Of a stretch of 64,000 nucleotides of DNA, positions 1 to 64,000 are shown in pieces. The DNA is from Thozetella sp. PMI_491. Its lineage: Eukaryota > Ascomycota > Sordariomycetes > Chaetosphaeriales > Chaetosphaeriaceae. Position 1 is the first letter of the stretch. Each line of letters starts with the position of its first letter. Both the position numbers and the translations under genes were made by a program. Under the pieces are notes generated by a model. The model searched no databases, was not told where the DNA came from, and worked only from the letters and a program-made list of their open reading frames with translations. The stretch covers positions 1,302,001 through 1,366,000 of the forward strand of contig MU270022.1 in the NCBI GenBank assembly GCA_021432635.1, read 5' to 3'.

Positions 1-86
1 CCGTGGTTGTTAAAGCAGATCTATAGACTACATGTATCTGATATGAGCAAGGTGTCAGTACCTCAGAATTTATATCTGAGGCTGAT

Positions 87-1368
87 CTATTGCATGTATC
101 GCATTGACAGGATTACATTGATGCTGAGGTGGGACCGTACTCTGCTTGAAATCCACCTGGAAGAGCAGTGAGCCCTGGATGAGACTTGGTTAGCAGTTGG
201 CGTCAATGTTGGAGAATTGGTATCTAATTGCTCACAGCCATCAATGTCCTCATCAACCACCCGCGCCTGCGTGCAGTTGTTCATGCCGTCAATCGACTGC
301 AGCTTGGACCCCGAATCGGGGCAGTTGAAGCGGCAGGGGTAGTCGAGGATCTTCTGCAGTGCGTCGCCCCGCCAGCCGAAGACGTAGTCGGCGTGGTTCG
401 CGTAACCCGTGGCATCGCCGAACGACCAGACAAACGGGTTGCTGCCGTCCTCGGGCCAGTCCATGGCGTTGAAGGGCTTCGTGTCCCAGACGACCTCAAA
501 CATGACCTGTGAAGTTCGCACTGGATGGGTTGCCGGGCAAGGGCCTCCGCTCTCGAAAGTACCGGTCTCGGGGTAGCTCATGTGCGCCATGTGATCTGGA
601 CTGTCGAGGTTCTTGCCGTCCCAGCAGGTCGGGAACCGCATCGACGTCATGATGCCTTCCTTGCAGCGGCGGTCTGGGAACGCAATCGTCTCCGGGGAGC
701 GCTGCGTCCAGGTTTCCATGCAGACGTACGTGAGCTGTCGGAACCGCGACGCCTGCTCGAGCGTTCGGGCTGAGATATCGCCGATAAACATGCGGAATCC
801 CTGCTTCTAATGAGGCTCTGCTGTCGGCTCACTTTCACACCGTGACTCACCGGCTGGAATGCTTGCACTTTGGACTTTTGCGCAGGGTCATAGATAGCGT
901 CTTCATATATCAGGTGAGTAATAGAGCATTTGGAGACCAAGAGAGAGCAAACTAACCCTGCATATAATATATAGTTAGACCTCCATTGGCCTTCTCGAAC
1001 TGGTTGTTGCCCAGCTGCTTGACCCGCTTGTAGCTCCCATTCCTTGCGCGGAAGTAGAGCACCGCTGTCCAGTAGTTGGAGAAGTCTTCGCTGAATTGGC
1101 ACGTCGTGCACGTGGATTCGGCCGGCATATCCTTTTTAGGGTCCATCGTGGCATTAAAGGAATTCTATCGAGCCTAGTGAGTATATTGCATCGAGTGGTC
1201 TCGGGTTATACCTACGCCACCGACGATCTGGTGCACATGGCTCGACGGGATCGATCCCGGGTTGACCAGGGGGTCCAACCGTTGCACCACCAGCTGGGAG
1301 CAGTGGAATCGGACGACGGCGCTGCTCGGCGCGGCGAGCGCCAGGGCGAAGACTGCGATCCACCGCAT
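87..1368 (-). CDS. Secreted DUF1996 protein
   Basis: Four-exon gene on the minus strand: exons 1216-1368, 957-1164, 851-900 and 87-800, giving about 374 aa. It starts with a signal peptide (MRWIAVFALALAAPSSA) and then shows the DUF1996 hallmark VRFHCSQLVVQRLDPL, followed by HVHQIVGG, a spliced NSFNATMDP and PAESTCTTC. Later blocks (GFRMFIGD, FPTCWDGKNLDSPDH, GCEQLD) also belong to the family. DUF1996 proteins are secreted fungal proteins, often found next to WSC domains; their activity is not established. Length is close to the usual 330-400 aa. The last 40 residues are not conserved in my view and could hide another splice. Exon 3 uses an AAG acceptor, the weakest junction. Confidence 0.88.
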
Positions 1369-2097
1369 CTTTGCTTGCCTGAAGGTTGACGAGTTTCCAA
1401 ATCACGATATTCGGGACCACCTGGAAGGAGAGATGCAGTTCTCTTCCTAATAAGCCTTGCCTAAATGATTAAATGTGTTACCGTTTGTGTACCCGCGCGC
1501 AGGACAGCCGCCACAATCTCTGGAACCGAAATGCCGACATGGCCCAGACATGGTCACTCGTCAATTGGATGACCCTTTATCGCGATGCCCAGTTTATTAA
1601 AGGTATCTCTTTATATTAAAGAATTCTATGGAAACTTATTGGAGCGCTCAATCAGTCCTCGTCGGCTCAATATCAAGCATGTATACAACCGGCATGGCCA
1701 CCCAATCGCGGCAACTCGCTAAGGGTCCGGAACTGCGACAACGGGGAGGCTACCCAACCAAGCCGTAGCAGATTCACCAACAACCGGGCTCTTCCATTCT
1801 CCCGGTCAGCGGAGGTTCGGCCACGCCACTGAGACGGGTGCTACTTAATCCACCGTGCCACAACAACGCACTGGCGGCGGGATCAGATCGAATGCCAAGC
1901 ACAAAGCAAGACGGCTGGGCGGCGAACCCCTGATTCCAATTTCTCCAGCTGATGAGTTGTATGGGTTGTATGACAGGGATACTTAAGTTTGAGAAAGGAG
2001 AGCGGATACAATATATATAAGGTATGCAGCATCTTTGATCGGTTTCATCTAGCTCCAGACAAACCAAGCTGACCAGCGGCAAGCAAAGTCATCGATA
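1369..2097. promoter_or_regulatory. Divergent intergenic region with TATA-like box
   Basis: No credible coding region. It separates the minus-strand DUF1996 gene from the plus-strand secreted-protein gene and must hold both promoters. A TATA-like run (ATATATATAAGG, about 2010-2022) lies roughly 80 bases before the start codon at 2098. Confidence 0.5.
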
Positions 2098-2475
2098 ATG
2101 CGATTTGGTACTGTCCTTTCCGGGCTGTGCTTCGCCCTAGGCGGTGCTATCGCGGAAGATATACAGGATGGATGCCCTAAGAACGAGGTAGCATGTCTAG
2201 ACATTATCAACTCTAGCCAGTGCATCGAGCAGCTCGTTATCGAAAAGCTCTCGCCACTCACCAAGGCGTCGATGATCAAGTGCGTGGAATACAACGGGAC
2301 AGCGAGCAAACTGCCAGGAGCTACTAAGGTAAGCGGTGTTTGGCTAGACGGGTGAGAGATCGAAAACATTTCACTAACGACGCGTGTCTGAAAATAGCTC
2401 TGCCGGTGTGCCGGATGCCATACTGCACCGATCAATGCCGCGATCGCGGAAATGTTCCCCCCGCCGTGCGTGTAG
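2098..2475 (+). CDS. Small secreted cysteine-rich protein (8 Cys)
   Basis: Two exons, 2098-2328 and 2398-2475, with a canonical intron (GTAAGC donor, CACTAAC branch, ATAG acceptor) give 102 aa. Residues 1-19 form a signal peptide (MRFGTVLSGLCFALGGAIA). The mature part carries eight cysteines (DGCP, VACLD, SQCIE, IKCVE, then LCRCAGCH and PPPCV after the splice). Without the splice the protein would lose the Cys-rich end, so the intron model is favoured. I do not recognise a named domain; size and Cys content are those of apoplastic effector-like proteins, but function is unknown. One N-glycosylation sequon (NGT) is present. Confidence 0.8.
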
Positions 2476-3144
2476 ACGATAGATATCACCACTGGCTCTG
2501 TATCGGATGGTATTACGAGCATGAGACACAGCAAGCGAAGGTAGAAGCGCAACTTTGGCTGCGGGAGGAGGGCACATTGAGGAAGTGATTGGGGGAGGTC
2601 TCTTCTTCTCCCCAGCGGCCACTCTCGAATGTATCGACCTATAGGAGACTGAAGTGATCAGTATAGTACTGGTTGGCGGAGGCTCTCTAGGATATCGGCT
2701 CTTTTTGGTCATAGGATATGAGGGAGCAATTTAATTACACGGGATCAACAGAATTCCGAGACGGTGTTTCTTCGATTCGGTTAGATGGTGAGTCCTGTAT
2801 TTAGGACTCACCATCATCTATGCGGAAAATGAAAATACCTGGTGGAGAATTTGCGACTTTCTCTGGAGAGGTACAAAGCGGACCGGCCGCTTGCTATATT
2901 TACATACCTACCTAACTACCTGACCTTACCTACAGTCTCATCCACTTGTTGCTTGGTGGGGGCGAACCCCTAACGATAGACCCACTGTTCCGCAGTTTGT
3001 ACCCAACAACGCAACTAATCCAAATCGGATGTGCAATTTCCCCCGATAGATCGACTTTTCGCCTCAGCCTGCCCTGTACATACACACGTACCTCTCCGGT
3101 TGCAAGCTACTCCCAAACTCTTGCATCAGGACCAATCCAACATC
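2476..3144. other. Intergenic, no gene seen
   Basis: Holds the small hairpin at 2782-2820 and the 5' leader of the LysM gene. Open frames here lack coding character. Confidence 0.5.
2782..2820. repeat. Near-perfect inverted repeat (hairpin)
   Basis: Left arm TAGATGGTGAGTCCT and right arm AGGACTCACCATCATCTA, separated by GTATTT. The arms pair over 15 bases apart from one inserted CAT in the right arm. It lies between two plus-strand secreted-protein genes, about 300 bases past the end of the first. Confidence 0.7.
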
Positions 3145-4107
3145 ATGAAACATTCAGGCTCCCTTTTGACAATATTCTTTGCCCTGTTCTTGCAGAATGG
3201 GTCACACGCCAAGTGCACGCCTGGGGTGGTTCAGTGTAAATACACTATGACCACGGGTCCAGAAGTCAACGAAACTACCTGCGATGAACTTGCAATTGAT
3301 CGTTTCGCAGGACTGAAGCTCATATTCGAGCTAAACCCTCAGCTCGACAAGGAGTGCAAAACGATCCAGCCGAACACCGAGTACTGCACCATGGGCTGCG
3401 TGTGCCAGGAGCCAGAGCCGCACCCAGCTGTTGGTGACATCGTATGCCGATATCACAGTCAGCCGCTCTCAGAAGTCAACGAAAATACGTGCCAGAAGAT
3501 TGCAGACAAGTATCATGTATCACTAGAGAAATTCTTCATCCTCAATCCGGATCTAGACAAGGACTGCAAAACGATCAAGCCGGACACCGAGTACTGCACC
3601 GCGGGCTGTAAGTGAGCTGGCCTTCTACTACCAACCCCTACCCATGGGAGAGACGGTTGGTTTCTTAACAGCACTCTAGTTCTCGAGCCGCTTAGGGCGT
3701 GGGACGGCCGCTGTGGCCCTCAACACAATAATGCGACCTGCATCGGCACCGACCACGGTCAGTGCTGCAACTCGGAGACGTGGCGATGCGGACGCTCTGA
3801 GTAAGTCAACCTAACTGCTAACCACGGGATGCCATTGGGTAGACCTCAAGACACACTAACACGGGGGGGGACTAGGGATGACTGCCGCCCTGGGACCTGC
3901 TATGATGGCACCTGCTTAGGTGCTAAGGTATATGCGATTGACGGCAAATGTGGCCCTAAGCATGGTGGCCTGAAGTGCGGTGGGAAATGGGGTGACTGCT
4001 GCAGCGTTGACGGCATATGCGGCACTGGCCCTGAGTTCTGTGGACTTGGCCGATGTGAATCTGGGAATTGCGATAGCGATGGCCAAGTGCCTCATGACGA
4101 ACTTTGA
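3145..4107 (+). CDS. Secreted LysM x2 and chitin-binding type 1 x2 protein
   Basis: Three exons, 3145-3607, 3680-3800 and 3876-4107, give 271 aa. A signal peptide covers residues 1-22. Two LysM modules follow at about 31-81 and 101-151; they resemble each other closely (CKTIQPNTEYC and CKTIKPDTEYC), suggesting recent duplication. Two hevein-like chitin-binding domains (CBM18) follow, with RCGPQHNNATC...QCCNSETWRCG and KCGPKHGGLKCGGKWGDCC...CGTGPEFCG. LysM and CBM18 modules bind chitin oligomers; secreted fungal proteins of this type shield hyphae or mask chitin from host recognition. The first splice replaces the last Cys of LysM module 2 with Phe. The role as an effector is inferred from architecture only. 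Confidence 0.9.
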
Positions 4108-5020
4108 TGAATGCATCAGGCTCTCTACTGGGGTAAGATGACGTTAATGGAGTTTCGGTTCGCGTCGACAATTCAGAGTTGCTTCAACGACATGCTTGGG
4201 CAACTGACTCTGGGTGGCCAGCCTGGTCGATGCCTCGAAGTTGACGGGTTGACAGTCAAGTCAAATCGAACCAACTGATCCTGCGCATAGCTCATGCTAG
4301 AGTGCACCTCACTAGGCTAGTCCCTGTTCCACCTCTTCATACTCCATCGTTGCGTTGGCTCTACCACCGTGAGCTTCATGTCAAATGAGTGCCCATAAAC
4401 AATCACCAACTAGCAGCACATTAGCGAGAGACACAGCTTGCGCTATCTAAGATAGGCAAGGGAAGCCTGGCTCGAATACTGTCGCTTACCAATAGATAGC
4501 CACTCTTACCTGCTTACATCCAGGGGAACCCCATCTGCCTCTGTACTCGCAGCCTGTTCCCCTCTCTTGGTCGCTCTTGGCGCTGTGGTGAAGCTAGCTG
4601 CTGCTCCACTACGTCACCTCCAACCCTTGATGGCCTAGCTTAGGTAGGTAGCCAAGTTAATTAGACCAGCTGTTGTCGCCCGAAAGTCCCTTAGCACACA
4701 AGCCCCTTTCCCTTCTTCCTCCGCCCCAAACTCCCCACTCTCCCCCGGCTACGAGCTGCCACGGGGAAACAGAACCCCGCGCGCCGCCGGTAAACTTTCC
4801 GGTTCACGTGAGGTCTGACCCCGCGATATCGGATATAGTAGGGAATGCGCAGTCCTTCGATCCGATGGATGGGGTATATATTTGTGTCAAGGTACCGTAG
4901 GTGAGGGCTGATTACTTCGATAGCTTCCTAGCCCGCATATCTTCCACACGGTCCAACTCGCAAGACTAGTCTATCAGATCTTAAGGACAAGAAGCGCCGC
5001 AGCATCACCACTCCGACAAC
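4108..5020. other. Intergenic, promoter of the 2OG oxygenase gene
   Basis: No supported gene. It contains a TATA-like run (GGTATATATTTG, about 4873-4883) some 140 bases before the oxygenase start and short pyrimidine-rich stretches near 4700-4745. Confidence 0.45.
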
Positions 5021-6134
5021 ATGGCTCCGGCTACCTCACATCATCTGTACCCGCCATTTTCGGAAGACGTGAAAACCGCGCCGCTGGTATCTATTTCTTT
5101 AGCGAAACTAGAGGCGAACGACGCGGCGGAGTCGCGCGCGTTTTTCCAGGCCGCCAAAGACCTCGGCTTTTTTTACCTTAACACGGAGGGCTCAGCCCTA
5201 GGCGAAAGGCTAGTCTCGCAGGCCGAGCAAGTTCACAGCTTACAGCAGAGATTCTGGGCCCTACCCAACGAAGAAAAAGAGGTCTATGCGCGAGAGAAGA
5301 TCGATGCGTTCTTTGGCTACCGACATAGTGGGGTCGGTCCCGAGAAGGAGGGCGGAGGTCGGGAGCGGAACGAGCTGTACAACGTGCGTCGCTTCCTACT
5401 ACTTCTACACTGCCTCCTTGCTAACTGATCGCCTGCAGCTGCGCAAGGATGACTTCGTCGGGATTACAGAGCCTCTTCCATACCCGGAAGTTATCAAGAA
5501 AGACTGGGCTCTTTTGACAGACTATACCCGTAGCTGCCGCTCAGCCATCGACCTGTTGATAACACACCTAGAAGAACACCTCATGTTGCCCATCGGCACG
5601 CTTGCCAGCCTCCACCGCATCAACGAGCGCTCAGGGGACCATATCCGTTTCATCCGGACAGCAGTGTCCCCATACTCGGAAGCGGCGGCACGGCAGGTCG
5701 AGCACACGGATTTTGGCACCCTGACTGTGCTCTTTAACTGGTTGGGCGGGCTACAAATCCGACTCCCTGAGACAGGCGAATGGGTGTACGTAAAACCCGT
5801 GCCCCGTTCAGCGGTCGTAAACCTAGGGGACGCCCTCGTCAAGTTCACAGCTGGTTTGCTGCGCTCCAACGTCCACCGTGTGGTCCCGCCACCCCCGCCC
5901 CAGGACGGCATCGTCCGCCACAGCCTGGTGTATTTCTCGAGGCCCGAAGACGCCCTGATCTTGAAGCGGCTGCGCGGAGGGGTGATCGACGCCCAGCCGG
6001 TGCTAGAGACGGAGGAGCCGGAGATGACGAGCAAGGAGTGGGTTTACCAACGGTCGGTTGGGAACTTGAAGGGCGTGTACACGCATAATGGAGGCCTGGA
6101 GTTGCGTCCCACGATGGTGGAAGGTCATGTATAA
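5021..6134 (+). CDS. 2-oxoglutarate/Fe(II)-dependent oxygenase (isopenicillin N synthase-like)
   Basis: Two exons, 5021-5383 and 5439-6134 (55-nt intron with CTAAC branch), give 352 aa. The N-terminal DIOX_N part contains LVSISLAKLEAN and AAKDLGFFYL. The double-stranded beta-helix holds the iron triad His210-x-Asp212 (EHTDFGTL) and His267 (NVHRVV), and Arg281 (RHSLVYF) is placed to bind 2-oxoglutarate. These enzymes hydroxylate, desaturate or cyclise small molecules using O2 and 2-oxoglutarate in the cytosol. It runs tail to tail with a methyltransferase gene and near a Dal5-type transporter and sulfatase, so a small catabolic or tailoring group is possible. Substrate unknown. Confidence 0.92.
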
Positions 6135-6280
6135 ACAGTGGGAGAAAGATTGGAAAATTGTCTGGTATAATTCGGCTATTCTGCACTGAGATCCATGAAA
6201 TCGTATCAGTTCCTATTAAAGCTCGCAGTGGTTGGTCGCGGTCTATGATCGCTGAGCTCGTAGATCCACCTTCATGAACC

Positions 6281-7057
6281 CTAAACTTTCTTCGCCGTTA
6301 CTACAGCAAAAAGGGGCTCATCTAGGTGGTTCTTCCAAAATTCGGGTTCTTCTTTAATCGCATCCATATCTTTGTCGGGGATTGTCTCGAAGCTAGGGAA
6401 GCCAAGTTGGCGCGGGATGTCGTTGACCATGGCGTAGCTGTCCTCCATCATGGTCCCCCCAAAAGAGAATACAGGCTCCGTGACAAAGAACACGACGCAC
6501 CGCACGCCGCCTGGGATTTTTTCAATGTCCTCGTATCTGCAGCCGTACTTCCCTTGCTTGGTGTGGTCGGCCCATATCCCGGGGGCGATGACCCTGATAC
6601 CCACGAACAAACCACCGGGCTTGACGGCACTCGCAAGGTTCTCCCACATGCCACGGAGTTCCTCTGTAGTGTGGGCGTGGTCGAACACCCAATTGGCCAT
6701 GACGAGATCGTAAGCCCCCGGCGGGAGAATGTCGGCGCCTTGCTCCCTTAGAGGTTTAGATACGTCGGCTGTGAACCAGCGAATTTTGTCGCCGCGACCG
6801 GCTTTTGCCTCGATGTCTTTGCCGATCTGCATCATACCTTCGGAAATATCGACAACATCCACCTGGGAAGCGCCGGCCTCAACTGCCTGCCGGGCGTGAG
6901 TGCCGCTCCCGCCACCGAGGTCGAGGACCCGAAGGCCGGTGCAGTCCCCGAGAGCGCGCCGGATGAGCTGCGCCTCGAGCCTGGCCATAGGCAAATCGTC
7001 GTACGATTTGTACTCGACTGCCACATTGTCGTATTGCGCTTTGTCTGATGAAGCCAT
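6281..7057 (-). CDS. Class I SAM-dependent methyltransferase
   Basis: Single exon, 258 aa. Motif I is VLDLGGGSGTHARQAVEAG at about residues 44-62, followed by VDVVDISEGMM (acidic loop end) and YDLVMANWVFDHA (motif for the core sheet). This is a Methyltransf_11/25-type small-molecule methyltransferase; the C-terminal half (FFVTEPVFSFGGTMMEDSY) is compatible with a substrate-binding cap. Substrate cannot be read from sequence. It converges with the 2OG oxygenase gene (146 bases between stops) and is followed on the same strand by a transporter gene. The start chosen is the first ATG before a conserved Tyr-rich N-terminus (YDNVAVEYKSYDD). Confidence 0.9.
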   Translation of the reverse strand: MASSDKAQYDNVAVEYKSYDDLPMARLEAQLIRRALGDCTGLRVLDLGGGSGTHARQAVEAGASQVDVVDISEGMMQIGKDIEAKAGRGDKIRWFTADVSKPLREQGADILPPGAYDLVMANWVFDHAHTTEELRGMWENLASAVKPGGLFVGIRVIAPGIWADHTKQGKYGCRYEDIEKIPGGVRCVVFFVTEPVFSFGGTMMEDSYAMVNDIPRQLGFPSFETIPDKDMDAIKEEPEFWKNHLDEPLFAVVTAKKV

Positions 7058-7664
7058 CTTTCAAAAAGTGAGAAGGCGATAATTCGTTGAAAGTAGCGAT
7101 GGTGAACAGTTGACCCCGCTCTCGAGCTGATTGTTACCTGAAGGCACCACCCAATGAACGAGTGACACCTCGGCCGAAGCAATGGCTGGTAGATTCAAAA
7201 AGACTCTGCTGCCTCGTCCGGGCTTGGCTTCATGCAACATGCCCCGGATTGCGTGCAATAGTTCCAATATCTCCTGGTTTAGAGGCCCTAGCAAAAATTA
7301 GTTTGGGCATACAGCAACCAAAAATAACGCTCGAAATATTGGTACGTGTATCCAAGGGCACAATTCAGGGCACTTACTACTAAGTCTCACATGATCTCTT
7401 AGTCCGTAAGGACAAATCTCTTGTCGCACAACTTGACGCGGAGTCTCTTTGTGGGCTTCTTGTCTGACAACATTCAACGCTTCCGATCTCGTTCTTAGAA
7501 GTTGTATTGATGTTCACGCGGGTTGAAACGTCTCAAGCATAGGAATACATGGCGAAAGAGGGCGTGCTGATCAGGCTTTCAGTACCCCGTGCTGCAGACA
7601 GGTAGCGAGTATTTGTCGACACCTCTGCCGGCTCACTTCTATCGATTCTCCTGTTCATTGTGGT
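7058..7664. other. Intergenic between two minus-strand genes
   Basis: Holds the promoter of the methyltransferase gene and the 3' region of the transporter gene. No gene seen. Confidence 0.45.
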
Positions 7665-9413
7665 CTAGCTATCGAATAGGAAGTCCAGCCTCTTGTTTCC
7701 CAGCTCCTCGTTACTCTTTAAATATTCAGCTCGCTGCTCACTCGACATCGTGTCCCACTTCTTGCGCTTGTATTGATTCCTCATCAAGTAGTAAACTTTA
7801 GCCAGTGCGTACGCCACAATCGTGGCTGCTGCGATGGCGATGAGGCTCCTGTTACCTCTTCGGTACAAGGGCGAATCATCCGCCATATATATGTTGGACG
7901 ACGCAATGCCAGAAAGTTGGATAGTGATATTATAGAGTGCTGCGCTGATCGCGCGTGTGCGGACCGAGTTGCTTAGACGTGAGCACCAACCCACCTGCGC
8001 AGCGTGGACTGAGGGCTGCCCCAGAATCACAAATATCAGGGCGTACTGGCCCCATGGCGTGAGAGATTGGACTGATGCGTACTCAATGATGAGGAGTGGG
8101 AGAACCCAGAGCTGCGCGAGTAGCCCAATTAGGGCGATTTGGTGAAATCGCTCTGTCAGGTATGTCACCCAGAGCATGTTGATGGCGGCGAAGACGGTCG
8201 GTGGGATGCTCATCAGGGTGGTATTGAAGGTACTAAAACCAAGAGCCTTGAGAGATAGTGTGAGGTACGCCTTCGGCGGTGCTGTTGGGATCTCGAAAAG
8301 AATTCCGATGATGTAGATAGGCCAGAGGTCGTAATCCTTCAGGCTGCGCCAGAGCTTCCCCAGCGTGATGGCTTCGCGGTTGTGCATGTCACCTTTGGAT
8401 GGATCGTCGCGTAGAACCTTGTTCACAATGATGATTTCCTCACGTTCCGTATAGTACCCCTTGGGGTTCCACCAGGTCTTGGTCTGACATGGACCGGGTA
8501 CTAGAAAGAGGAAGCTCAGCGCGCCGATAACGAGACTGATCAGGGCCTCTATTAAGAACAACCAGCGCCAGCCTGCCTTGCCCTGCACTCCCCGCATATG
8601 CAAGACACCGTAGGCGATGAAGCTCGCAATGACTCCGGACATGGAGTCTGTGAACCAAAAGAGTGCCAGCCGAAACGGCATCTCGGTTTTGGTGTAGAAG
8701 TAGGACAGATATAGGATGGAATCCGGGATGAAGCCGCCCATGAAAAGCCCAATGAAGAAGCGGCAAGCGAAGAAGCCGGCACGGTTAGTCATGAAGAACT
8801 GACCGGCCGACGCCATGCTCCAGAGGATGATCTGCACGGGGATCCAGCGGTCTGGGCCGAGCCGCTTGCCCACCATCTGAGAGGGGATCTCAGCGATGAA
8901 GAAGCCGATGCGGTACATGTTCTGTGCGTTGTTATAGTCGTTGGTATTGATCGCCAAGTCATTGAGCAGGTTATCGGCCACTGCGTTGGACAAATTGCCC
9001 CGGTCGATGTTGAGGCCGAAGAACATGATGAGGATCCACACCAAAATCTTCAAATCCGTCTTGCGCAACACGCTCTGCTCCTCACGGTAGGTCCAGCGTG
9101 CTGACGGATCGAACCGGCCGAGGTTCTCGTAATCCGCATGTGGAACATAGAAGGGTGCAACCGTCGGGACATCAAAGACACTGCGCTTAGTGGCAATGGC
9201 GTCGAGGTCAGCCGGGCGACGCCGTGTAGTGAGAGCTGCCCAAAAACCGGGAGGGTTGCTCGTGTCCTCGGGTCCCACAAGATCGGGCGTATCATAAGGA
9301 TATCCGTGTTGGTCCTTATGGACTTCAACGGCATTGCCTTCATCAATAACTCTTTTGTCTAGATCGACGGCATGTCCTGTGTGGGACTCGACGCTGTCGG
9401 TGGAGGAACCCAT
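7665..9413 (-). CDS. Major facilitator transporter, anion:cation symporter (Dal5) family
   Basis: Single exon, 582 aa, with about 12 membrane helices. Diagnostic stretches are LRKTDLKILVWILIMFFGLN at the start of TM1, DRGNLSNAV, MYRIGFFIAEIPSQMVGKRL and the cytosolic loop with TREEIIIVNKVLRDDPSKG-like sequence (here YTEREEIIIVNKVLRDDPSK). This family imports organic anions such as allantoate, nicotinate, pantothenate, biotin and, in the yeast Soa1 branch, sulfur compounds. Here it is divergent from a sulfatase gene, so uptake of a sulfate ester or sulfonate is an attractive but unproven reading. It is a plasma-membrane protein by family. Confidence 0.92.
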   Translation of the reverse strand: MGSSTDSVESHTGHAVDLDKRVIDEGNAVEVHKDQHGYPYDTPDLVGPEDTSNPPGFWAALTTRRRPADLDAIATKRSVFDVPTVAPFYVPHADYENLGRFDPSARWTYREEQSVLRKTDLKILVWILIMFFGLNIDRGNLSNAVADNLLNDLAINTNDYNNAQNMYRIGFFIAEIPSQMVGKRLGPDRWIPVQIILWSMASAGQFFMTNRAGFFACRFFIGLFMGGFIPDSILYLSYFYTKTEMPFRLALFWFTDSMSGVIASFIAYGVLHMRGVQGKAGWRWLFLIEALISLVIGALSFLFLVPGPCQTKTWWNPKGYYTEREEIIIVNKVLRDDPSKGDMHNREAITLGKLWRSLKDYDLWPIYIIGILFEIPTAPPKAYLTLSLKALGFSTFNTTLMSIPPTVFAAINMLWVTYLTERFHQIALIGLLAQLWVLPLLIIEYASVQSLTPWGQYALIFVILGQPSVHAAQVGWCSRLSNSVRTRAISAALYNITIQLSGIASSNIYMADDSPLYRRGNRSLIAIAAATIVAYALAKVYYLMRNQYKRKKWDTMSSEQRAEYLKSNEELGNKRLDFLFDS

Positions 9414-10687
9414 GTCGTGGTATAAGGCGAATATCGATGTTCTCTTGGCGCAAGAGCCTCACATCTAGATTGAGGTAGGATTTGGAATGCCAAGGGAGCT
9501 CTGCTCGTATTGTATTCGCACTTATTGGCAGCATCTTCCGCCATTACATTTCCGGGGACTAGGTTGTGATGGTGTAACCATCCTTGCATGTTGGCTCAGT
9601 CTTAATCAGTCGATTCCCGGCCAGCCGTTTTCCATGATAAGGGCGGAACACACACGCGTCTTTGGAAGTGGTACTGGCATTTCTGGTGCTTGTCGGGCTA
9701 CATTGCCCCGAGTAGCTTAGTTGAGCTCGGTCCGACAAGATGTCGCAATTATGGGCCGCGATGACCGCATGTCGGCCTTGCACTCATTTGGGCAAGCAGC
9801 AGGCCGGCGCAATTGGACATCACACAATAAGGGTACAAGTTCTGGTAAATTTGACCCTACATCGGGAAGCTCATGAATTCGCGGCCCACCAACTATTTTA
9901 CTTTGACCTATACGTATTCAGCTAGTCATCCCTAGCCAGCTTAATCCTGCAGCTTGCCAGACCGGCTAGATCAACATGCCTGCGGATGGGCTTGGAAATG
10001 ATGGAACCGCGACTGTCTAATGGGCTGAAAATATGCCTAGCGCTAGCTTAGGGAGTACTTTTAGCTTGTATTGGCCGCAAAACTGGAATAGCTTTCGAGC
10101 CTTGTTTATCTGCAGCTCGGGTGGCGGCAGCAACAGCGACACCCCTGTGCCCCTAGGTACCCGCATCATCAGTTATTGGCCAGGTGGATATGTCAAGCAC
10201 ACGGCGCTTGATATCCCAGCAACCGAAACTGTGGCAGATCGGTATCTGTTCCATGTATCGTCACCGCCAGTCAGAGCCAAATCCTCCCCTTCAGTGTACA
10301 ACTCAGTGAGAAATCCAGAAGTGCCGCGAATTTTGGTGGTACCTTCCAAGGATGTGATAAAGGTACGAGCTGGGAAGGCCACAAAATCCTTCAATAAGTC
10401 TAGATCAACACTCTTAGACAGACTGTCAACCTTCGCCAGTATACTTACTTATTCAATAGGTGCCTAGAATGGACCGAAAAGCGTGGATGCTATCGACAGC
10501 TGGGGTTGCGAACCGCTCTTTTAGATGACGCAACCGCGTCGGGATTCTATTAGTGGAATTTCTATGGCAGATTTACGCGAGCAGCACCGAGACCGGAATT
10601 GCTAGGGGATTCATCTCATAATATGTAGTCAGCATAGGCTCGACAAGGTATCCCGTCATGTTTTGGTCGAGGCACACAGGTGACATC
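9414..10687. promoter_or_regulatory. Divergent promoter region between transporter and sulfatase
   Basis: No convincing gene in 1.27 kb. A minus-strand open stretch at 10173-10394 and its continuation toward 10036 read as a broken frame without a recognisable domain; it could be a gene relic. Shared regulation of the two flanking genes is possible. Confidence 0.4.
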
Positions 10688-12190
10688 ATGACGGCCCGAA
10701 ACGTCCTACTTCTCATTGCCGATGACCTAGGGCGTCAGGTAGGGTGCTATGGAGATGATATTGCGCAAACTCCGAACCTGGATCGCTTAGCTTCTGAAGG
10801 GATAAGATTCACCAAGGCGTTTGCTAGCACGGCCTCTTGTAGTGGCAGTCGGACCACCATCTACACAGGGCTACATACGCACCATAATGGGCAGTATGGG
10901 TTGGCTAGCCATAGGCATCACTTCCAAACCTTTGACCACGTCGAGACTGCGCCAGGACTTCTCTCGAGGCATGGATACCTAACTGGCATTATCGGCAAGG
11001 TCCACGTCGGGCCTAAGGAGGTGTACCCTTGGGAGATCCGCGAGGAAAGCGACACGCGCGACGTGGCCAAGATCTCGGATCGTACTGCTGCATTTTTCGA
11101 CCGATCTAAAACTGAGAGCAGGCCCTTCTTCCTTACGGTCGGGTTCGTTGATCCCCACCGTGACCGTAGCCGCGCCGGATTTGGTAATACTGCGGACTAC
11201 GATACGAGGGTGAAAACAGTCAAGTTCGACGCAGAGAAGGTTCATGTTCCGGATTTTCTAACCGATTCTCCTGGAACACGTCAGGAGCTTGCCAGTTACT
11301 ACGAGTCTATCAATCGACTGGATCAGGGAGTTGGTCTCATACTCGCCGGCCTTGATAACGCAGGCTTACGAGACGAGACTTTGGTCATCTTCCTCAGTGA
11401 CAACGGTCCACCCTTTGTCAACTCGAAAACCACCCTCTACGACGCAGGCGTCAACCTGCCATTCATTGTTCGGCCGCCTAGTAGCTCCGACACCAGCTCG
11501 GTGGGTATCGTGAACCCTAACCTGATATCTTATGTCGATATCCTGCCTACAATCCTTGAATATGCTGGCCACCCAGAGGAGAATGAGAGGCGCTTCCCTC
11601 GTGTTGGCCGCTCTTTCTTATCGATTCTGACCGAGACGCAAGAACTTGCGAGTTGGGACCATGTCTACGGTAGCCACACGTTCCATGAAGTCACCAACTA
11701 CTGGCCGACAAGGTATCTTCGTGACCGTCAGTTCAAATACCACCGCAACATTGCTCATCGACTAGACTTTCCGTTTGCAGCGGATCTGTATGGCTCGCTT
11801 GCGTGGGACGATGTTCGAAACCAGGTCGAGACGCCAAAGAGAATCGGGACGCGAAGGCTCACGGATTACTTCCTGCGCCCACCCGAAGAGCTTTACGACC
11901 TTGAAGCAGACCCGCTTGAGGTAAATAACTTGGCGCGGGACCCACAGCACGCAGGACGCCTGCAAAGGATGAGGCAACAACTGGAAGATTGGCAGCGCAG
12001 GACTGAGGATCCATGGCTGTACCGCGATGGTGTGAGCCTCAAGTTCGTACAGCATCACTTGGGTGAAGGGCTGAAGATTCCGGATCGATTCGACTTCGAC
12101 CCAGAGAATACAGAGAACCAGGGAGAGGGTGTTGAAGTTTGGGAGAAGAAGCAATTTGGTGTTGGCAACGATGTCTTCGTTATCCGGTAG
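10688..12190 (+). CDS. Sulfatase (alkaline phosphatase superfamily, type I)
   Basis: Single exon, 500 aa from the ATG at 10688, chosen because the conserved NVLLLIADDLG strand starts five residues later; an ATG ten codons upstream also exists. The metal-binding DD (residues 13-14 of this model), the NLDRLASEGIRFT block and the GIIGKVHVGP motif are typical. The catalytic cysteine to be turned into formylglycine is Cys51 in SCSGSRTTIYTG. SDNGPPF supplies the later metal ligands. It resembles heparan N-sulfatase-like fungal enzymes more than choline sulfatase, but the substrate is open. The usual Pro two residues after the Cys is Gly here. No clear signal peptide, so probably intracellular, which fits import by the neighbouring transporter. 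Confidence 0.92.
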   Translation: MTARNVLLLIADDLGRQVGCYGDDIAQTPNLDRLASEGIRFTKAFASTASCSGSRTTIYTGLHTHHNGQYGLASHRHHFQTFDHVETAPGLLSRHGYLTGIIGKVHVGPKEVYPWEIREESDTRDVAKISDRTAAFFDRSKTESRPFFLTVGFVDPHRDRSRAGFGNTADYDTRVKTVKFDAEKVHVPDFLTDSPGTRQELASYYESINRLDQGVGLILAGLDNAGLRDETLVIFLSDNGPPFVNSKTTLYDAGVNLPFIVRPPSSSDTSSVGIVNPNLISYVDILPTILEYAGHPEENERRFPRVGRSFLSILTETQELASWDHVYGSHTFHEVTNYWPTRYLRDRQFKYHRNIAHRLDFPFAADLYGSLAWDDVRNQVETPKRIGTRRLTDYFLRPPEELYDLEADPLEVNNLARDPQHAGRLQRMRQQLEDWQRRTEDPWLYRDGVSLKFVQHHLGEGLKIPDRFDFDPENTENQGEGVEVWEKKQFGVGNDVFVIR

Positions 12191-12601
12191 CGCAACGATT
12201 TGAAGCTAGGCCAAAGATTTTCTGTAACCAACATAACCTCCAAGCCACATGAACATGAGACCAGAGTCTATTGATTTTCTTTTTCTTTAATACCTCGAGA
12301 GGCTTCTTGCATCATCGGGGGAGTCCTAAAATGATGCCTGAGTATATGAATAGCCTGCTCTCTAGCACTACCATCTCCGAGAAATGGACTTGGTGGGTTT
12401 AGGACAGTTGGTTTCCGTGACTGTCATGATTCCCCAGCCCGTTGAGCACTGGAAGCATGAGGTTGCGGTTGGACAGATCGTCTTCGTGGTAGGGCGGACC
12501 ACAACACTAGGACAACCACAGGGCACGGTGACAGCAGCTTAATGGTGGGTATAAATTAGCATCACGTCTATAAATTCATGGCAGATTCAAGAGAACGACT
12601 G
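12191..12601. other. Convergent 3' intergenic region
   Basis: Lies between the stop of the plus-strand sulfatase gene and the stop of a minus-strand secreted-protein gene. No gene seen. Confidence 0.45.
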
Positions 12602-13088
12602 CTACACACCATCAGCAATGCACAGAGGCCCCGAATTACATGCTGTCGGGCATCCCTTGCTAGCATAAGATATTTGCGTTGGTCGGAATGTGCATTTGTC
12701 GGGAAGCGTTGATGTCATCGGCGGCTTTTGAGTGGTAGGAGTGTTGCACTTCGTCCCTTGGCTTGCGACTGTGTAATATATTTGACAGAGAGGCGACGGG
12801 CACGCATTTTTACCGTAGCTGATGGTAACGGTAGGCACTAGACTTGGACAGTCACATGGGTTGGAGAGAGTAGAGGTGGGCAATACAAAGCATTTTGGCA
12901 TAGGGCACCCTGTCGGGGTCCGGCCAGTAACGGTGATGGTTGGGCATGAGGGAGAAGATGGCGTACAGGGGCTACCTCCCATTTCGCCGGCAACCCTGCA
13001 TGGATGTTAGTGCTAGATCGGCTGTTCTGCGGACTGCTGCTTACACCGTCAAGAGGCCGGCTATAGTCAACAAGATACTAACACCCAT
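12602..13088 (-). CDS. Secreted cysteine-rich protein (13 Cys)
   Basis: Two exons, 13045-13088 and 12602-12995, joined at a GTAAGC donor and TGCAG acceptor, give 145 aa. Exon 1 supplies a signal peptide (MGVSILLTIAGLLTVVA). The mature protein has thirteen cysteines, many Pro, Ser and Thr, and repeated C-x(3-4)-C spacing (GCPMPKC, CDCPSL, ACPSPLC, GCPTAC). No catalytic motif or named domain is recognised. It resembles low-complexity secreted fungal proteins with Cys-Pro knots. A TATA-like TATATAC lies about 55 bases before the start. Without exon 1 the frame would lack any signal peptide, which supports the splice. Confidence 0.75.
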
Positions 13089-14137
13089 CTTGAACAACAG
13101 TTGAGTGTATTGGAGTTTAGTTTCAAGGTTCAGATGGTAGTATATACAAGCCAATTCGAGAGGCATCTACCTAGGATTTTGTTTTGTATTTGATGGGATC
13201 CTTGGCCCGATTTATATACCCCTCCTTTCGCTTCTTCGCGGACCTAGCTAGCACTTCATCCGCTGGTCACAAGAGATTCAGCTTTGGGCGCGTCGATTCT
13301 TTGTTTCTTTTCGGCTCAATATTTAGAACCCGTGAAATAGCCTCGGCGAGGCTCTTGCTGAACACCAATTACATCATACTTGTACTGGGAACATGCGGAA
13401 TGAAAAGGCAGAACCCCTCAATCTACTCCACTTGACACATTTGCCAAGGCCATAGGTTGTGCCATGTATTACAGTACACTGCATCCCTAGACTTGAGACT
13501 AGCAATTACACTTGGACTAGAGTCTGACCGGTGGTGATTGTCCAAGGCAGTGGTCGAACCGGAATTTTACTGGCTGGACAAGTACCTATGGAAACTATAT
13601 ATAGAATGTGGACAGAAGCACATACACAGTGTGTCAACACCGTCAGTCTTTGTGTCTAAGTGCTAGGCGACTTGGCATCCTTAGGACTACAGGCACGGTC
13701 ATCTAGCCGAAAAGTAACATGACACATAGTCGATCGAGAGAAAGCTTAGATATGTGGAGAATCACATGCTCAGCTATTTAGGGCGATCGCCGCTAGAATG
13801 ACGCTCAGTAGGTGCTTTCGCTTGCTTTCATCCGGTTTCGCGGGGAGTCAGGTTAGCCCTTGCCGGTTGTGGCGCCTTCAAATTGTTTAGATGAGCTCGG
13901 GTTGAAGCGAAGAGGTTATTTTCGCGGGAGCAGCATCAACACCGCGCTCAGCTGATATACTAGCGCGAATCCAAACTTTCTAGCCAACCATTTGGCTTTT
14001 TGCTGCTTTTGGCATCTTGTACACACGCGTAAAAAGACAAACTTTTATTCACCGCATTAGAAGCAACAATATTTGTATGTACAAGAATGCAAAATGCATA
14101 TGCTATGCGCCTTCTATGCCTTTTGTGCCCTTCTCTA
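13089..14137. other. Intergenic, no gene seen
   Basis: Upstream of the 13-Cys gene and downstream of the DHA2 transporter. Mixed composition with several short AT-rich runs; open frames here are short and featureless. Confidence 0.45.
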
Positions 14138-15958
14138 TTAAACTGAATTAGAAGAACCGTCAAGTTTATCAGGTGAACCTGACACAGCAGCGGGGGCCTT
14201 CTTCTCGTCTATCCCGAACTCGTTGTTGAGTTCCTCTCGCAACTCGACCTCCTTCTGCACGAACGTGACTAGGAATCCCAATGCAGCGAAGCCAATACCC
14301 ACAAGCCATACTGTCCGCAAAGCTCCAGTGAACACCCCAATCACTTCGGCTCGAAGGGATGGATCTTCAATGCTGGACAGAAAGTCACTTGTCGCATGCT
14401 GGTACGCGTGACCTCCAGTTAAGCTGGTGGCGATTTCAATGTTGCTTATAGCGGCGGCGAGACGGCGGCACTCGTTGTTGAACACGGCACTCGGAATGGT
14501 GACGCCCCAGATGCATCCAAAGTACCGAGCAAAACTCCACACACCTGTGGCCGTGGCAACATAGCTTTCATCAAGCGGCGCCTGGACCGCTGGAAGCAAG
14601 ATGCCTCCTAGTCCACCCGTGCCAATCGCGCCGAGAATTTGGATGCATACCCATGCGGCATCAGGAGAGTCAGCATCGAGGATGCTGAACAGCCCAAAGG
14701 AGGCGGTAGTGGCAGCATATCCGATGAGGTGGAGGGGCTTATAGCGCCCAATCTTGGAGAGCACAATGCCGCCTACTACCGCGAAGCCAAGTCCGCCGGC
14801 AAACGTCGGCAGAGTGTTGACTCCGGACCGCGTCGGTGATAGGCCCTTGACGGCTTGGAAATAGATCGGCAGGAAGTAGTATGTCCAGTAGGTGACGATG
14901 GCGTGGATGAAGGTTAGCATGAGGGCAGTCGCTGATGTACGGTTGGAGACGATCTTTCGAGGGAAGGACGGCTCGGGGCAGAGCCGTTGGGTCCACTCAA
15001 ATGCTGTGAAGAGGAGCACGCCCACAAGGCCTAGGACGAGTGGAACGATGATGTGGTAGGTGCTCCAGCGGTATAGAGTACCGCCCCATGTGGTGGCTAT
15101 AAGAACAGCGGCGATCGCCGCAACGAAGATGGCATTTCCTGAGAGGTCGATACGCTTGAACCGTTCCGACCAGGTAAGGCTGCGCTCGTACTTGACGCGA
15201 AGGGTAAGGAACAAAATGGTGAAAGAAACTAGTATCTTGTCAGTGATATGCAATATTAAGGGTCATATTTACGACTAAACGCGAGAGAACAAGCTCTTAC
15301 CAATACCGAACGGAACGTTAATGTAGAAACACCACCGCCAGGTAGAATGGTCCGTGATTACGCCACCCAGAAACGGGCCCAGGGTGGCGCCTACAATAGA
15401 TCCGATTCCCACAATGCCCATGTAAGTTCCACGCTCTCGGAGTGGGACGAGGTCGGTCACGATGGTCTCGATGAGGAGGAGGATGCCGCCGCCACCAAGC
15501 CCCTGGATAGCGCGGGAGGCGATCAGCATGGCCATTGAAGACGCTCCACCGCTGAGCCCGCCCCCAAGGGTGAAGAGCGCCACGGATGCGAGCAGGAGGT
15601 TCCGCCGACCGAAGACATTGCTAGCCTGCGCGGCGAGCGGGAGGATGGCGACTTGAGCGAGGAGGTAGGCGTTGGGGATCCAGATATAGTTATCGGCACC
15701 ACCGAGTGCAGCTGTGATGGTGGGCAGAGCGCTCGTGATGATGGTCCCCTCGATCGCAGACATGGTCCCAGTGAGGGAAAGCGCCGCCATAATCACCCAG
15801 AACCTCCAAGAGCGGAAGCTCTGCGGCCGGGACTCCTCGGTCGGTTGGACGGTTTTGGATGTTGTCGCGGGGGTCTCATTGTCGCTTGGTGCGTCGACAG
15901 GCACTTCCAGAGGCTGGTTCGGGAGCTTTGGAGCACCCAGTTCGGTTTCGGCTGTCAT
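14138..15958 (-). CDS. MFS multidrug exporter, DHA2 (14-TM) family
   Basis: Two exons, 15301-15958 and 14138-15228 (72-nt intron, CACTGAC branch), give 582 aa. After a 70-residue cytosolic tail come 14 predicted helices. DHA2 signatures include DNYIWIPNAYLLAQVAILPL, the motif-A-like FGRRNLLL, the antiporter motif C region IVGATLGPFLGGVI and WRWCFYINVPFG, which continues across the intron into VSFTILFLTL. Such proteins export drugs, toxins or a cluster's own metabolite by proton antiport at the plasma membrane. No biosynthetic gene is immediately adjacent. A longer in-frame N-terminus exists but the chosen ATG gives the family-typical start. Confidence 0.93.
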
Positions 15959-16537
15959 GGTGAGCTTGATTAGTACGAATATGCAGCGCGATGGTATTGG
16001 ACAAGGCCGAGACGGTAAGGACTGGGGAAGATGTCTCTGGATATATACCGCCCGATTCGGAGCGCCGCTAGAGCGTTTCCGGCTAGCGCAAAATGAATCA
16101 TAATGACCATGTCTGATGGATTTTGGGGTCAGCTTTGTGTACCGAAGCACAGGCCCACAGCGAGTCGATCTGGCGTAGAATGACTTCATTCGAAGCTAAG
16201 CCTCCGAATTGACGAGCGGATGAATTCCGAGGTACTTTTGTTTACTTTAGCTAGCCTATTTTGCAACTGAAGAATCTATTTTGACCTCAATGACGCCGGA
16301 AATTTACGGCCTCCATTCTCGCCGCATGGTCGCCTTCGGTCAACACCAGGCCAAAGGCCACCAAGTCATTGAGGGTTAGGGTTCCTGAGCTAGGCGCGCC
16401 CGTGAAGATTTTAGGCAGGACAGGCTGCGCCGCACGGGACTTTGGAAATCTGCCTGGCTTGAACGGCCCTCGTATTTCGTGACCTGGAGAAGGGTCTTTC
16501 ACCCTTACATCTGCTAGTTCATGGTGCTATCACCACG
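15959..16537. promoter_or_regulatory. Divergent promoter region
   Basis: Between the exporter gene (minus) and the secreted-protein gene (plus). Nothing coding is supported. Confidence 0.45.
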
Positions 16538-17498
16538 ATGGCCAATGTGTGGAAGTTCCTCTTTTCCCTAGCATTGGCACTAGAGCCAGTGCGAGGTTCC
16601 TTCAGCCTCAACACAGTTGTCCAGGACTACTGGTACTACGTCGACAACCATCTAGCCGCCACAACTTCCCAAACCTGCCTCGAGGCTTACAACGCCCCCA
16701 TTAACTGCGACCAGACCCTCCTGGGCCTTGTCTCCTCTGGCAGCCCCAACTTCAACCCGGGCCCGAATGACTTCGCAAACATGTGCGTGTCGTCCTGCAA
16801 GGACTCGCTAGACGCGTACGTGAGGAATGTACAGGCCGCCTGCAGCCAGTCCGGAGATGGAGCGCTCGTCGAGCCCGTCCGGAACCATGAGCAGCGCGCA
16901 CAGGTCCCCGTGGCTGTGGTGGGCCAGATATTCCAATACGAGTACGCCTTCGCGTGTTCTCGAAACAGGTGGGTACTGAAGTGTAGCCCCACGACGCTGG
17001 CAAAAATGGGCTGTAGTACTCACAAAAGATTTTCTCCCCTCTAGTACCGGTTGGTGCTACTTCAATTACCAGGACGGGCCAGACTGGGCCGATGCGGAGT
17101 TCCCGTGCGAGGATGGATGTGCGGTGCAGTTCTTCAACGATGCTCACAACTTCCCGGGTTCCAACTACACATTTATGGTGTACGATCTGGCAGATCAGTC
17201 AGACTGGTGGAAGAAGCAATGGGCAGATGGCTGGGACTATCTAGTGCAGCAGTGCAACAACAGCCGCAGCGCGTCACCGACTAGCCTATCTTTGAGCAAA
17301 CATACAAAAACGACGTCCACAATCGATACGTACACAACTTCAATCGACGTGTCTACCACTGCCATTCTATCCACACCAACCTCTGGGGCGATACATACAA
17401 CGCGGACTACGGGGTCTAGTACTTCTACGACAATAAGTGCCAGCGCATCCTCAAATGCAGCGCAACGTCCGAGACCACCGTTTGGTGCCTTCTGGTAG
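16538..17498 (+). CDS. Secreted protein with Cys-rich head and Ser/Thr-rich tail
   Basis: Two exons, 16538-16968 and 17045-17498, give 294 aa. Residues 1-20 form a signal peptide. The head contains TTSQTCLEAYNAPINCDQTL and DFANMCVSSCKDSLDAY, a pattern I know from the non-LysM parts of many fungal secreted LysM proteins. The splice creates an N-glycosylation site (NST) and leads into GWCYFNYQDGPDWADAEF and later DGWDYLVQQC. The last 80 residues are Ser/Thr-rich, consistent with O-glycosylation, but the end (PPFGAFW) lacks a GPI signal, so the protein is probably soluble or wall-trapped. No catalytic residues are recognised. Confidence 0.82.
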
Positions 17499-17998
17499 CT
17501 AGGATCAAATGGGCAGCGCATCAGACGTCTAGTTTTGCATTCAACAGTTGGACCAATTCGCTTGGAAGCTGTGCCTCAGGTGGTCTTCAATTATTATAAT
17601 GCATAAGTCTACCCCTCGAGATGTCCAACTTTTGAGGAACCCGCTGGGAAATGGTAAATCGCACCGCCATAACTCTAGTCAAACAGAGATATTTTCCTTG
17701 TTTAATATATTTATTACGTAGCTGTCGTTTCATTAAGCTTGACCAGAGTTCTTACTAGCACTACAATATACCACCTCGCGTTATCGCAAAGCGAACGACA
17801 TGAGGCGAAGTACAAGTCGGCCTAACTCACAAATTTTTCGGGCCGAAGTTGGAAATAGGAGGAAACGATCTCCAGTAGCATGGCTGTTGGGTCAATTCCC
17901 CTGCTGGGCGTTGACGAGAATATTGAAAAGATAACTGCTTTTGTAAATTCTCATCCCACCCTTATCAAATCTTGCTAGACAAGTGCCTCGAGCTCTTG
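17499..17998. other. Convergent 3' intergenic region
   Basis: Between convergent stops of the Ser/Thr-tailed protein and the ABM-like gene; AT-rich with a TTTAATATATTTATT stretch near 17700. No gene seen. Confidence 0.45.
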
Positions 17999-18454
17999 TC
18001 ACTCCTTTACTGGGATCTTGGATACAAGCATTTTAGGAGCAATTCGTTTCACTATTCTAACGTCTGCTTGCTTCACGTGCAGTGACGGGGTTCTCTCAAA
18101 ATAATCAGCATAATAGTCCTTCTTCAGTTGAACCTATGGCTAAGGTTAGTATTGGCGGGGATACAGTATTATGCGGGCCACCGAACCTCAGTAAGCCACT
18201 CCTTAGAGCCGGCCCTGTCGTTTAGCGTTAGAGTGACTATTCCAAGGCGCACTCGAGAGGATAAGGTAGGCATACCAGTCTTCGACAATATACAGAGTTC
18301 CCGGTTCCTCAAGAGACTCGTAGATTTCGAAAAAGAGCAATTCGGGCTCGGCAGTAAGCTTCTCCCACGTAGGCTTCAGAATATCCAAGTATTGTTGAAC
18401 ATTTGGGCCGAGATAGAGTGTAATCTGCAGCGAAACTCCGTCGGGTGAAGCCAT
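17999..18454 (-). CDS. Antibiotic biosynthesis monooxygenase (ABM)-like protein
   Basis: Three exons, 18276-18454, 18187-18214 (only 28 nt) and 17999-18133, give 113 aa. The spliced protein reads as one ABM-type ferredoxin-like fold: LQITLYLGPNVQQYLDILKP, then ELLFFEIYESLEEPGTLYIV, EDWAGSKEWLTEV across both introns, and LKKDYYADYF. Small ABM proteins form beta-barrel dimers and include cofactor-free monooxygenases in quinone and polyketide tailoring, although many fungal members are uncharacterised. Length matches the family (about 100-115 aa). No signal peptide. Reading through the first intron would end the frame early and remove the last third of the fold, so the three-exon model is favoured. 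Confidence 0.85.
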
Positions 18455-20940
18455 GTTGCCAGGGGGAGTACAAGGTGAGCATTAATTGAAGATAGTTGTG
18501 GCCGTACAGGGAAGGCTCCCACACTAGTATTTATACTTTTGTTTCCTTTCCTAGAATTACTACAGATTCCGCTGTTGAGTTAGGTGCTGCAGCAGCATTA
18601 TTAATGCCTTATCAAGCTGGAAGCAGCTAGCTGAGGTAATGCATCCGCGGGGGCCTTGGCGTCAGCGAGCCGCTCTAAGGGGCATATTGATCAAGCCATG
18701 GTACTGTATTTTACTCGCCGCCATCACTATTAAGAGGCACCAATTTGCCGGCCAGAAACTGCCGATTAAATGAAGCCTATCTCAGCCACGACTCCTCTCG
18801 AATTGCTTCGCAGTAATACAAGTGAGGTGAGGCAATTGCGACCATAATATGATATTGCCGTTACGCAAGAAGCACTACCCGCTTGTTTCACATACAAGCT
18901 AGACAAGCTATACATCCGAGGCAGTCCACACCCAGTTTTAATCCAAGCCACGAACCAAGGCTCACGTCAGCTTGTTAGTCCCAACTAAGTTTATTTCCCC
19001 AGTTCAGCAAAATGCACCGCCGGATGCACCGGTCATTGCTTCTATGCTTATCTAGATTGAGGGTTTCCTCGGTCTAGGGACTCCTACAGATTAGCCTCAT
19101 TTACCTTCAATAGCGCCTTGATAAAGTACGGTTTCTTATGCTTCAGAGACAGGCACACTCGCCACCTCAATCGTAGAGATGAAGACCACGAGAACAGCCG
19201 ATACGGAGTTGAAGGGTACACAGGCGAGTTCGCAAGATTAGAAGTGGATAAGTTAGCAAGCACCCTCAGCGATCAATCCATATGTGCAGAAGAAGGCCCC
19301 GGGAACTCTGCATGCCTAGACTTAAACCAAGTCCGATTATGTTCTGTGTGTTTAATATTGTATTGCAACGTGCCATGAACAGCTAACAGATTTGCATGCT
19401 TTACTCCAATCCAGCCATCAGATAGAGCCATATCGATTTAGTCGGGAAGCAAAATATGCAACACGAGGGACAAGTGGGATGCAACACGAGAAGCATTTAG
19501 TAGGTATACCGCTTGTTGCAGCCTAGGGTGACAGTTCTTTCGTAGAATAGACGAGACAAAGATTCCGGTTGTGGGAAGAAAACGCAAACCGCCTGGATAT
19601 CGTCTTCTAGTACTCCTCTACTACCAGCATTTTGTCGCCCTGCATACCATAACTTGAGGAAGAACGCGAAGGAAGGTGGGATTCGGTTAAAGGCGATCTT
19701 AGACACAGCATCGTCAGCCGCAATATTAGGGTTACAACAGTGGACCGTGCCTAGGCCTGGCCCTAGCCATGTCGACCCATGATTTGGTCAGGCGTTCCGG
19801 AACCAGGTAGCATTGCTAAGTTCCTTTTTGGTATTATAAGATCATGGCAACCGTAGTTATGTGTTCAACGATGCTATTGGAGGGGCACCACATGCACGAA
19901 AGCTCTATTTAGAACTCTTGGGACACGCAAAGATTCCGTTGCTCGTTCCTGATACGTAATTATTTACACAAGGATCTCTGCGCCTTACGTCCGTCCCACC
20001 TGGTTGCATACAATTGGATGGTTTAACGAAAACATAGAAAATCTCTTATGACCTGACGTAGCATCAACCTCTGACCGCCGTCGAACCATGGGAATGCCAA
20101 GGCCGCCTGTGGCGCTCGCTATGGGCCAACGCTGGACCCTTACTCGCCATCCTAGCCACAAGACGTGGTTCCGATTTTATCTCGCCGTATTAGCCGATTT
20201 CAGCTCCAAGCATTAGCGCCGGCATTTTAAAAGCTGAATTCAGCCCCAGAGTTCGAAGTACGGGCATATATTCTCACGTGCTCTCGCTAGCTGTACGGCT
20301 ACCGATGTGGTCGGCCAACTGGAATTCACGCCGGGTGGTTCGATGTATTCGGACTTGGGTCAATGAGAGCGGGGGAATGGTGAGAGAAGGTGGTAGCTGG
20401 GGCGACAGTTTAGTGCCACAGATAGAGCAGCAGTATAATATACGAGAAGATGTTGAAATTGGCCCAAGTATCCTGCCAAGAGCTGCAAGCCTCCCACGTT
20501 GTCTAATTGGCCTGCCTTTTGTGCCAGTTTAGTTCCGCACAGCAATCCGTTGTTAGCTAAGTCATAGCATGGAGCTCGTGTTACATGATCACAAGGTTCA
20601 TGGGCGTAGGGCTGGGCTTTGGTCCAAGACATTCCATACTGCCTCTCTTTCGCGGAGTAATCCTATTTTAGCAGGACTTGATACCGACTCCTTCACTTGT
20701 GGATACCTCGCTCAGTCATCCTCAAAAAGACCATCATTTCGCACAGGAACCCGTTGGTAACGGCTTGGCAAGTAACCTCACCATGGCCTCAACATCTACA
20801 TAAACTTGACGATACCTTTCATTCCGTCTCCCAATGCTCTCACCATCCGCACTCCGGTAATCTCCTCGTCTATCCTACCTAGCTCTAGCCTCCATTCCTG
20901 ACTACTTTCGTCGAACATCCCACCCCTCAGAATCGTCAAG
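18455..20940. other. Long gene-free stretch
   Basis: About 2.5 kb with no open frame that resembles a known protein and no obvious repeat. It holds the promoters of the ABM gene (left) and the lectin-like gene (right). Decayed transposon sequence cannot be excluded without a search. Confidence 0.4.
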
Positions 20941-21553
20941 ATGAAGGCAAGTCACTCTTGTGTATTGAGCCAGGCCTTCCATTCAAGCTAATATCAGCTT
21001 ATAGACCTCAGCTGCTTCCCTCTTCGCCGTGATGTGGACCGCGTTCGGGCTTTCGGGTCTGGGTAGCGCTGCCGCAGTGGACTCGGGACTTGTCGACACC
21101 CGCTCAGAGCTGGAGGCGCGCAGCGTCGGTGTCTACCGGCCCATCAAGGCCGCATCCGGGAATCTTTGCCTTGAGCCCGTCAATGGCAGAGTGGTTCTCA
21201 ACACGTGCGACCCGAACAAGGTAACCCAGTTCTGGGGCCCGTTCCGCGACCGGTCCCATGTCTACCGGTTCCAGAACCGTGCTACAGTCGACTGCATGTG
21301 GCTTGGCGACGGGCCATCCAGCGGCTCTCTCGTCGTCATGGGCGGTTGCACGCTCTCAGATGGCTCGGGAAACCCCCCTTCAAACACGGAGTGGGACATC
21401 GGCGTCGACATGCCGCCTGCGACCGCTCGACCGCTGAGGTCTCTAGTGGGAGGCAACACCAACCTCTGCATCACGGCCGGCGCCTCTGGCCTCGTTACCG
21501 CCAACACGTGCAATGGGGCGAATGCTCAGGTCTTTATCCTCGGTACCGACTAA
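20941..21553 (+). CDS. Secreted ricin-B-lectin-like (beta-trefoil) protein
   Basis: Two exons: 20941-20946 (ATG AAG only) and 21005-21553, joined by a GC-AG intron (GCAAGT donor, GCTAAT branch, TTATAG acceptor), giving 184 aa. The result starts MKTSAASLFAVMW, a clean signal peptide. The mature part has paired NLCLEP...LNTCDPNKVTQFW and NLCITAG...ANTCNGANAQVFIL segments, the C-x(n)-C plus Q-x-W-like pattern of ricin-B trefoil units. Such proteins bind sugars; carbohydrate specificity cannot be judged. Only the lectin-like fold is present, with no enzymatic partner domain. Six cysteines would form three disulfides. Confidence 0.75.
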
Positions 21554-22023
21554 GGAGATGGCTTAAGCGCGGTCAAATCCGCTCTAGCTTGAAAGGTGAA
21601 ACGAAACATCTATCATGTTTTCATTTCGTGAGCTACTTTTGTTTCATGAGTTTAGCAAGCTTAAGGATATTTAGCTGCTCAGGTAGTTGTGTCTCTAACT
21701 TGATTCTTTAAATTTTGAACCTCATTGGTACACCTGGCGTGTTATAATTGTGTTACTGGTATTGATGTCCAACTGTCTAGCCTCTTTAGATTATCATTCA
21801 TCCTCAATTCACCCGAGACCTTGAATTCACTCTCGTGAATAGTGAGAGTTTAACCATCATGCATGGTTCCAATTTACATATTCTTACGGCCCCCATACAC
21901 TAATACACAATTTACCACTTTGAGAGCTCAATTACTTGATCTCTAAGAAAGGCTACATACCTTTTCGGCCCATGTCCTAAGATGTTTTGCTTCCCTCTTT
22001 GTCTCAGCTTAGAGCTGAACATT
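21554..22023. other. Convergent 3' intergenic region
   Basis: Between the stops of the lectin-like gene and the CoA-ligase gene. Contains a short imperfect palindrome near 21820-21850 (GAATTCACTCTCGTGAATAGTGAGAG). No gene seen. Confidence 0.4.
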
Positions 22024-23771
22024 TTAGGAAAGTTTCGCTGACAGCGTCCCAACCTCTTTGCGTGCCGTCTCTCTGAGGACGCGCCGTAGAATCTTACCCG
22101 ACTGTAAAATGAAATGTCAGAAAATTCCCAGGTTTGTTTTCGTCGCCCTTTTTGGAAGAGATTTTGGCTACTTACCGGGATTCTAGGGAGGCCGTCCACG
22201 AACTTGACCCCGCCTGTAAGCCATTTATACTTGGCCAACTTCCCCTCCACCCATTTGTTGACGTCTTCCTCCCGAAGATGAGAGCCTGGAGCTTTTACGA
22301 GATATGCACGCGGCATCTCCTTCCCGTCGATAGTGACCCCAACCACACCGGCATCGACGATGCCCTTTAGCTCTAAGAGGACGGCCTCCACCTCTGCCGG
22401 GGCAACTTGGAACCCTTTAACCTTGATGAGTTCCTTGATCCTGTCGACGACGAAGATTTGTGCTCCAGGTTTGTCTGTATCGAGATAGCCAACGTCTCCC
22501 GTCCTCAGCCACCTGACCCCATTCTCTACCACAATCGAGTTGCGCGTAGCTTCAGGATTCTGCCAGTAGCCCTTCATAAGGGTGGGGCCCGACAACCACA
22601 GCTCGCCCCTGTCGTCGGGACGCGTTACTTCGGTATTCCCATCCATCAACTTCACCGTAACGTTGGGCATGATCTCTCCCACCGATCCAGTGGCCTCTGT
22701 GGCCTCCGGGCTTGTCGTGGTAGCAAGGCATGTAAACTCTGTCATACCCCAGCTCTGCTGGACGAAGACACCGCCGGCAGGCCACAAATTGGCTACCTTT
22801 GTGCCTACGTCGGGGGCGAGTGGTGCAGTGCCGCACCTCAATTCTTTCACTGTCGAGAGATCGTATTTCTTAGAGAGAGGACTCGTTGCTAGAGCCTGTA
22901 CAATCGGGGGTGCCACAACCATATCGGTGATTCCGTACTTCTCGACGTGTTGAAGCATCTGCTCGAAGTTGAAAGCTGGCATGATGTAGGTTGGGAATCG
23001 GTAGGCCACGGCGTTTACGGCATAGGTTGTCTGTGCTGCCGCGTGGTACATGGGGAGGAGGCAAAGACATCGGATGGACGGGTTCGGCCCCCGGCCCAGC
23101 CGAGATATTTCACGGAACGCTTCTCCATTCGCGACGTAGGCGAAGTGCGTGATCTCAACGCCTTTCGGCACGCCCGTTGTGCCCGAGCTGTAGTTCAAGG
23201 CGCATGTGGCGTTGCGAACATCTTCCGGCTCTATCCAATCGAATCCTTCCGCATCCGCGTCAGAGGCTAGCAATGTGTTCATAGCCCGTATGCCTGGTGA
23301 GTTGGGTTTGAGCTCAGAGGCTGCTACCATATCGAAAACCAATAGGCGGCTCTTAGCCATGCCGACTTGCTCCGCAGCTGCGACTGCGACATCTAACAAA
23401 CTAGGGGCGATGACAACAAACGCCGGGCTGCTGTCTTTGTATTGTAAGCCAAGTTCACGTGGAGTGAACGCAGGGCTAGCGCCGGTAAAAATGCCCCCGG
23501 CCATGATAATTCCTAGGAGGCAGGCAGGGTAGAAGATGCCATTGCCGCTGAAGCACAAGACCCGATCCCCGGGGCGAAGGCCCTGATTCCGGAGTCCCAG
23601 GGCAATCTTTTTGGCCCAGAGGCGGAGTCCGGCGAGCGAGAGAAAACGATCGGGTTGATCAGGGTCAATAAACGCTGGACTGTCCGGGAGCGGCCCGGAG
23701 GGTGAGCCAAATAACCACTTCTGTACCGAAACTTCGGGTAGCGGGACGCTCCATCGCGACTGGATTGGCAT
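22024..23771 (-). CDS. AMP-dependent acyl/aryl-CoA ligase (4-coumarate-CoA ligase-like)
   Basis: Two exons, 22176-23771 and 22024-22101, give 557 aa. The second exon supplies the conserved C-terminal SGKILRR with the catalytic Lys; the unspliced reading frame would miss it. Core adenylation motifs are SSGTTGVPKG (195-204), QSWGMTEFTC, GELWLSGPTLMKGYW, LRTGDVGYLD and DRIKELIKVKGFQVAPAEVE. The enzyme adenylates a carboxylic acid with ATP and joins it to CoA. Fungal homologues act on phenylpropanoids, fatty acids or metabolite precursors. The C-terminus ends KLS, which is not a canonical PTS1, so peroxisomal location is uncertain. No partner pathway genes are adjacent. Confidence 0.93.
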
Positions 23772-26052
23772 TTTGTCTTTCCGTTCGACGATCGTTCCAG
23801 ACGACCGGACTTGTTCTTTGTTTTTGTTGGAGTGTATTGTTTCTTGTAAAAATGTGCGGGGTGAACGACCGACTTCCGGGTACTTTTGACGCCCGAAGTG
23901 CCGCGCAAGCTACCCCGGCCACTAGCCACGCTATAAAACAACAAAAGGAGACTGCTAGGCCTTCTGGGTACGCATACGCGAAGCGACCAGGCGGCACAGG
24001 CTTACACGTGGGGAAGGAGTGGAAGAATTGGGCGCTATTCCGAACGAGTGTACAAACGAGAGCAGCAGGACCTCATAGCAGTCCACAGTACATGGTTTTA
24101 TTGCCTCCACAAAGACCGAAGATGGCCTATGAACCTGAAGTGTCTTCTTTTCTCCAGCCAAATAAAACAGAGGTGGCTGTCGATCTTGCCCCACCGCCAC
24201 ACTTCGAGTCTATGCCACTCTCGGAAGAAGCTGGAACGCGTCGGCTGCACCATCGAGGGAATCCAAGACCGAGTGTGGACCCTTGTCACTCACTAGTGTG
24301 CCATCACCCCAGCCCGCAGCGGGGGCGGGCAGTGTTCTCCCTCGCTCACCTCTGAGACAGGCGATGTGGCATTACATCATCAAGCAGAGAGGTTTTTCTA
24401 GCCATTGTTGGGCCATGCATTCAATATGCACGACATATGCAGTGGAAACCTAGCCGATGAGAATAGTCGAAGACAAGACGAATGGTCGGAGACAAGACGA
24501 ACGACGGGTACCTCGCAATCTCTACAGGTCGGGGATCGTAATCCACCCGGCTGTCGGCACGAGGTTTTATTGGCGCAAAGCAAATATGCCACAAGCGCCT
24601 CACGGTCGTAGGGACGAAGTATACAGATAGTGCTCAACAATTGCTTGAGGGTAGCTAAGCCTACAACCTCTGCTGCAAAGGGATAGCTACAACCATCGCC
24701 CTAGGTCGTTCGCAACAGGACCTAAACCGCTTCAAGGGGACTCTCCTACCGACTGCCCCGTAGCGAGTGTATACAAATTTAAATACTCCCCATCGTGATA
24801 CAACCGTCCGCGAAAATGCCATAGCATGCAATTGGGCTCCGCCTGGAGCAGATTGAAGCTGGTATCGGCTCGCCTATCCTCGCTGTAATGTCATCTCGGT
24901 AGATTTATGGTGAGAGGACCAGTAAGACAAAACAATCCCCGTTGGCAAGCTCGGGCAGACCCAGTTCCATCGCGGGCGACCACACCGGTACACGACAGAG
25001 GTCAACCCAACTGCGACTGCAAGACGATGTCAGGGGGTTGGTTCTTGTTTAGAATACTAGTCGGCGGGAAATAATTTGGTCGTTGGTGGCAAAGACTTTG
25101 GTGCGGGGGATTCCACCTTCGTTTGGCGGCGGACACACCTTCCAGCCGGACACAAGAAAAGCCACGACGTCTATGATTGTGTGTTACACCAGACTAAGCT
25201 TATATTCATGCCACTTCTTTGCTGCTGTGTCCCCCACACGCTATTCAACCAGTAAAACCGGGGTAATGCGCCAAGCGAGCACCAATTGCACTGTATCCGC
25301 TTCCCAAGTGCCAGGGCCGCGGAGGCAGTCAACGGGAACGGCTCGACGTCGCTAGTCGCTAGCCATAAAAAGTCTCTCCATGTGGTCCTTGATATTCTCA
25401 GTCACCGGACTTGCATCTGCTGTATGCAGCATTCTCTTGGGACCTACCTAATTAGTCAGCGCTGCCTTGCTGGTTCCGTACTCACCCGAGTCTATTAAGA
25501 AAAAAGAGCGATAGTAAAGAACTAAGCCACCATTAGGCTCTGCTGTAGTGCATATGCCAACAGTGCAACGGCCCCGGGAGCCAAGCATTCGGGTACGGCT
25601 CAAGATCATTGGGCACCGAGATTGCCCTCCTGACTAGATGGTCAGTCGGGCTATCCAACCACCGTGCAGCAGCCTCGTTCCGTCATAACCGGGCCTAGCA
25701 TACGCTCGCTACGGGCCGATGATACGCAGAATCTACCTCTCTTGGCCCGTTTTCTCCACAGATTAGGGCCATGAACAACCAACTCGTGTGGGGCGGAGCA
25801 GCACGTATTTCCGCATTATCCCATACCTAGCCTTGGCAAGTTGGCGGGGCCAGGCCAAGCTTCTTGGGTCGATCCTTCAGAGGCTCTACCTCAATTTCTT
25901 CTTCTTGCACAGTTTCTCCCCGGCTTTTTAACCAGACACATCCCCCACCACAGCCTCGTCCCGTGCAACCTGGAGTACCGGCTTCTTTGATGCGCTAACC
26001 ACCGAGGCCACACCCACTCTCTCCCTCCCCTCCACCCAACCTCTGCGAGCAC
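23772..26052. other. Long divergent intergenic region
   Basis: About 2.3 kb between the CoA-ligase gene (minus) and the CorA-like gene (plus). No supported gene. Contains the 19-base tandem duplication at 24466-24503. Confidence 0.4.
24466..24503. repeat. 19-base tandem duplication
   Basis: GTCGAAGACAAGACGAATG is followed directly by GTCGGAGACAAGACGAACG, two mismatches in 19 positions. Likely a chance slippage duplication in intergenic DNA. Confidence 0.7.
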
Positions 26053-28273
26053 ATGAGTGTCCCGGCGCTGAGACAGCCACCGGTCATTCACAATGCAGCA
26101 GAATATACCCAATTGACATCGGCTGAGCGATCTGATCGCCCTCCCGAATCCCAACCCGACCCCGCGCCGCGCACCGGCCTCTTCGCCTTCGACGGCGTGA
26201 GCCTCCGAGGCAACGTTCTCTCGCGCAATTCCTCGCGATTCGAGTACCACGAGTACGCCGTCTTCAAGGCTTCAGGGGACGGTCTGCTGGCGCACCCCCA
26301 CCGGCACGTTCGCCACAGCCTGCTCTCAGACGAGTCGTCCGGGTCACGACACTTCAACTTGGCGTTTCGCCACCGCCACGGTCTGAACGAGAAGGTAAGG
26401 AGCACCAATTACGAAAGCTCCGCTGTCGCACTCGGTGGGAATATGGGCTGATGATGTATAGGGCGAGTTTAAGCCTCTAGATGGCAACTCTAGCCGTTAC
26501 CTCGAAGGCCGAGTCCGCCAAGTGTAAGTTTCCAGTTGGAGCGTCCTCCCTGGCCCACAGATGCTCGTCTTCTTTCCGCGCATGCTATATCCTAACAAAC
26601 ACAGCATATGTCGCCGTGACGTGAGATCTGAAGATGGTCGGAGGGATGGCCTCTTCCTCTCCCAAACCGACTTTGACGCCCTGGACTTGCACCCTGGCAC
26701 ACTCCAAACCGCTAACCGCACGACTACCGAGTTCATGGCTTGGAACCGGGCGCACGACAAGCTCAGCTTGATCCTCTCGTTTGGCTCCAAGCCGCGGCCG
26801 CCATTCGACTTTCTCTCAATGACGTACAGCATCCCAGACCGCACGTCCACCATTCTGATCCGCCAGTCGTACAACCCTTCCAAGCACCACTTCGACGACG
26901 TGCCGGAGTACCAGGGCCGCATGGAGGCGTGTCGGGCGCACTGGGGCCATCCGCTGGTCACGGCGGTGGTCATGCTCCAAGTACAGTTCGCTCGCACCGA
27001 GGCCGCCATAGTCGACAACACTTCTGAGGTGTTCCGGCTCGAACAAGACGTTAGCGGGCTTGTGGGGTTTGGAGCCTTCGACTCGCGACTACAAGCACGC
27101 AGCCGGACTTCCACAATTTCGGTCGGTGGCCAGAATCCGACCCCCAACGGAGAAGCGACAATGGCCCTAGGGAAGAGCACAACGCTGTTAATGAAGCGTG
27201 CGCACGACGCCCTACGCCGTTCCATCCGCCTGCTTGACACGGTGCGATGGATGGATCGCGCTGTGCACATGCTGATCAAAGCGGGTGACGAGATGGGGGA
27301 TTTATTAGCCGACGATGAAGATGTGGCACCCTCGACGCCGCTTCTATCCCCGACCCTCAGCCCGGGCTCTTTTACACCCCGGACACATCGCTACTCGAAT
27401 ATCTCGCTGAGAGAGCGTGCTGTACACCACCCGATGGAAAGTCACTGGCATGAGATCAGGCAGTACCTCGAGGGCCTGCTGCAGCTGTGCGCCGGCCTAG
27501 ATACGGACCGCAGCATGCTAGAGGTGAGGTGCAAGGCGCAGATTGACATGGTAAGCCCACCCCCCGTCTCCTGTTTGTGGAACACTGGCCATGAACTTAT
27601 TCCCGACTAGATATGCAGTAAGATGGCGTCGGAAGACAACACGCTCAACGCTCAAATGGCGGTGGCCTCTACTCGTGATAGTTCGTCGATGAAGGCGCTC
27701 GCCGTCATCACGGCCATCTTCCTGCCTGGCGAGTTCATCGGGACTGTCTTTGGCATGTCTATGTTTGACTGGCAGGATATCGACCCGGAAAACAACGACA
27801 ATGGCGGCATCGACGACAAGCACCCCATTGTCACATCCCGGTTCTGGATCTACTGGGCCATCGTCATCCCTATGAGCATCACCATCCTGGCAGTCTGGCG
27901 GGTGTGGTGGGTCATCCAAGACCGGCAGTTCCGAAGATACTTGAGCCCCGAACTCAGTGAGCAGAAGTACTGGAGTGACACTGGGAAGCCGCGGGAGCTA
28001 GAGAGCTCATTCTGGCACGACTTCTTTTACCTCTCGGTAAGGCGTGAGTACAATAAGAGCGCTGCGAACGGGGAGAAGAAGAACATGCTATCTCGGTCCA
28101 CGAGCCTGTCCCGTGACTCGTTCGCCGATCACCCCTATGAGAACCAACGATCGCCTATCACCGGGCAGACTAGCAGTTTCGGGCCACCAATGGAGCCAAC
28201 TGTTTCTAGGATGAGACAGGTCATGTTCCCCGAGGTCATCGGGAAAGGGAGACATCCACTCGATGCCGTATGA
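26053..28273 (+). CDS. CorA-like Mg2+ transporter (fungal membrane protein)
   Basis: Four exons, 26053-26394, 26462-26523, 26605-27550 and 27611-28273, give 670 aa. The large cytosolic N-domain ends in a long helix (KSTTLLMKRAHDALRRS... HEIRQYLEGLLQLC... EVRCKAQIDMICSKMAS). Two C-terminal membrane helices follow: ALAVITAIFLPGEFIGTVFGM and FWIYWAIVIPMSITILAVW. The CorA signature GMN after TM1 is GMS here (498-500), as is common in this fungal branch, so Mg2+ selectivity is not assured. The acidic loop (QDIDPENNDNGG) between helices fits a pentameric CorA channel. Ser-rich phosphorylatable tail. All four introns have canonical ends. Confidence 0.9.
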
Positions 28274-28538
28274 GCGAACTTTGGGAATGAATATGTTGTT
28301 ATGATGCTATGAATTCCCATGCTTTCCGTCTGGATGCGCGCCATAACCGGCTATAATAGAAATAAAGACGAACTTTTGACCAGATGATGTCGTGCTTTAA
28401 CCCCCGTGCTCGCGGTAGAAGTTGTGCCCGTAACGAAGATATACCCAGGCATCAAGATTACATGTCAGGCATTGCCATAGTTCGCTTGTACTAATGCTTT
28501 CCGGCTTCTCCAACTCCCAGACCCTTTCGCCGCATAGA

Positions 28539-28862
28539 TCAGATAGGTGCCCCGGCGCCCTGTGCGCATCGCGCTTGCCTCGTACCGCAGTCACTGGCGG
28601 CGCCGTAGTCGCAACAAGACCCTGTGGAACCACACTGATAGACATGGGTATACACCCGTTTGACACTGATTGCATACGCATCGGTAGCGACGCAATTTCC
28701 GCAGTATAGGCCAGCCTTAATGCCAGATACACACTTGCAACCGTTGGCAGAGCATGCTCGGCTGATTAGATCACCGCGTGCTTCCACGGGAGACCCCAAG
28801 GCACTTGCAGCCACTGCAGCCACCATGGAAGTAGCAAGGGTGAGTAATAGCTTGACGTGCAT
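28539..28862 (-). CDS. Small secreted cysteine-rich protein (10 Cys)
   Basis: Single exon, 107 aa. Signal peptide at residues 1-20 ([20 protein letters not shown]), followed by a short pro-segment with basic sites ([12 protein letters not shown]) that could be processed. Ten cysteines occur in 66 residues ([35 protein letters not shown]), implying five disulfides. No named domain recognised. It converges with the CorA-like gene (266 bases between stops). Effector-like by size, secretion and Cys content; function unknown. Confidence 0.82.
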
Positions 28863-29422
28863 ATTGTTGACAATTCGTTCACACCAGAAATGATGTTTTG
28901 CCTTGTGTTAGACACGGTTGCAGGTATAGACTCGGCTCATGAGGTTTGCAGAATAAAGAGTACGGCGAGAGGTGAGTTTAGGTTAGGTTAGTTCTCCAGT
29001 CTTGTCCCTCTAACTGGGAACACTTTATATTAATAAAAGAGAAATAAAGTTCAACAAATCTTTGGATTTACATCAGCTACGGCTTAACACTCAACCCGAG
29101 CCCGGCATTGAAATAAGCAGAAGCTGTAAGACCGGGAGAATATGGATTTGCCCCAGGCGGGACAGCTGGTTGTACCTGGCCCACTTACTCCACTGGGACT
29201 AGCCACATCGAGCCGATGATTCCTGGCGGCTTTTGCAACAAATCTTCTGGGTTGCGGGTTCGCAAAGCCTATTGTGACCTTGGATGTGCATAAAGGCCTG
29301 CCCTTTCTACTTGAGAGAAAGACATGTCCGTTACACAACTCTTGACTCACCATTCCTGGCTGAATACAAGGCCGAGGTATCACGACCAGAATTCAATACA
29401 ACCAACATGGAATACGACCAAG
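28863..29422. other. Intergenic, no gene seen
   Basis: Between the minus-strand 10-Cys gene and the haloacid dehalogenase relic. No supported coding region. Confidence 0.45.
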
Positions 29423-30391
29423 ATGGTGAACATAGCCCAACTGCGTGCCCTTTTCTTTGATGTCTACGGGGCGTGTGTAGCCTAGAGGAGGCTAGTGGCA
29501 AATGCCTTATTCGGAGCGGCCACTGCCGTCTTGGAGTCGAATACAACGTCGATTAATAGTCAGGCCCTAGCCATAGCGGCAAATATGGTATGCCCCAGCC
29601 TGTTTAGCACTACGATAGAGTATAAAGCTGATCTTTTTTCCAGAACTATACGGACTGGTTTAACTTTGGCGGGGCTGGTACCTCCGAAGACAAAAGATAC
29701 TGTCGATAAATCTGGGTACTAGCTGGAGCAGGAATGGAAACTAGAAGGGAACCAGTTCGTCGCGGACTGTATCGTACAATTCAACAACTTAGACTAGAGA
29801 GCCATCGACCGACACCATATTGAAGTGCTGCCTAAACTCTAAACTCCTCGCGGACCACGGCCTGGTTATTGCTGGCGGAAATACCAGCAACCTGTCGATC
29901 CAACTCGAGAACGGCTGGCTCTGGAAGGAGCCATAGCTAATGCGCCTCGGCCTCGTCTGGCGCTCTCTGCCCCCCTAGCAGATACTAACCATGGCTTGGA
30001 ATTGCTCAATACACAATATCCTCCGGTCCTTAGCAACTCGTACAACAACTTGCTAGACGAGCTGGCGGCATATAGTAGCATCCCTTTCTAGCATCTATTT
30101 GCCTCCGCCATGTTCCACTCTTACAAGCCGAACATTACGGTCTATGAGATGCGGCCGCCAAGATGGGCATAAAGCCCAAGGAGTGTGCCCTTGTGGCCGC
30201 CCACCTACCACACCTAGCAGCTGCGAAATCGATCGGATTTTATGCGATATATGTCGGGAGGCCGTTGGAAGGAAAGAGACCGGATCTACCGACCCAGGGT
30301 ATTCCGAATCTTTAGGTTAAAGGAAACAAAGAGGGATTTATTTCGGTTGCGAGGCACTTGGGGATACCAGTTGACGAACATCCGGTTCTAC
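29423..30391 (+). pseudogene. Haloacid dehalogenase type II pseudogene
   Basis: Decayed HAD-superfamily gene. It begins MVNIAQLRALFFDVYGACVA (motif I, D-x-Y-G), then meets an in-frame TAG at 29483 where the family has Trp. A likely intron near 29587-29642 leads to NYTDWFNFGGAG. Later pieces in shifted frames show the family's motif II region (LSNSYNNLLDELAAY), FASAMFHSYKPN (motif III Lys) and KECALVAAHLPHLAAAKSIG (motif IV region). At least two further stops and two frameshifts break it. Type II enzymes hydrolyse 2-haloacids. Two stops are of the TGG-to-TAG and CAG-to-TAG type expected from repeat-induced point mutation. No function is expected from this copy. Confidence 0.82.
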
Positions 30392-30785
30392 CGTAGTATT
30401 ACTTCCTTATTCTTCCGAGAGCGTCCCTCATGGGCCGCAAGTAGGCCCAGTCTCCTCCAAGGAGCTTTCCTCCTGATATAGTTAGCCTTCGTGCCAGTCC
30501 ACAGTGCATAATACAGATCCTCTCTTTCCTCTAGCTCTTCTGACTCTTAGTTGTACTAACGCTCTTCCAGCGAACTTCTTGTCCCCTTTAGACTCGACCG
30601 CCGAGTCTTCCGTGGGCAGAAACTAGGCCTTGCCTCACCCATCTCTCCACCGGCCAAAAGAATCAGAGAGCAGGTTAGTTGGTGTCCACTTGCAGTTCAT
30701 AGGTGACTGTCTCGTTAGATAACACTTTAAATCTCTACATAAATAGGTTGTTGTTTTATCTATAAAAAAATAAGTAGAGTAGTGG
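30392..30785. other. Intergenic, AT-rich, no gene seen
   Basis: Between the dehalogenase relic and the first UstYa gene; AT-rich near 30720-30780. Probably the shared 3' region. Confidence 0.4.
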
Positions 30786-31817
30786 CTAAGTTCTTTCTCT
30801 CGAACGGAACTCCGGGTCAGTCGGAAGCATCCTAGAATAACTCCAGTCTTCGATAGAACTCCACTTCACACAAACTGACGTAGCTTTAGATCTTGTTACT
30901 GGCCTCAGCGCTTTATCATCATCCCACACAAATGAGTCGATGCCAGTATTGCCGTAGCACATAATAGTCAGGCGGAGTGCCTCGAGACAATGGTCTAGCA
31001 AAAGCCAGGTTTAGTGACTTTCGCTTCACCGTGGAGTGTGAAACTATTCATACCTAGGTGCCCGCGCATCTCGCGTTCCTGGCCATCCGTGAGATTTGGA
31101 TAATATATGTCTCGATAAAGATGAAGCCTTATTTGGCGCTGTATCTGTGTGAGTAACCATATCTCGGAGAAAGAATATCTATAGAGGAGAGTAGGTACTA
31201 GACAATGAAGTTCATGGTAGACACTAAGGCCGGCGGGATACCCGCCATCAGCCAGCTCAGCCAAGTCTGTCAGAGACTCTCCCGCCATCTTAAGCTCCTC
31301 GAGCGTAACTTTGAAGGTAGATGCTATATTTGACCTAGCTGTCAATATAAAGATAGCCAAGAACGAAACTAAATGAGAGAGGGCTGATCAACGTACGTCG
31401 TACCAGTCTATCCCAAGCTTCATTTTGTTCCGCGGTGGGGAGGCCAGCATATTCGCTATGTTGGTGCCCGAATGAAGCTGCGTTCCTTATTTCGTATTCG
31501 ATGAATGTAGAAACAGGAGCTCAGAGTATATTAGCAATGCCCTCTTATGGTATATGTTGTCTATCCGTACACCATGACTGCCCAGGGATAGTCGCTCGAC
31601 ATATAGCCGTCGTATCCATGCGCCAAAGGAGGACCAGTAATAATAATACCACCACATGAAGAACTGAAAGATATGCCAGCACCAACGTGGATGCTTTCGG
31701 AAAATAGACAATGGGCTTTGGTGAGGAGACCTGTTCGCCATCTGCAAGATATGTCAGCTTATAGTAACCACATTTCCCCGAGGCTTTGCTTCTCAATTCC
31801 CGGATAGGGCATTCCAT
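30786..31817 (-). CDS. UstYa-type oxidase (DUF3328), copy 1, canonical
   Basis: Five exons, 31571-31817, 31397-31519, 31199-31338, 31054-31138 and 30786-30994, give 267 aa. A cytosolic N-terminus is followed by one membrane helix (about 45-64) and then the family pattern SWSPV...FIEYEIRN, HSEYAGLPTAEQNEAWDRLV, VTLEEL and the two HxxHC boxes: HELHC (165-169) and DHCLEALR (199-206) preceded by His196. The Cys/Trp C-terminal part (VCVKWSSIEDW) is also typical. UstYa proteins catalyse oxidative cyclisation, hydroxylation or chlorination in ustiloxin-, asperipin- and cyclochlorotine-type pathways. The fourth exon could start at either of two nearby AG sites; I chose the one giving HCLRQIRLHLYRD. 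Confidence 0.88.
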
Positions 31818-32303
31818 CCTAAAGTGATATACAAGTAACCACAGAGACAGTGATATGGCAGGATATGGCAGATAAAGGTGACGAAAAGGCAAGAAATGTT
31901 ATATATTCCTCGACTTTGGAGTTTTAATACCCCGCAACAGTAAATTCCCGTGCGGAATAGTTCCTCGGGAGCTAGATCTAGCAACAGCTCCTAAAATAGC
32001 ATCCTGGGTCGAAAATGGTTAATATAGCGATACCTGCACCCTGGTTCAAGACCCCTGGTTTTGAACTGGGCCGCGAGGCACGGCAGCGGCGCACAATAGC
32101 GCCACAAACTTCATACAATATATGAATATGCGGTCCTTTAGATATGGACATGGTGATTAAAACGCCCGGGAAATATCCCTTGGCGCTTTTTTCGGCAAAG
32201 CTCGAAGACATGAAGGTATATAAAGGCGTCGTGTGGACTTCATAGTGGCATTCTTTCTTGGCAGAACCTAGCCATTATTCCCGCAAAGAAGTCGAGGATC
32301 AAG
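31818..32303. promoter_or_regulatory. Divergent promoter between UstYa copy 1 and a small secreted protein
   Basis: The two genes diverge across 486 bases. A TATA box (TATATAAAG, 32217-32225) lies 79 bases before the plus-strand start. A minus-strand open frame inside (31978-32211) has no family resemblance and was not called. Confidence 0.55.
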
Positions 32304-32781
32304 ATGCATTTCAGCGAACTTTTTGCCACTTTCGTTGCTCTTGTAGGGCCACTAATGGTTTTCTCTTTACCAACTGGTAAGAAGTGTTCCTAGATTATGA
32401 ACTATATACTCAAGGGGCTAATTTTGCAAGGCGGTATCAATGTGTCAGTTGTTCCTGGAGACGACAAGGGTCTTAGCATCCTTGAGAAACAACAACAGCC
32501 CGCGGCGTGCGCTGGGTCCAATAGGCCAGCTGCCAGCGGCGTCGGTGTGGAGGTTTGCATGTGGTTCTGAACGCATAGCGTACCTATCCACTTCTATTAA
32601 AGTTTTGAGGATTTCTAGTTGCGCATGATTTGTCTCGGTGCAGGAGGAGCAATATGGGAATGAAACTCGAAATCCTGGGACAGCTTCCTGTTCGCTTTCT
32701 GATCTGCTCCCAGTACAGCTTTCGGAAGAGCGAGTGTATTTCTGTACGCAAAAGCCTAAGACGACAATCAATAATATCTAG
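32304..32781 (+). CDS. Putative small secreted protein inside the UstYa locus
   Basis: Three proposed exons, 32304-32376, 32431-32552 and 32644-32781, give 110 aa. Exon 1 encodes a signal peptide (MHFSELFATFVALVGPLMVF). After splicing at GTAAGA the protein continues LPTGGINVSVVPG, later PAACAGSNRPAASGVG, and exon 3 adds SCSLSDLLPVQLSEERVYFC. Three cysteines in the mature part. The second intron has a less common GTTTGC donor, and the first an AAG acceptor, so boundaries are moderate in certainty. No dibasic (Lys-Arg) sites or internal repeats of the kind seen in dikaritin precursors. It shares a promoter region with UstYa copy 1. No family recognised. Confidence 0.6.
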
Positions 32782-33475
32782 TCCTTGTCAACAGATTGAT
32801 ATTGTAGCCAACCAAAACTCCCTCGACGTGATTTTAGGATGGGAAATCGGATAAGCATATCGCGCAAGTGCCGAACGCTTCTGTAAGGACCTTGTATCCG
32901 TTGGTCGAAGCGGTAGGTTGAATAGAATACTCACCTGACGATTAGGCACTCCGTACTCGTGTGTTCCTTCCTAGGAAAGGTACTTTGTTGCGCGGCTGGG
33001 GAGGATGTGTCTGGGCCCTGAGACGCGGGTCAGTCATCTTAGCATCGGTTCCTCGAGCTACGCAAAGCTGCTGCAGAAAAATACCGTGATATTATGCTAA
33101 ATAGAGGACCCGCCGCAGGTCTCTTGTTGGTTCTGCATAGAAAACGATGGGCGCACTCCAGGTGGCGGACAGGGGGTTACCTCTGTCGTGTTACCTGTTG
33201 GTTTTATGTCGACACGATGCGCGATTTCCGCCGGAATTGCCCTGAGGCGAAGTACCCTCAATTCTTTTCATAAGCTATCGGGCCAAGGCGTCTGCCGATT
33301 TCCCCTGGTCACGTTAAAGGCGCCCAGCTACCATCATATATTAGCGCAAATGGCTTAGCCATGTCCAAGGCTCTTCTTACCACTGTACTTTGCTCTCTCA
33401 ATTATTAGCAGCGGTTTGTAGCTTCCTTAAGCTGGCGATCACTGGCCAACGCTACTGCTTGCGAGGCGATTCTGC
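32782..33475. other. Intergenic, no gene seen
   Basis: Between two plus-strand genes of the UstYa locus. No supported coding region. Confidence 0.45.
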
Positions 33476-34693
33476 ATGTCTCTCACAATGCCCACCCATC
33501 AGGAATACTATCAAACACCGGGTCACATCGTAGCCGCGGCGATTGCGCTCCCTGTGGCTGATAGTGTTGCCGTACTGCTTCGGTTCTTGGCACGTAGAAG
33601 ACTGAGGCAGCCGCTCAAAGTAGACGATTGGCTTATGCTACCTGCGTCCGTAGGTTTTTCTATTTCGCTTCTTGTTCAACCCAATCCACACACTTACACG
33701 GATGTAAAGCTGTTGACTGCAGGACTGGGGGCTGCTCTAGTTTATAGCGTAGTAAAGCGTACACTTGGGTATCCTCTCATACCGGATGATTTACACGATG
33801 ACCCGTTTAAAATACTCAACGAGAAAACAAATGTGGCCGGGAAGGTAAGTGGGCTGCCGTCTCTGCTCTTTTTGGTGTGACTGACCAGATCCAGGTCCAA
33901 TTTGCTTCCGTTCTGATACTTCCCTTGGCACTGGGACTGATCAAGCTGAGCGTGCTTTTCTTCTACATGCGAATTTTCACCGTGACTGCCACTAGCATCA
34001 CGTACAAGCTACTCGTTGCACTTAATGTGCTAGTTTCTATGTGGGCAGTCGGCTTTTTCTTGGCGAATCTGTTTCAGTGCAGACTGGACACATGGGCCAT
34101 GTGGACTACGACCAAGGATCTTCAGATGCACTGCCCTGGGAGCATGTATTACAGTCTTGCTTTGGGCATCACGGATTTTTCCGCAGACCTGATTATTATC
34201 TGCATACCAATTGTTCCAGTGAGTGTTCTCCATACGAAGCGAATAGTATTAAGCTAAACTTCTAGGTTTGGCGTCTCAGCTTGCAAATAACAGCTAAGGC
34301 TGCTGCTACCGGTGTTTTTCTACTAGGCGCTGTGTAAGTTTTGATATATCAAGACTTATGTATTGAACTATTACTAAGGGTCTGACATTTGCATTGTAGG
34401 GCGGTTGTGGCTAGTTTGCTGCGACTAGTCGTGACCGCTAGACTTACGGCAGGTGGCTTTGACACTCGCGAAGACGGAATGCGTATGATCTGAACTTCCA
34501 GCCTCCGTAATAAATGCTGACAAGATGGACTATAGTCATTGTGTCGGGATTCATCTACTGGGGTATGATTGAATGCGGCGTTGCTATATTTGCTGCCTGC
34601 CTGCCAGTCGCTCAATACTTAGTTCGAAGGGGTCTTTCGACCTCCGGGACATCTGACCAGAGACTCAAAACCGAGCCGAGTCAAGAGATCTAA
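33476..34693 (+). CDS. Pth11/rhodopsin-like fungal integral membrane protein
   Basis: Five exons, 33476-33844, 33895-34218, 34266-34333, 34400-34482 and 34536-34693, give 333 aa. Membrane segments include GHIVAAAIALPVADSVAVLL, VQFASVLILPLALGLIKLSV, LLVALNVLVSMWAVGFFLAN, a segment around YYSLALGITDFSADLIIICI and VVASLLRLVV. Family landmarks are RRRLRQPLKVDDWLML after TM1 and KLSVLFFYMRIF after TM3. These are 7-TM proteins (rhodopsin-domain family, related to Pth11) of unknown or receptor-like function, and they are common neighbours of UstYa genes. The stretch at about 33650-33710 could be an extra intron (GTAGGT donor). A second ATG lies four codons in. Confidence 0.8.
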
Positions 34694-35526
34694 GATTGAT
34701 AGCATGTGTAATAAAGCCTTGAGATTACTGCAATGCTAGAAAGATTATCCATAGCTGTGTCGCGAGGACAATAGTGACAAAGGGGAATTCCTTCGTGATT
34801 ATGCATCTAGGTTGGGAAAAGAATGACCGTGAGTGCATGGTACTTTTAGATGTTGAAGAGGTCGTGCAGCGAGATAGATGTTACCCTTGTAGTTTGGATC
34901 CTCGGAGTCTGGGAGAAAGGTCACACGGTCTGTCCGTAAGATCCTATCCCTTACCCGACTCGGAGATAAGAGACAAATATGACGAAGTAGAGTCTGTTCG
35001 TGCTGAATATGTGCCTCTAGCTATTTTTACCGTGCCCAGCAGTGTGCAGGCACGGATGAGCCAACTGTACCGTCAAACTTCTATTGGGGTAATAACATTT
35101 AGTTGGAAGGACCCCAGCAAGCCGCTAATGATGATCGCATCACTTCTAATTAAACATGCCAGGTCCTTTGTCCCGGATAAATAGCCCGGCGGACTTCCTC
35201 CAGCGCACAGCCTCTTCCTTGACTCACCAACTGCATAATGTTGGGAGAATATGAGATCGGTATAAATTGTGGTTAGATCAAATTGTTATATGACCCTGGA
35301 GATAAGTTCAAGCAATGAGAGATACGAATGGCACCCGTCGGTGGTGCTTATAGAAGAAACCAGTGGGTTTCGTTTTTCCCTAACCCAAACCACAGTTGGC
35401 AGTCTCTGCGACCGGGCATTCGCTTCGCTTCTTGACCAGCTTCTATTCCACCACCTAATATATACTCTTATTACCTTGAACCAGGCCAAATCTAGCAGTG
35501 CGAACTGCAGCTAATCAACCAGCAGA
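34694..35526. other. Intergenic, no supported gene
   Basis: A long open frame at 34774-35184 begins at GTG, not ATG, and shows no domain, so it is not called. A TATA-like CTAATATATACTC at about 35455 lies some 70 bases before the monooxygenase start. Confidence 0.4.
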
Positions 35527-36878
35527 ATGGAGCCTGTTAATGTTCGCGTCGCTATTGTTGGAGGTGGTCTCGCGGGAGCGAGTCTCGCGAATGCCCTGGT
35601 TCAGCTTCCAGGCTTTGAGGTGCATGTGTTCGAGTCTGCTCCTGAATTCTCAGAGCGGGGTGCTTCTGTCGGACTTTCCGCCAAAACACAAGTCGCTATG
35701 CAGCAGATCATCCCGTCAACACCAGATCTGCTTAAGAGGGCTGGAGGGGTAACACAGGAGAAAAGCCGTATTCTCATGGTGAGTGCACAAAATAAAAACA
35801 CATCAACTCGGGTAGCGATCCTGAAGCTATATAGGGCTCGGGACCAGATGTGGGAGCTATTGTCGTCGAGATGGACGGTTCGGGCCAGATCAGCGTCCAC
35901 CGCGCATCGCTTCTTCGCGAGCTTCTTGCTCCGCTGCCGGAGGAGGTCCTACATGCCAATAAGCAGCTTAAAACCATCCAGAAACGGAATAACGGTAAAA
36001 TTGAGCTAAGATTTCAAGATGATGATGTCCAGCTCTTCGACGTCGTTATCGGTGCAGACGGAGTGTATAGCACCGTTCGCCATTACGTCCTTCAAGACAG
36101 TGACGGCCAATACCTACCGACCCCTGCTGGATTCTGGGACTGCCGGGTCATGACATCGATCGATAAAGCCAAGGCTGCTCTGGACAGCAAGTACCTAGAA
36201 GAAGGACATATGTACAGCTGGCTTGGAGAAGGGGCCTTTCTCCTCTACGGCACTGTTGGCCCGGTCGCTCAGTTCATCATCTCTGGCACTGAGAACGACC
36301 CACCGAAAGATCGAAAACGCCCCCTAGATCGGGACTATTTAAACAAGGCACTAGAAGGTTGGCTAGATGGGCCTATTGCCCCTAGCATAATCGATGTACG
36401 TCTTCTAAATTCTCCGCCTCGGACCGGCTAACTGAATATCTTGTAGTTGATTCTCGACCAACCCAACCCCTATAGCTACTCCCAATGGGAGCACAAGACC
36501 ACCCCAACCTACTCTAGAGGCAGAGTCTGCATCATAGGCGACGCTGCTCACGCAACATCTCCTTGGCAGGCTGCTGGGGTAGGGCAAGCAGTGGAAGACG
36601 TCCTGATTCTGAAGACGCTTCTGGAAACAGTCACATCGTTGGACGACATTGAGGCTGCGCTCAAGTCGTATGATGCTGTTAGGCGGCCTAGATGCCATCG
36701 TGTTATTGATTCTAGCAGGGGCACTGGTAATATCTGCTGTGGGCTGGTCCCCGAGGTCGGTCTGGATCCCAACAAGCTGAAGGCAGCGTTATTGCCGAGA
36801 TGGGACTTCATTTTCAGCCTCGACTTTGATGCGTACAAGCAAGAAGCTCTTGAGAAAATGAAGGAGTTTCAGAGGTAG
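35527..36878 (+). CDS. FAD-dependent monooxygenase (salicylate hydroxylase-like)
   Basis: Three exons, 35527-35778, 35835-36395 and 36447-36878, give 414 aa. The Rossmann fingerprint is VAIVGGGLAGASLANAL at the N-terminus, followed by FESAPEFSERGASVGLS. VHRASLLREL and DVVIGADGVYSTVRH (the DG motif) and IIGDAAHATSPWQAAGVGQA (the GD motif) complete the class A flavoprotein hydroxylase pattern. Such enzymes hydroxylate or epoxidise aromatic and other small molecules with NAD(P)H and O2. It sits in the centre of the UstYa group on the same strand as the Pth11-like gene, so a tailoring role in the putative pathway is likely but inferred. No membrane anchor. Confidence 0.93.
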
Positions 36879-37122
36879 CACAATTGAGACTGACAGATTT
36901 ATGCTGGCAGATTTACGGTTGAACTTTGCTTCTTGTGACGGGAAACAGGCAATCCACTAGCCTCTGCCATAGCCATACCATATATAGCTGAACACATCCC
37001 CCACCCTTTTAAAAATTAAAAAACATTTATTCTACTACCAAACAATATACAATACAACACAGTAGCTAAAATAAACATCTGACTATATACACAATTACTA
37101 GCCTTAAGGTAATTCTATATAA

Positions 37123-37903
37123 TTACATATCTGTAACTTGAAATAATGCAGAGCTAAGTGCTGCTCCCTGACTTGTAACGATCGCATCACGTGAAGAAGT
37201 CTTCAAGAAGGCCTCTGCACAATGATCTACATGATGAATTCCGGAATACCGTGGTTCCATAATCGTCCTCGTTAACGAAAGTCGGATCTGCTTTTTCCAA
37301 TAGAATACGCAATGAATGATATGCCACCGTCTTGTGGTGAAATACAGGGTGTCAGGTACGTCTGCCAAAGCACCAAGTTCACTGACATCATATGTCTTAT
37401 TACCATGCATGTCGGCATAGTATACCCAAGCTCCATCTGAGCCTAAACCAGCTTGATCAAACTCGTTCTCGAGTTCCACGTCTCTGCAGGCCGGAGGCAG
37501 CCAAGCCGCAGCAAGAGGAACATATTCGCAACCCATCGCCAAGGCTTCAGTCGTCGAATTCCCACAATCACAAATTTGGTTGTCCCGCTGTGTCGGTACC
37601 TGCGCCTTCAAATGACGAAGTCTCAGGCTTGCGTCAAAAGCCCCATATATTGCGAAGCACAAGACAGTAACCTTGACTGCCCAGCTCACGAGCCGCGGCA
37701 GAAAATTTAATGCGCGTCGCAGTGGTGTGCTAGTAGCATTGACACTTCTTGGAACATGTTCTTGTGATATGTTGCTATCAATTGATCTCCTCTGCTCCTG
37801 AGAGCTGATAAGACTTTGTGATGAGTGGTCAATTTCCGTCCTAGAAGTCGATTAATTATCGACAAGCACTGTTAGAGCTTGGGCGGACAGCCTACCACTT
37901 CAT
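37123..37903 (-). CDS. UstYa-related protein, copy 2, CGxS / HxIHC type
   Basis: Two exons: 37896-37903 (8 nt, M-K-W start) and 37123-37840, giving 241 aa. The tiny first exon is proposed because no ATG otherwise precedes the long hydrophilic N-terminus; donor GTAGGC, acceptor CTAG. One membrane helix (VSWAVKVTVLCFAIYGAF) is followed by CDCGNSTTEALAMGCEYVPL, WLPPACRDVELENEF and the paired HxxHC boxes HIIHCVFYWKKQIR and HVDHCAEAF. This branch of the UstYa superfamily differs from the canonical one by its CGxSxxEAxxxGC start after the helix. Copy 4 is its paralogue. Enzymatic role unproven; a type II membrane topology is expected. Confidence 0.82.
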
Positions 37904-38146
37904 TTTGGACACCCGATGGAGCACATGTGGTGTTCTCGGGTACTGCATATGTAGCGACGGTCAGTTAGTTAATGCCGCGAACAGGATTAGATATAAGATT
38001 TCTTCAAACGTGGTTTCGTCCGTGGAGCTGCACCCTTCAAAGCGCTGTAAGCTCACTGCAACCTTGTACGGGATACGGATTTAGGTTAAGGACCCCAGTC
38101 ACGTATTCCGCCGAGCAGGGGTCTGACAATGATACTTTACCCCGCG

Positions 38147-38384
38147 AGCCACGTCAAAATAATACCTTATATGGGGTGTTTGAGTGCAACCTAAGTAAGC
38201 CTTCGCAAAAGCTTGCAAAATAGGGGAATTATCATACCCCTTTCTGGGTATCTAGCTCGCACTAAAGCCACATCAAAATAATGCCTTATAGGGGGTGTTT
38301 GCCTGCAACCCACGTAAGCCTTCGCAAAAGCTTGCAAAATAAGGGAATTATTATCTGCCATTCTAGGTATCTAGCTCGCACTAA
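38147..38384. repeat. 119-base tandem repeat, two copies
   Basis: Copy 1 at 38147-38265 and copy 2 at 38266-38384, head to tail. Shared blocks include GCCTTCGCAAAAGCTTGCAA and TATCTAGCTCGCACTAA at each end. The copies differ at roughly a tenth to a seventh of positions. They fill the space between UstYa copies 2 and 3. No coding potential. Relation to a mobile element is possible; the block CTTCGCAAA recurs in the tandem repeat near 43.4 kb. Confidence 0.85.
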
Positions 38385-38482
38385 TCACCTGCTTTGTGTT
38401 ATGCTTGTATCCGAGACTAGTTTCTATTTCTACGCCCATTTGCCTCACCTATAGTCTAATTAATGCCCAGCTGGCATGCCAA

Positions 38483-39437
38483 CTAAGGTAACTTTTCGCC
38501 GGTCGTATTTCGCTTCTCTGCCCAATCATGTATTGCTGCCCAATCCCGGCACTGGTGTACTGTCTCGTAATTATCTATGAATTCTGTCTGAGCCATCCCG
38601 TTGTCAAGTGGTCGGAAGAGAATTGGTTGGAGGCTTCCTTGGCACATAAAAACCTGCCTCATTATGTCAATGCAGTGATCTAAGCTTGTTAGCATAAAAC
38701 AAACAGAGAGGGAAATTTAAAACCCGAATTTTGTCTCGTTGTGCTTACCTAAATGGTATTTTATCCCCATCGGCATAGCAGTAAAGCCTTCCCACAAGTG
38801 CTCTCTTATCATCTTCTACCGAGAGTGTCATTATCCTCCTTAGCAAACTTTCAAAATCCCAATTCTACTCACCAGGCAATGCAGATGGTGAAAGACCTCC
38901 GGCATGACGACAAAATGTCCCGGCTGCCGCATATCCGGGGCAGTGCCTTCTGGGATACGTGATGCCTCTGCCCCTGTAATGCTAACCAAACCCACTGAGA
39001 AAGAGTCAACATGCTTCCTATTCGTCAAGTGAGGTGATTTACCATCAACCAACGACTCCCATAGCCGACCGCTTCCTAGAGCAGGTTTTCCGAACCACTG
39101 TTTCGTCTCGTTGTCTCTTTGTCGGAAACGGACGTCTGTATAGACAATCACACTTCCAATGTCATCGTATATCGCTGGAATAGCCAAGTTAGAAAGTAGA
39201 TTCGGGCTATAGTAGCGGGATCAAAACACCTTCAGACGGTCGAATATACTGGAAATTTCCCTGTTTCTGCGAGAAAAGGCAATATGAAAGAAGGAATATT
39301 AATATTGCACAGAAACCATGAATGACCCAATGCCATGATTTAAACGAGGATAGAAATCTTGGTGCAGAAAATTTCGAGTGCCCTGAATCGGTTCTCTCTG
39401 CAATTGTTTCTGGCAGCTTCGTATATGCATAGGTCAT
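38483..39437 (-). CDS. UstYa-type oxidase (DUF3328), copy 3, canonical
   Basis: Four exons, 39230-39437, 38873-39174, 38749-38815 and 38483-38679, give 257 aa. The N-terminus MTYAYTKLPETIAE is family-like, followed by a membrane helix (HWVIHGFCAILIFLLSYCLF), AIYDDIGSVIVYTDVRF, LWESLVDG, HHLHCL (first HxxHC box) and HLDHCIDIMRQ (second box), then QCRDWAAIHDWAEKR. The third exon supplies KMIREHLWEGFTAMP between the boxes. Every junction has a GT donor and AG acceptor with a branch site (TTCTAAC, AATGACAC, GCTAAC). Expected function as for copy 1: copper- or heme-independent oxidation in peptide tailoring, by family only. An upstream ATG adds 15 residues but is less likely. Confidence 0.87.
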
Positions 39438-40003
39438 CTCGATGCCGAAAAGACGGGTCGGTACAGTCGAGAATATCATCAAGATGGCTGGTATGGAACG
39501 GGGTTACAGGCCGGGTGGAAGGGTGCGACGGCCACGACAGTGAGAAGGTCACTAGGGGCCCGGCGAGGTGTGTTAGGCCAAATTCGAACACTGATTCCGG
39601 GGAATTAAGGGACTGTTCTAAGGGGTCGGTTGGTTGGGTACTTATACGCTCAGTGCTGCGGCCATGTCCTCGCCCAGCTTTTTGGGCATGCCACAAGGAA
39701 TTCAGCGGGGTCCCTGGGTGGTCGAGAATTATGTGTGCTTTGCGCGCCTGAAATCGATATTCTTTTCATAAATAAAATCACTATCTATATGCAATATTGA
39801 GTAAGAGCTGACGCGGGACTCGCTTATAGGGGCTAATTACGTAGCATGCATGCAGCAGCAAATTTACAGGGTAGTCGAGGCGTCCAGCGTCTCCTCCCCT
39901 CCTGCCCGTGTCTAGGCCATATAAGATCATGGCCTCTACCCATAAAAATCCATTTTTACCGCGCCTCCCTGTTTCTTTCTCATGCTGCCAGCTCTACATT
40001 GGC
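39438..40003. promoter_or_regulatory. Divergent promoter between UstYa copies 3 and 4
   Basis: No supported gene in 566 bases. Copy 4 has an in-frame ATG further upstream (39929) that cannot be excluded. Confidence 0.45.
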
Positions 40004-40624
40004 ATGATGGAGTCAACTCGGTACGAGCATCTACCAACAACAGAAACACCGGATTTTCTGGACAATAACGGAAAACCTTCAGTTCTAAAGTCAAAACGTA
40101 CCCACACACTCGCAGCTCTAAGTACAATTACCATTGCATTGGTAATCTTTGCAGTATTATTCAGAGCTTCGTACCTGCGCAGCCCAGCCTCGGACGATAC
40201 TAAGGCCCACTATGACAACTGTGGCTCATCTTTGGAGGAGGCACATGCCCGCGGATGTCGATTCGAAATAATAATAGGCGCTTGGAATCTGCCGGAGTGC
40301 TTCGACGCCGAGCTGCAGGAAGAGTACCTTCATTATCGAAACTGGAAGTGGTATGAGGATGAGGCCATGACTCGCGAGATGCCACTGGAGGTATTGTCAA
40401 AGGGACATCACAGAAAGGCCTACTCTCCACTCGAATTCCATACTATCCATTGCATGTACGTCTGGAGAAAACAGCACCGAGCTTTTGCAGAAGGGAGAAG
40501 GATGGGGTTTGACATGCTGAGTCAAGAGCATACGGAACACTGCGCAAATGCTGTATTCGATCATGATCGACTGAACTACACAGTGATCACGACAATTTTT
40601 GATATCTGTCAATTTCCATCTTAA
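40004..40624 (+). CDS. UstYa-related protein, copy 4, CGxS / HxIHC type
   Basis: Single exon, 206 aa from the double ATG at 40004. The N-terminus MMESTRYEHLPTTE leads to a membrane helix (about 38-58). Cys73 opens the CGSSLEEAHARGC block, followed by WNLPECFDAELQEEY, HTIHC (146-150, with YVWRKQHRAF) and HTEHC (176-180). It is paralogous to copy 2, with conserved spacing, but is shorter at the N-terminus and lacks introns. In-frame codons extend upstream to 39908, including an ATG at 39929, yet that part has no family resemblance. Function as for copy 2: probable oxidase-like membrane protein of an unknown pathway. Confidence 0.83.
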   Translation: MMESTRYEHLPTTETPDFLDNNGKPSVLKSKRTHTLAALSTITIALVIFAVLFRASYLRSPASDDTKAHYDNCGSSLEEAHARGCRFEIIIGAWNLPECFDAELQEEYLHYRNWKWYEDEAMTREMPLEVLSKGHHRKAYSPLEFHTIHCMYVWRKQHRAFAEGRRMGFDMLSQEHTEHCANAVFDHDRLNYTVITTIFDICQFPS

Positions 40625-40958
40625 ATACTCTGTTCTTGCAAAAGTACTTGGAATAGCAAGACCAGCCCAACAGTAGAGTCAGGATAGATCACAATAGGGT
40701 GCTCAACTGCTGTGGACCCTTTGCATGCGATTCCTCCTTGAAGCCGTGCCAGGAATTCGGGGCGGACGCCAAAGAACCCGATGCTTTCTCATCCCACGAC
40801 TGCACTGCCGCAAATGACCTACACCTTCTTTGGACGTACCGGTTATTCGACAAAGAGGACAACTTATTAACCAACTTGTAATAAGTGGGAACTGAGGTAA
40901 TTCTTATCCGTAGCTCTTATGAGCAATCAATAATGCCCCGGTCACGTAAACACGCCAC

Positions 40959-41135
40959 AATAGTACCCGATCGGGTTTGTTTTTGCGCCTGTAACCTTCA
41001 TACGACAAGTTCAGACTGATATACGTTACAGTGCAGCAAGCTTATCAAAATAGTACCCGATCGGGTTCGTTTTTGCGACTGTAACCTTCGTACGACAAGT
41101 TCAGACTGACATATGTTCACAGTGCAGCAAGCTTG
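40959..41135. repeat. 90-base direct tandem repeat, two copies
   Basis: Copy 1 at 40959-41048 and copy 2 at 41049-41135. Both begin AATAGTACCCGATCGGGTT and end AGTGCAGCAAGCTT; they differ at a handful of positions. The CCCGATCGGG core is a 10-base palindrome. The right end reappears near 43.47 kb. Non-coding. Confidence 0.85.
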
Positions 41136-41179
41136 ATTTAGCTTCGTATACACATGCGGAGTATGCATAAGCTACTTTC

Positions 41180-41233
41180 CCGAGGGTCTGTAGGAGAGGG
41201 TCTAACGCTCACGCTCAGACCCTCGGTTAGACC
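41180..41233. repeat. Nested inverted repeat
   Basis: CCGAGGGTCTG (41180-41190) is mirrored by CAGACCCTCGG (41216-41226), and GGTCTAAC (about 41199-41206) by GTTAGACC (41226-41233). It directly follows the tandem repeat and could be the terminus of a small mobile element. Confidence 0.7.
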
Positions 41234-41376
41234 AGGCTGCATTCCCCTTCGATGACCGCGCAGCGGCTAGATTTAAACATTCTGTAACAACGTCAACGTC
41301 CCCGACCTACAACACATGGAAATGTTTTGGACGACTTTTCTTCAATTAGGTATTATTAGTGCTTGCACACACAATC

Positions 41377-42288
41377 ATGTGGCGAAATGACCGTCGGGCC
41401 TTGTACCGCCCACTGCCCAGGCCATTTGGCGCAGAGCAAAGTCGACGAGACATCTATCGGCCGATCGCTTATTTTTTGTTCATCTGTTTTATTCCCGCCA
41501 TCGTCTGGCTCTGCATACAGCAACAAAAGCTCAGTCGAATGCATTTACAACTGTATCAGAACATGTTCTCAGGTAGTAAGCTCTTGTCTACTCACACTAT
41601 TTCAATTAAGATAGTCGCACTAAGTTTCAAAGTACCTCAACAGTTGGTTACGTTTCAGCCGGAAGAGCGTTTCGTCAAATCTGATCCCCAAGATACATCG
41701 TCTCCATGGCGAGAGCTTTTCCCTCGTGAGTATTCTATCAAGTCTATATTTACAGGGAAAAAACGTTAAACGTGTTTACAGCTGCCAATGGCTTCGTGAA
41801 GATCAACAATCCCAGACTCTGGGGCCTCGATCGAGGCTATTTAGTTCCAAACTGGACCGAGACGAGTAGTGAGGGTTATTGCATATCAATGTTTCATCAA
41901 TTACATTGCTTAGTATGTCCATTGAACCTAGTCATTGATATGAGCTTATTCGTCTCAGGCCATAATTAAAACTGCTCTTTCTACAGTCAGTACTCTCTAT
42001 ACTACGAGATATCATGGGCTAATAGATCAGTCAAGCGCAGTAGTTCCCGATACCAGCCATCTTGATCATTGTATCGATTATCTTAGACAGGTTGGTTATC
42101 TTTGATAAATTTCAAGGTGTAAAGCTAAAAACTTTTAATAGGCAGTAATGTGTGCCGGCGACATGACTTTAGAGAAACCGTATTTTGACACACAATCTGA
42201 AGCCATTGCGGTAGATGGATGGGGCGAAATACATGAGTGCCGGAGCTGGACTGCGATTATGGATTTTGTAAAGACCCACAAATACTGA
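41377..42288 (+). CDS. UstYa-type oxidase (DUF3328), copy 5, canonical
   Basis: Five exons, 41377-41575, 41633-41725, 41782-41912, 41959-42090 and 42142-42288, give 233 aa. The N-terminal tail leads to a membrane helix (IYRPIAYFLFICFIPAIVWL), then QQLVTFQPEERFV, LWGLDRGYLVPNW, FHQLHCL (first HxxHC box), AIIKTALSTV, HLDHCIDYLRQAVMCAGD (second box) and HECRSWTAIMDFV. The third junction was placed at 41959 rather than at the later AG because it yields the family's HCLxxI. The first intron is optional: the region also reads through in frame. Family role as for copies 1 and 3. Flanked on both sides by related short repeats. Confidence 0.85.
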
Positions 42289-42890
42289 TGATTTATCCTT
42301 TTTACCTTGACGAACACGCGGCCCAAGCCGGTGATGGCTAATAATAGTGAAAAGGTGTTATGACAGGACCGTAGAAGTCACATCAGGCGTACTGAGCTGG
42401 CTTGTCGTACTTGACGACTACAATGGAATTGTGAGAGGTTAGATGGGAGTGAATGAGAAGTAGGCGAGCTCCATGGGTAGGAACAGATCCTTGGTTGGTC
42501 TGTCTCAATACTCCTACATGAAATCTATGTTCCGGGATTGCGGCTTCTCCTGTCACCAGAGCCCACCTGCTCAAAACTGACACTAGATGTGATGGTATTC
42601 TTCAATTGCCTAGCTGGAGTTTGCTTAAAAGAGACACGATTTCGACAGAAGAGAAAAGGGACCATTTTGCCTCGGTGCCGATACTTGTTACTCCAGTTGT
42701 TTAAGAAATGCCATCCTGTGCTTCTCCGTCATGACAACTTTCTAGCTTGACCGTCTAGCCTGTGCCTAGATGTGGCTTCTGCAAGTGTATTACCAAGAGC
42801 AGAAGGCGGCCTAAGGCTGTCCTGAGAACCTTCAAACCGTTAAAATCTTGGACATCTGACAGCCTTCTCAGACACCCGTCGACTAATCAG
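42289..42890. other. Intergenic with possible orphan exons
   Basis: On the minus strand an exon-like end (ATCTAAC branch, CCATTGTAG acceptor, then VKYDKPAQYA and stop at about 42384) might belong to the small-peptide gene to its right, but I cannot connect the frames with confidence. Confidence 0.3.
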
Positions 42891-43131
42891 TTACGAAGTG
42901 GGATCCTCAAGTCCATCCTGCTCAACTGTAAAGTGTTAACTACATTCACGATCCGACATTGTAAACTTACTAGGCGGGTTTCTAACAAATATTAGCTATG
43001 AATTTACAACAGAAGTAATTGACTCACCCTCCGACGTTGTAGAATCGGGGATCAATTTTCTCAACTGGAACGACGGCGGACAAAGCCATACCAGCAACGG
43101 CAAGTGCAGTCAAAATGCGAGAAAAATACAT
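42891..43131 (-). CDS. Very small secreted peptide; candidate RiPP precursor
   Basis: Exon 1 (43028-43131) is clear: MYFSRILTALAVAGMALSA is a strong signal peptide, followed by VVPVEKIDPRFYNVGG and a GTGAGT donor. Downstream I propose an 11-nt exon (42971-42981) and a last exon (42891-42925), giving 49 aa ending IEQDGLEDPTS. A two-exon alternative (acceptor at 42981, stop at 42936) also gives 49 aa with a different tail. The mature peptide would be about 30 residues with a Phe-Tyr-Asn-Val stretch after Arg; UstYa enzymes typically cross-link Tyr or Phe residues. There is only one possible core, unlike multi-core dikaritin precursors, and no Lys-Arg site. Not homologous to anything I know. Confidence 0.5.
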
Positions 43132-43349
43132 CGTGGCGAGCTTAAGACGGTAGATTGTGGGTTATTGTTGATGAACTGTGCAAAAGAATTAACGATCTTG
43201 TACAGATGTAACAACTTCCAAGAAGATGGCTTGAGCTTATTTATTCTTTTTCCCTGTTTCCGCCTTCTCGTTCTGGCAGTACCTTTCTCTACCCCCAGTG
43301 TGGTGGAGGAAATGTGGAAGGTCAAGTGTCCGCTTATTTTAACCGCTAG

Positions 43350-43465
43350 CTTCGCAAATTTCAATCTATTACAGCAAGCTTCGCAAATTTCAACCTATTC
43401 CAGCAAGCTTCGCAAATTCCAATCTATTACAGCAAGCCTCGCAAATTTCAATCTATTACAGCAAG
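43350..43465. repeat. 29-base tandem repeat, four copies
   Basis: Units at 43350-43378, 43379-43407, 43408-43436 and 43437-43465. Each starts CTTCGCAAATTTCAA (or one or two substitutions) and ends ATTACAGCAAG. It lies 220-335 bases upstream of the small-peptide start codon, within its probable promoter. Confidence 0.9.
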
Positions 43466-43540
43466 TTCCGACTGATATTACAGTGCAGTAAGCTTATGTT
43501 AACTTCGTATGTACACACGGAGTGATGCATAGTCTACGGT
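43466..43540. repeat. Dispersed copy of the 41.1 kb repeat end
   Basis: CCGACTGATATTACAGTGCAGTAAGCTT followed by ACTTCGTATGTACACACGGAGT parallels 41100-41166 (AGACTGACATATG...CAGTGCAGCAAGCTT...GCTTCGTATACACATGCGGAGT) in the same orientation, about 2.35 kb apart. Confidence 0.75.
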
Positions 43541-44956
43541 AAGGTGCAGGGAAATAGAGGGAGTGAACGGGGGTACTACTAAGAGTGAGGGGATCCCTGA
43601 AACCTCCTTGGACTGGACACATACTTACCTTGCCCTCGTCCGCAAAGGTTGCTCATCTTATACCCTGGGTATAGCTACCCACCTTCATGCTCCAGCTGCG
43701 CCACCGTTTCCGAAGCGCTCAATTTGGGCTTTGGTTTAGGCTTATATGCATTTACGGGAAATAATACCTCGCTAATACGGTACAAGCAAGGGTTCAACCC
43801 CTTTCTAAAATGTAAATTTGTTTGCCAGAGTACTCGAACCACCCCCGCATGGCTAACAGCTATTTTTGGCTTGTAGCCCTATTATATTATGGTCGGATTG
43901 GATTCCCGTTTCGTATCTGTCATGCTACACCGGAGTAACCTGAGAGCCCTGCCCGAGGCAGCGGGTATAGAGATGTTCTAGCACGTCGCGTCGACTGTCG
44001 AAGTCCAGGACCTTTGCTGGTCTCTGCATAAATTCGTCTTTGTTCAAGACGGATCAGTCTTGACGACATCAATGCAGTAGCACTCCTGGGGAAGAGGAAG
44101 CGCTACCATGCATATCCCCGCTCTGATGACATCGCCGTGACTTCTCATAGGCTGCTTGCAGCCAGCCACTTCTGGGCTGACCATCTGTGCTTTTGGGACG
44201 GCGAAAGGCCTGGATGTAGGCAAGAGCTGGTAGACGATGGCCGGGTACATAGGTTTCTAAAGGAGCGGTTCCTCGACGCTGTTTGTTGAATTGCTATACC
44301 AACGACTCTCCAGTATCGTAGTTTGCCGTCATGACTTCCTCTAGGTCAAGCACTGCCTCCTGGCCACGCGGAACTGCGTCATCCGAGACTGAGGTAGTTT
44401 TCTTATTGGCTCGGTGAGATTCGACGGCGTCATTCTCCTACCGCTTTATGCTGGGAGAAGCGACGAGGATGCGATAGGCCATGGTCTACCCATCCTCTAT
44501 GGACGGCGGCGTCAGCTTTGTCTCTAAACCGCTGCTAGGAGGCTCACTATCAAGGATGAGGTGCTAATTTGGTGGAGTGGCTGTGAAGCGATCCACAGAC
44601 CTGAGGTTGGCAGAGGACCAGGTTGAGAAAGGACAAGGTTTACGTATCAATTAGGATGCCCACATTGCTGGCATGAAAAATGTGGGATTGAAAATTTCCC
44701 GGATTATTGGCGGGTAGATCCGCATAGGGATGTATGATGCGTGCCACACTATAATACCGTGACGAAAAATGCAAAGTGTCGCGGGTTAAATAACCATGCA
44801 GCACTTCGTAGTTCTTCCAGACACATCCCGCGAATACTATCAAATACTACCCCAAGGTAGTTAATATTCTCACTACAGCAAAGACAGGGGCTAATCACCT
44901 CGACTAGGGTTCGACACCTATAAAAAATGGTGAACCGCACATCTAACATAAAGTGC
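43541..44956. other. Long gene-free stretch
   Basis: No supported gene. A TATA-like CTATAAAAAATGG at about 44918 faces the deaminase gene's 3' end, so it has no obvious client. Possibly decayed sequence at the locus border. Confidence 0.4.
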
Positions 44957-46204
44957 CTATGGTATTTGTGTTCTTCTGAACGTTTCCAGGTCTTGAAGAA
45001 GACACGCCTTAACCTCGTGCATTGCCCACGACATTTCGATCGAAACCTTCATCATCGACAGTATATCTCCGTCCGACAGGTTGCACATCTTTTTGGTTAT
45101 TAAGAGGTTGTGCAAGACCCAGCTACTGTCCATATATGCAGGGCTGTCACTGGATATGCCAAATTTTATCCCGGTATCCACCAGTACTTGGAGCCGCTCC
45201 GCGACTTCTTGATACGTCCACCGTCGGAGATACGCCCACGGACACATCGTCATGCCGATGCCCTTCTGCAAGACGAGGCTGATGAGCTCCTGCTTATCCG
45301 CCACGTTGAGTCCGTGGTCGATGCGATCTGCGCCCCCGCCTCCCAGGGTTGACGCGACCTGGCGGATGTTCTCGTGCGTGTCCTTTTGCCCCACGTCGCA
45401 GTGCGCCGTAATCTTAAAGCCGTCTTGCCGGGCCAGGGTGAAAACTTCGTCGAACAGGGAGGGCGGGCGGTTGTATTCGTTGGAATCCAGGCCAAAGCCG
45501 ATTATCATATCCTTATACGACATGGCTTCGCGATAGTGTTCCAGAGCAGACTCTAGGGACATGTCACGGAGGAAGCACATGATCCATCCAGACTTGACCT
45601 GTAGCGGGATGAGTGCCAATCAGTCAGTCAAGCTTGCAAGTGAGCCCACATCCCATGCCAGTAATCTTACGTTGAGCTCCGTCGCAGCCTTTTGCTGTGC
45701 ATCTCTCAGGCCACCCATTAAGTCGTCCCAAGAAACCCCCCTCGAAGTGTGGCTCTGGGGGTCAAAGAATACCTCGCAGTACCGAACGTTCATCGACGAC
45801 GCGCGCTTAAAGTAATCGAAAGCGAGGTCGAAGAAGTCCTGTTTCGTTTTCAGAACCTCGCACCCGCTGTAGTACGCCTCGAAAAACGTCGCCGGCACCT
45901 CAGAGGGCGGGCAATTCGCGTACGACGGCAGCTGTGCGCTGGAGATGACATCCCCGTATGCCCGCTCCAACTCCTCTGCGGACTGTACTTCTCGCGCGGA
46001 TTTGCCCATCAGGACCTTGCTCCCATTTCGTTTTGCTAGCTTCCATCTTAGTTCCGCGGTGAGGGTTCCCTCTATGTGTACGTGGAGCTCAACTTTAGGG
46101 ATTTGGGAGACGAATTTATCGTTGGCCGCGAGAAGTTCGTCCCGCAATTCCCGGCGACCTTGCTGTGACCGCGTGTCTGGAAAAGCACCCATGGTCGCAA
46201 ACAT
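44957..46204 (-). CDS. Adenosine deaminase-like hydrolase
   Basis: Two exons, 45671-46204 and 44957-45598 (72-nt intron), give 391 aa; a second ATG four codons in is equally possible. The metal and active-site residues of the family are visible: HVHIEG (HxH ligands), the later HCDVGQ (His), DRIDHGLN and SSDSPAYMDS (Asp pair). MTMCPWAY replaces the usual MCPxSN. These enzymes deaminate adenosine or adenine, and fungal ADA-like members also include N6-methyl-AMP-type deaminases, so exact substrate is not fixed. Cytosolic; no signal peptide. It lies outside the UstYa group, so nucleoside salvage is the simplest role. Confidence 0.9.
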
Positions 46205-48097
46205 AGAGGAAACTGGGACTCCTATGCATATATGTCCAACTAATCGCGTTCTCGTTCTGACAGTATGCGATACATGTCAATTCCCCGGCGATGACAACCG
46301 GAATAAAAACATTTAAGCCGCAAATGTGGAGAATCTGTGGAGGTAAATCCGGACATCGCCGGAGACCGCCGGAGACTTCCGTTCAATATGGCACAGCGAG
46401 TCGGCTTTGTCCCATGTTGAGCGTAGCCTCATCCTAGATCTACGTCCCAGCTCGCTCACGTGAGGGCCCAGCAGGATTGACGAGCCCGCCACGATCTGGG
46501 CCGCAGTGCGGAATAAGGCTTAGCCACACTATGGAACGCTCTCAAGAGCTATAGATTGGCGGTTCACTTTCGGAATTTTGCCACGTGCGGATGTTACATT
46601 GCTGTACCAGCTGTACCAATCATCCACGACTACTGAGTCTTGAATAGCTCATGACAACGTGCATGTCATCTCAGCACCACACCAGTGCTGATTACTTAGT
46701 CAAGGGCATTTATCTCTGGTATCTCGGCGTGCAAGCCTGTTTACTGGCCCAGGATTGGCTAGGACCTGCTGTCCTCGGTGGATGTTGTACTCGGTGGATA
46801 TCTAGGGTGGGCCTAGCACGCGGCAGAGCTTAGGCCGCTACACTATGTAAGAAGGAGAAGGAGGTCTTGGCCTTCGGGAACCTTAATCCTAGCTTGAGCT
46901 GGCCTTTTGGTTATGCGAGTGGTCCGTGAGAGGGGTTAGGGTGGCTGAAGGTTACGATAATCCCGAGTGTGGCCACAAGTGAAGTTCGTCAAGGCTTCAT
47001 CATGTAGCCCTGCAAGCAGAGTCGATCTCTTGCTCAGAATAAGAGCCCAGCCGACTAAGGGATATGGGTGAAATAACTTAGGCGTAACCGTAACCCTTTT
47101 CCTATAAATTTTCGCGGACCTTGTAGTGATTGACTTTCTGTGTGGCCGAAATGGCACGCAATGTTGAGAACTTCAACAATATGACTACATCGATTTAGTG
47201 AAGTGGTGGTGTCAGCTTGACCTCCGGATAACGTAGTTCTGGCAAGTCCACCACTCAAGGAGATAAACTGTGCAGTGGCCCAAAAAGCGTAGCATCGGCC
47301 AGATCCCCCACCGGACCAAGGCGATTTGCAGCTCGTGTCTGTTCATACATAAATAGCTGAAGCGAATTTACAGACCAATCAGAGGCCGCCAGGACCCTTT
47401 CAACATATATGTTGGAACTGGTTAGGGCGCGAGTGTATTTACGGTAATTCCATGGCTCTTGTCAAGCTGTGCGGCATTTCGTTAGATGGCTGTTGAGCGT
47501 AGGGAGTGAAAGAACTCTAAAGAAAGCTTACCTCGTCAAACCATAGTGTTGTCATGGCATCTATGTACCGTTTGCCGCACTTTATACAGAGAGGGTGGGA
47601 CCAAAACATTCGGCCGATGGAGCTGGTGTTGAGGGTGCGGCCGCCTTTTGACATTCAACCTGCGCCAACAACAGCTTGTACCTAGTAAATCACGCCAAAT
47701 ATGCTGACGGCAAATTCATAGTTGCAGCAAGAGATATGTAGACATCGACCAACGGCCAGCTTACCACTGACTAATCTCGAAGTTGGCCGAGGAATATCTC
47801 TTTCCCAAAGTCTAAATAATGACAAACCGGAATACAAGTGCTGATAAGTCAAGTCACCGGGGCACCTAGAACCAACTCACCGCTAATCTAGGCCATCGAG
47901 AGAATGCAGCACGCGAACATTTAAGCTAATATGTCTACATAGTACCCTCATGTAACAAGGTACATAAGCTCCAGCAGGCGTTATCCAATTTTAGCACAGT
48001 CTTTGAATGGCATTCAACACCCAATTCCCCGAGCAAGCGGCGCGTGTCCGGGAGAACGAAAGTGTAGCGCTGTCGTCCCCCACACCTAGCCTAGACT
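46205..48097. other. Long gene-free stretch
   Basis: About 1.9 kb upstream of the deaminase and downstream of the NLR gene. No recognisable coding region; includes the deaminase promoter and short GC-rich duplications (GCCGGAGACCGCCGGAGA near 46355). Confidence 0.4.
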
Positions 48098-51000
48098 CTA
48101 GATCTTCTTCTCAAAGAAGGCTAGTACTTCTTTGTTTACACAAGCAGCAGCCACGTCGATTGATGTCTGCTGCATGTTGTCCTCGAGCATAGGATCGAGA
48201 CCTCGACCCATCAGGGCCTTGTATACTCGTTCATCGCCGCTCGCCGCGACATGTAGCAGCCCGCGTCCGCTGACATCCTGGGCAAAAAAGTCAGCACCCA
48301 GTTCCTCCATCAGCTGCCAGTCGCGTCTCTCCGAGAAAACCTCCGGCTCTTCATCATCGTCCCACAGACTAAACCTGAAGAATCTGTCGTCTCGCTTCGC
48401 ACGGGTACAGAAGTTGAAGAGCGGCGTCTCCCCCTTGGAGTTGCGCGCATTGATGTCCACGCCCCGGGCCACCAGGTCCTTGAAGCAGTGTCGTTGAGAC
48501 TCGGTACTGAGTCCCTTCGCTAGTAGGTGGAGTACGCTGTCGCCGTTGTTGTCGATAGCATGGGGATCGGCGCCGGTAGCTAGGAACAGCTCCGCGATCT
48601 TCGTGTCTCCATTCTTGGCTCCACGGGCTACCGCGTAGTGCAAAGGCGTGCTACCCGTGCCATCCACCTGTTGTAGGAGATGGGGAACTTTTTCAAGCAC
48701 ATATTGTAGAGAATTCTCGAAACTGCTGAACTGCATGCGCGATCCAAAATCCCCGATCATGGAATGCAAGCAATTACGCCCAAAGTTGTCCCGTGCTTCA
48801 ACGTCGGCGCCTAGGGAGAGAAGGCGCTGGAACAAGGAGAGACCCTCGGCCCCGTCTGCACTGCCTGTCTCAGAGAAGAGGGCCTTGTCCAGACATGCAT
48901 GGCCCAGACAAGCGGCAAGGAGCACAGTGCGACCCTGAGCATCTCGATGGTCGACGTCTAGACCTGGTATACGGAGGAAGCACTCAGAGAGGCGCGCGGC
49001 GAAGAACAGCTCGTGCAGTACCGTTCTCTCTCTATACCCGGGAGGTACATCGATCAAAGACTTCCCGGCCGCAGACACGAATGCTCTTTTGGTGAAATCA
49101 TTCCCGGTCGTAGTATCATCCTCCAAGTACTTTGCAAATGGGTTGGCGCCGTGATCGAGCATGACTTGTATAATTCGGTCCACAGATGCGGCATCTGGTG
49201 GAGCCTGGGAGAGCACATTCCAGGTTGATGGGTACGCCATCCCGGCCCGGTAGATAGGAAACTCCTCATGCGGATCCAAGCGCATGTGTGGAGGTCGTGC
49301 GACCTTACGGCCGCGCTTCTTGTCAACGTTGGGGTCCTCGGTCGGTCTTGGGACGCGCATATTCGCATCGGCGCCTCGGGACAGCAGCGCTCGGAGAACG
49401 TCGGTGTTCTTGGCGTCTATGGCGGCAAGCAGTGCATCGGCTGTCACGGTGGCGCCGTGGGAAATCAAGAGCCTGATCATGCTGACACTATGCTGCGCAA
49501 AAGCGAGGGAGCTCTGGCCTGCCATGTCGACCGCATTGGCATCTGCCCCTGCCGCGAGCAGCGTTCTGACCACCTCTTCGCCGTAAGGCCCGGGGCAATT
49601 GCTACTGCCTCGAAGAGCGACATGGAGCACGGTTTGGCCCTTGTAGTCTCGGATATTCGGATCGGCACCGGCCTTTAGAAGGTACGGCAGAGCTTGGCGG
49701 GCGTGCCACCAGCAGCTTGCCATGGCGACGGAGTGGAGGGCAGAGCGTTCGGGCACAATCTCGTAACCTCTGTCGATGTATTGTTGCGTGTAGTGTAACT
49801 CGTTGACGTCGACACTGAACTTTTCAACAAGCAACTTGACCATGTCCATATTTGGCAGCCTTCGCCGGACCGCCTCGATCAAGAAGGGCACGTGGTTGCT
49901 GCCGCGTTCCCTTTCCTGGCGGAGCTCCTTATTTGCACACCAAAGGCCAGCCTTTGTCTCGTCCCCGAAGGCATGCCAGTTTCCCTCCCTGAGGCTAGAT
50001 TCGGCGACAATAGAGCCTATATTCTCCACGAGCGAGGCGAAACCCTCTTTAATCAGCACTCCGAGGTTATGGCTATCAGACTTTTGGTCAACTGCCGGAA
50101 GGAAGGTAGCCCCAAGACGAGCCAGCTCTTCGATAAACTCATATTCCCTATTCACCAGATAACTGCGAAACGTGTGGTTGTTGGTGGGATTACCGGGTGC
50201 TACTGGCTCAGAGAGTTTCAATGTCGGACAAGAATTCCTCTCCTGCGTATCATCCGTGGTTCCGAATAGCCCCGGTGCATTAGAGACCTTGTGTTTCTGC
50301 TTGAACTTTCTTAGGCAGGCCGCGGTGTAGGATCTTCCGCTAGCCTCTGCTTCGGCAACGGGATCGTTACTCAATCCAGCGCCACCAAGCTGGGACACAT
50401 CGGCGCCGTGGGCAACGAGCATATCCAAGATCTCCTCGAGCCTCGTCGACTTGTTATCCCCCAAGCTGTCGTAGTTGATCTGCTCTGCATGTCGAGTGGG
50501 ACGAGATTTGTCGGCCAGCTTGACAGCAACAGCAAACCCTTCGTTACGACTGCGAGCAGGTGTCCAATTTCGGGTAATCTGGGGCCATGCTGCGTCTTCC
50601 TCCTCGAAGCCGATGCAGGCACGAAGAATCCCCCCGTCTTTAGCATCAGCACCAGCCGCCAGAAGAAGCGCTACCGTCTCCGGCCTCCCCGATTGACAGG
50701 CGTAAAAGAGTGGTGTAATATGGGCTGCCTCACCAAATGCTTTTGCATTCACTCCCACCACAGGTTTCATCGCGGAGCCTGCTTTATTCGAACTTGCAGC
50801 ATCGGTTTGCCCAGACGGAGACATGCCTTGTGTGCCCAGCGAGACCCCACTGCGCTCTCTCAGCGCATCCAGCAAGAGGCCGACGATGTTGCTCTCCCTG
50901 CAACGAACGGCAATGTGCAGAGGAGTCAATCCCTCGTATGTGACGGCTAACGGATTCGCCCCAGCTTCCAGAAGCTTCTTCACATAGTCCTCCAGCCCGG

Positions 51001-54000
51001 TTGCAGCCATGTGCAGAGGTGTGATGCCATCGTTGTCAGGATTGTTAAGATCCTTTGTGTTCTGGATTACAAATTCGATCGGACGAGCCTGGCCTCGCTG
51101 AGTGTCCCGCAGCTTGGAACTCGAGGCGCATAGGATATGCAGCGGCGTCTGCCCGGCATGATTCTTCTGCTCCAGATCGAGGCCCATAGCCGCCAGACGC
51201 TCCCAAGGCGTAGACATCCTTTCTGGAGCAGAGTCATGATTGAGAGTGTCCAGTGCTAGCTCGTGCAGCAAAGTGTTTCCATTCTGATCAACGGCCTTGA
51301 TATCGAGCCCTAGACCGATCAAAAAGTCGAACTGTGGCACTGCGGGCTTGTCGGAATCGCCAAAAGTTCTGGCTACTGGGGTTGATAGGCGGCTAGCCTT
51401 GACAGACTCGTGCAGAAGTGTACGCCCCTGGAAGTCACGCGCCGAGATTGATGCTCCGCGGTCTAGCAGGTCCTGTATATTCGAGTGCGGCTCCCTCCCA
51501 TATGCAGGCCTGCTTTTCGACAGCGAGGCAAATAACAGTGTCTGTCCGGCTTGATCCACCGTATTAATGTCGGCACCTGCCTTAAGGAGCATGTCTAGAA
51601 GTTTCTCTGCTTGGTTTCCGTCCTCGCGCCGGCAGAAAAGAGGAGTGTCCCCAGCGTGGTTCCTCAGGTTTGGATCCGCCCCTGCCTTGAGCAGAGCCTC
51701 GATGACTTCAATATCTGCGGTTCCCTGACTCAAGCAAGTATGGAGCGGCCCATCCCCAGACTTGTTAACAATGTTGCAGTCTGGTTCGTACCCCAGGAAC
51801 TTAAGAATCCTTTTTTTATCGTAAGAGCCGAGCAGGTTATGAAGAGGAGTATTACCGCGGTCGTCCACGAGATTGATGTTAGCGCGACCCTGCTCGACGA
51901 GGAGCGCTATACACTCTTCTGATGGCGTTAGGTGGAGAGGGGTGTTGCCGGCCTTGTCGGCGGCATTCGCATCAACTCCAGCGTCGAGAAGCAACCGGGT
52001 TAGTACCGGCGAATTGGTAGTGCCATGTAACGCGGTTCCGCCACCTGCATTGCGCTCATGGACATCGACACCGGCCTGCACGAGAAGCGAGAATATGGTT
52101 TGTTGGGTTTCGGGATCGTCTTTATCGGGCCGAGAGCGACCAGGGTTCATGCCGCATACTTGGAGGAAGCAACTCGCCCTGGTAGAATAGTCCTGCCCAG
52201 GCATGTACGAGTAGCATTCGCCGATGCCGGCAAATTCGTCGCCAGAGCCACTGCACCTAATATTTGCATCTGCTCCCGCTTGGAGAAGGATTTGGATAGT
52301 AGCAACATCAGCAGCGCTGCAAGCTACGAGCAGCGGCGTGTCGCCGCGGACCTTGGCGTTCACATCGACGCCGGGGTGCTGGAGGATCCGGGCAACGAGC
52401 TTAGATCTTCCGCGTTCAGCTGCCCACATTAGAGCCCGCTGGGCGGTTTCCGTGTCTTTGAGGAATGGAAGGAATGCTTCCAATGTCTCAAGGTGGCCAT
52501 TGTGGCAGGCGTACATAAGAGGCGTTTGGCCACGGGTCGTAGGTGCGTTTCCGCAGAACCGTCCAGGATTTTCGTTCATCTTCTCCGTGAGGGGGTCCAC
52601 ACCCGCCTCCAGCAACACTCTCGCCGTCTCTTGGTGGTTGAAGCTCGCCGCCGCATGCAAAGGCTTAAGCCCGCCCACTGTGTCCGGCATATCCGGGTCT
52701 GCGCCGGCAGCTATCAGCTCGGCAACGACGGCTGAATGCCCACCGGAGGCAGCCAAAGAGCTGTAGTTAGCACGCAGCATTAGCATGCCAAAATTTCTCA
52801 CAGGATGGACGGGGGTTCTTACAGCGGAGTATTGCCACGAGAATCGAGTGCATCCACCTCTACGTTCTCGACACCCAAGAGCTCCTTGGTAAAAGATAGT
52901 ATCCCAGTTTTAGCCGTAATATGGAGCGAGTTAACGCGCCTAGCCCCCCTGCTACCTCCTGACCATTTGATCTGAAGCCAGGCCTGACGCTGCTGCTGGT
53001 TCGCTAGGAATTCCCGAACCACGGCGTTAGTCTCGGCTTGGTCAAACCCTGCCGCTTCAGACTTGCGGATGTGGTGATACCAATTGCTGGCGGCGTATTC
53101 AAAGGACGGGTGTTTGAGCCGCAGCTGGGCTTGTTCCTTTTCGGCGGCTTCTTCGGACGCCATGGTGTAGCTACCATCCCAATCGTCATAGTCCCTATCG
53201 TCACCTTCGTCCTCAATCTTGATCTTGACCGAGTCCAAGCACCCGGCTCGTAAGTACTGTAAACACGCCGCAGCGAGCCGGGCATGGGTTAAACCAGGCT
53301 TTAGGATAGGGTACCCAGACCCGTCATCGAGCCGGGTAGTTCCTTTGAGGTATTCCGTGAAGGAATGATGGATCACGGAGACGGTCTCGTCTGCTAATAT
53401 TTCCAAGAGCGGCCCACACGCAGCCCTGATGAGGTCCTTCGTCATCTTGAGATCTCGCGTCGCGTCGCCAGGGCAGTTGGTCTTGATCATATCGGCGAGC
53501 TCCAGTAGCCGGAGGGGCCGCGCGGCATGCGTGACAGCTTGTAGAATCAGATGCTGAAGATCTTCTGCTACTCCGGAGCGCCGGGCATGCTCTGCCAGGA
53601 GCTCCGTGTAGAGCACATTCAGGTCCGCCGGCAGCTGGGAAAGCACCGTCTTGACATCGGCCCCGGGTTCGAGGAACGCGTCCATGGCAAGTTTCGCGTA
53701 CAGGAAAAGGCCGTTGGCCCGGCCAGGAACGGCGTTCGTGACGGTGTCCCAGTCCTCCGGCTGGATTTGGGACCGAGACAGAGCATGCCGGACATATGTC
53801 GAGATGTCCATGTCGACCAGGGTTTCCTCCAATCGGATGTGGAGACAGGGCGTCTTTCTGAGCGGTCCTTCCACGCCGGCCACCGGACGGCTGGTGATCA
53901 ACACCTTGGCTTTCTTGGGGTACCAGTGGCCGAGAGCGCCCAGTGCCTGAAGGAATGTGTCGTTGCCCCGGTCCATCTCGTCAAGTGCATCAGCGACGCA

Positions 54001-54582
54001 AAAGACCTTCCCCGGCAAACCGGCGAAAGCCTGGCGCAGGAACTTCCACATGTCCTCCCGAGATAAGCTGTTGACGGACCGGTTGTTGTCCATGAGTGTC
54101 TTGAGCTCTTTCTGCAGCGGGGGGCTGTATATTAGCATCTGATCCATCCAGTCCCGTAGCAGCGCTTGGGGCTCATGGTTGGCCTCAATAATTTGACGGA
54201 AAAAGAAGTACAGGACAGGAACGCCTGGGTGAGACTCGGCAAGGACACGGATCAGGCTGGCAGCCATCACCGACTTTCCGGAACCCGGGATGCCCTTGAT
54301 CCAAAGCAGGCCATGCTCTTCGCTCTGCAGCCACTCCTGATATGCTGTGCTCGCCGTGAGCCAGGCCCCCGTGCCGGCGACGTGGGAGTCGAGATGTTTT
54401 CGGTACTCGCCGCCGGCAATGGCGTACGACGTCGGGTTTAACCATGTCCGCAGCTTGGCGATGGTCTCTGGCGGTTGAGGTAGGATCTGCTCCGGATTGT
54501 AGTTGCTGACATCGTCATGGTCAATCACGACGGCATCAATGTCGATATCGCTGCCTACGAGCTCACCATCACTCGAGGACAT
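48098..54582 (-). CDS. NACHT-ankyrin NLR-like protein (STAND ATPase)
   Basis: Two exons, 52823-54582 and 48098-52760 (62-nt intron with GCTAAC branch), give 2,140 aa; the ankyrin frame continues without a break across the junction (NTPL then SLAASGGHSAVV). The N-terminal 90 residues have no known effector domain. The NACHT core has Walker A GIPGSGKS (97-104), Walker B-like FCVADALDEMD (194-204), the SRP sensor (VLITSRP) and GLFLYAKL. After a winged-helix-like spacer (about 390-560) more than 25 ankyrin repeats fill the rest (PLHAAA, TPLHLA, ADPNIRD and similar). Such proteins act in heterokaryon incompatibility or non-self sensing: ligand binding by repeats triggers ATP-driven oligomerisation. 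Ligand and partner unknown. Confidence 0.93.
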
Positions 54583-55413
54583 GGTGTTAATGCAGATCTA
54601 GGCGTCCCGGGACGGAATAGGATTGGAGTGGCGCCTTTCTACAGCCCCAGCAGCAGCCTAGACGAAACGGGTTGAGGTTCTGGCTCAAACGTCAATAATG
54701 GAGGAGAGAGAAAGTGTTGACGAGTCAGCAGATATGCGTATTTGGTTGCGACGCAAGGTTGAGGCGGTGCCTGAAGGATCCAAAAGTCGCCTCTCCGGAG
54801 CTTGCCCCGGGCAAGGCAACCTGCCTTAGCCTAGCCGCCTATGGACTCTGGGCACAGGGCTACTGATTGGCCGTCTAAGGAGTACGCGACCCACAAGAGC
54901 TACAGGCAGCACACCCCCACTGTCGGCCGAGGAAATGGTTCGAGCTTGACTGCGCGACGCTGGCCATTTGCTACGATTGACTACGTCTAAAAGCCGCCCG
55001 GGGCCAGTATCTCGGTTGGTCTCGCATTTCGTGTCTCCGGCAGGCTAAAGAAACACAAAGAGTTCTACGGGCAGAGGTCCCTATATTTACAAAGCTGCAC
55101 AACTTGCAGGGATCTATGCACAATGCCCGGGGCGGAGCCAAGCCAGGGGCAACTGGCGGTGGGAATTGCGGGGTTGGGACAAGCGCTTGGAGTTCTAATA
55201 AGTACGGAATACGTTAGGTAGGTAGGTACTTCACAATACTTGGACTCTCGCTCCCAGACATCGGTTGTGGTACCAAAGGGTTGGTGAAGCTAGAAATAGT
55301 GCGTTTGTCTCGAAAATGGACCACCCGTGCACACCAGACAGCTGTTTCCATTTCCCATATGCCTATGTCATACTGCCCGTGAACCCCATGCTACCTACTT
55401 TTTGCTCCCACGC
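54583..55413. other. Intergenic, NLR promoter side
   Basis: Holds the NLR promoter and 3' region of the 6-Cys secreted-protein gene. Contains the simple run TTAGGTAGGTAGGTACTT near 55213. No gene seen. Confidence 0.45.
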
Positions 55414-55731
55414 TTACAGTTCCGTGGCAGAGAATGAGCCAAACTTGCAGCTGGCCGGGATTTGCTCACACGCGCCGCTGACGATGACATCTGAGAAGTT
55501 TGGGCACAGAACTTGGCAGTCGGAGTCCTCGAACAGCTGGATGGAGACATTACTCTGAGAGCTCAAACTGTGGATAGTATTCCCAAAACCACGATTGCAG
55601 CCCGCCGCTACCCCTATGTCCACTTCGCCGATTGAACAAAAGTTGTCTTGGAAGAGCATGAGGTCCAAGGCGGAGCTCGACCGGACGACAGCGAGGGCCG
55701 CAATGAGGACCTTGGCAAAGGTTGGCTGCAT
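55414..55731 (-). CDS. Small secreted cysteine-rich protein (6 Cys)
   Basis: Single exon, 105 aa, starting at the ATG at 55731 because residues 1-22 then form a signal peptide (MQPTFAKVLIAALAVVRSSSA); the longer open frame upstream has no such signal. The mature protein has six cysteines (NFCSIGE, AAGCNRGFG, DSDCQVLCPN, GACEQIPASCKF), consistent with three disulfides, and the motif LFEDSDCQ seen in several small fungal secreted proteins. No catalytic residues. Function unknown; effector-like by size and secretion. Confidence 0.8.
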   Translation of the reverse strand: MQPTFAKVLIAALAVVRSSSALDLMLFQDNFCSIGEVDIGVAAGCNRGFGNTIHSLSSQSNVSIQLFEDSDCQVLCPNFSDVIVSGACEQIPASCKFGSFSATEL

Positions 55732-56868
55732 GATGTATTTAGACTGGCAGTGGGAACTAGAAGTATTTATGTTTAGAACTTGCACGGTCTTAGCTAGGGC
55801 CAATGATAGCAACGTACTGTTGTTTTGGTTTGCTGGCTGTGTTCGCAAAGTGAAGGGGTTGTCCTTAGATTGGCTACCAGACGAAAGGCGTTGATGTTCC
55901 AGCTCAATAGAAGCCGGGCTCGATACATTTATATCCAGAAAACAATCCATTGCCACGATAGCTGTGTTACCCAGTTTCATGAGCTGGAGAAATAACCAAA
56001 TGTGGTATTCTTCTACGTTCCGCTCAAGGTATCGCTCCATAGCCAAACACATGCCACTAGCAAATTGGACAGATATGCAAACGTGTTGGAAATATCCAAT
56101 CCTGGATAACACCAGAAGGGCTATTTAGTCGGGGCTAGGTGTGTAGAGAAGTGTGAAACCTGCAGTCAGCTTATATATTGGCGGGCCACAACTCGTGAAT
56201 GTTCGTGGTACAGGTGACCCTACAGGCAGGTACCTTTTGAACATGGTAAGAATCTTCCCGCCAACCTGGACATATTGCTTAGACGACGTCGGTTAAAGGC
56301 TGCATCTCTCATCTGTGGTTGGGAAGGTGGCTGAGTAGCCACGTTGAATAAATGACGCCATTGTACGCATTATGTGAGTTGAGAAGCTCTTAGGTTATGG
56401 CTTCAAACAGTAATGCTGCATGACCTGTTGATTGTAACGTCGAAGCGGGGGATCGGAAGACCATTTTGGTAGCTATGCCACTGTTGAACATATCTTGAGG
56501 CTGAAGATCTACATTGAGGTTTTACGATTATAAATCACTGCCAAAGTCCAACCTAATTAGGATATCCAATGTCCCGTCGGCACAACTATGACTGGGTCTT
56601 GGGTTGCTAGTCGCTATTATATCCATTGTACCAACTCCTCTAGGAGGGAGAATTGCTGCAATAGGAAGTAGTTAACCAATGTAGACATAATTTCCTTTCG
56701 GTTGGAAAACAATTACCCAGCTTTTCGGTGTCGTACACTTCTAAGCGCAACGACAATGATCACCATGTCCTCGTTCAATACCGGTGGACTCTCAATATGG
56801 CATATCAGGAGAACGATAACTTCATCGGCGCGAAAGTGTTGGTATACTCCATGATTTTAATACCTTTT
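55732..56868. other. Intergenic, no gene seen
   Basis: About 1.1 kb between two minus-strand secreted-protein genes. No supported coding region or repeat. Confidence 0.45.
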
Positions 56869-57489
56869 CTAGGTGCAAGATATAAATTCTATGAATTCTC
56901 GGAGTATAGGATAAGATAGGATAGTATAGGGAACTGACGTTGAGCATGCCGGGCAACTTGTTTCTGAGGGTGTGCTGTCCACGCTCGAGGCCATCGCAAA
57001 GCAGACATCACCACCACCTTCGTAATGTCCGTTCATCAGATTTCCGGAGGAGGTTCCGCCACTTACTACGGCCTTGAAGGTGTCTGGCGGGGTGAACGTC
57101 GTCGTCACAGCGGCGGTAGTGATGACAGTTGTCGTCGTGGTAACATGGATCGTCATAGTAGTCTGGATCGCGTTCACTGTTGTTCTATAGCTGCTCGTGC
57201 ATGTTGAAGTATCTGGCATGCGGCTGAGGGCAGAAGAGCAAAAGAACAGTGCCTCTCCGCTCGGGGCTCCTCGACTAGCTCGCAAACAGTTGTTCGCATT
57301 GGCAGTACATGCCGCCGCTACGCGTAACACATTGTAGGTCAGCTATACAGTTCTCTCCCAAGGACAACACAGATAATCCAATCCAGGTGGGTGATCAGAT
57401 CTGGCATACCTCGAGCGTGTAGTGCACTAGCCAACGACGAGCAGGCGCTCAGCGCCAGCGCAAATGACAGCTTCGTTTTTGCTGGAAAG
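56869..57489 (-). pseudogene. Mucin-like secreted protein gene without visible start codon
   Basis: Two exons, about 57410-57489 and 56869-57317, read in one frame: a signal-peptide-like segment (KTKLSFALALSACSSLASA) then LHARAAACTANANNCLRA, Cys pairs, and a Thr-rich mucin-like tract (HVTTTTTVITTAAVTTTFT), ending in SCPACST. Domain order is that of many secreted fungal glycoproteins. However, no ATG is present in frame, or in any frame, between the TATA-like box (TATAAATA, revcomp near 57600) and the signal peptide. Either the start codon has been lost, or an unseen 5' exon lies further right. The C-terminal residues after SCPACST may also be an unspliced intron. Confidence 0.6.
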
Positions 57490-58019
57490 CGGCACAGACT
57501 ATTTTCCAGTATCTTTAGTCGCTATCTTATACAGGCAATGAGCAAGAGTAGTGTCAAAAAGTGACTACTTCCACGAAGAGAGACGACGTCGCAGGTATTT
57601 ATATGCGATTGCCTCTCTTTTTCATATTTCACTACTGTAGCTATCTCTAAGAAATCTAACAAGCCAACGAAGAAATAGATCCAACCCACCCTTAGTTCGG
57701 CCAGCTACTATCAATAGTTCCATGCTGATTGTGCCAGTCAAATAGCTCGACCGCTCCAGCTAATATGAGACGAACGGACAGTACCGATTTCAGTGGTGCC
57801 TTTATTGTTTATCCTAGTAGAAATGAAACGGTGAAACAAATAATTACGGTAAAATATATATAGCTAGTAGAGTATCTTATCTTACTTTAAGTAGATAGCT
57901 TGGCTTTGAGCGACAGGTTAGTATTGGAGCAGACTCGTGTAAGGATCCGAAGCCAGCTGGATAGAGGCACGGTTCGGACCAGCTAGTGTGAAGGCCTAAC
58001 AGTTACTAATAATAAATAA
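57490..58019. other. AT-rich stretch, no gene seen
   Basis: Increasing AT content (for example around 57840-57900) suggests decayed, possibly RIP-affected DNA leading into the relic on the right. Confidence 0.4.
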
Positions 58020-58480
58020 CCTTAATTATCCTCATCCCTTTCTATCTCTTATTCATTGTCTATCCAGTGAAACTTGCCGCTCCGCTTTCCTCCACAGATC
58101 TCCATTACTTTCTGGAAAATTCGCAATTCTCGTAGTTCCGCATAATTCTTCGACAGGTTGTCTTTCCCAGTTCCCTTTATCTAAATATTATTCTTAGGCT
58201 CATCTCGTAATTCTTTCTCCTTAGGCAATTAATAGCGATGGATGGAAGCGGATTTTAAAATATTTCTAGCCAATATTCTTTCATTTCCTCTTGTAGGCAG
58301 GCCCGCGTTTCATCAGAGGCTTTGGCATATTTTTCTTTTCCGCATTGAAAATTCTCTTCCGGAGGTATACTGAAGTTAACCTATACCTTAGCCCAGCCGA
58401 AACTGTTCTTTAACTCTTGTGTTATGGGCTGCTTCTGAATATATTGTCTGTCAGGCAAAATCCCGACAAAATCCACTATT
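58020..58480 (-). pseudogene. Decayed unidentified coding sequence
   Basis: On the minus strand a frame reads DFVGILPDRQYIQKQPITQE, PPEENFQCGKEKYAKASDET and EEMKEYWLEIF with several TAA/TAG stops, then shifts to GGKRSGKFHWIDNE. The sequence is protein-like but broken in at least five places. Family not recognised; it could be a relic of a lineage-specific fungal gene or of a mobile element's cargo. Confidence 0.4.
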
Positions 58481-58672
58481 ATTAAGTTGTGCCGTCTAAG
58501 GCCCTAAATAGGCAACATATCTGACAGCTGCATGCCTAGAGTAAGCCTCATGAATAAACGATAATAGCAGCCGTATAAAAAGCTTAATTAGGTAATTCGG
58601 AGACATACTGCGCAAAAAGTTGCCGAGAGGCTCATGACTCGTGCCGAGTTTAGAGGGACTATAAGGGGGGCT

Positions 58673-58682
58673 TATATTTAAA
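58673..58682 (+). promoter_or_regulatory. TATA-like box of the methyltransferase gene
   Basis: TATATTTAAA about 100 bases before the ATG at 58784. Position fits a fungal core promoter; not proven. Confidence 0.4.
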
Positions 58683-58783
58683 CCCTTCGCACCAACAGCT
58701 GTTTGCGATTCACCTGAGACAATCCAACTTACAATTGATTTACAACACTTATCGTGCACCTATCGGGCTCACACTACACTATC

Positions 58784-59641
58784 ATGAGCTTCGTCAGTCC
58801 ACCAGAGGCGTGGGACTCACACGTTGAGGAGTACGCCGGAATGGTGGGCGAGGGCGGCCCGCTGCTCCCGCAGCTGCTCTCCGTGGCTCAGGTAGCCCGC
58901 CCCTTTTCTACCGCGACGGCCATTTTGGACGACGGCTGCGGCACCGGCAACGTGATCGCCCTGCTCATCAAGAACTTCGGCGCCGAGATTCCCGCGGGTG
59001 CCCGCCTGGTCGCCTCCGACTACAGCTCAGGTATGGTGGAATACCTCCGGAAGCGCCAGGTGGCGGGCGAGAACGCCTCGAACCCGCTGTGGCAGCGGGT
59101 CGAAACGCACGTTCTCGATGCTGGGGACCTGTCGGCGGCGATCGCGCCCGCGTCGCTCTCTCACGTCCTGTCCAACTTGGTCTTCATGGGCATGGAGGAT
59201 GCTTCCAAGCCGCTGGGCGCGGCGTACCGCGCGCTCGAGGATGGTGGCATCCTGGCCTTCACCGTATGGACAGAAATGGGGTTGTTCAAGGCATGGAAAC
59301 ACGCTAAGGAGCTTGTACCATATGTCGAGCAGCATTTAGACGTTCCTGAAGGATGGCGTTCGGAGGCAGAAGTCCGCAAGGCCCTGGAAGACGCCGGTTT
59401 CGAGGTCGTCGCCGCCGAAGCGCGCATACAGCCCCAGAAGCACACTCCTGAGAGCTTCTACCAGTTAACCAGGATGTTCATCGAGAGTCACAATCCCATG
59501 GCCACCGCTGTGTTTAAGGGGTTTACGAAAGACCAGCTAGACCAGGCCGCGCGGTTAATTACCGATGGCCTCGTGAAGGAACAGGGGACTGAGTCCTTGG
59601 TGGTTAACGGGGGGCATCTGACCATCGTAGCAAAGAAATGA
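58784..59641 (+). CDS. SAM-dependent methyltransferase (UMTA/LaeA-like family)
   Basis: Single exon, 285 aa from the ATG at 58784. Motif I is ILDDGCGTGNVIALLI, motif II VASDYSSGMVEYLRKR, and VLSNLVFMGMEDAS with ALEDGGILAFTVWTEMG forms the later core. Sequence of this kind is frequent in fungal secondary-metabolite clusters, where members methylate oxygen, nitrogen or carbon of a small molecule; some relatives are regulators, but LaeA's specific features are absent. GC content is clearly higher than the decayed DNA on both sides, marking an intact gene in eroded surroundings. Immediately downstream is a P450 relic. Substrate unknown. Confidence 0.9.
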   Translation: MSFVSPPEAWDSHVEEYAGMVGEGGPLLPQLLSVAQVARPFSTATAILDDGCGTGNVIALLIKNFGAEIPAGARLVASDYSSGMVEYLRKRQVAGENASNPLWQRVETHVLDAGDLSAAIAPASLSHVLSNLVFMGMEDASKPLGAAYRALEDGGILAFTVWTEMGLFKAWKHAKELVPYVEQHLDVPEGWRSEAEVRKALEDAGFEVVAAEARIQPQKHTPESFYQLTRMFIESHNPMATAVFKGFTKDQLDQAARLITDGLVKEQGTESLVVNGGHLTIVAKK

Positions 59642-59942
59642 GGGAAAGAACTTGGGCAAGGAAGGATATATGCCTTGTAACTAAGACTAGAGCAGGGGCC
59701 GGGACCTATCTATCGAGAGGTACCCGGCGCTCTTGTGCAGTGCGCATAGTTTATCTAATTAGTTCGATCGGGTTAAGATTTCAAATGCTTAATTTTGATC
59801 CTCATTTCGCTTTTGTATTTAAACAATCACTCCAGATAATTGTTTAATACTTTAACTTAACTATAAAATATACCTTAATTTAGGCTGTATTTTCTTACGG
59901 TTTACTTTTATAATAACTATCTGAAACTTAACTTTACGCTAG
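59642..59942. other. AT-rich intergenic
   Basis: 3' region of the methyltransferase gene; AT-rich from about 59780. No gene seen. Confidence 0.4.
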
Positions 59943-60867
59943 ATCCTCGGCCCATTTTTGCCCTCTGTGACCCGGCTGTACATCTGGTATTGGAATGTGA
60001 TTAAGAATGGTTACTTTTATCGTAAGATCGAGATAATACAGGCCAATTACGGCCCAGTCGTGCGAATTGCCCCTAACGAGATTCACCTCGCCGACCCGGA
60101 CAACTATGACAAGGCCTATAAGATAGGTGGGCGCTTCTACACTGCCGCTTCTAATACTACTAGGAATACAACAGAGATATCTACATATCAAGTAGCAGCT
60201 AATCCTCATATTTACGACGCACTACCCAGGGAACTACGAAAAGCCTTCCAGACCCTAGTGCTAAGTTAGACTATATCACCATAGAGAAGCTACCGTATTT
60301 AACTAGAGTGATAAGGGAAGCATAGAAGTTTGTATTTTGTAGCATCGCGGATTTATCCCACATAGCATACTCACTATCAATCGATTATCCGTACGGTATC
60401 ATCAGCAGATTGCCCTGCCGGACTCCTAAAGGTGGTACAGTTTTCAACAGGCACTTTTTCACAGAGAGTATAAGCTGATCCCTCCTCAAGCACAAGGCAA
60501 AGCCACGGATTCTAACATGTTCCTTCCCCTATAAGACCACCATGTCCATAAGCTCGTGGGTGATACACCGCAACACAGACGCATTCCTATCCCCACATAC
60601 CTTCGATCCAACACGATAGACCTACCCGGACACACCGCAAGTTCGCGAAAGGGGTCTCGTGGGCTTCACTCGAGGTTCTCGCACCTGCATCGGTCAGAAT
60701 TTAGCTTTATACGAGCTCTATATCACCCTCGGAACACTCTTCCGGTGCTTTTAGAAGCTAAAGGGTTTCTATGTCGGTCCTGAGGACATGACCTACGTGG
60801 ATTACTTTACCGCCTTCCATCCAAAGAGCTCAAGGCCTTTCCGAGTGGTATCAAATGTTACTGAATA
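59943..60867 (+). pseudogene. Cytochrome P450 pseudogene, internally deleted
   Basis: The left part reads GPFLPSVTRLYIWYWNV and YGPVVRIAPNEIHLADPDNY, a fungal CYP N-terminal region without its membrane anchor. It then jumps to the I-helix end and K-helix region (TYQVAANPHIYDALPRELR, LDYITIEKLPYL, ISRLPCRTPKGG) and finally the heme loop FTRGSRTCIGQNLALYE with the axial Cys, ending SNVTE at 60867. The middle of the enzyme (B to I helices) is missing, and frameshifts and stops interrupt the rest, including a TAG at 60617 of the TGG-to-TAG type and a TAG at 60752. P450s of this kind oxidise secondary metabolites. This copy cannot be functional. Confidence 0.85.
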
Positions 60868-61090
60868 GGTGGGAAAAAGTATTCAGCCTAATGACTTTCC
60901 ACTATGCTACATGCGGAATACAACTACTACACCAGCTTTCTTTACCACGGCATTTCCAGAAATCCTCGGTTAGATAGAGCCTTTTTCCGGCTTTCTGATC
61001 ACTAAGCTGTTTGCCACCCTGATGGGTGGAATACTACAAGCAGAACAATGTAAGCCAACCAAGCCTGTTTATTATTTACTCTTCATCGGG

Positions 61091-61924
61091 CTAATCTGTC
61101 TTTACTTCCTGCAGAAAACTCCATAGCTTGGCCTCAACCGATTCGGTACCCCTGTCGAGAGCAAACACGCCGCCCACTACCTCTTCCGTCCTCGCATCAG
61201 CTTTCACCTCTTTAACGTGATGGAAGTGCGGCCACAGTACGTCGTCTCGTGGGCACATGGCGAGAACTGGACACTGAACTCGAGGCAGTAAGGAGAATCC
61301 GTCGTGCGAAAATACGGATTTGTATACCTGTAGCCGGCCTTGCCACGCCCGGATATGGTCGAGTGCCTCTCGCTGGAGGAGGTCGAGCTCCTGGGGTAGA
61401 ATGCGCCCCGGCTGTTGCAAGTACTCCCAAGTCTTTAAGAGGTGGGCACCGTCCTCTACCGGCTCGTTGAATGCTGAATCGGCTCCGGCAGCGGCCTTTG
61501 CCCGCGCTTCAGGTAGCATCACGACAGGCCCTAACATTGCCAGGCTGTTGACAAAGCTGGGTCTCAAAACAGCTAATTCGACACCGATCGGCGCACCGGA
61601 ATGGTGGCCGAGAATGTGGCAGCCATTCTTGAATGCCGGCATCTCTGCAAAAACGTCGAGATAAAGCTGGGCGTACCACTCGAGAGATGGTGGAGGCGCA
61701 TCCGGGTCAAAGGATTGGCCGAAGCCAGGCATGTCAGGTGCGAAGCTTGCGAACCCACGGGCAGCGAAGCGCAACATCAGAGACTCGCAGCTTGCGGATG
61801 ACGAAGCAGACATATGAAGGAAAAGAATGGGATGAGAGGCAGAGGCAGCGTCATGGTTAGCTGTATAACGGTAGTGGATCTGCCCTAAAGATGTTTCAGC
61901 GTACGCCTTCTTGATGACCGACAT
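61091..61924 (-). CDS. Alpha/beta hydrolase
   Basis: Single exon, 277 aa. The fold shows the oxyanion strand PILFLHMSASSSAS, ASFAPDMPGFGQSFDP, and the nucleophile elbow LGHHSGAPIG with the central Ser. CPVLAMCPRDDVLWPH carries the probable acid residue. The catalytic His would be near the C-terminus, but no typical GxHxxP block is evident (the end reads EEVVGGVFALDRGTESVEAK), which is a possible deviation. The family includes epoxide hydrolases, lactonases and esterases; haloalkane dehalogenases would have Asp instead of Ser. No signal peptide. It lies on the strand opposite the P450 relic. Confidence 0.85.
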   Translation of the reverse strand: MSVIKKAYAETSLGQIHYRYTANHDAASASHPILFLHMSASSSASCESLMLRFAARGFASFAPDMPGFGQSFDPDAPPPSLEWYAQLYLDVFAEMPAFKNGCHILGHHSGAPIGVELAVLRPSFVNSLAMLGPVVMLPEARAKAAAGADSAFNEPVEDGAHLLKTWEYLQQPGRILPQELDLLQREALDHIRAWQGRLQVYKSVFSHDGFSLLPRVQCPVLAMCPRDDVLWPHFHHVKEVKADARTEEVVGGVFALDRGTESVEAKLWSFLQEVKTD

Positions 61925-63065
61925 GTTGGATGATTTAGGCCGCCTGTGTCCGAGAAATAATTCGATTCTGATCTATAGGGGAATAATGACTACCTAGAGG
62001 AATAGCTCGTGGGCTGCTACTAATACTATCGTCTCGTAAATTGGTGAAGTCAAGGGCCGACGGCCGGAAGCATAGCGCCGAAGTATTCGGAATCGTCGTC
62101 CCGGCCCCGCGTAAATAGTGCCCCGCATCGGCAACTTCCACTTCGGCAACCAGTCAGGACATCCGCGGTTGGTAGAGCGTACCCGACTATGTCATCTGCA
62201 TCTCGCAATCAAGACCTATGTACCTCCAATTGTCCCGAATTAACTTCTAGAGAAGTTGCTGCGGCTCAAAGGGAGTGAGCGGCAGATTGGGTGACTTCCA
62301 ACCAGCCTTTAGAATTTACCGGGTGCACCGCACAATACAACCGCTCTCAATAGCTACTTATCCTTTGCAGGTCGAGAAATCGGGGAATGAAAGTAGATGA
62401 ATTGCTCTCCATCACTGGTGAGAGCGGAGAGTGTGGTAGCTTACTCTTGCGTGAACATATGTAATGGAGTATTTACAGCAAAGGTGACCAAGCACAACTT
62501 ACCATGAACATCTAGAGTTAGCCCCCAACAAAGCTATTCACATTAGGAACCTATGGAAGAGATCAGATCACCGACCTGTACGCACTGAAGACGAGTTTCC
62601 GGCTAGTGTTCATATTCAAGCCAGGGTACCACAAAGTGACAACGTTGGCTTTAATTCCTTTAACTGTTATCTAGCGAGGCGCTATCGTAGACCTCAACTA
62701 GGGACAACCGTGACCGGCGCTCGGGGTAAATGTACCGCGGATTCTGCAATCATGACCCCGGCCAAAGTGACGATCAACTTTTCAGTTGGCTCCAACTTCT
62801 AGGAAGCCTTGAGGCCGCAGTATGGCTTGGCTCTTCCGGAGAGCGGCCCTGGGCAGGTCACTTAAGATGGCGGGGATAGGACTTCGCTAGTTCTGGAAGA
62901 GGGGGCTAACCACGGTAGCCATCACCCACTATACATCTGGCTTCTCTATTTTGCGAGGTTTCGATAGCTGTTGCCGGTTTATCTGATGTTGGCTTGCCCA
63001 TAGTGTGCCGATAGGGGCCGTCAATCCCGGCTCGAGAGGATACGTTAGCTAAATTGGCGTTGCTA
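61925..63065. other. Intergenic, no gene seen
   Basis: Left part is the hydrolase promoter. A minus-strand open frame (62906-63190) may be a downstream exon of the Pth11-like gene, but the frame could not be joined with a good acceptor. Confidence 0.4.
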
Positions 63066-64000
63066 CTAGCGCGACAATATCCGTTCAACTCTGCGTTTGC
63101 TGGTGTAGCAGCATGCGTTAACGAGTGATGGGGGTCCTCCCTCAGAGTTTTGTTGGAGATTAAAAAACTTTGAGCCCACCTCAGTGCCAAGATCGATCAT
63201 ATTATTCTGCCCTGCCTCGCACGACCTCGTCCTTTTGCCCCGGGGATGGCGGCGGAGGAGGGACTCGCCCATGGCGCCGATGACCGGGATGCATACTGGC
63301 CCGAGAGTCGGCATGCAACCTAGGATGATGACGAGGCACTGCTCGATTGCCGTGGTTAAGAACACGGCAGGGTTGAGGGTGGCGATGCCGCCGACTGGGT
63401 CCGCATGGAACATGATAAGAACAACGCCCTTTGCGATGACGGATCCCATCGTAATCAGGGAAAGGCCGAGGAGTAGAACCAAGGCCGCCTTCTCCATGAA
63501 TGGCCTGTGGAGCTGCCAGATGAACGATACCGGTAGTAAGACAAAGACAAAGTCGTAAATGGCGAAAAGAACTTGTCAACCATCGCGTTAGTCATGTCGC
63601 CGTCGAAAGTAGGGAGACGGGGAGCTCACACTGGGACGCCTCCGTCATGTACTGGTTGACTCTGCCGTCCATGTGCCAGTAGGGAGTAACAGTAAAATCC
63701 CATAGCGCCTGAACGGGAAACTTTTCCAGCCAAGCCAGCATGGTGCTCACGAGCCCCATTACCCCCGTCACGGCAGTGAGGACAATGGCAAAGTGTCGGA
63801 ACCAGGGACGGGACGAACCGAAAATACGGATGAGGAGTACCGTGATCGAGATACGCGCCATGACCGAGACGGTCGCCGAGACCAAGGCTGTGATGTACTC
63901 CCACTTTTGGAGCTGTAGCAGCTGTCGGAGCGTCAGGTCCTCCAGCGTCCTGCCAAAGCCCCAGGAGACCGCGATTGTGAGGGTCGCGTCGAAGCCGAAT
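63066..64000 (-). CDS. Pth11/rhodopsin-like membrane protein, 5' end outside window
   Basis: Two exons are visible: 63630 to beyond 64000, and 63066-63571 (58-nt intron, GTGAGC donor, AAG acceptor). Membrane segments include ITALVSATVSVMARISITVL, HFAIVLTAVTGVMGLVSTML, AIYDFVFVLLPVSFIW and a segment around FLTTAIEQCLVIILGCMPTL. The extracellular stretch with VTPYWHMDGRVNQYM is typical of the fungal rhodopsin-domain family. The N-terminal helix and the start codon are off the right edge. The C-terminal tail after GTEVG is uncertain because a further intron is possible. Second member of this family in the window. Confidence 0.8.

Follow-up and report, generated by a model that had tools for sequence, protein, structure and literature searches.

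A locus in the fungus Thozetella sp. PMI_491, at positions 30786-43131 of the 64-kb window (the whole stretch of DNA analyzed) and 1,333-1,345 kb of contig C8 in the 72-Mb genome, encodes five membrane-anchored proteins with a double HxxHC motif, an FAD monooxygenase (FMO), a Pth11-like protein, and two small secreted-protein (SSP) open reading frames (ORFs). The five proteins are three UstYa proteins (A, B, and E) and two members (C and D) of a divergent HxxHC branch, referred to herein as type-2, rather than five UstYa copies, and the UstYa, type-2, and FMO subfamilies recur together across the genome. PF11807 and Kex2 repeats are the two marks by which genomes are mined for fungal ribosomal peptides; this locus has the former and lacks the latter. 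Moreover, the locus exposes a double-HxxHC branch that is mostly missed by Pfam (15/18 members unmatched at E values up to 0.1) and absent from NCBIfam. We tentatively read the locus as a dikaritin-like oxidase cluster acting on a single-core secreted peptide, for which SSP2 is the best candidate, and give this reading somewhat less than an even chance.

Gene Content of the Locus

All five double-HxxHC proteins have intact reading frames in hand-spliced or single-exon models. UstYa A (30786..31817, minus strand; 269 aa), spliced by eye with approximate exon borders, has an N-terminal transmembrane (TM) segment, the motifs HELHC and HLDHC, and a PF11807 match at E 2.6e-38. UstYa B (38483..39437, minus strand; 256 aa, four exons) carries HHLHC and HLDHC and matches PF11807 at E 8.5e-30, and UstYa E (41377..42288, plus strand; 252 aa, four exons) carries HQLHC and HLDHC and matches at E 6.4e-26 in its 251-aa version. 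Type-2 protein C (37123..37903, minus strand; 241 aa; exons 37896-37903 and 37123-37840) has a TM helix followed by HIIHC and HVDHC, and type-2 protein D (40004..40624, plus strand; single exon), encoded divergently from B, has a TM segment, HTIHC, and HTEHC. An earlier note had counted five UstYa genes; five double-HxxHC proteins are indeed present, but PF11807 is matched only by A, B, and E. Its single class A flavin monooxygenase is confirmed by a PF01494 (FAD_binding_3) match at E 6e-22 in a salicylate-hydroxylase-like protein of 414 aa (35527..36878, plus strand; exons 35527-35778, 35835-36395, and 36447-36878), as is its Pth11-like membrane protein (33476..34693, plus strand) by a Fung_rhodopsin (PF20684) match at E 1.2e-13 on the 33877-34254 frame, although the latter probably has no part in the pathway. 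SSP1 (32304..32570, plus strand; 70 aa; exons 32304-32376 and 32431-32570) is divergent from UstYa A across 486 bp (31818..32303, measured from the gene starts), and SSP2 (42891..43131, minus strand; 49 aa) is modeled with three exons (43028-43131, 42971-42981, and 42891-42925). A 119-bp tandem duplication (38147..38384; two copies, 88%) lies between B and C.

These genes might simply have crowded together by chance in a fast-evolving, AT-rich part of a genome rich in UstYa genes, with no single pathway behind them. The genome contains approximately 125 UstYa genes, obtained from 149 exon matches merged at 300 bases, a rough count because 150 of 203 candidates were scored and gene E was not among the matches listed. 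UstYa arrays are ordinary in this genome: among the matches listed, at least two UstYa genes occur at 18 of 91 places, and six at two places. Furthermore, the GC content is 0.45-0.49 in the seven 2-kb bins at 30-44 kb and at least 0.50 in 19 of the remaining 25 bins, and A, B, and E are 25-32% identical to one another. Against such crowding, 2000 random placements of 125 UstYa genes yielded at least three within 12.4 kb at any point in the genome in 51 cases and five in none, UstYa genes are paired elsewhere with type-2 genes or this FMO family, and the locus contains two pairs of divergently oriented genes as well as an upstream element common to E and SSP2. Fortuitous crowding is the least probable of the explanations considered.

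A Divergent HxxHC Branch Linked to UstYa Genes

The C and D proteins share 24% identity in alignment; neither matches PF11807 at E values up to 1 or any other Pfam or NCBIfam model. The type-2 alignment comprises 18 rows, i.e., 12 genomic copies and six of seven database proteins; P0002 (139 aa), L034, L042-L046 (broken, split, or weak), and C70 were left out. A double HxxHC is present in 18/18 rows (once with H..QC) at a motif spacing of 30-32, and in the UstYa alignment the spacing is 29-37 in eight of nine rows, the remaining row showing a single motif by the same regular expression. Type-2 proteins have their own invariant Cys/Trp pattern before the motif and terminate soon after the second motif. 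This pattern, CG...GC...WLP..C, presumably falls within IPR053008/PTHR35896 (phomopsin-biosynthesis-associated protein family), identifiers for which a literature search returned no papers. At E values up to 0.1, PF11807 matches three of the 18 proteins: L038 is barely above the cut-off (25.3 vs. 25 bits, E 1.6e-5), L037 reaches 21.5 bits over profile positions 3-173, and the third is weaker. NCBIfam matched none of the 18.

Profile comparison of type-2 with UstYa by hhalign gave a score of 42.3 (probability 76, E 2.2e-5), which was reached by none of 98 column shuffles and dropped to 15.9 once the H and C residues of the motifs were masked. In AlphaFold2 models, C (pLDDT 82) and a poorly modeled UstYa (pLDDT 57) agree in the order of their elements, and C is predicted to form helices at residues 50-84, 174-194 (motif 177-181), and 205-216 (motif 207-211), as numbered in the 242-aa frame 37126-37851. 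Judged from sequence, C and D would be distant relatives of UstYa at best.

Outside the window, 11 of 17 type-2 places have a UstYa gene no more than 5 kb away, a proximity shared by 1.45% of the genome (p ~7e-17 under uniform placement, which ignores gene density). These places are the union of two genome searches at E values up to 0.1, with two C3 genes counted separately. Corresponding proportions among the controls were 0/51 for ketoacyl synthase (KS), 1/26 for the NRPS condensation (C) domain, 2/44 for tyrosinase, and 0/7 for S41 peptidase; each C-domain, KS, and tyrosinase place was represented by one coordinate, that at C77:231000 being rounded. In this genome, type-2 genes thus adjoin UstYa genes far more often than tyrosinase or S41 peptidase genes do. 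The FAD monooxygenase, which is 57% identical to Thozetella protein P0008, follows the same trend: with exon 2 as the sole query, four of its six closest paralogues have a UstYa gene no more than 7 kb away (p 2e-6), as do four of all 21 (p 7e-4).

The most interesting part of the locus is the type-2 family, whose members may either be HxxHC oxidases of a second kind or act as UstYa partners. Specifically, type-2 proteins might form a deep HxxHC dicopper branch that works with UstYa, both being used at this locus on a single-core secreted peptide; we regard this as possible but doubtful. They would then act either as independent peptide oxidases or as electron-/copper-supplying or heterodimer partners of UstYa, and SSP2 or SSP1 would exemplify a precursor type outside the Kex2-repeat rule for mining fungal RiPPs. 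Should type-2 proteins prove to be oxidases or to assist UstYa, a model built for them would uncover clusters missed by PF11807. One such cluster may be at C18:639283, where a type-2 gene adjoins a Kex2-repeat precursor and no PF11807 match occurs within 34 kb among the matches listed.

Synthetases, Partner Genes, and Precursor Candidates

The window had previously been described as free of NRPS and PKS, which holds and extends to its surroundings. On contig C8, the NRPS C domain closest to the locus lies at C8:1070925, ~261 kb away, no ketoacyl synthase lies nearer than ~109 kb on the contig, and no synthetase was seen by eye among ORFs of 200+ aa in the 40-kb flanks on each side. Adenylation is represented in the window by a stand-alone AMP-binding protein (21915-23909), ~7 kb left of the cluster. 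These distances bear on the possibility that a non-ribosomal peptide, or some other small molecule, is made elsewhere and modified by these oxidases, in the way that DUF3328 proteins, CctR included, act on the NRPS product cyclochlorotine (PMC12435403). The AMP-binding enzyme is consistent with such a role, as are two UstYa genes at C77:223740-226215 that are separated by ~4.4 kb from condensation domains of an NRPS. The remoteness of C and KS domains from the locus and the single NRPS place among 26 within 5 kb of a UstYa gene speak against it, and we consider it improbable.

The partner genes of dikaritin pathways are likewise missing from the locus. Contig C8 has a single tyrosinase place, at 748 kb, and no S41 peptidase was found on that contig. 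Among the modeled genes of 30.8-43.1 kb there is no methyltransferase, those at 6284-7060 and 58739-59638 being at least 15 kb from the locus, and the locus has no transporter, the MFS frames at 7668-9458 and 14141-16195 being more than 14 kb away. No Kex2-repeat precursor was detected in single-exon frames of the 64-kb window and 80 kb of flanking sequence. The same scan, which covered loci L001-L047 and the window, was positive at seven of the 10 other UstYa places with ~10 kb or more examined (3-kb loci are too short to exclude a precursor), and such precursors also occur beside type-2 arrays on C3, C18, and C36. Neither the Kex2-type precursor nor the S41 peptidase that the earlier note proposed to look for was found in these searches. 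The interpretation given in that note survives in part. A synthetase-free peptide-modifying pathway is plausible because UstYa, type-2, and FMO genes recur together and precursors lie beside seven of 10 UstYa places; the step to a ribosomal precursor is unsupported because a repeat precursor, a tyrosinase, and an S41 peptidase are all missing from the locus and the SSP ORFs have no homologues elsewhere in the genome.

The two secreted ORFs of the earlier note are present and have signal-peptide-like starts but are not significant as such, since an equally crude signal-peptide filter passes 47 ATG starts over the 64 kb. SSP1 has no homologue elsewhere in its own genome or in the protein collection, and a search of the genome with SSP2 found only itself. 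SSP2 contains an aromatic segment, RFYNVGG, and no Kex2 repeats. Pairwise comparison of the regions upstream of UstYa E (40956..41175, with two 72-bp repeats, each containing the palindrome ACCCGATCGGGT) and of SSP2 revealed a common element of ~80 bp (41096-41175 and 43462..43537; 75% over 81 columns, E 3e-11). Its 15-bp core occurs four times in the genome, three of them at the locus. The second half of the element is exact at both sites and was reached by none of 100 shuffles; the first half, with three mismatches allowed, was matched as often by nine of 100 shuffles, although none of the three actual matches contains a mismatch. Relative to E and SSP2, the element runs in opposite orientations and could therefore be a duplicated fragment. 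SSP2 is the first-choice and SSP1 the second-choice precursor candidate, the best available but weak.

The locus could instead be an orphan tailoring cluster, i.e., a dikaritin oxidase set, working or decaying, whose Kex2-repeat precursor acts in trans from another genomic site or has been lost, SSP1 and SSP2 being unrelated. The weakness of the SSP evidence and the repeat precursors at seven of 10 other UstYa places, as opposed to none here, point in this direction, and the array at C1:1749-1759k is comparable, combining three UstYa genes with one type-2 gene and lacking a repeat precursor within the 10 kb examined. By contrast, our models show neither frame nor motif disrupted in any of the six enzyme genes, which argues against long decay, and precursor genes with a DUF3328 neighbor average 3.09 genes away from it in a published survey (PMC7329392). 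We consider an orphan cluster unlikely, albeit a serious competitor.

Proposed Pathway and Comparison With Known Systems

The preferred reading is a dikaritin-like oxidase cluster without a canonical precursor, tyrosinase, or S41 peptidase. In its favor are the PF11807 matches of A, B, and E, the genome-wide linkage of type-2 and FMO genes to UstYa, the repeat precursors beside other UstYa or type-2 arrays, the properties of CctR, the element common to the E and SSP2 upstream regions, and the lack of a synthetase nearby. Three UstYa and two type-2 proteins would be anchored by their N-terminal helices in a membrane of the secretory pathway, with the double-HxxHC oxidase domains probably facing the lumen. 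By analogy with CctR, these domains may bind two coppers and use O2, attacking unactivated C-H bonds in a short secreted peptide to yield hydroxylated or cross-linked products, and the FAD monooxygenase could oxidize the peptide further. The substrate would most likely be ribosomal, a single-core secreted peptide encoded at the locus rather than a Kex2-repeat protein. The missing canonical precursor and the chance-prone SSP ORFs without homologues in the genome count against a dikaritin-like assignment.

Dikaritins have been defined by five kinds of genes, namely a secreted precursor with a leader, repeated cores, and Kex2 sites, multiple DUF3328 genes, a tyrosinase, a methyltransferase, and a transporter or peptidase (PMC12048977), of which the locus has only the multiple DUF3328 genes (A, B, and E). 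In a broader definition, DUF3328 with a double HxxHC is class-defining (PMC12048977), and A, B, and E are enzymes of this kind. As in the ustiloxin, phomopsin, asperipin-2a, and victorin pathways, the locus combines several double-HxxHC DUF3328 proteins with a flavin monooxygenase and lacks a synthetase; the ustiloxin B set has two flavin monooxygenases (PMC12048977), and that of phomopsin five DUF3328 genes (PMC7329392). Unlike dikaritins, it lacks a Kex2-repeat precursor, tyrosinase, methyltransferase, and S41 peptidase, and two of its five oxidase-like proteins fall outside PF11807.

CctR, a DUF3328 hydroxylase of cyclochlorotine, is membrane-anchored, binuclear in copper, and O2-dependent, and substitution of its motif residues abolishes activity (PMC12435403). 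It resembles the predicted model of C in having a TM helix and a pair of neighboring helices that carry HxxHC(x)nHxxHC (PMC12435403), but serves an NRPS product; moreover, the disulfides of the CctR dimer lie after the second motif, where C has no cysteine and D has one. Its authors postulate an electron-/copper-supplying or heterodimer partner (PMC12435403), for which type-2 proteins would be candidates if they are oxidases or UstYa partners. With the UstYa family (PF11807), type-2 proteins have the motif pair in common, although C, D, and 13 others are unmatched at E values up to 0.1.

The DUF3328 clans R1 and R2 of lichens are likewise clusters of the UstYa type for which a repeat precursor was sought and not identified, and a single core or a precursor elsewhere has been suggested (PMC12048977). 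They differ from the locus in that R1 combines two DUF3328 genes with a tyrosinase and an O-methyltransferase and R2 has an acetyltransferase, and the available text describes no type-2 family in either (PMC12048977). Finally, among 9399 DUF3328 genes surveyed in 1461 strains, 31.8% had a repeat-precursor gene no more than 15 genes away and most did not (PMC7329392); a UstYa gene without a repeat precursor, as at this locus, is therefore not rare.

Gene content of the locus

The window (C8:1302001-1366000) belongs to a filamentous fungus with a genome of 72.3 Mb, and the locus at 30786-43131 comprises, in order, UstYa A (-), the small secreted-protein frame SSP1 (+), a Pth11-like gene (+), a class A FAD monooxygenase gene (FMO, +), C (-), UstYa B (-), D (+), UstYa E (+), and a second small secreted-protein frame, SSP2 (-). 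Exons and introns were assigned manually from the sequence, and the resulting models of C, B, E, SSP1, SSP2, and FMO were checked by script; UstYa A was spliced by eye with exon placement by alignment. None of the five HxxHC proteins (A-E) is disrupted in these models, and all of them carry a hydrophobic segment at the N terminus and a pair of HxxHC motifs. Between 30 and 44 kb, the GC content of all seven 2-kb bins is 0.45-0.49; it is at least 0.50 in 19 of the 25 remaining window bins. Two 72-bp repeats are located 5′ of UstYa E (40956-41117), each containing the 12-bp palindrome ACCCGATCGGGT, which could be a regulator binding site. A 153-codon open frame between the Pth11-like gene and FMO (34723-35181), either a candidate gene or a chance frame, has no match in a Pfam scan. 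Adjoining the cluster (48101-54597), a large ankyrin-repeat frame (48101-52909) overlaps a NACHT/NPHP3_N frame (52822-54597), and the two probably constitute an NLR-like gene.

The FMO belongs to the cluster. When its second exon was used as query and the paralogues were ranked by E-value, four of the six closest genome paralogues were within 7 kb of a UstYa gene (p 2e-6), as were 4 of the 21 places outside the locus (p 7e-4). The best database relatives are at most 57% identical, mostly sordariomycete, and many are labeled salicylate hydroxylase.

The type-2 proteins and their relation to UstYa

The standout feature of the locus is the branch represented by C and D, referred to as type-2. Five UstYa genes had been proposed in the earlier note; this holds for A, B, and E, which match PF11807 (UstYa/DUF3328) in the Pfam scan with E-values of 2.6e-38, 8.5e-30, and 6.4e-26, and fails for C and D, which have no match in either Pfam or NCBIfam and are 24% identical to each other in alignment. 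Genome searches with C and D yielded 19 places combined at E ≤0.1, including C and D themselves. Outside the window, 11 of the 17 places are within 5 kb of a PF11807 match, at distances of 338-4114 bases; such proximity covers 1.45% of the genome, giving a binomial p of 7e-17 if placement along the genome is assumed to be uniform. Controls within 5 kb of UstYa numbered 0/51 for ketoacyl-synthase, 1/26 for NRPS condensation, 2/44 for tyrosinase, and 0/7 for S41 peptidase places. Among the more distant type-2 places, C20:593292, C6:726824, and C87:228051 are weak or broken-looking, C8:382210 has a stop within the match, and the remaining two are C16:1205698 and C18:639283.

Twelve genomic copies were aligned with six database proteins, whose named sources are Aspergillus ibericus, Apodospora peruviana, and a Caloplaca MAG. 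C96, G97, A103, C108, W117, C122, and W142 are invariant in this alignment, as are the motif residues H177, H180, C181, H207, and C211 (numbered as in the 242-aa frame of C), and the two HxxHC motifs are spaced by 30-32 residues in 18/18 sequences. No published description of the branch was found in a literature search that reached few subscription papers; it may, however, already be covered by an InterPro family named "phomopsin biosynthesis associated protein".

In single-protein scans, 3 of the 18 type-2 proteins match PF11807 at E ≤0.1, that of locus L038 barely exceeding the curated cut-off (25.3 vs 25 bits) and that of L037 remaining under it (21.5 bits, covering profile positions 3-173), and none of the 18 matches any NCBIfam model. 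Comparison of the type-2 profile with a profile of nine UstYa proteins gave a probability of 76 and an E-value of 2.2e-5; the score exceeds 98/98 column shuffles, but collapses once the motif His and Cys are masked. For C, AlphaFold2 produced a good model (pLDDT 82), with a long helix (50-84) followed by a small domain in which a strand precedes a helix with motif 1 (174-194) and a helix with motif 2 (205-216), and then by a strand; the order of elements around the motifs agrees with that in a poor UstYa model (pLDDT 57). A sequence search for solved structures found no relative, and a fold search found no convincing match. These results support a common active-site design of type-2 and UstYa and make shared descent likely, C and D being too distant for the Pfam model.

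DUF3328 was described in 2025 as a membrane-anchored binuclear copper enzyme family; CctR has two coppers per monomer, uses O2, requires electrons, carries its motifs on two adjacent helices, and loses activity upon changes to motif residues, and its authors postulate an accessory protein supplying electrons or Cu(I) (PMC12435403). Owing to family membership, A, B, and E should act as CctR-like binuclear copper oxidases. C and D share the CctR motif pair on neighboring predicted helices, which makes them possible CctR-type oxidases or, alternatively, a partner.

Synthetases and candidate precursors

The absence of an NRPS or PKS, as claimed earlier, is borne out by contig domain searches, flanking frames, and window scans. 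The nearest condensation domain and ketoacyl-synthase on the contig are ~261 kb and ~109 kb from the locus, with none closer; the flanking 40 kb to the left and right, where frames of at least 200 residues were read by eye, include no synthetase, and two scans, of ten and of four window frames, yielded none and one stand-alone AMP-binding enzyme. The candidate RiPP locus of the earlier note is real as an oxidase cluster, and the pathway class that it proposed is plausible.

Precursors were sought as repeats with dibasic sites. Kex2-repeat frames adjoin UstYa at C5, C36 (two places), C2 (two places), C30 (two genes), C20, and C3, and a type-2 gene at C18. The repeat frame itself has a signal-peptide-like start at one C36 place, one C30 gene, C3, and C18; the remaining frames start elsewhere or are truncated, either by an intron or at the end of the locus. 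At loci L003 and L007, repeats appeared in the first of two scans only. Among the 11 UstYa places scanned with at least ~10 kb of sequence (C1:1749k, C2:1464k, C3:1025k, C5, C8:1272k, C20:380k, C30, C36:593k, C36:625k, C36:651k, and this locus), seven have a repeat precursor, and the dibasic-repeat scan found none at C1, C8:1272k, C36:625k, or this locus. The scan therefore works in this genome, and for the Kex2-type precursor that the earlier note proposed to search for, the present locus is negative. Such absence near UstYa is not rare in itself. In a survey of 1461 strains, 31.8% of 9399 DUF3328 genes have a repeat-precursor gene no more than 15 genes away, the close ones at a mean distance of 3.09 genes (PMC7329392), and UstYa clusters with no recognizable precursor are interpreted, in another study, as having a single-core or displaced precursor (PMC12048977).

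SSP1 (70 aa, two exons) and SSP2 (49 aa, three exons, good splice signals) both have a signal-peptide-like start, and neither has relatives elsewhere in the genome. A crude signal-peptide filter passes 47 ATG starts in the window, i.e., 46 besides the SSP2 first exon; the SSP1 first exon (29 aa) is below its 30-aa floor, and spliced SSP1 passes. An element 5′ of E recurs 5′ of SSP2 with 75% identity over 81 columns (E 3e-11, two-region comparison), and of the four occurrences of its 15-base core in 72 Mb, three are within the locus. The two sites match exactly in its second half, with 0/100 shuffles yielding an equal match count. Against SSP2, the first half of the element is unremarkable by match count at three mismatches, and the orientation of the element is reversed relative to SSP2. 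SSP1 and UstYa A have a common 486-bp intergenic region. The shared element would favor SSP2 as the precursor and the common intergenic region SSP1; neither is proof.

Comparable loci and known cluster types

The genome is dikaritin-rich: some 125 UstYa genes are spread over 91 places, several of which are arrays of 4-6 genes, and many come with Kex2-repeat precursors. At C18:639283 (L045), an apparently intron-split type-2 gene adjoins a Kex2-repeat precursor in which EPFTGIKR occurs five times, and no UstYa is present within 34 kb among the matches listed; this is possibly a RiPP cluster that would escape mining by PF11807. On C36, a type-2 gene is ~2 kb from a repeat precursor. C1:1749001-1759000 (L027), with three UstYa genes, one type-2 gene that shares 39% identity with C, and no repeat precursor in the 10 kb scanned, is a sister-looking array of this locus. 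At C77:223740-259771, two UstYa genes and a very large NRPS region, ~4.4 kb apart, possibly form a cyclochlorotine-like NRPS/UstYa cluster, and the proximity of UstYa to tyrosinase (within 5 kb) at C38:411322-413274 and C43:586578-591949 resembles ustiloxin-type clusters. The set at C3:1027417-1040044 (L036, L039, L047) is textbook dikaritin-like: a repeat precursor (core around TGIYWGKV) is accompanied by UstYa and two type-2 genes, and an S41 peptidase follows after 6-7 kb. The present locus differs from a textbook dikaritin cluster in having no repeat precursor. By the older five-gene definition (repeat precursor, multiple DUF3328, tyrosinase, methyltransferase, and transporter/peptidase; PMC12048977), it is not a dikaritin cluster, multiple DUF3328 genes being the only one of the five marks found; the broad definition fits it as far as the enzymes go, with a putative peptide product.
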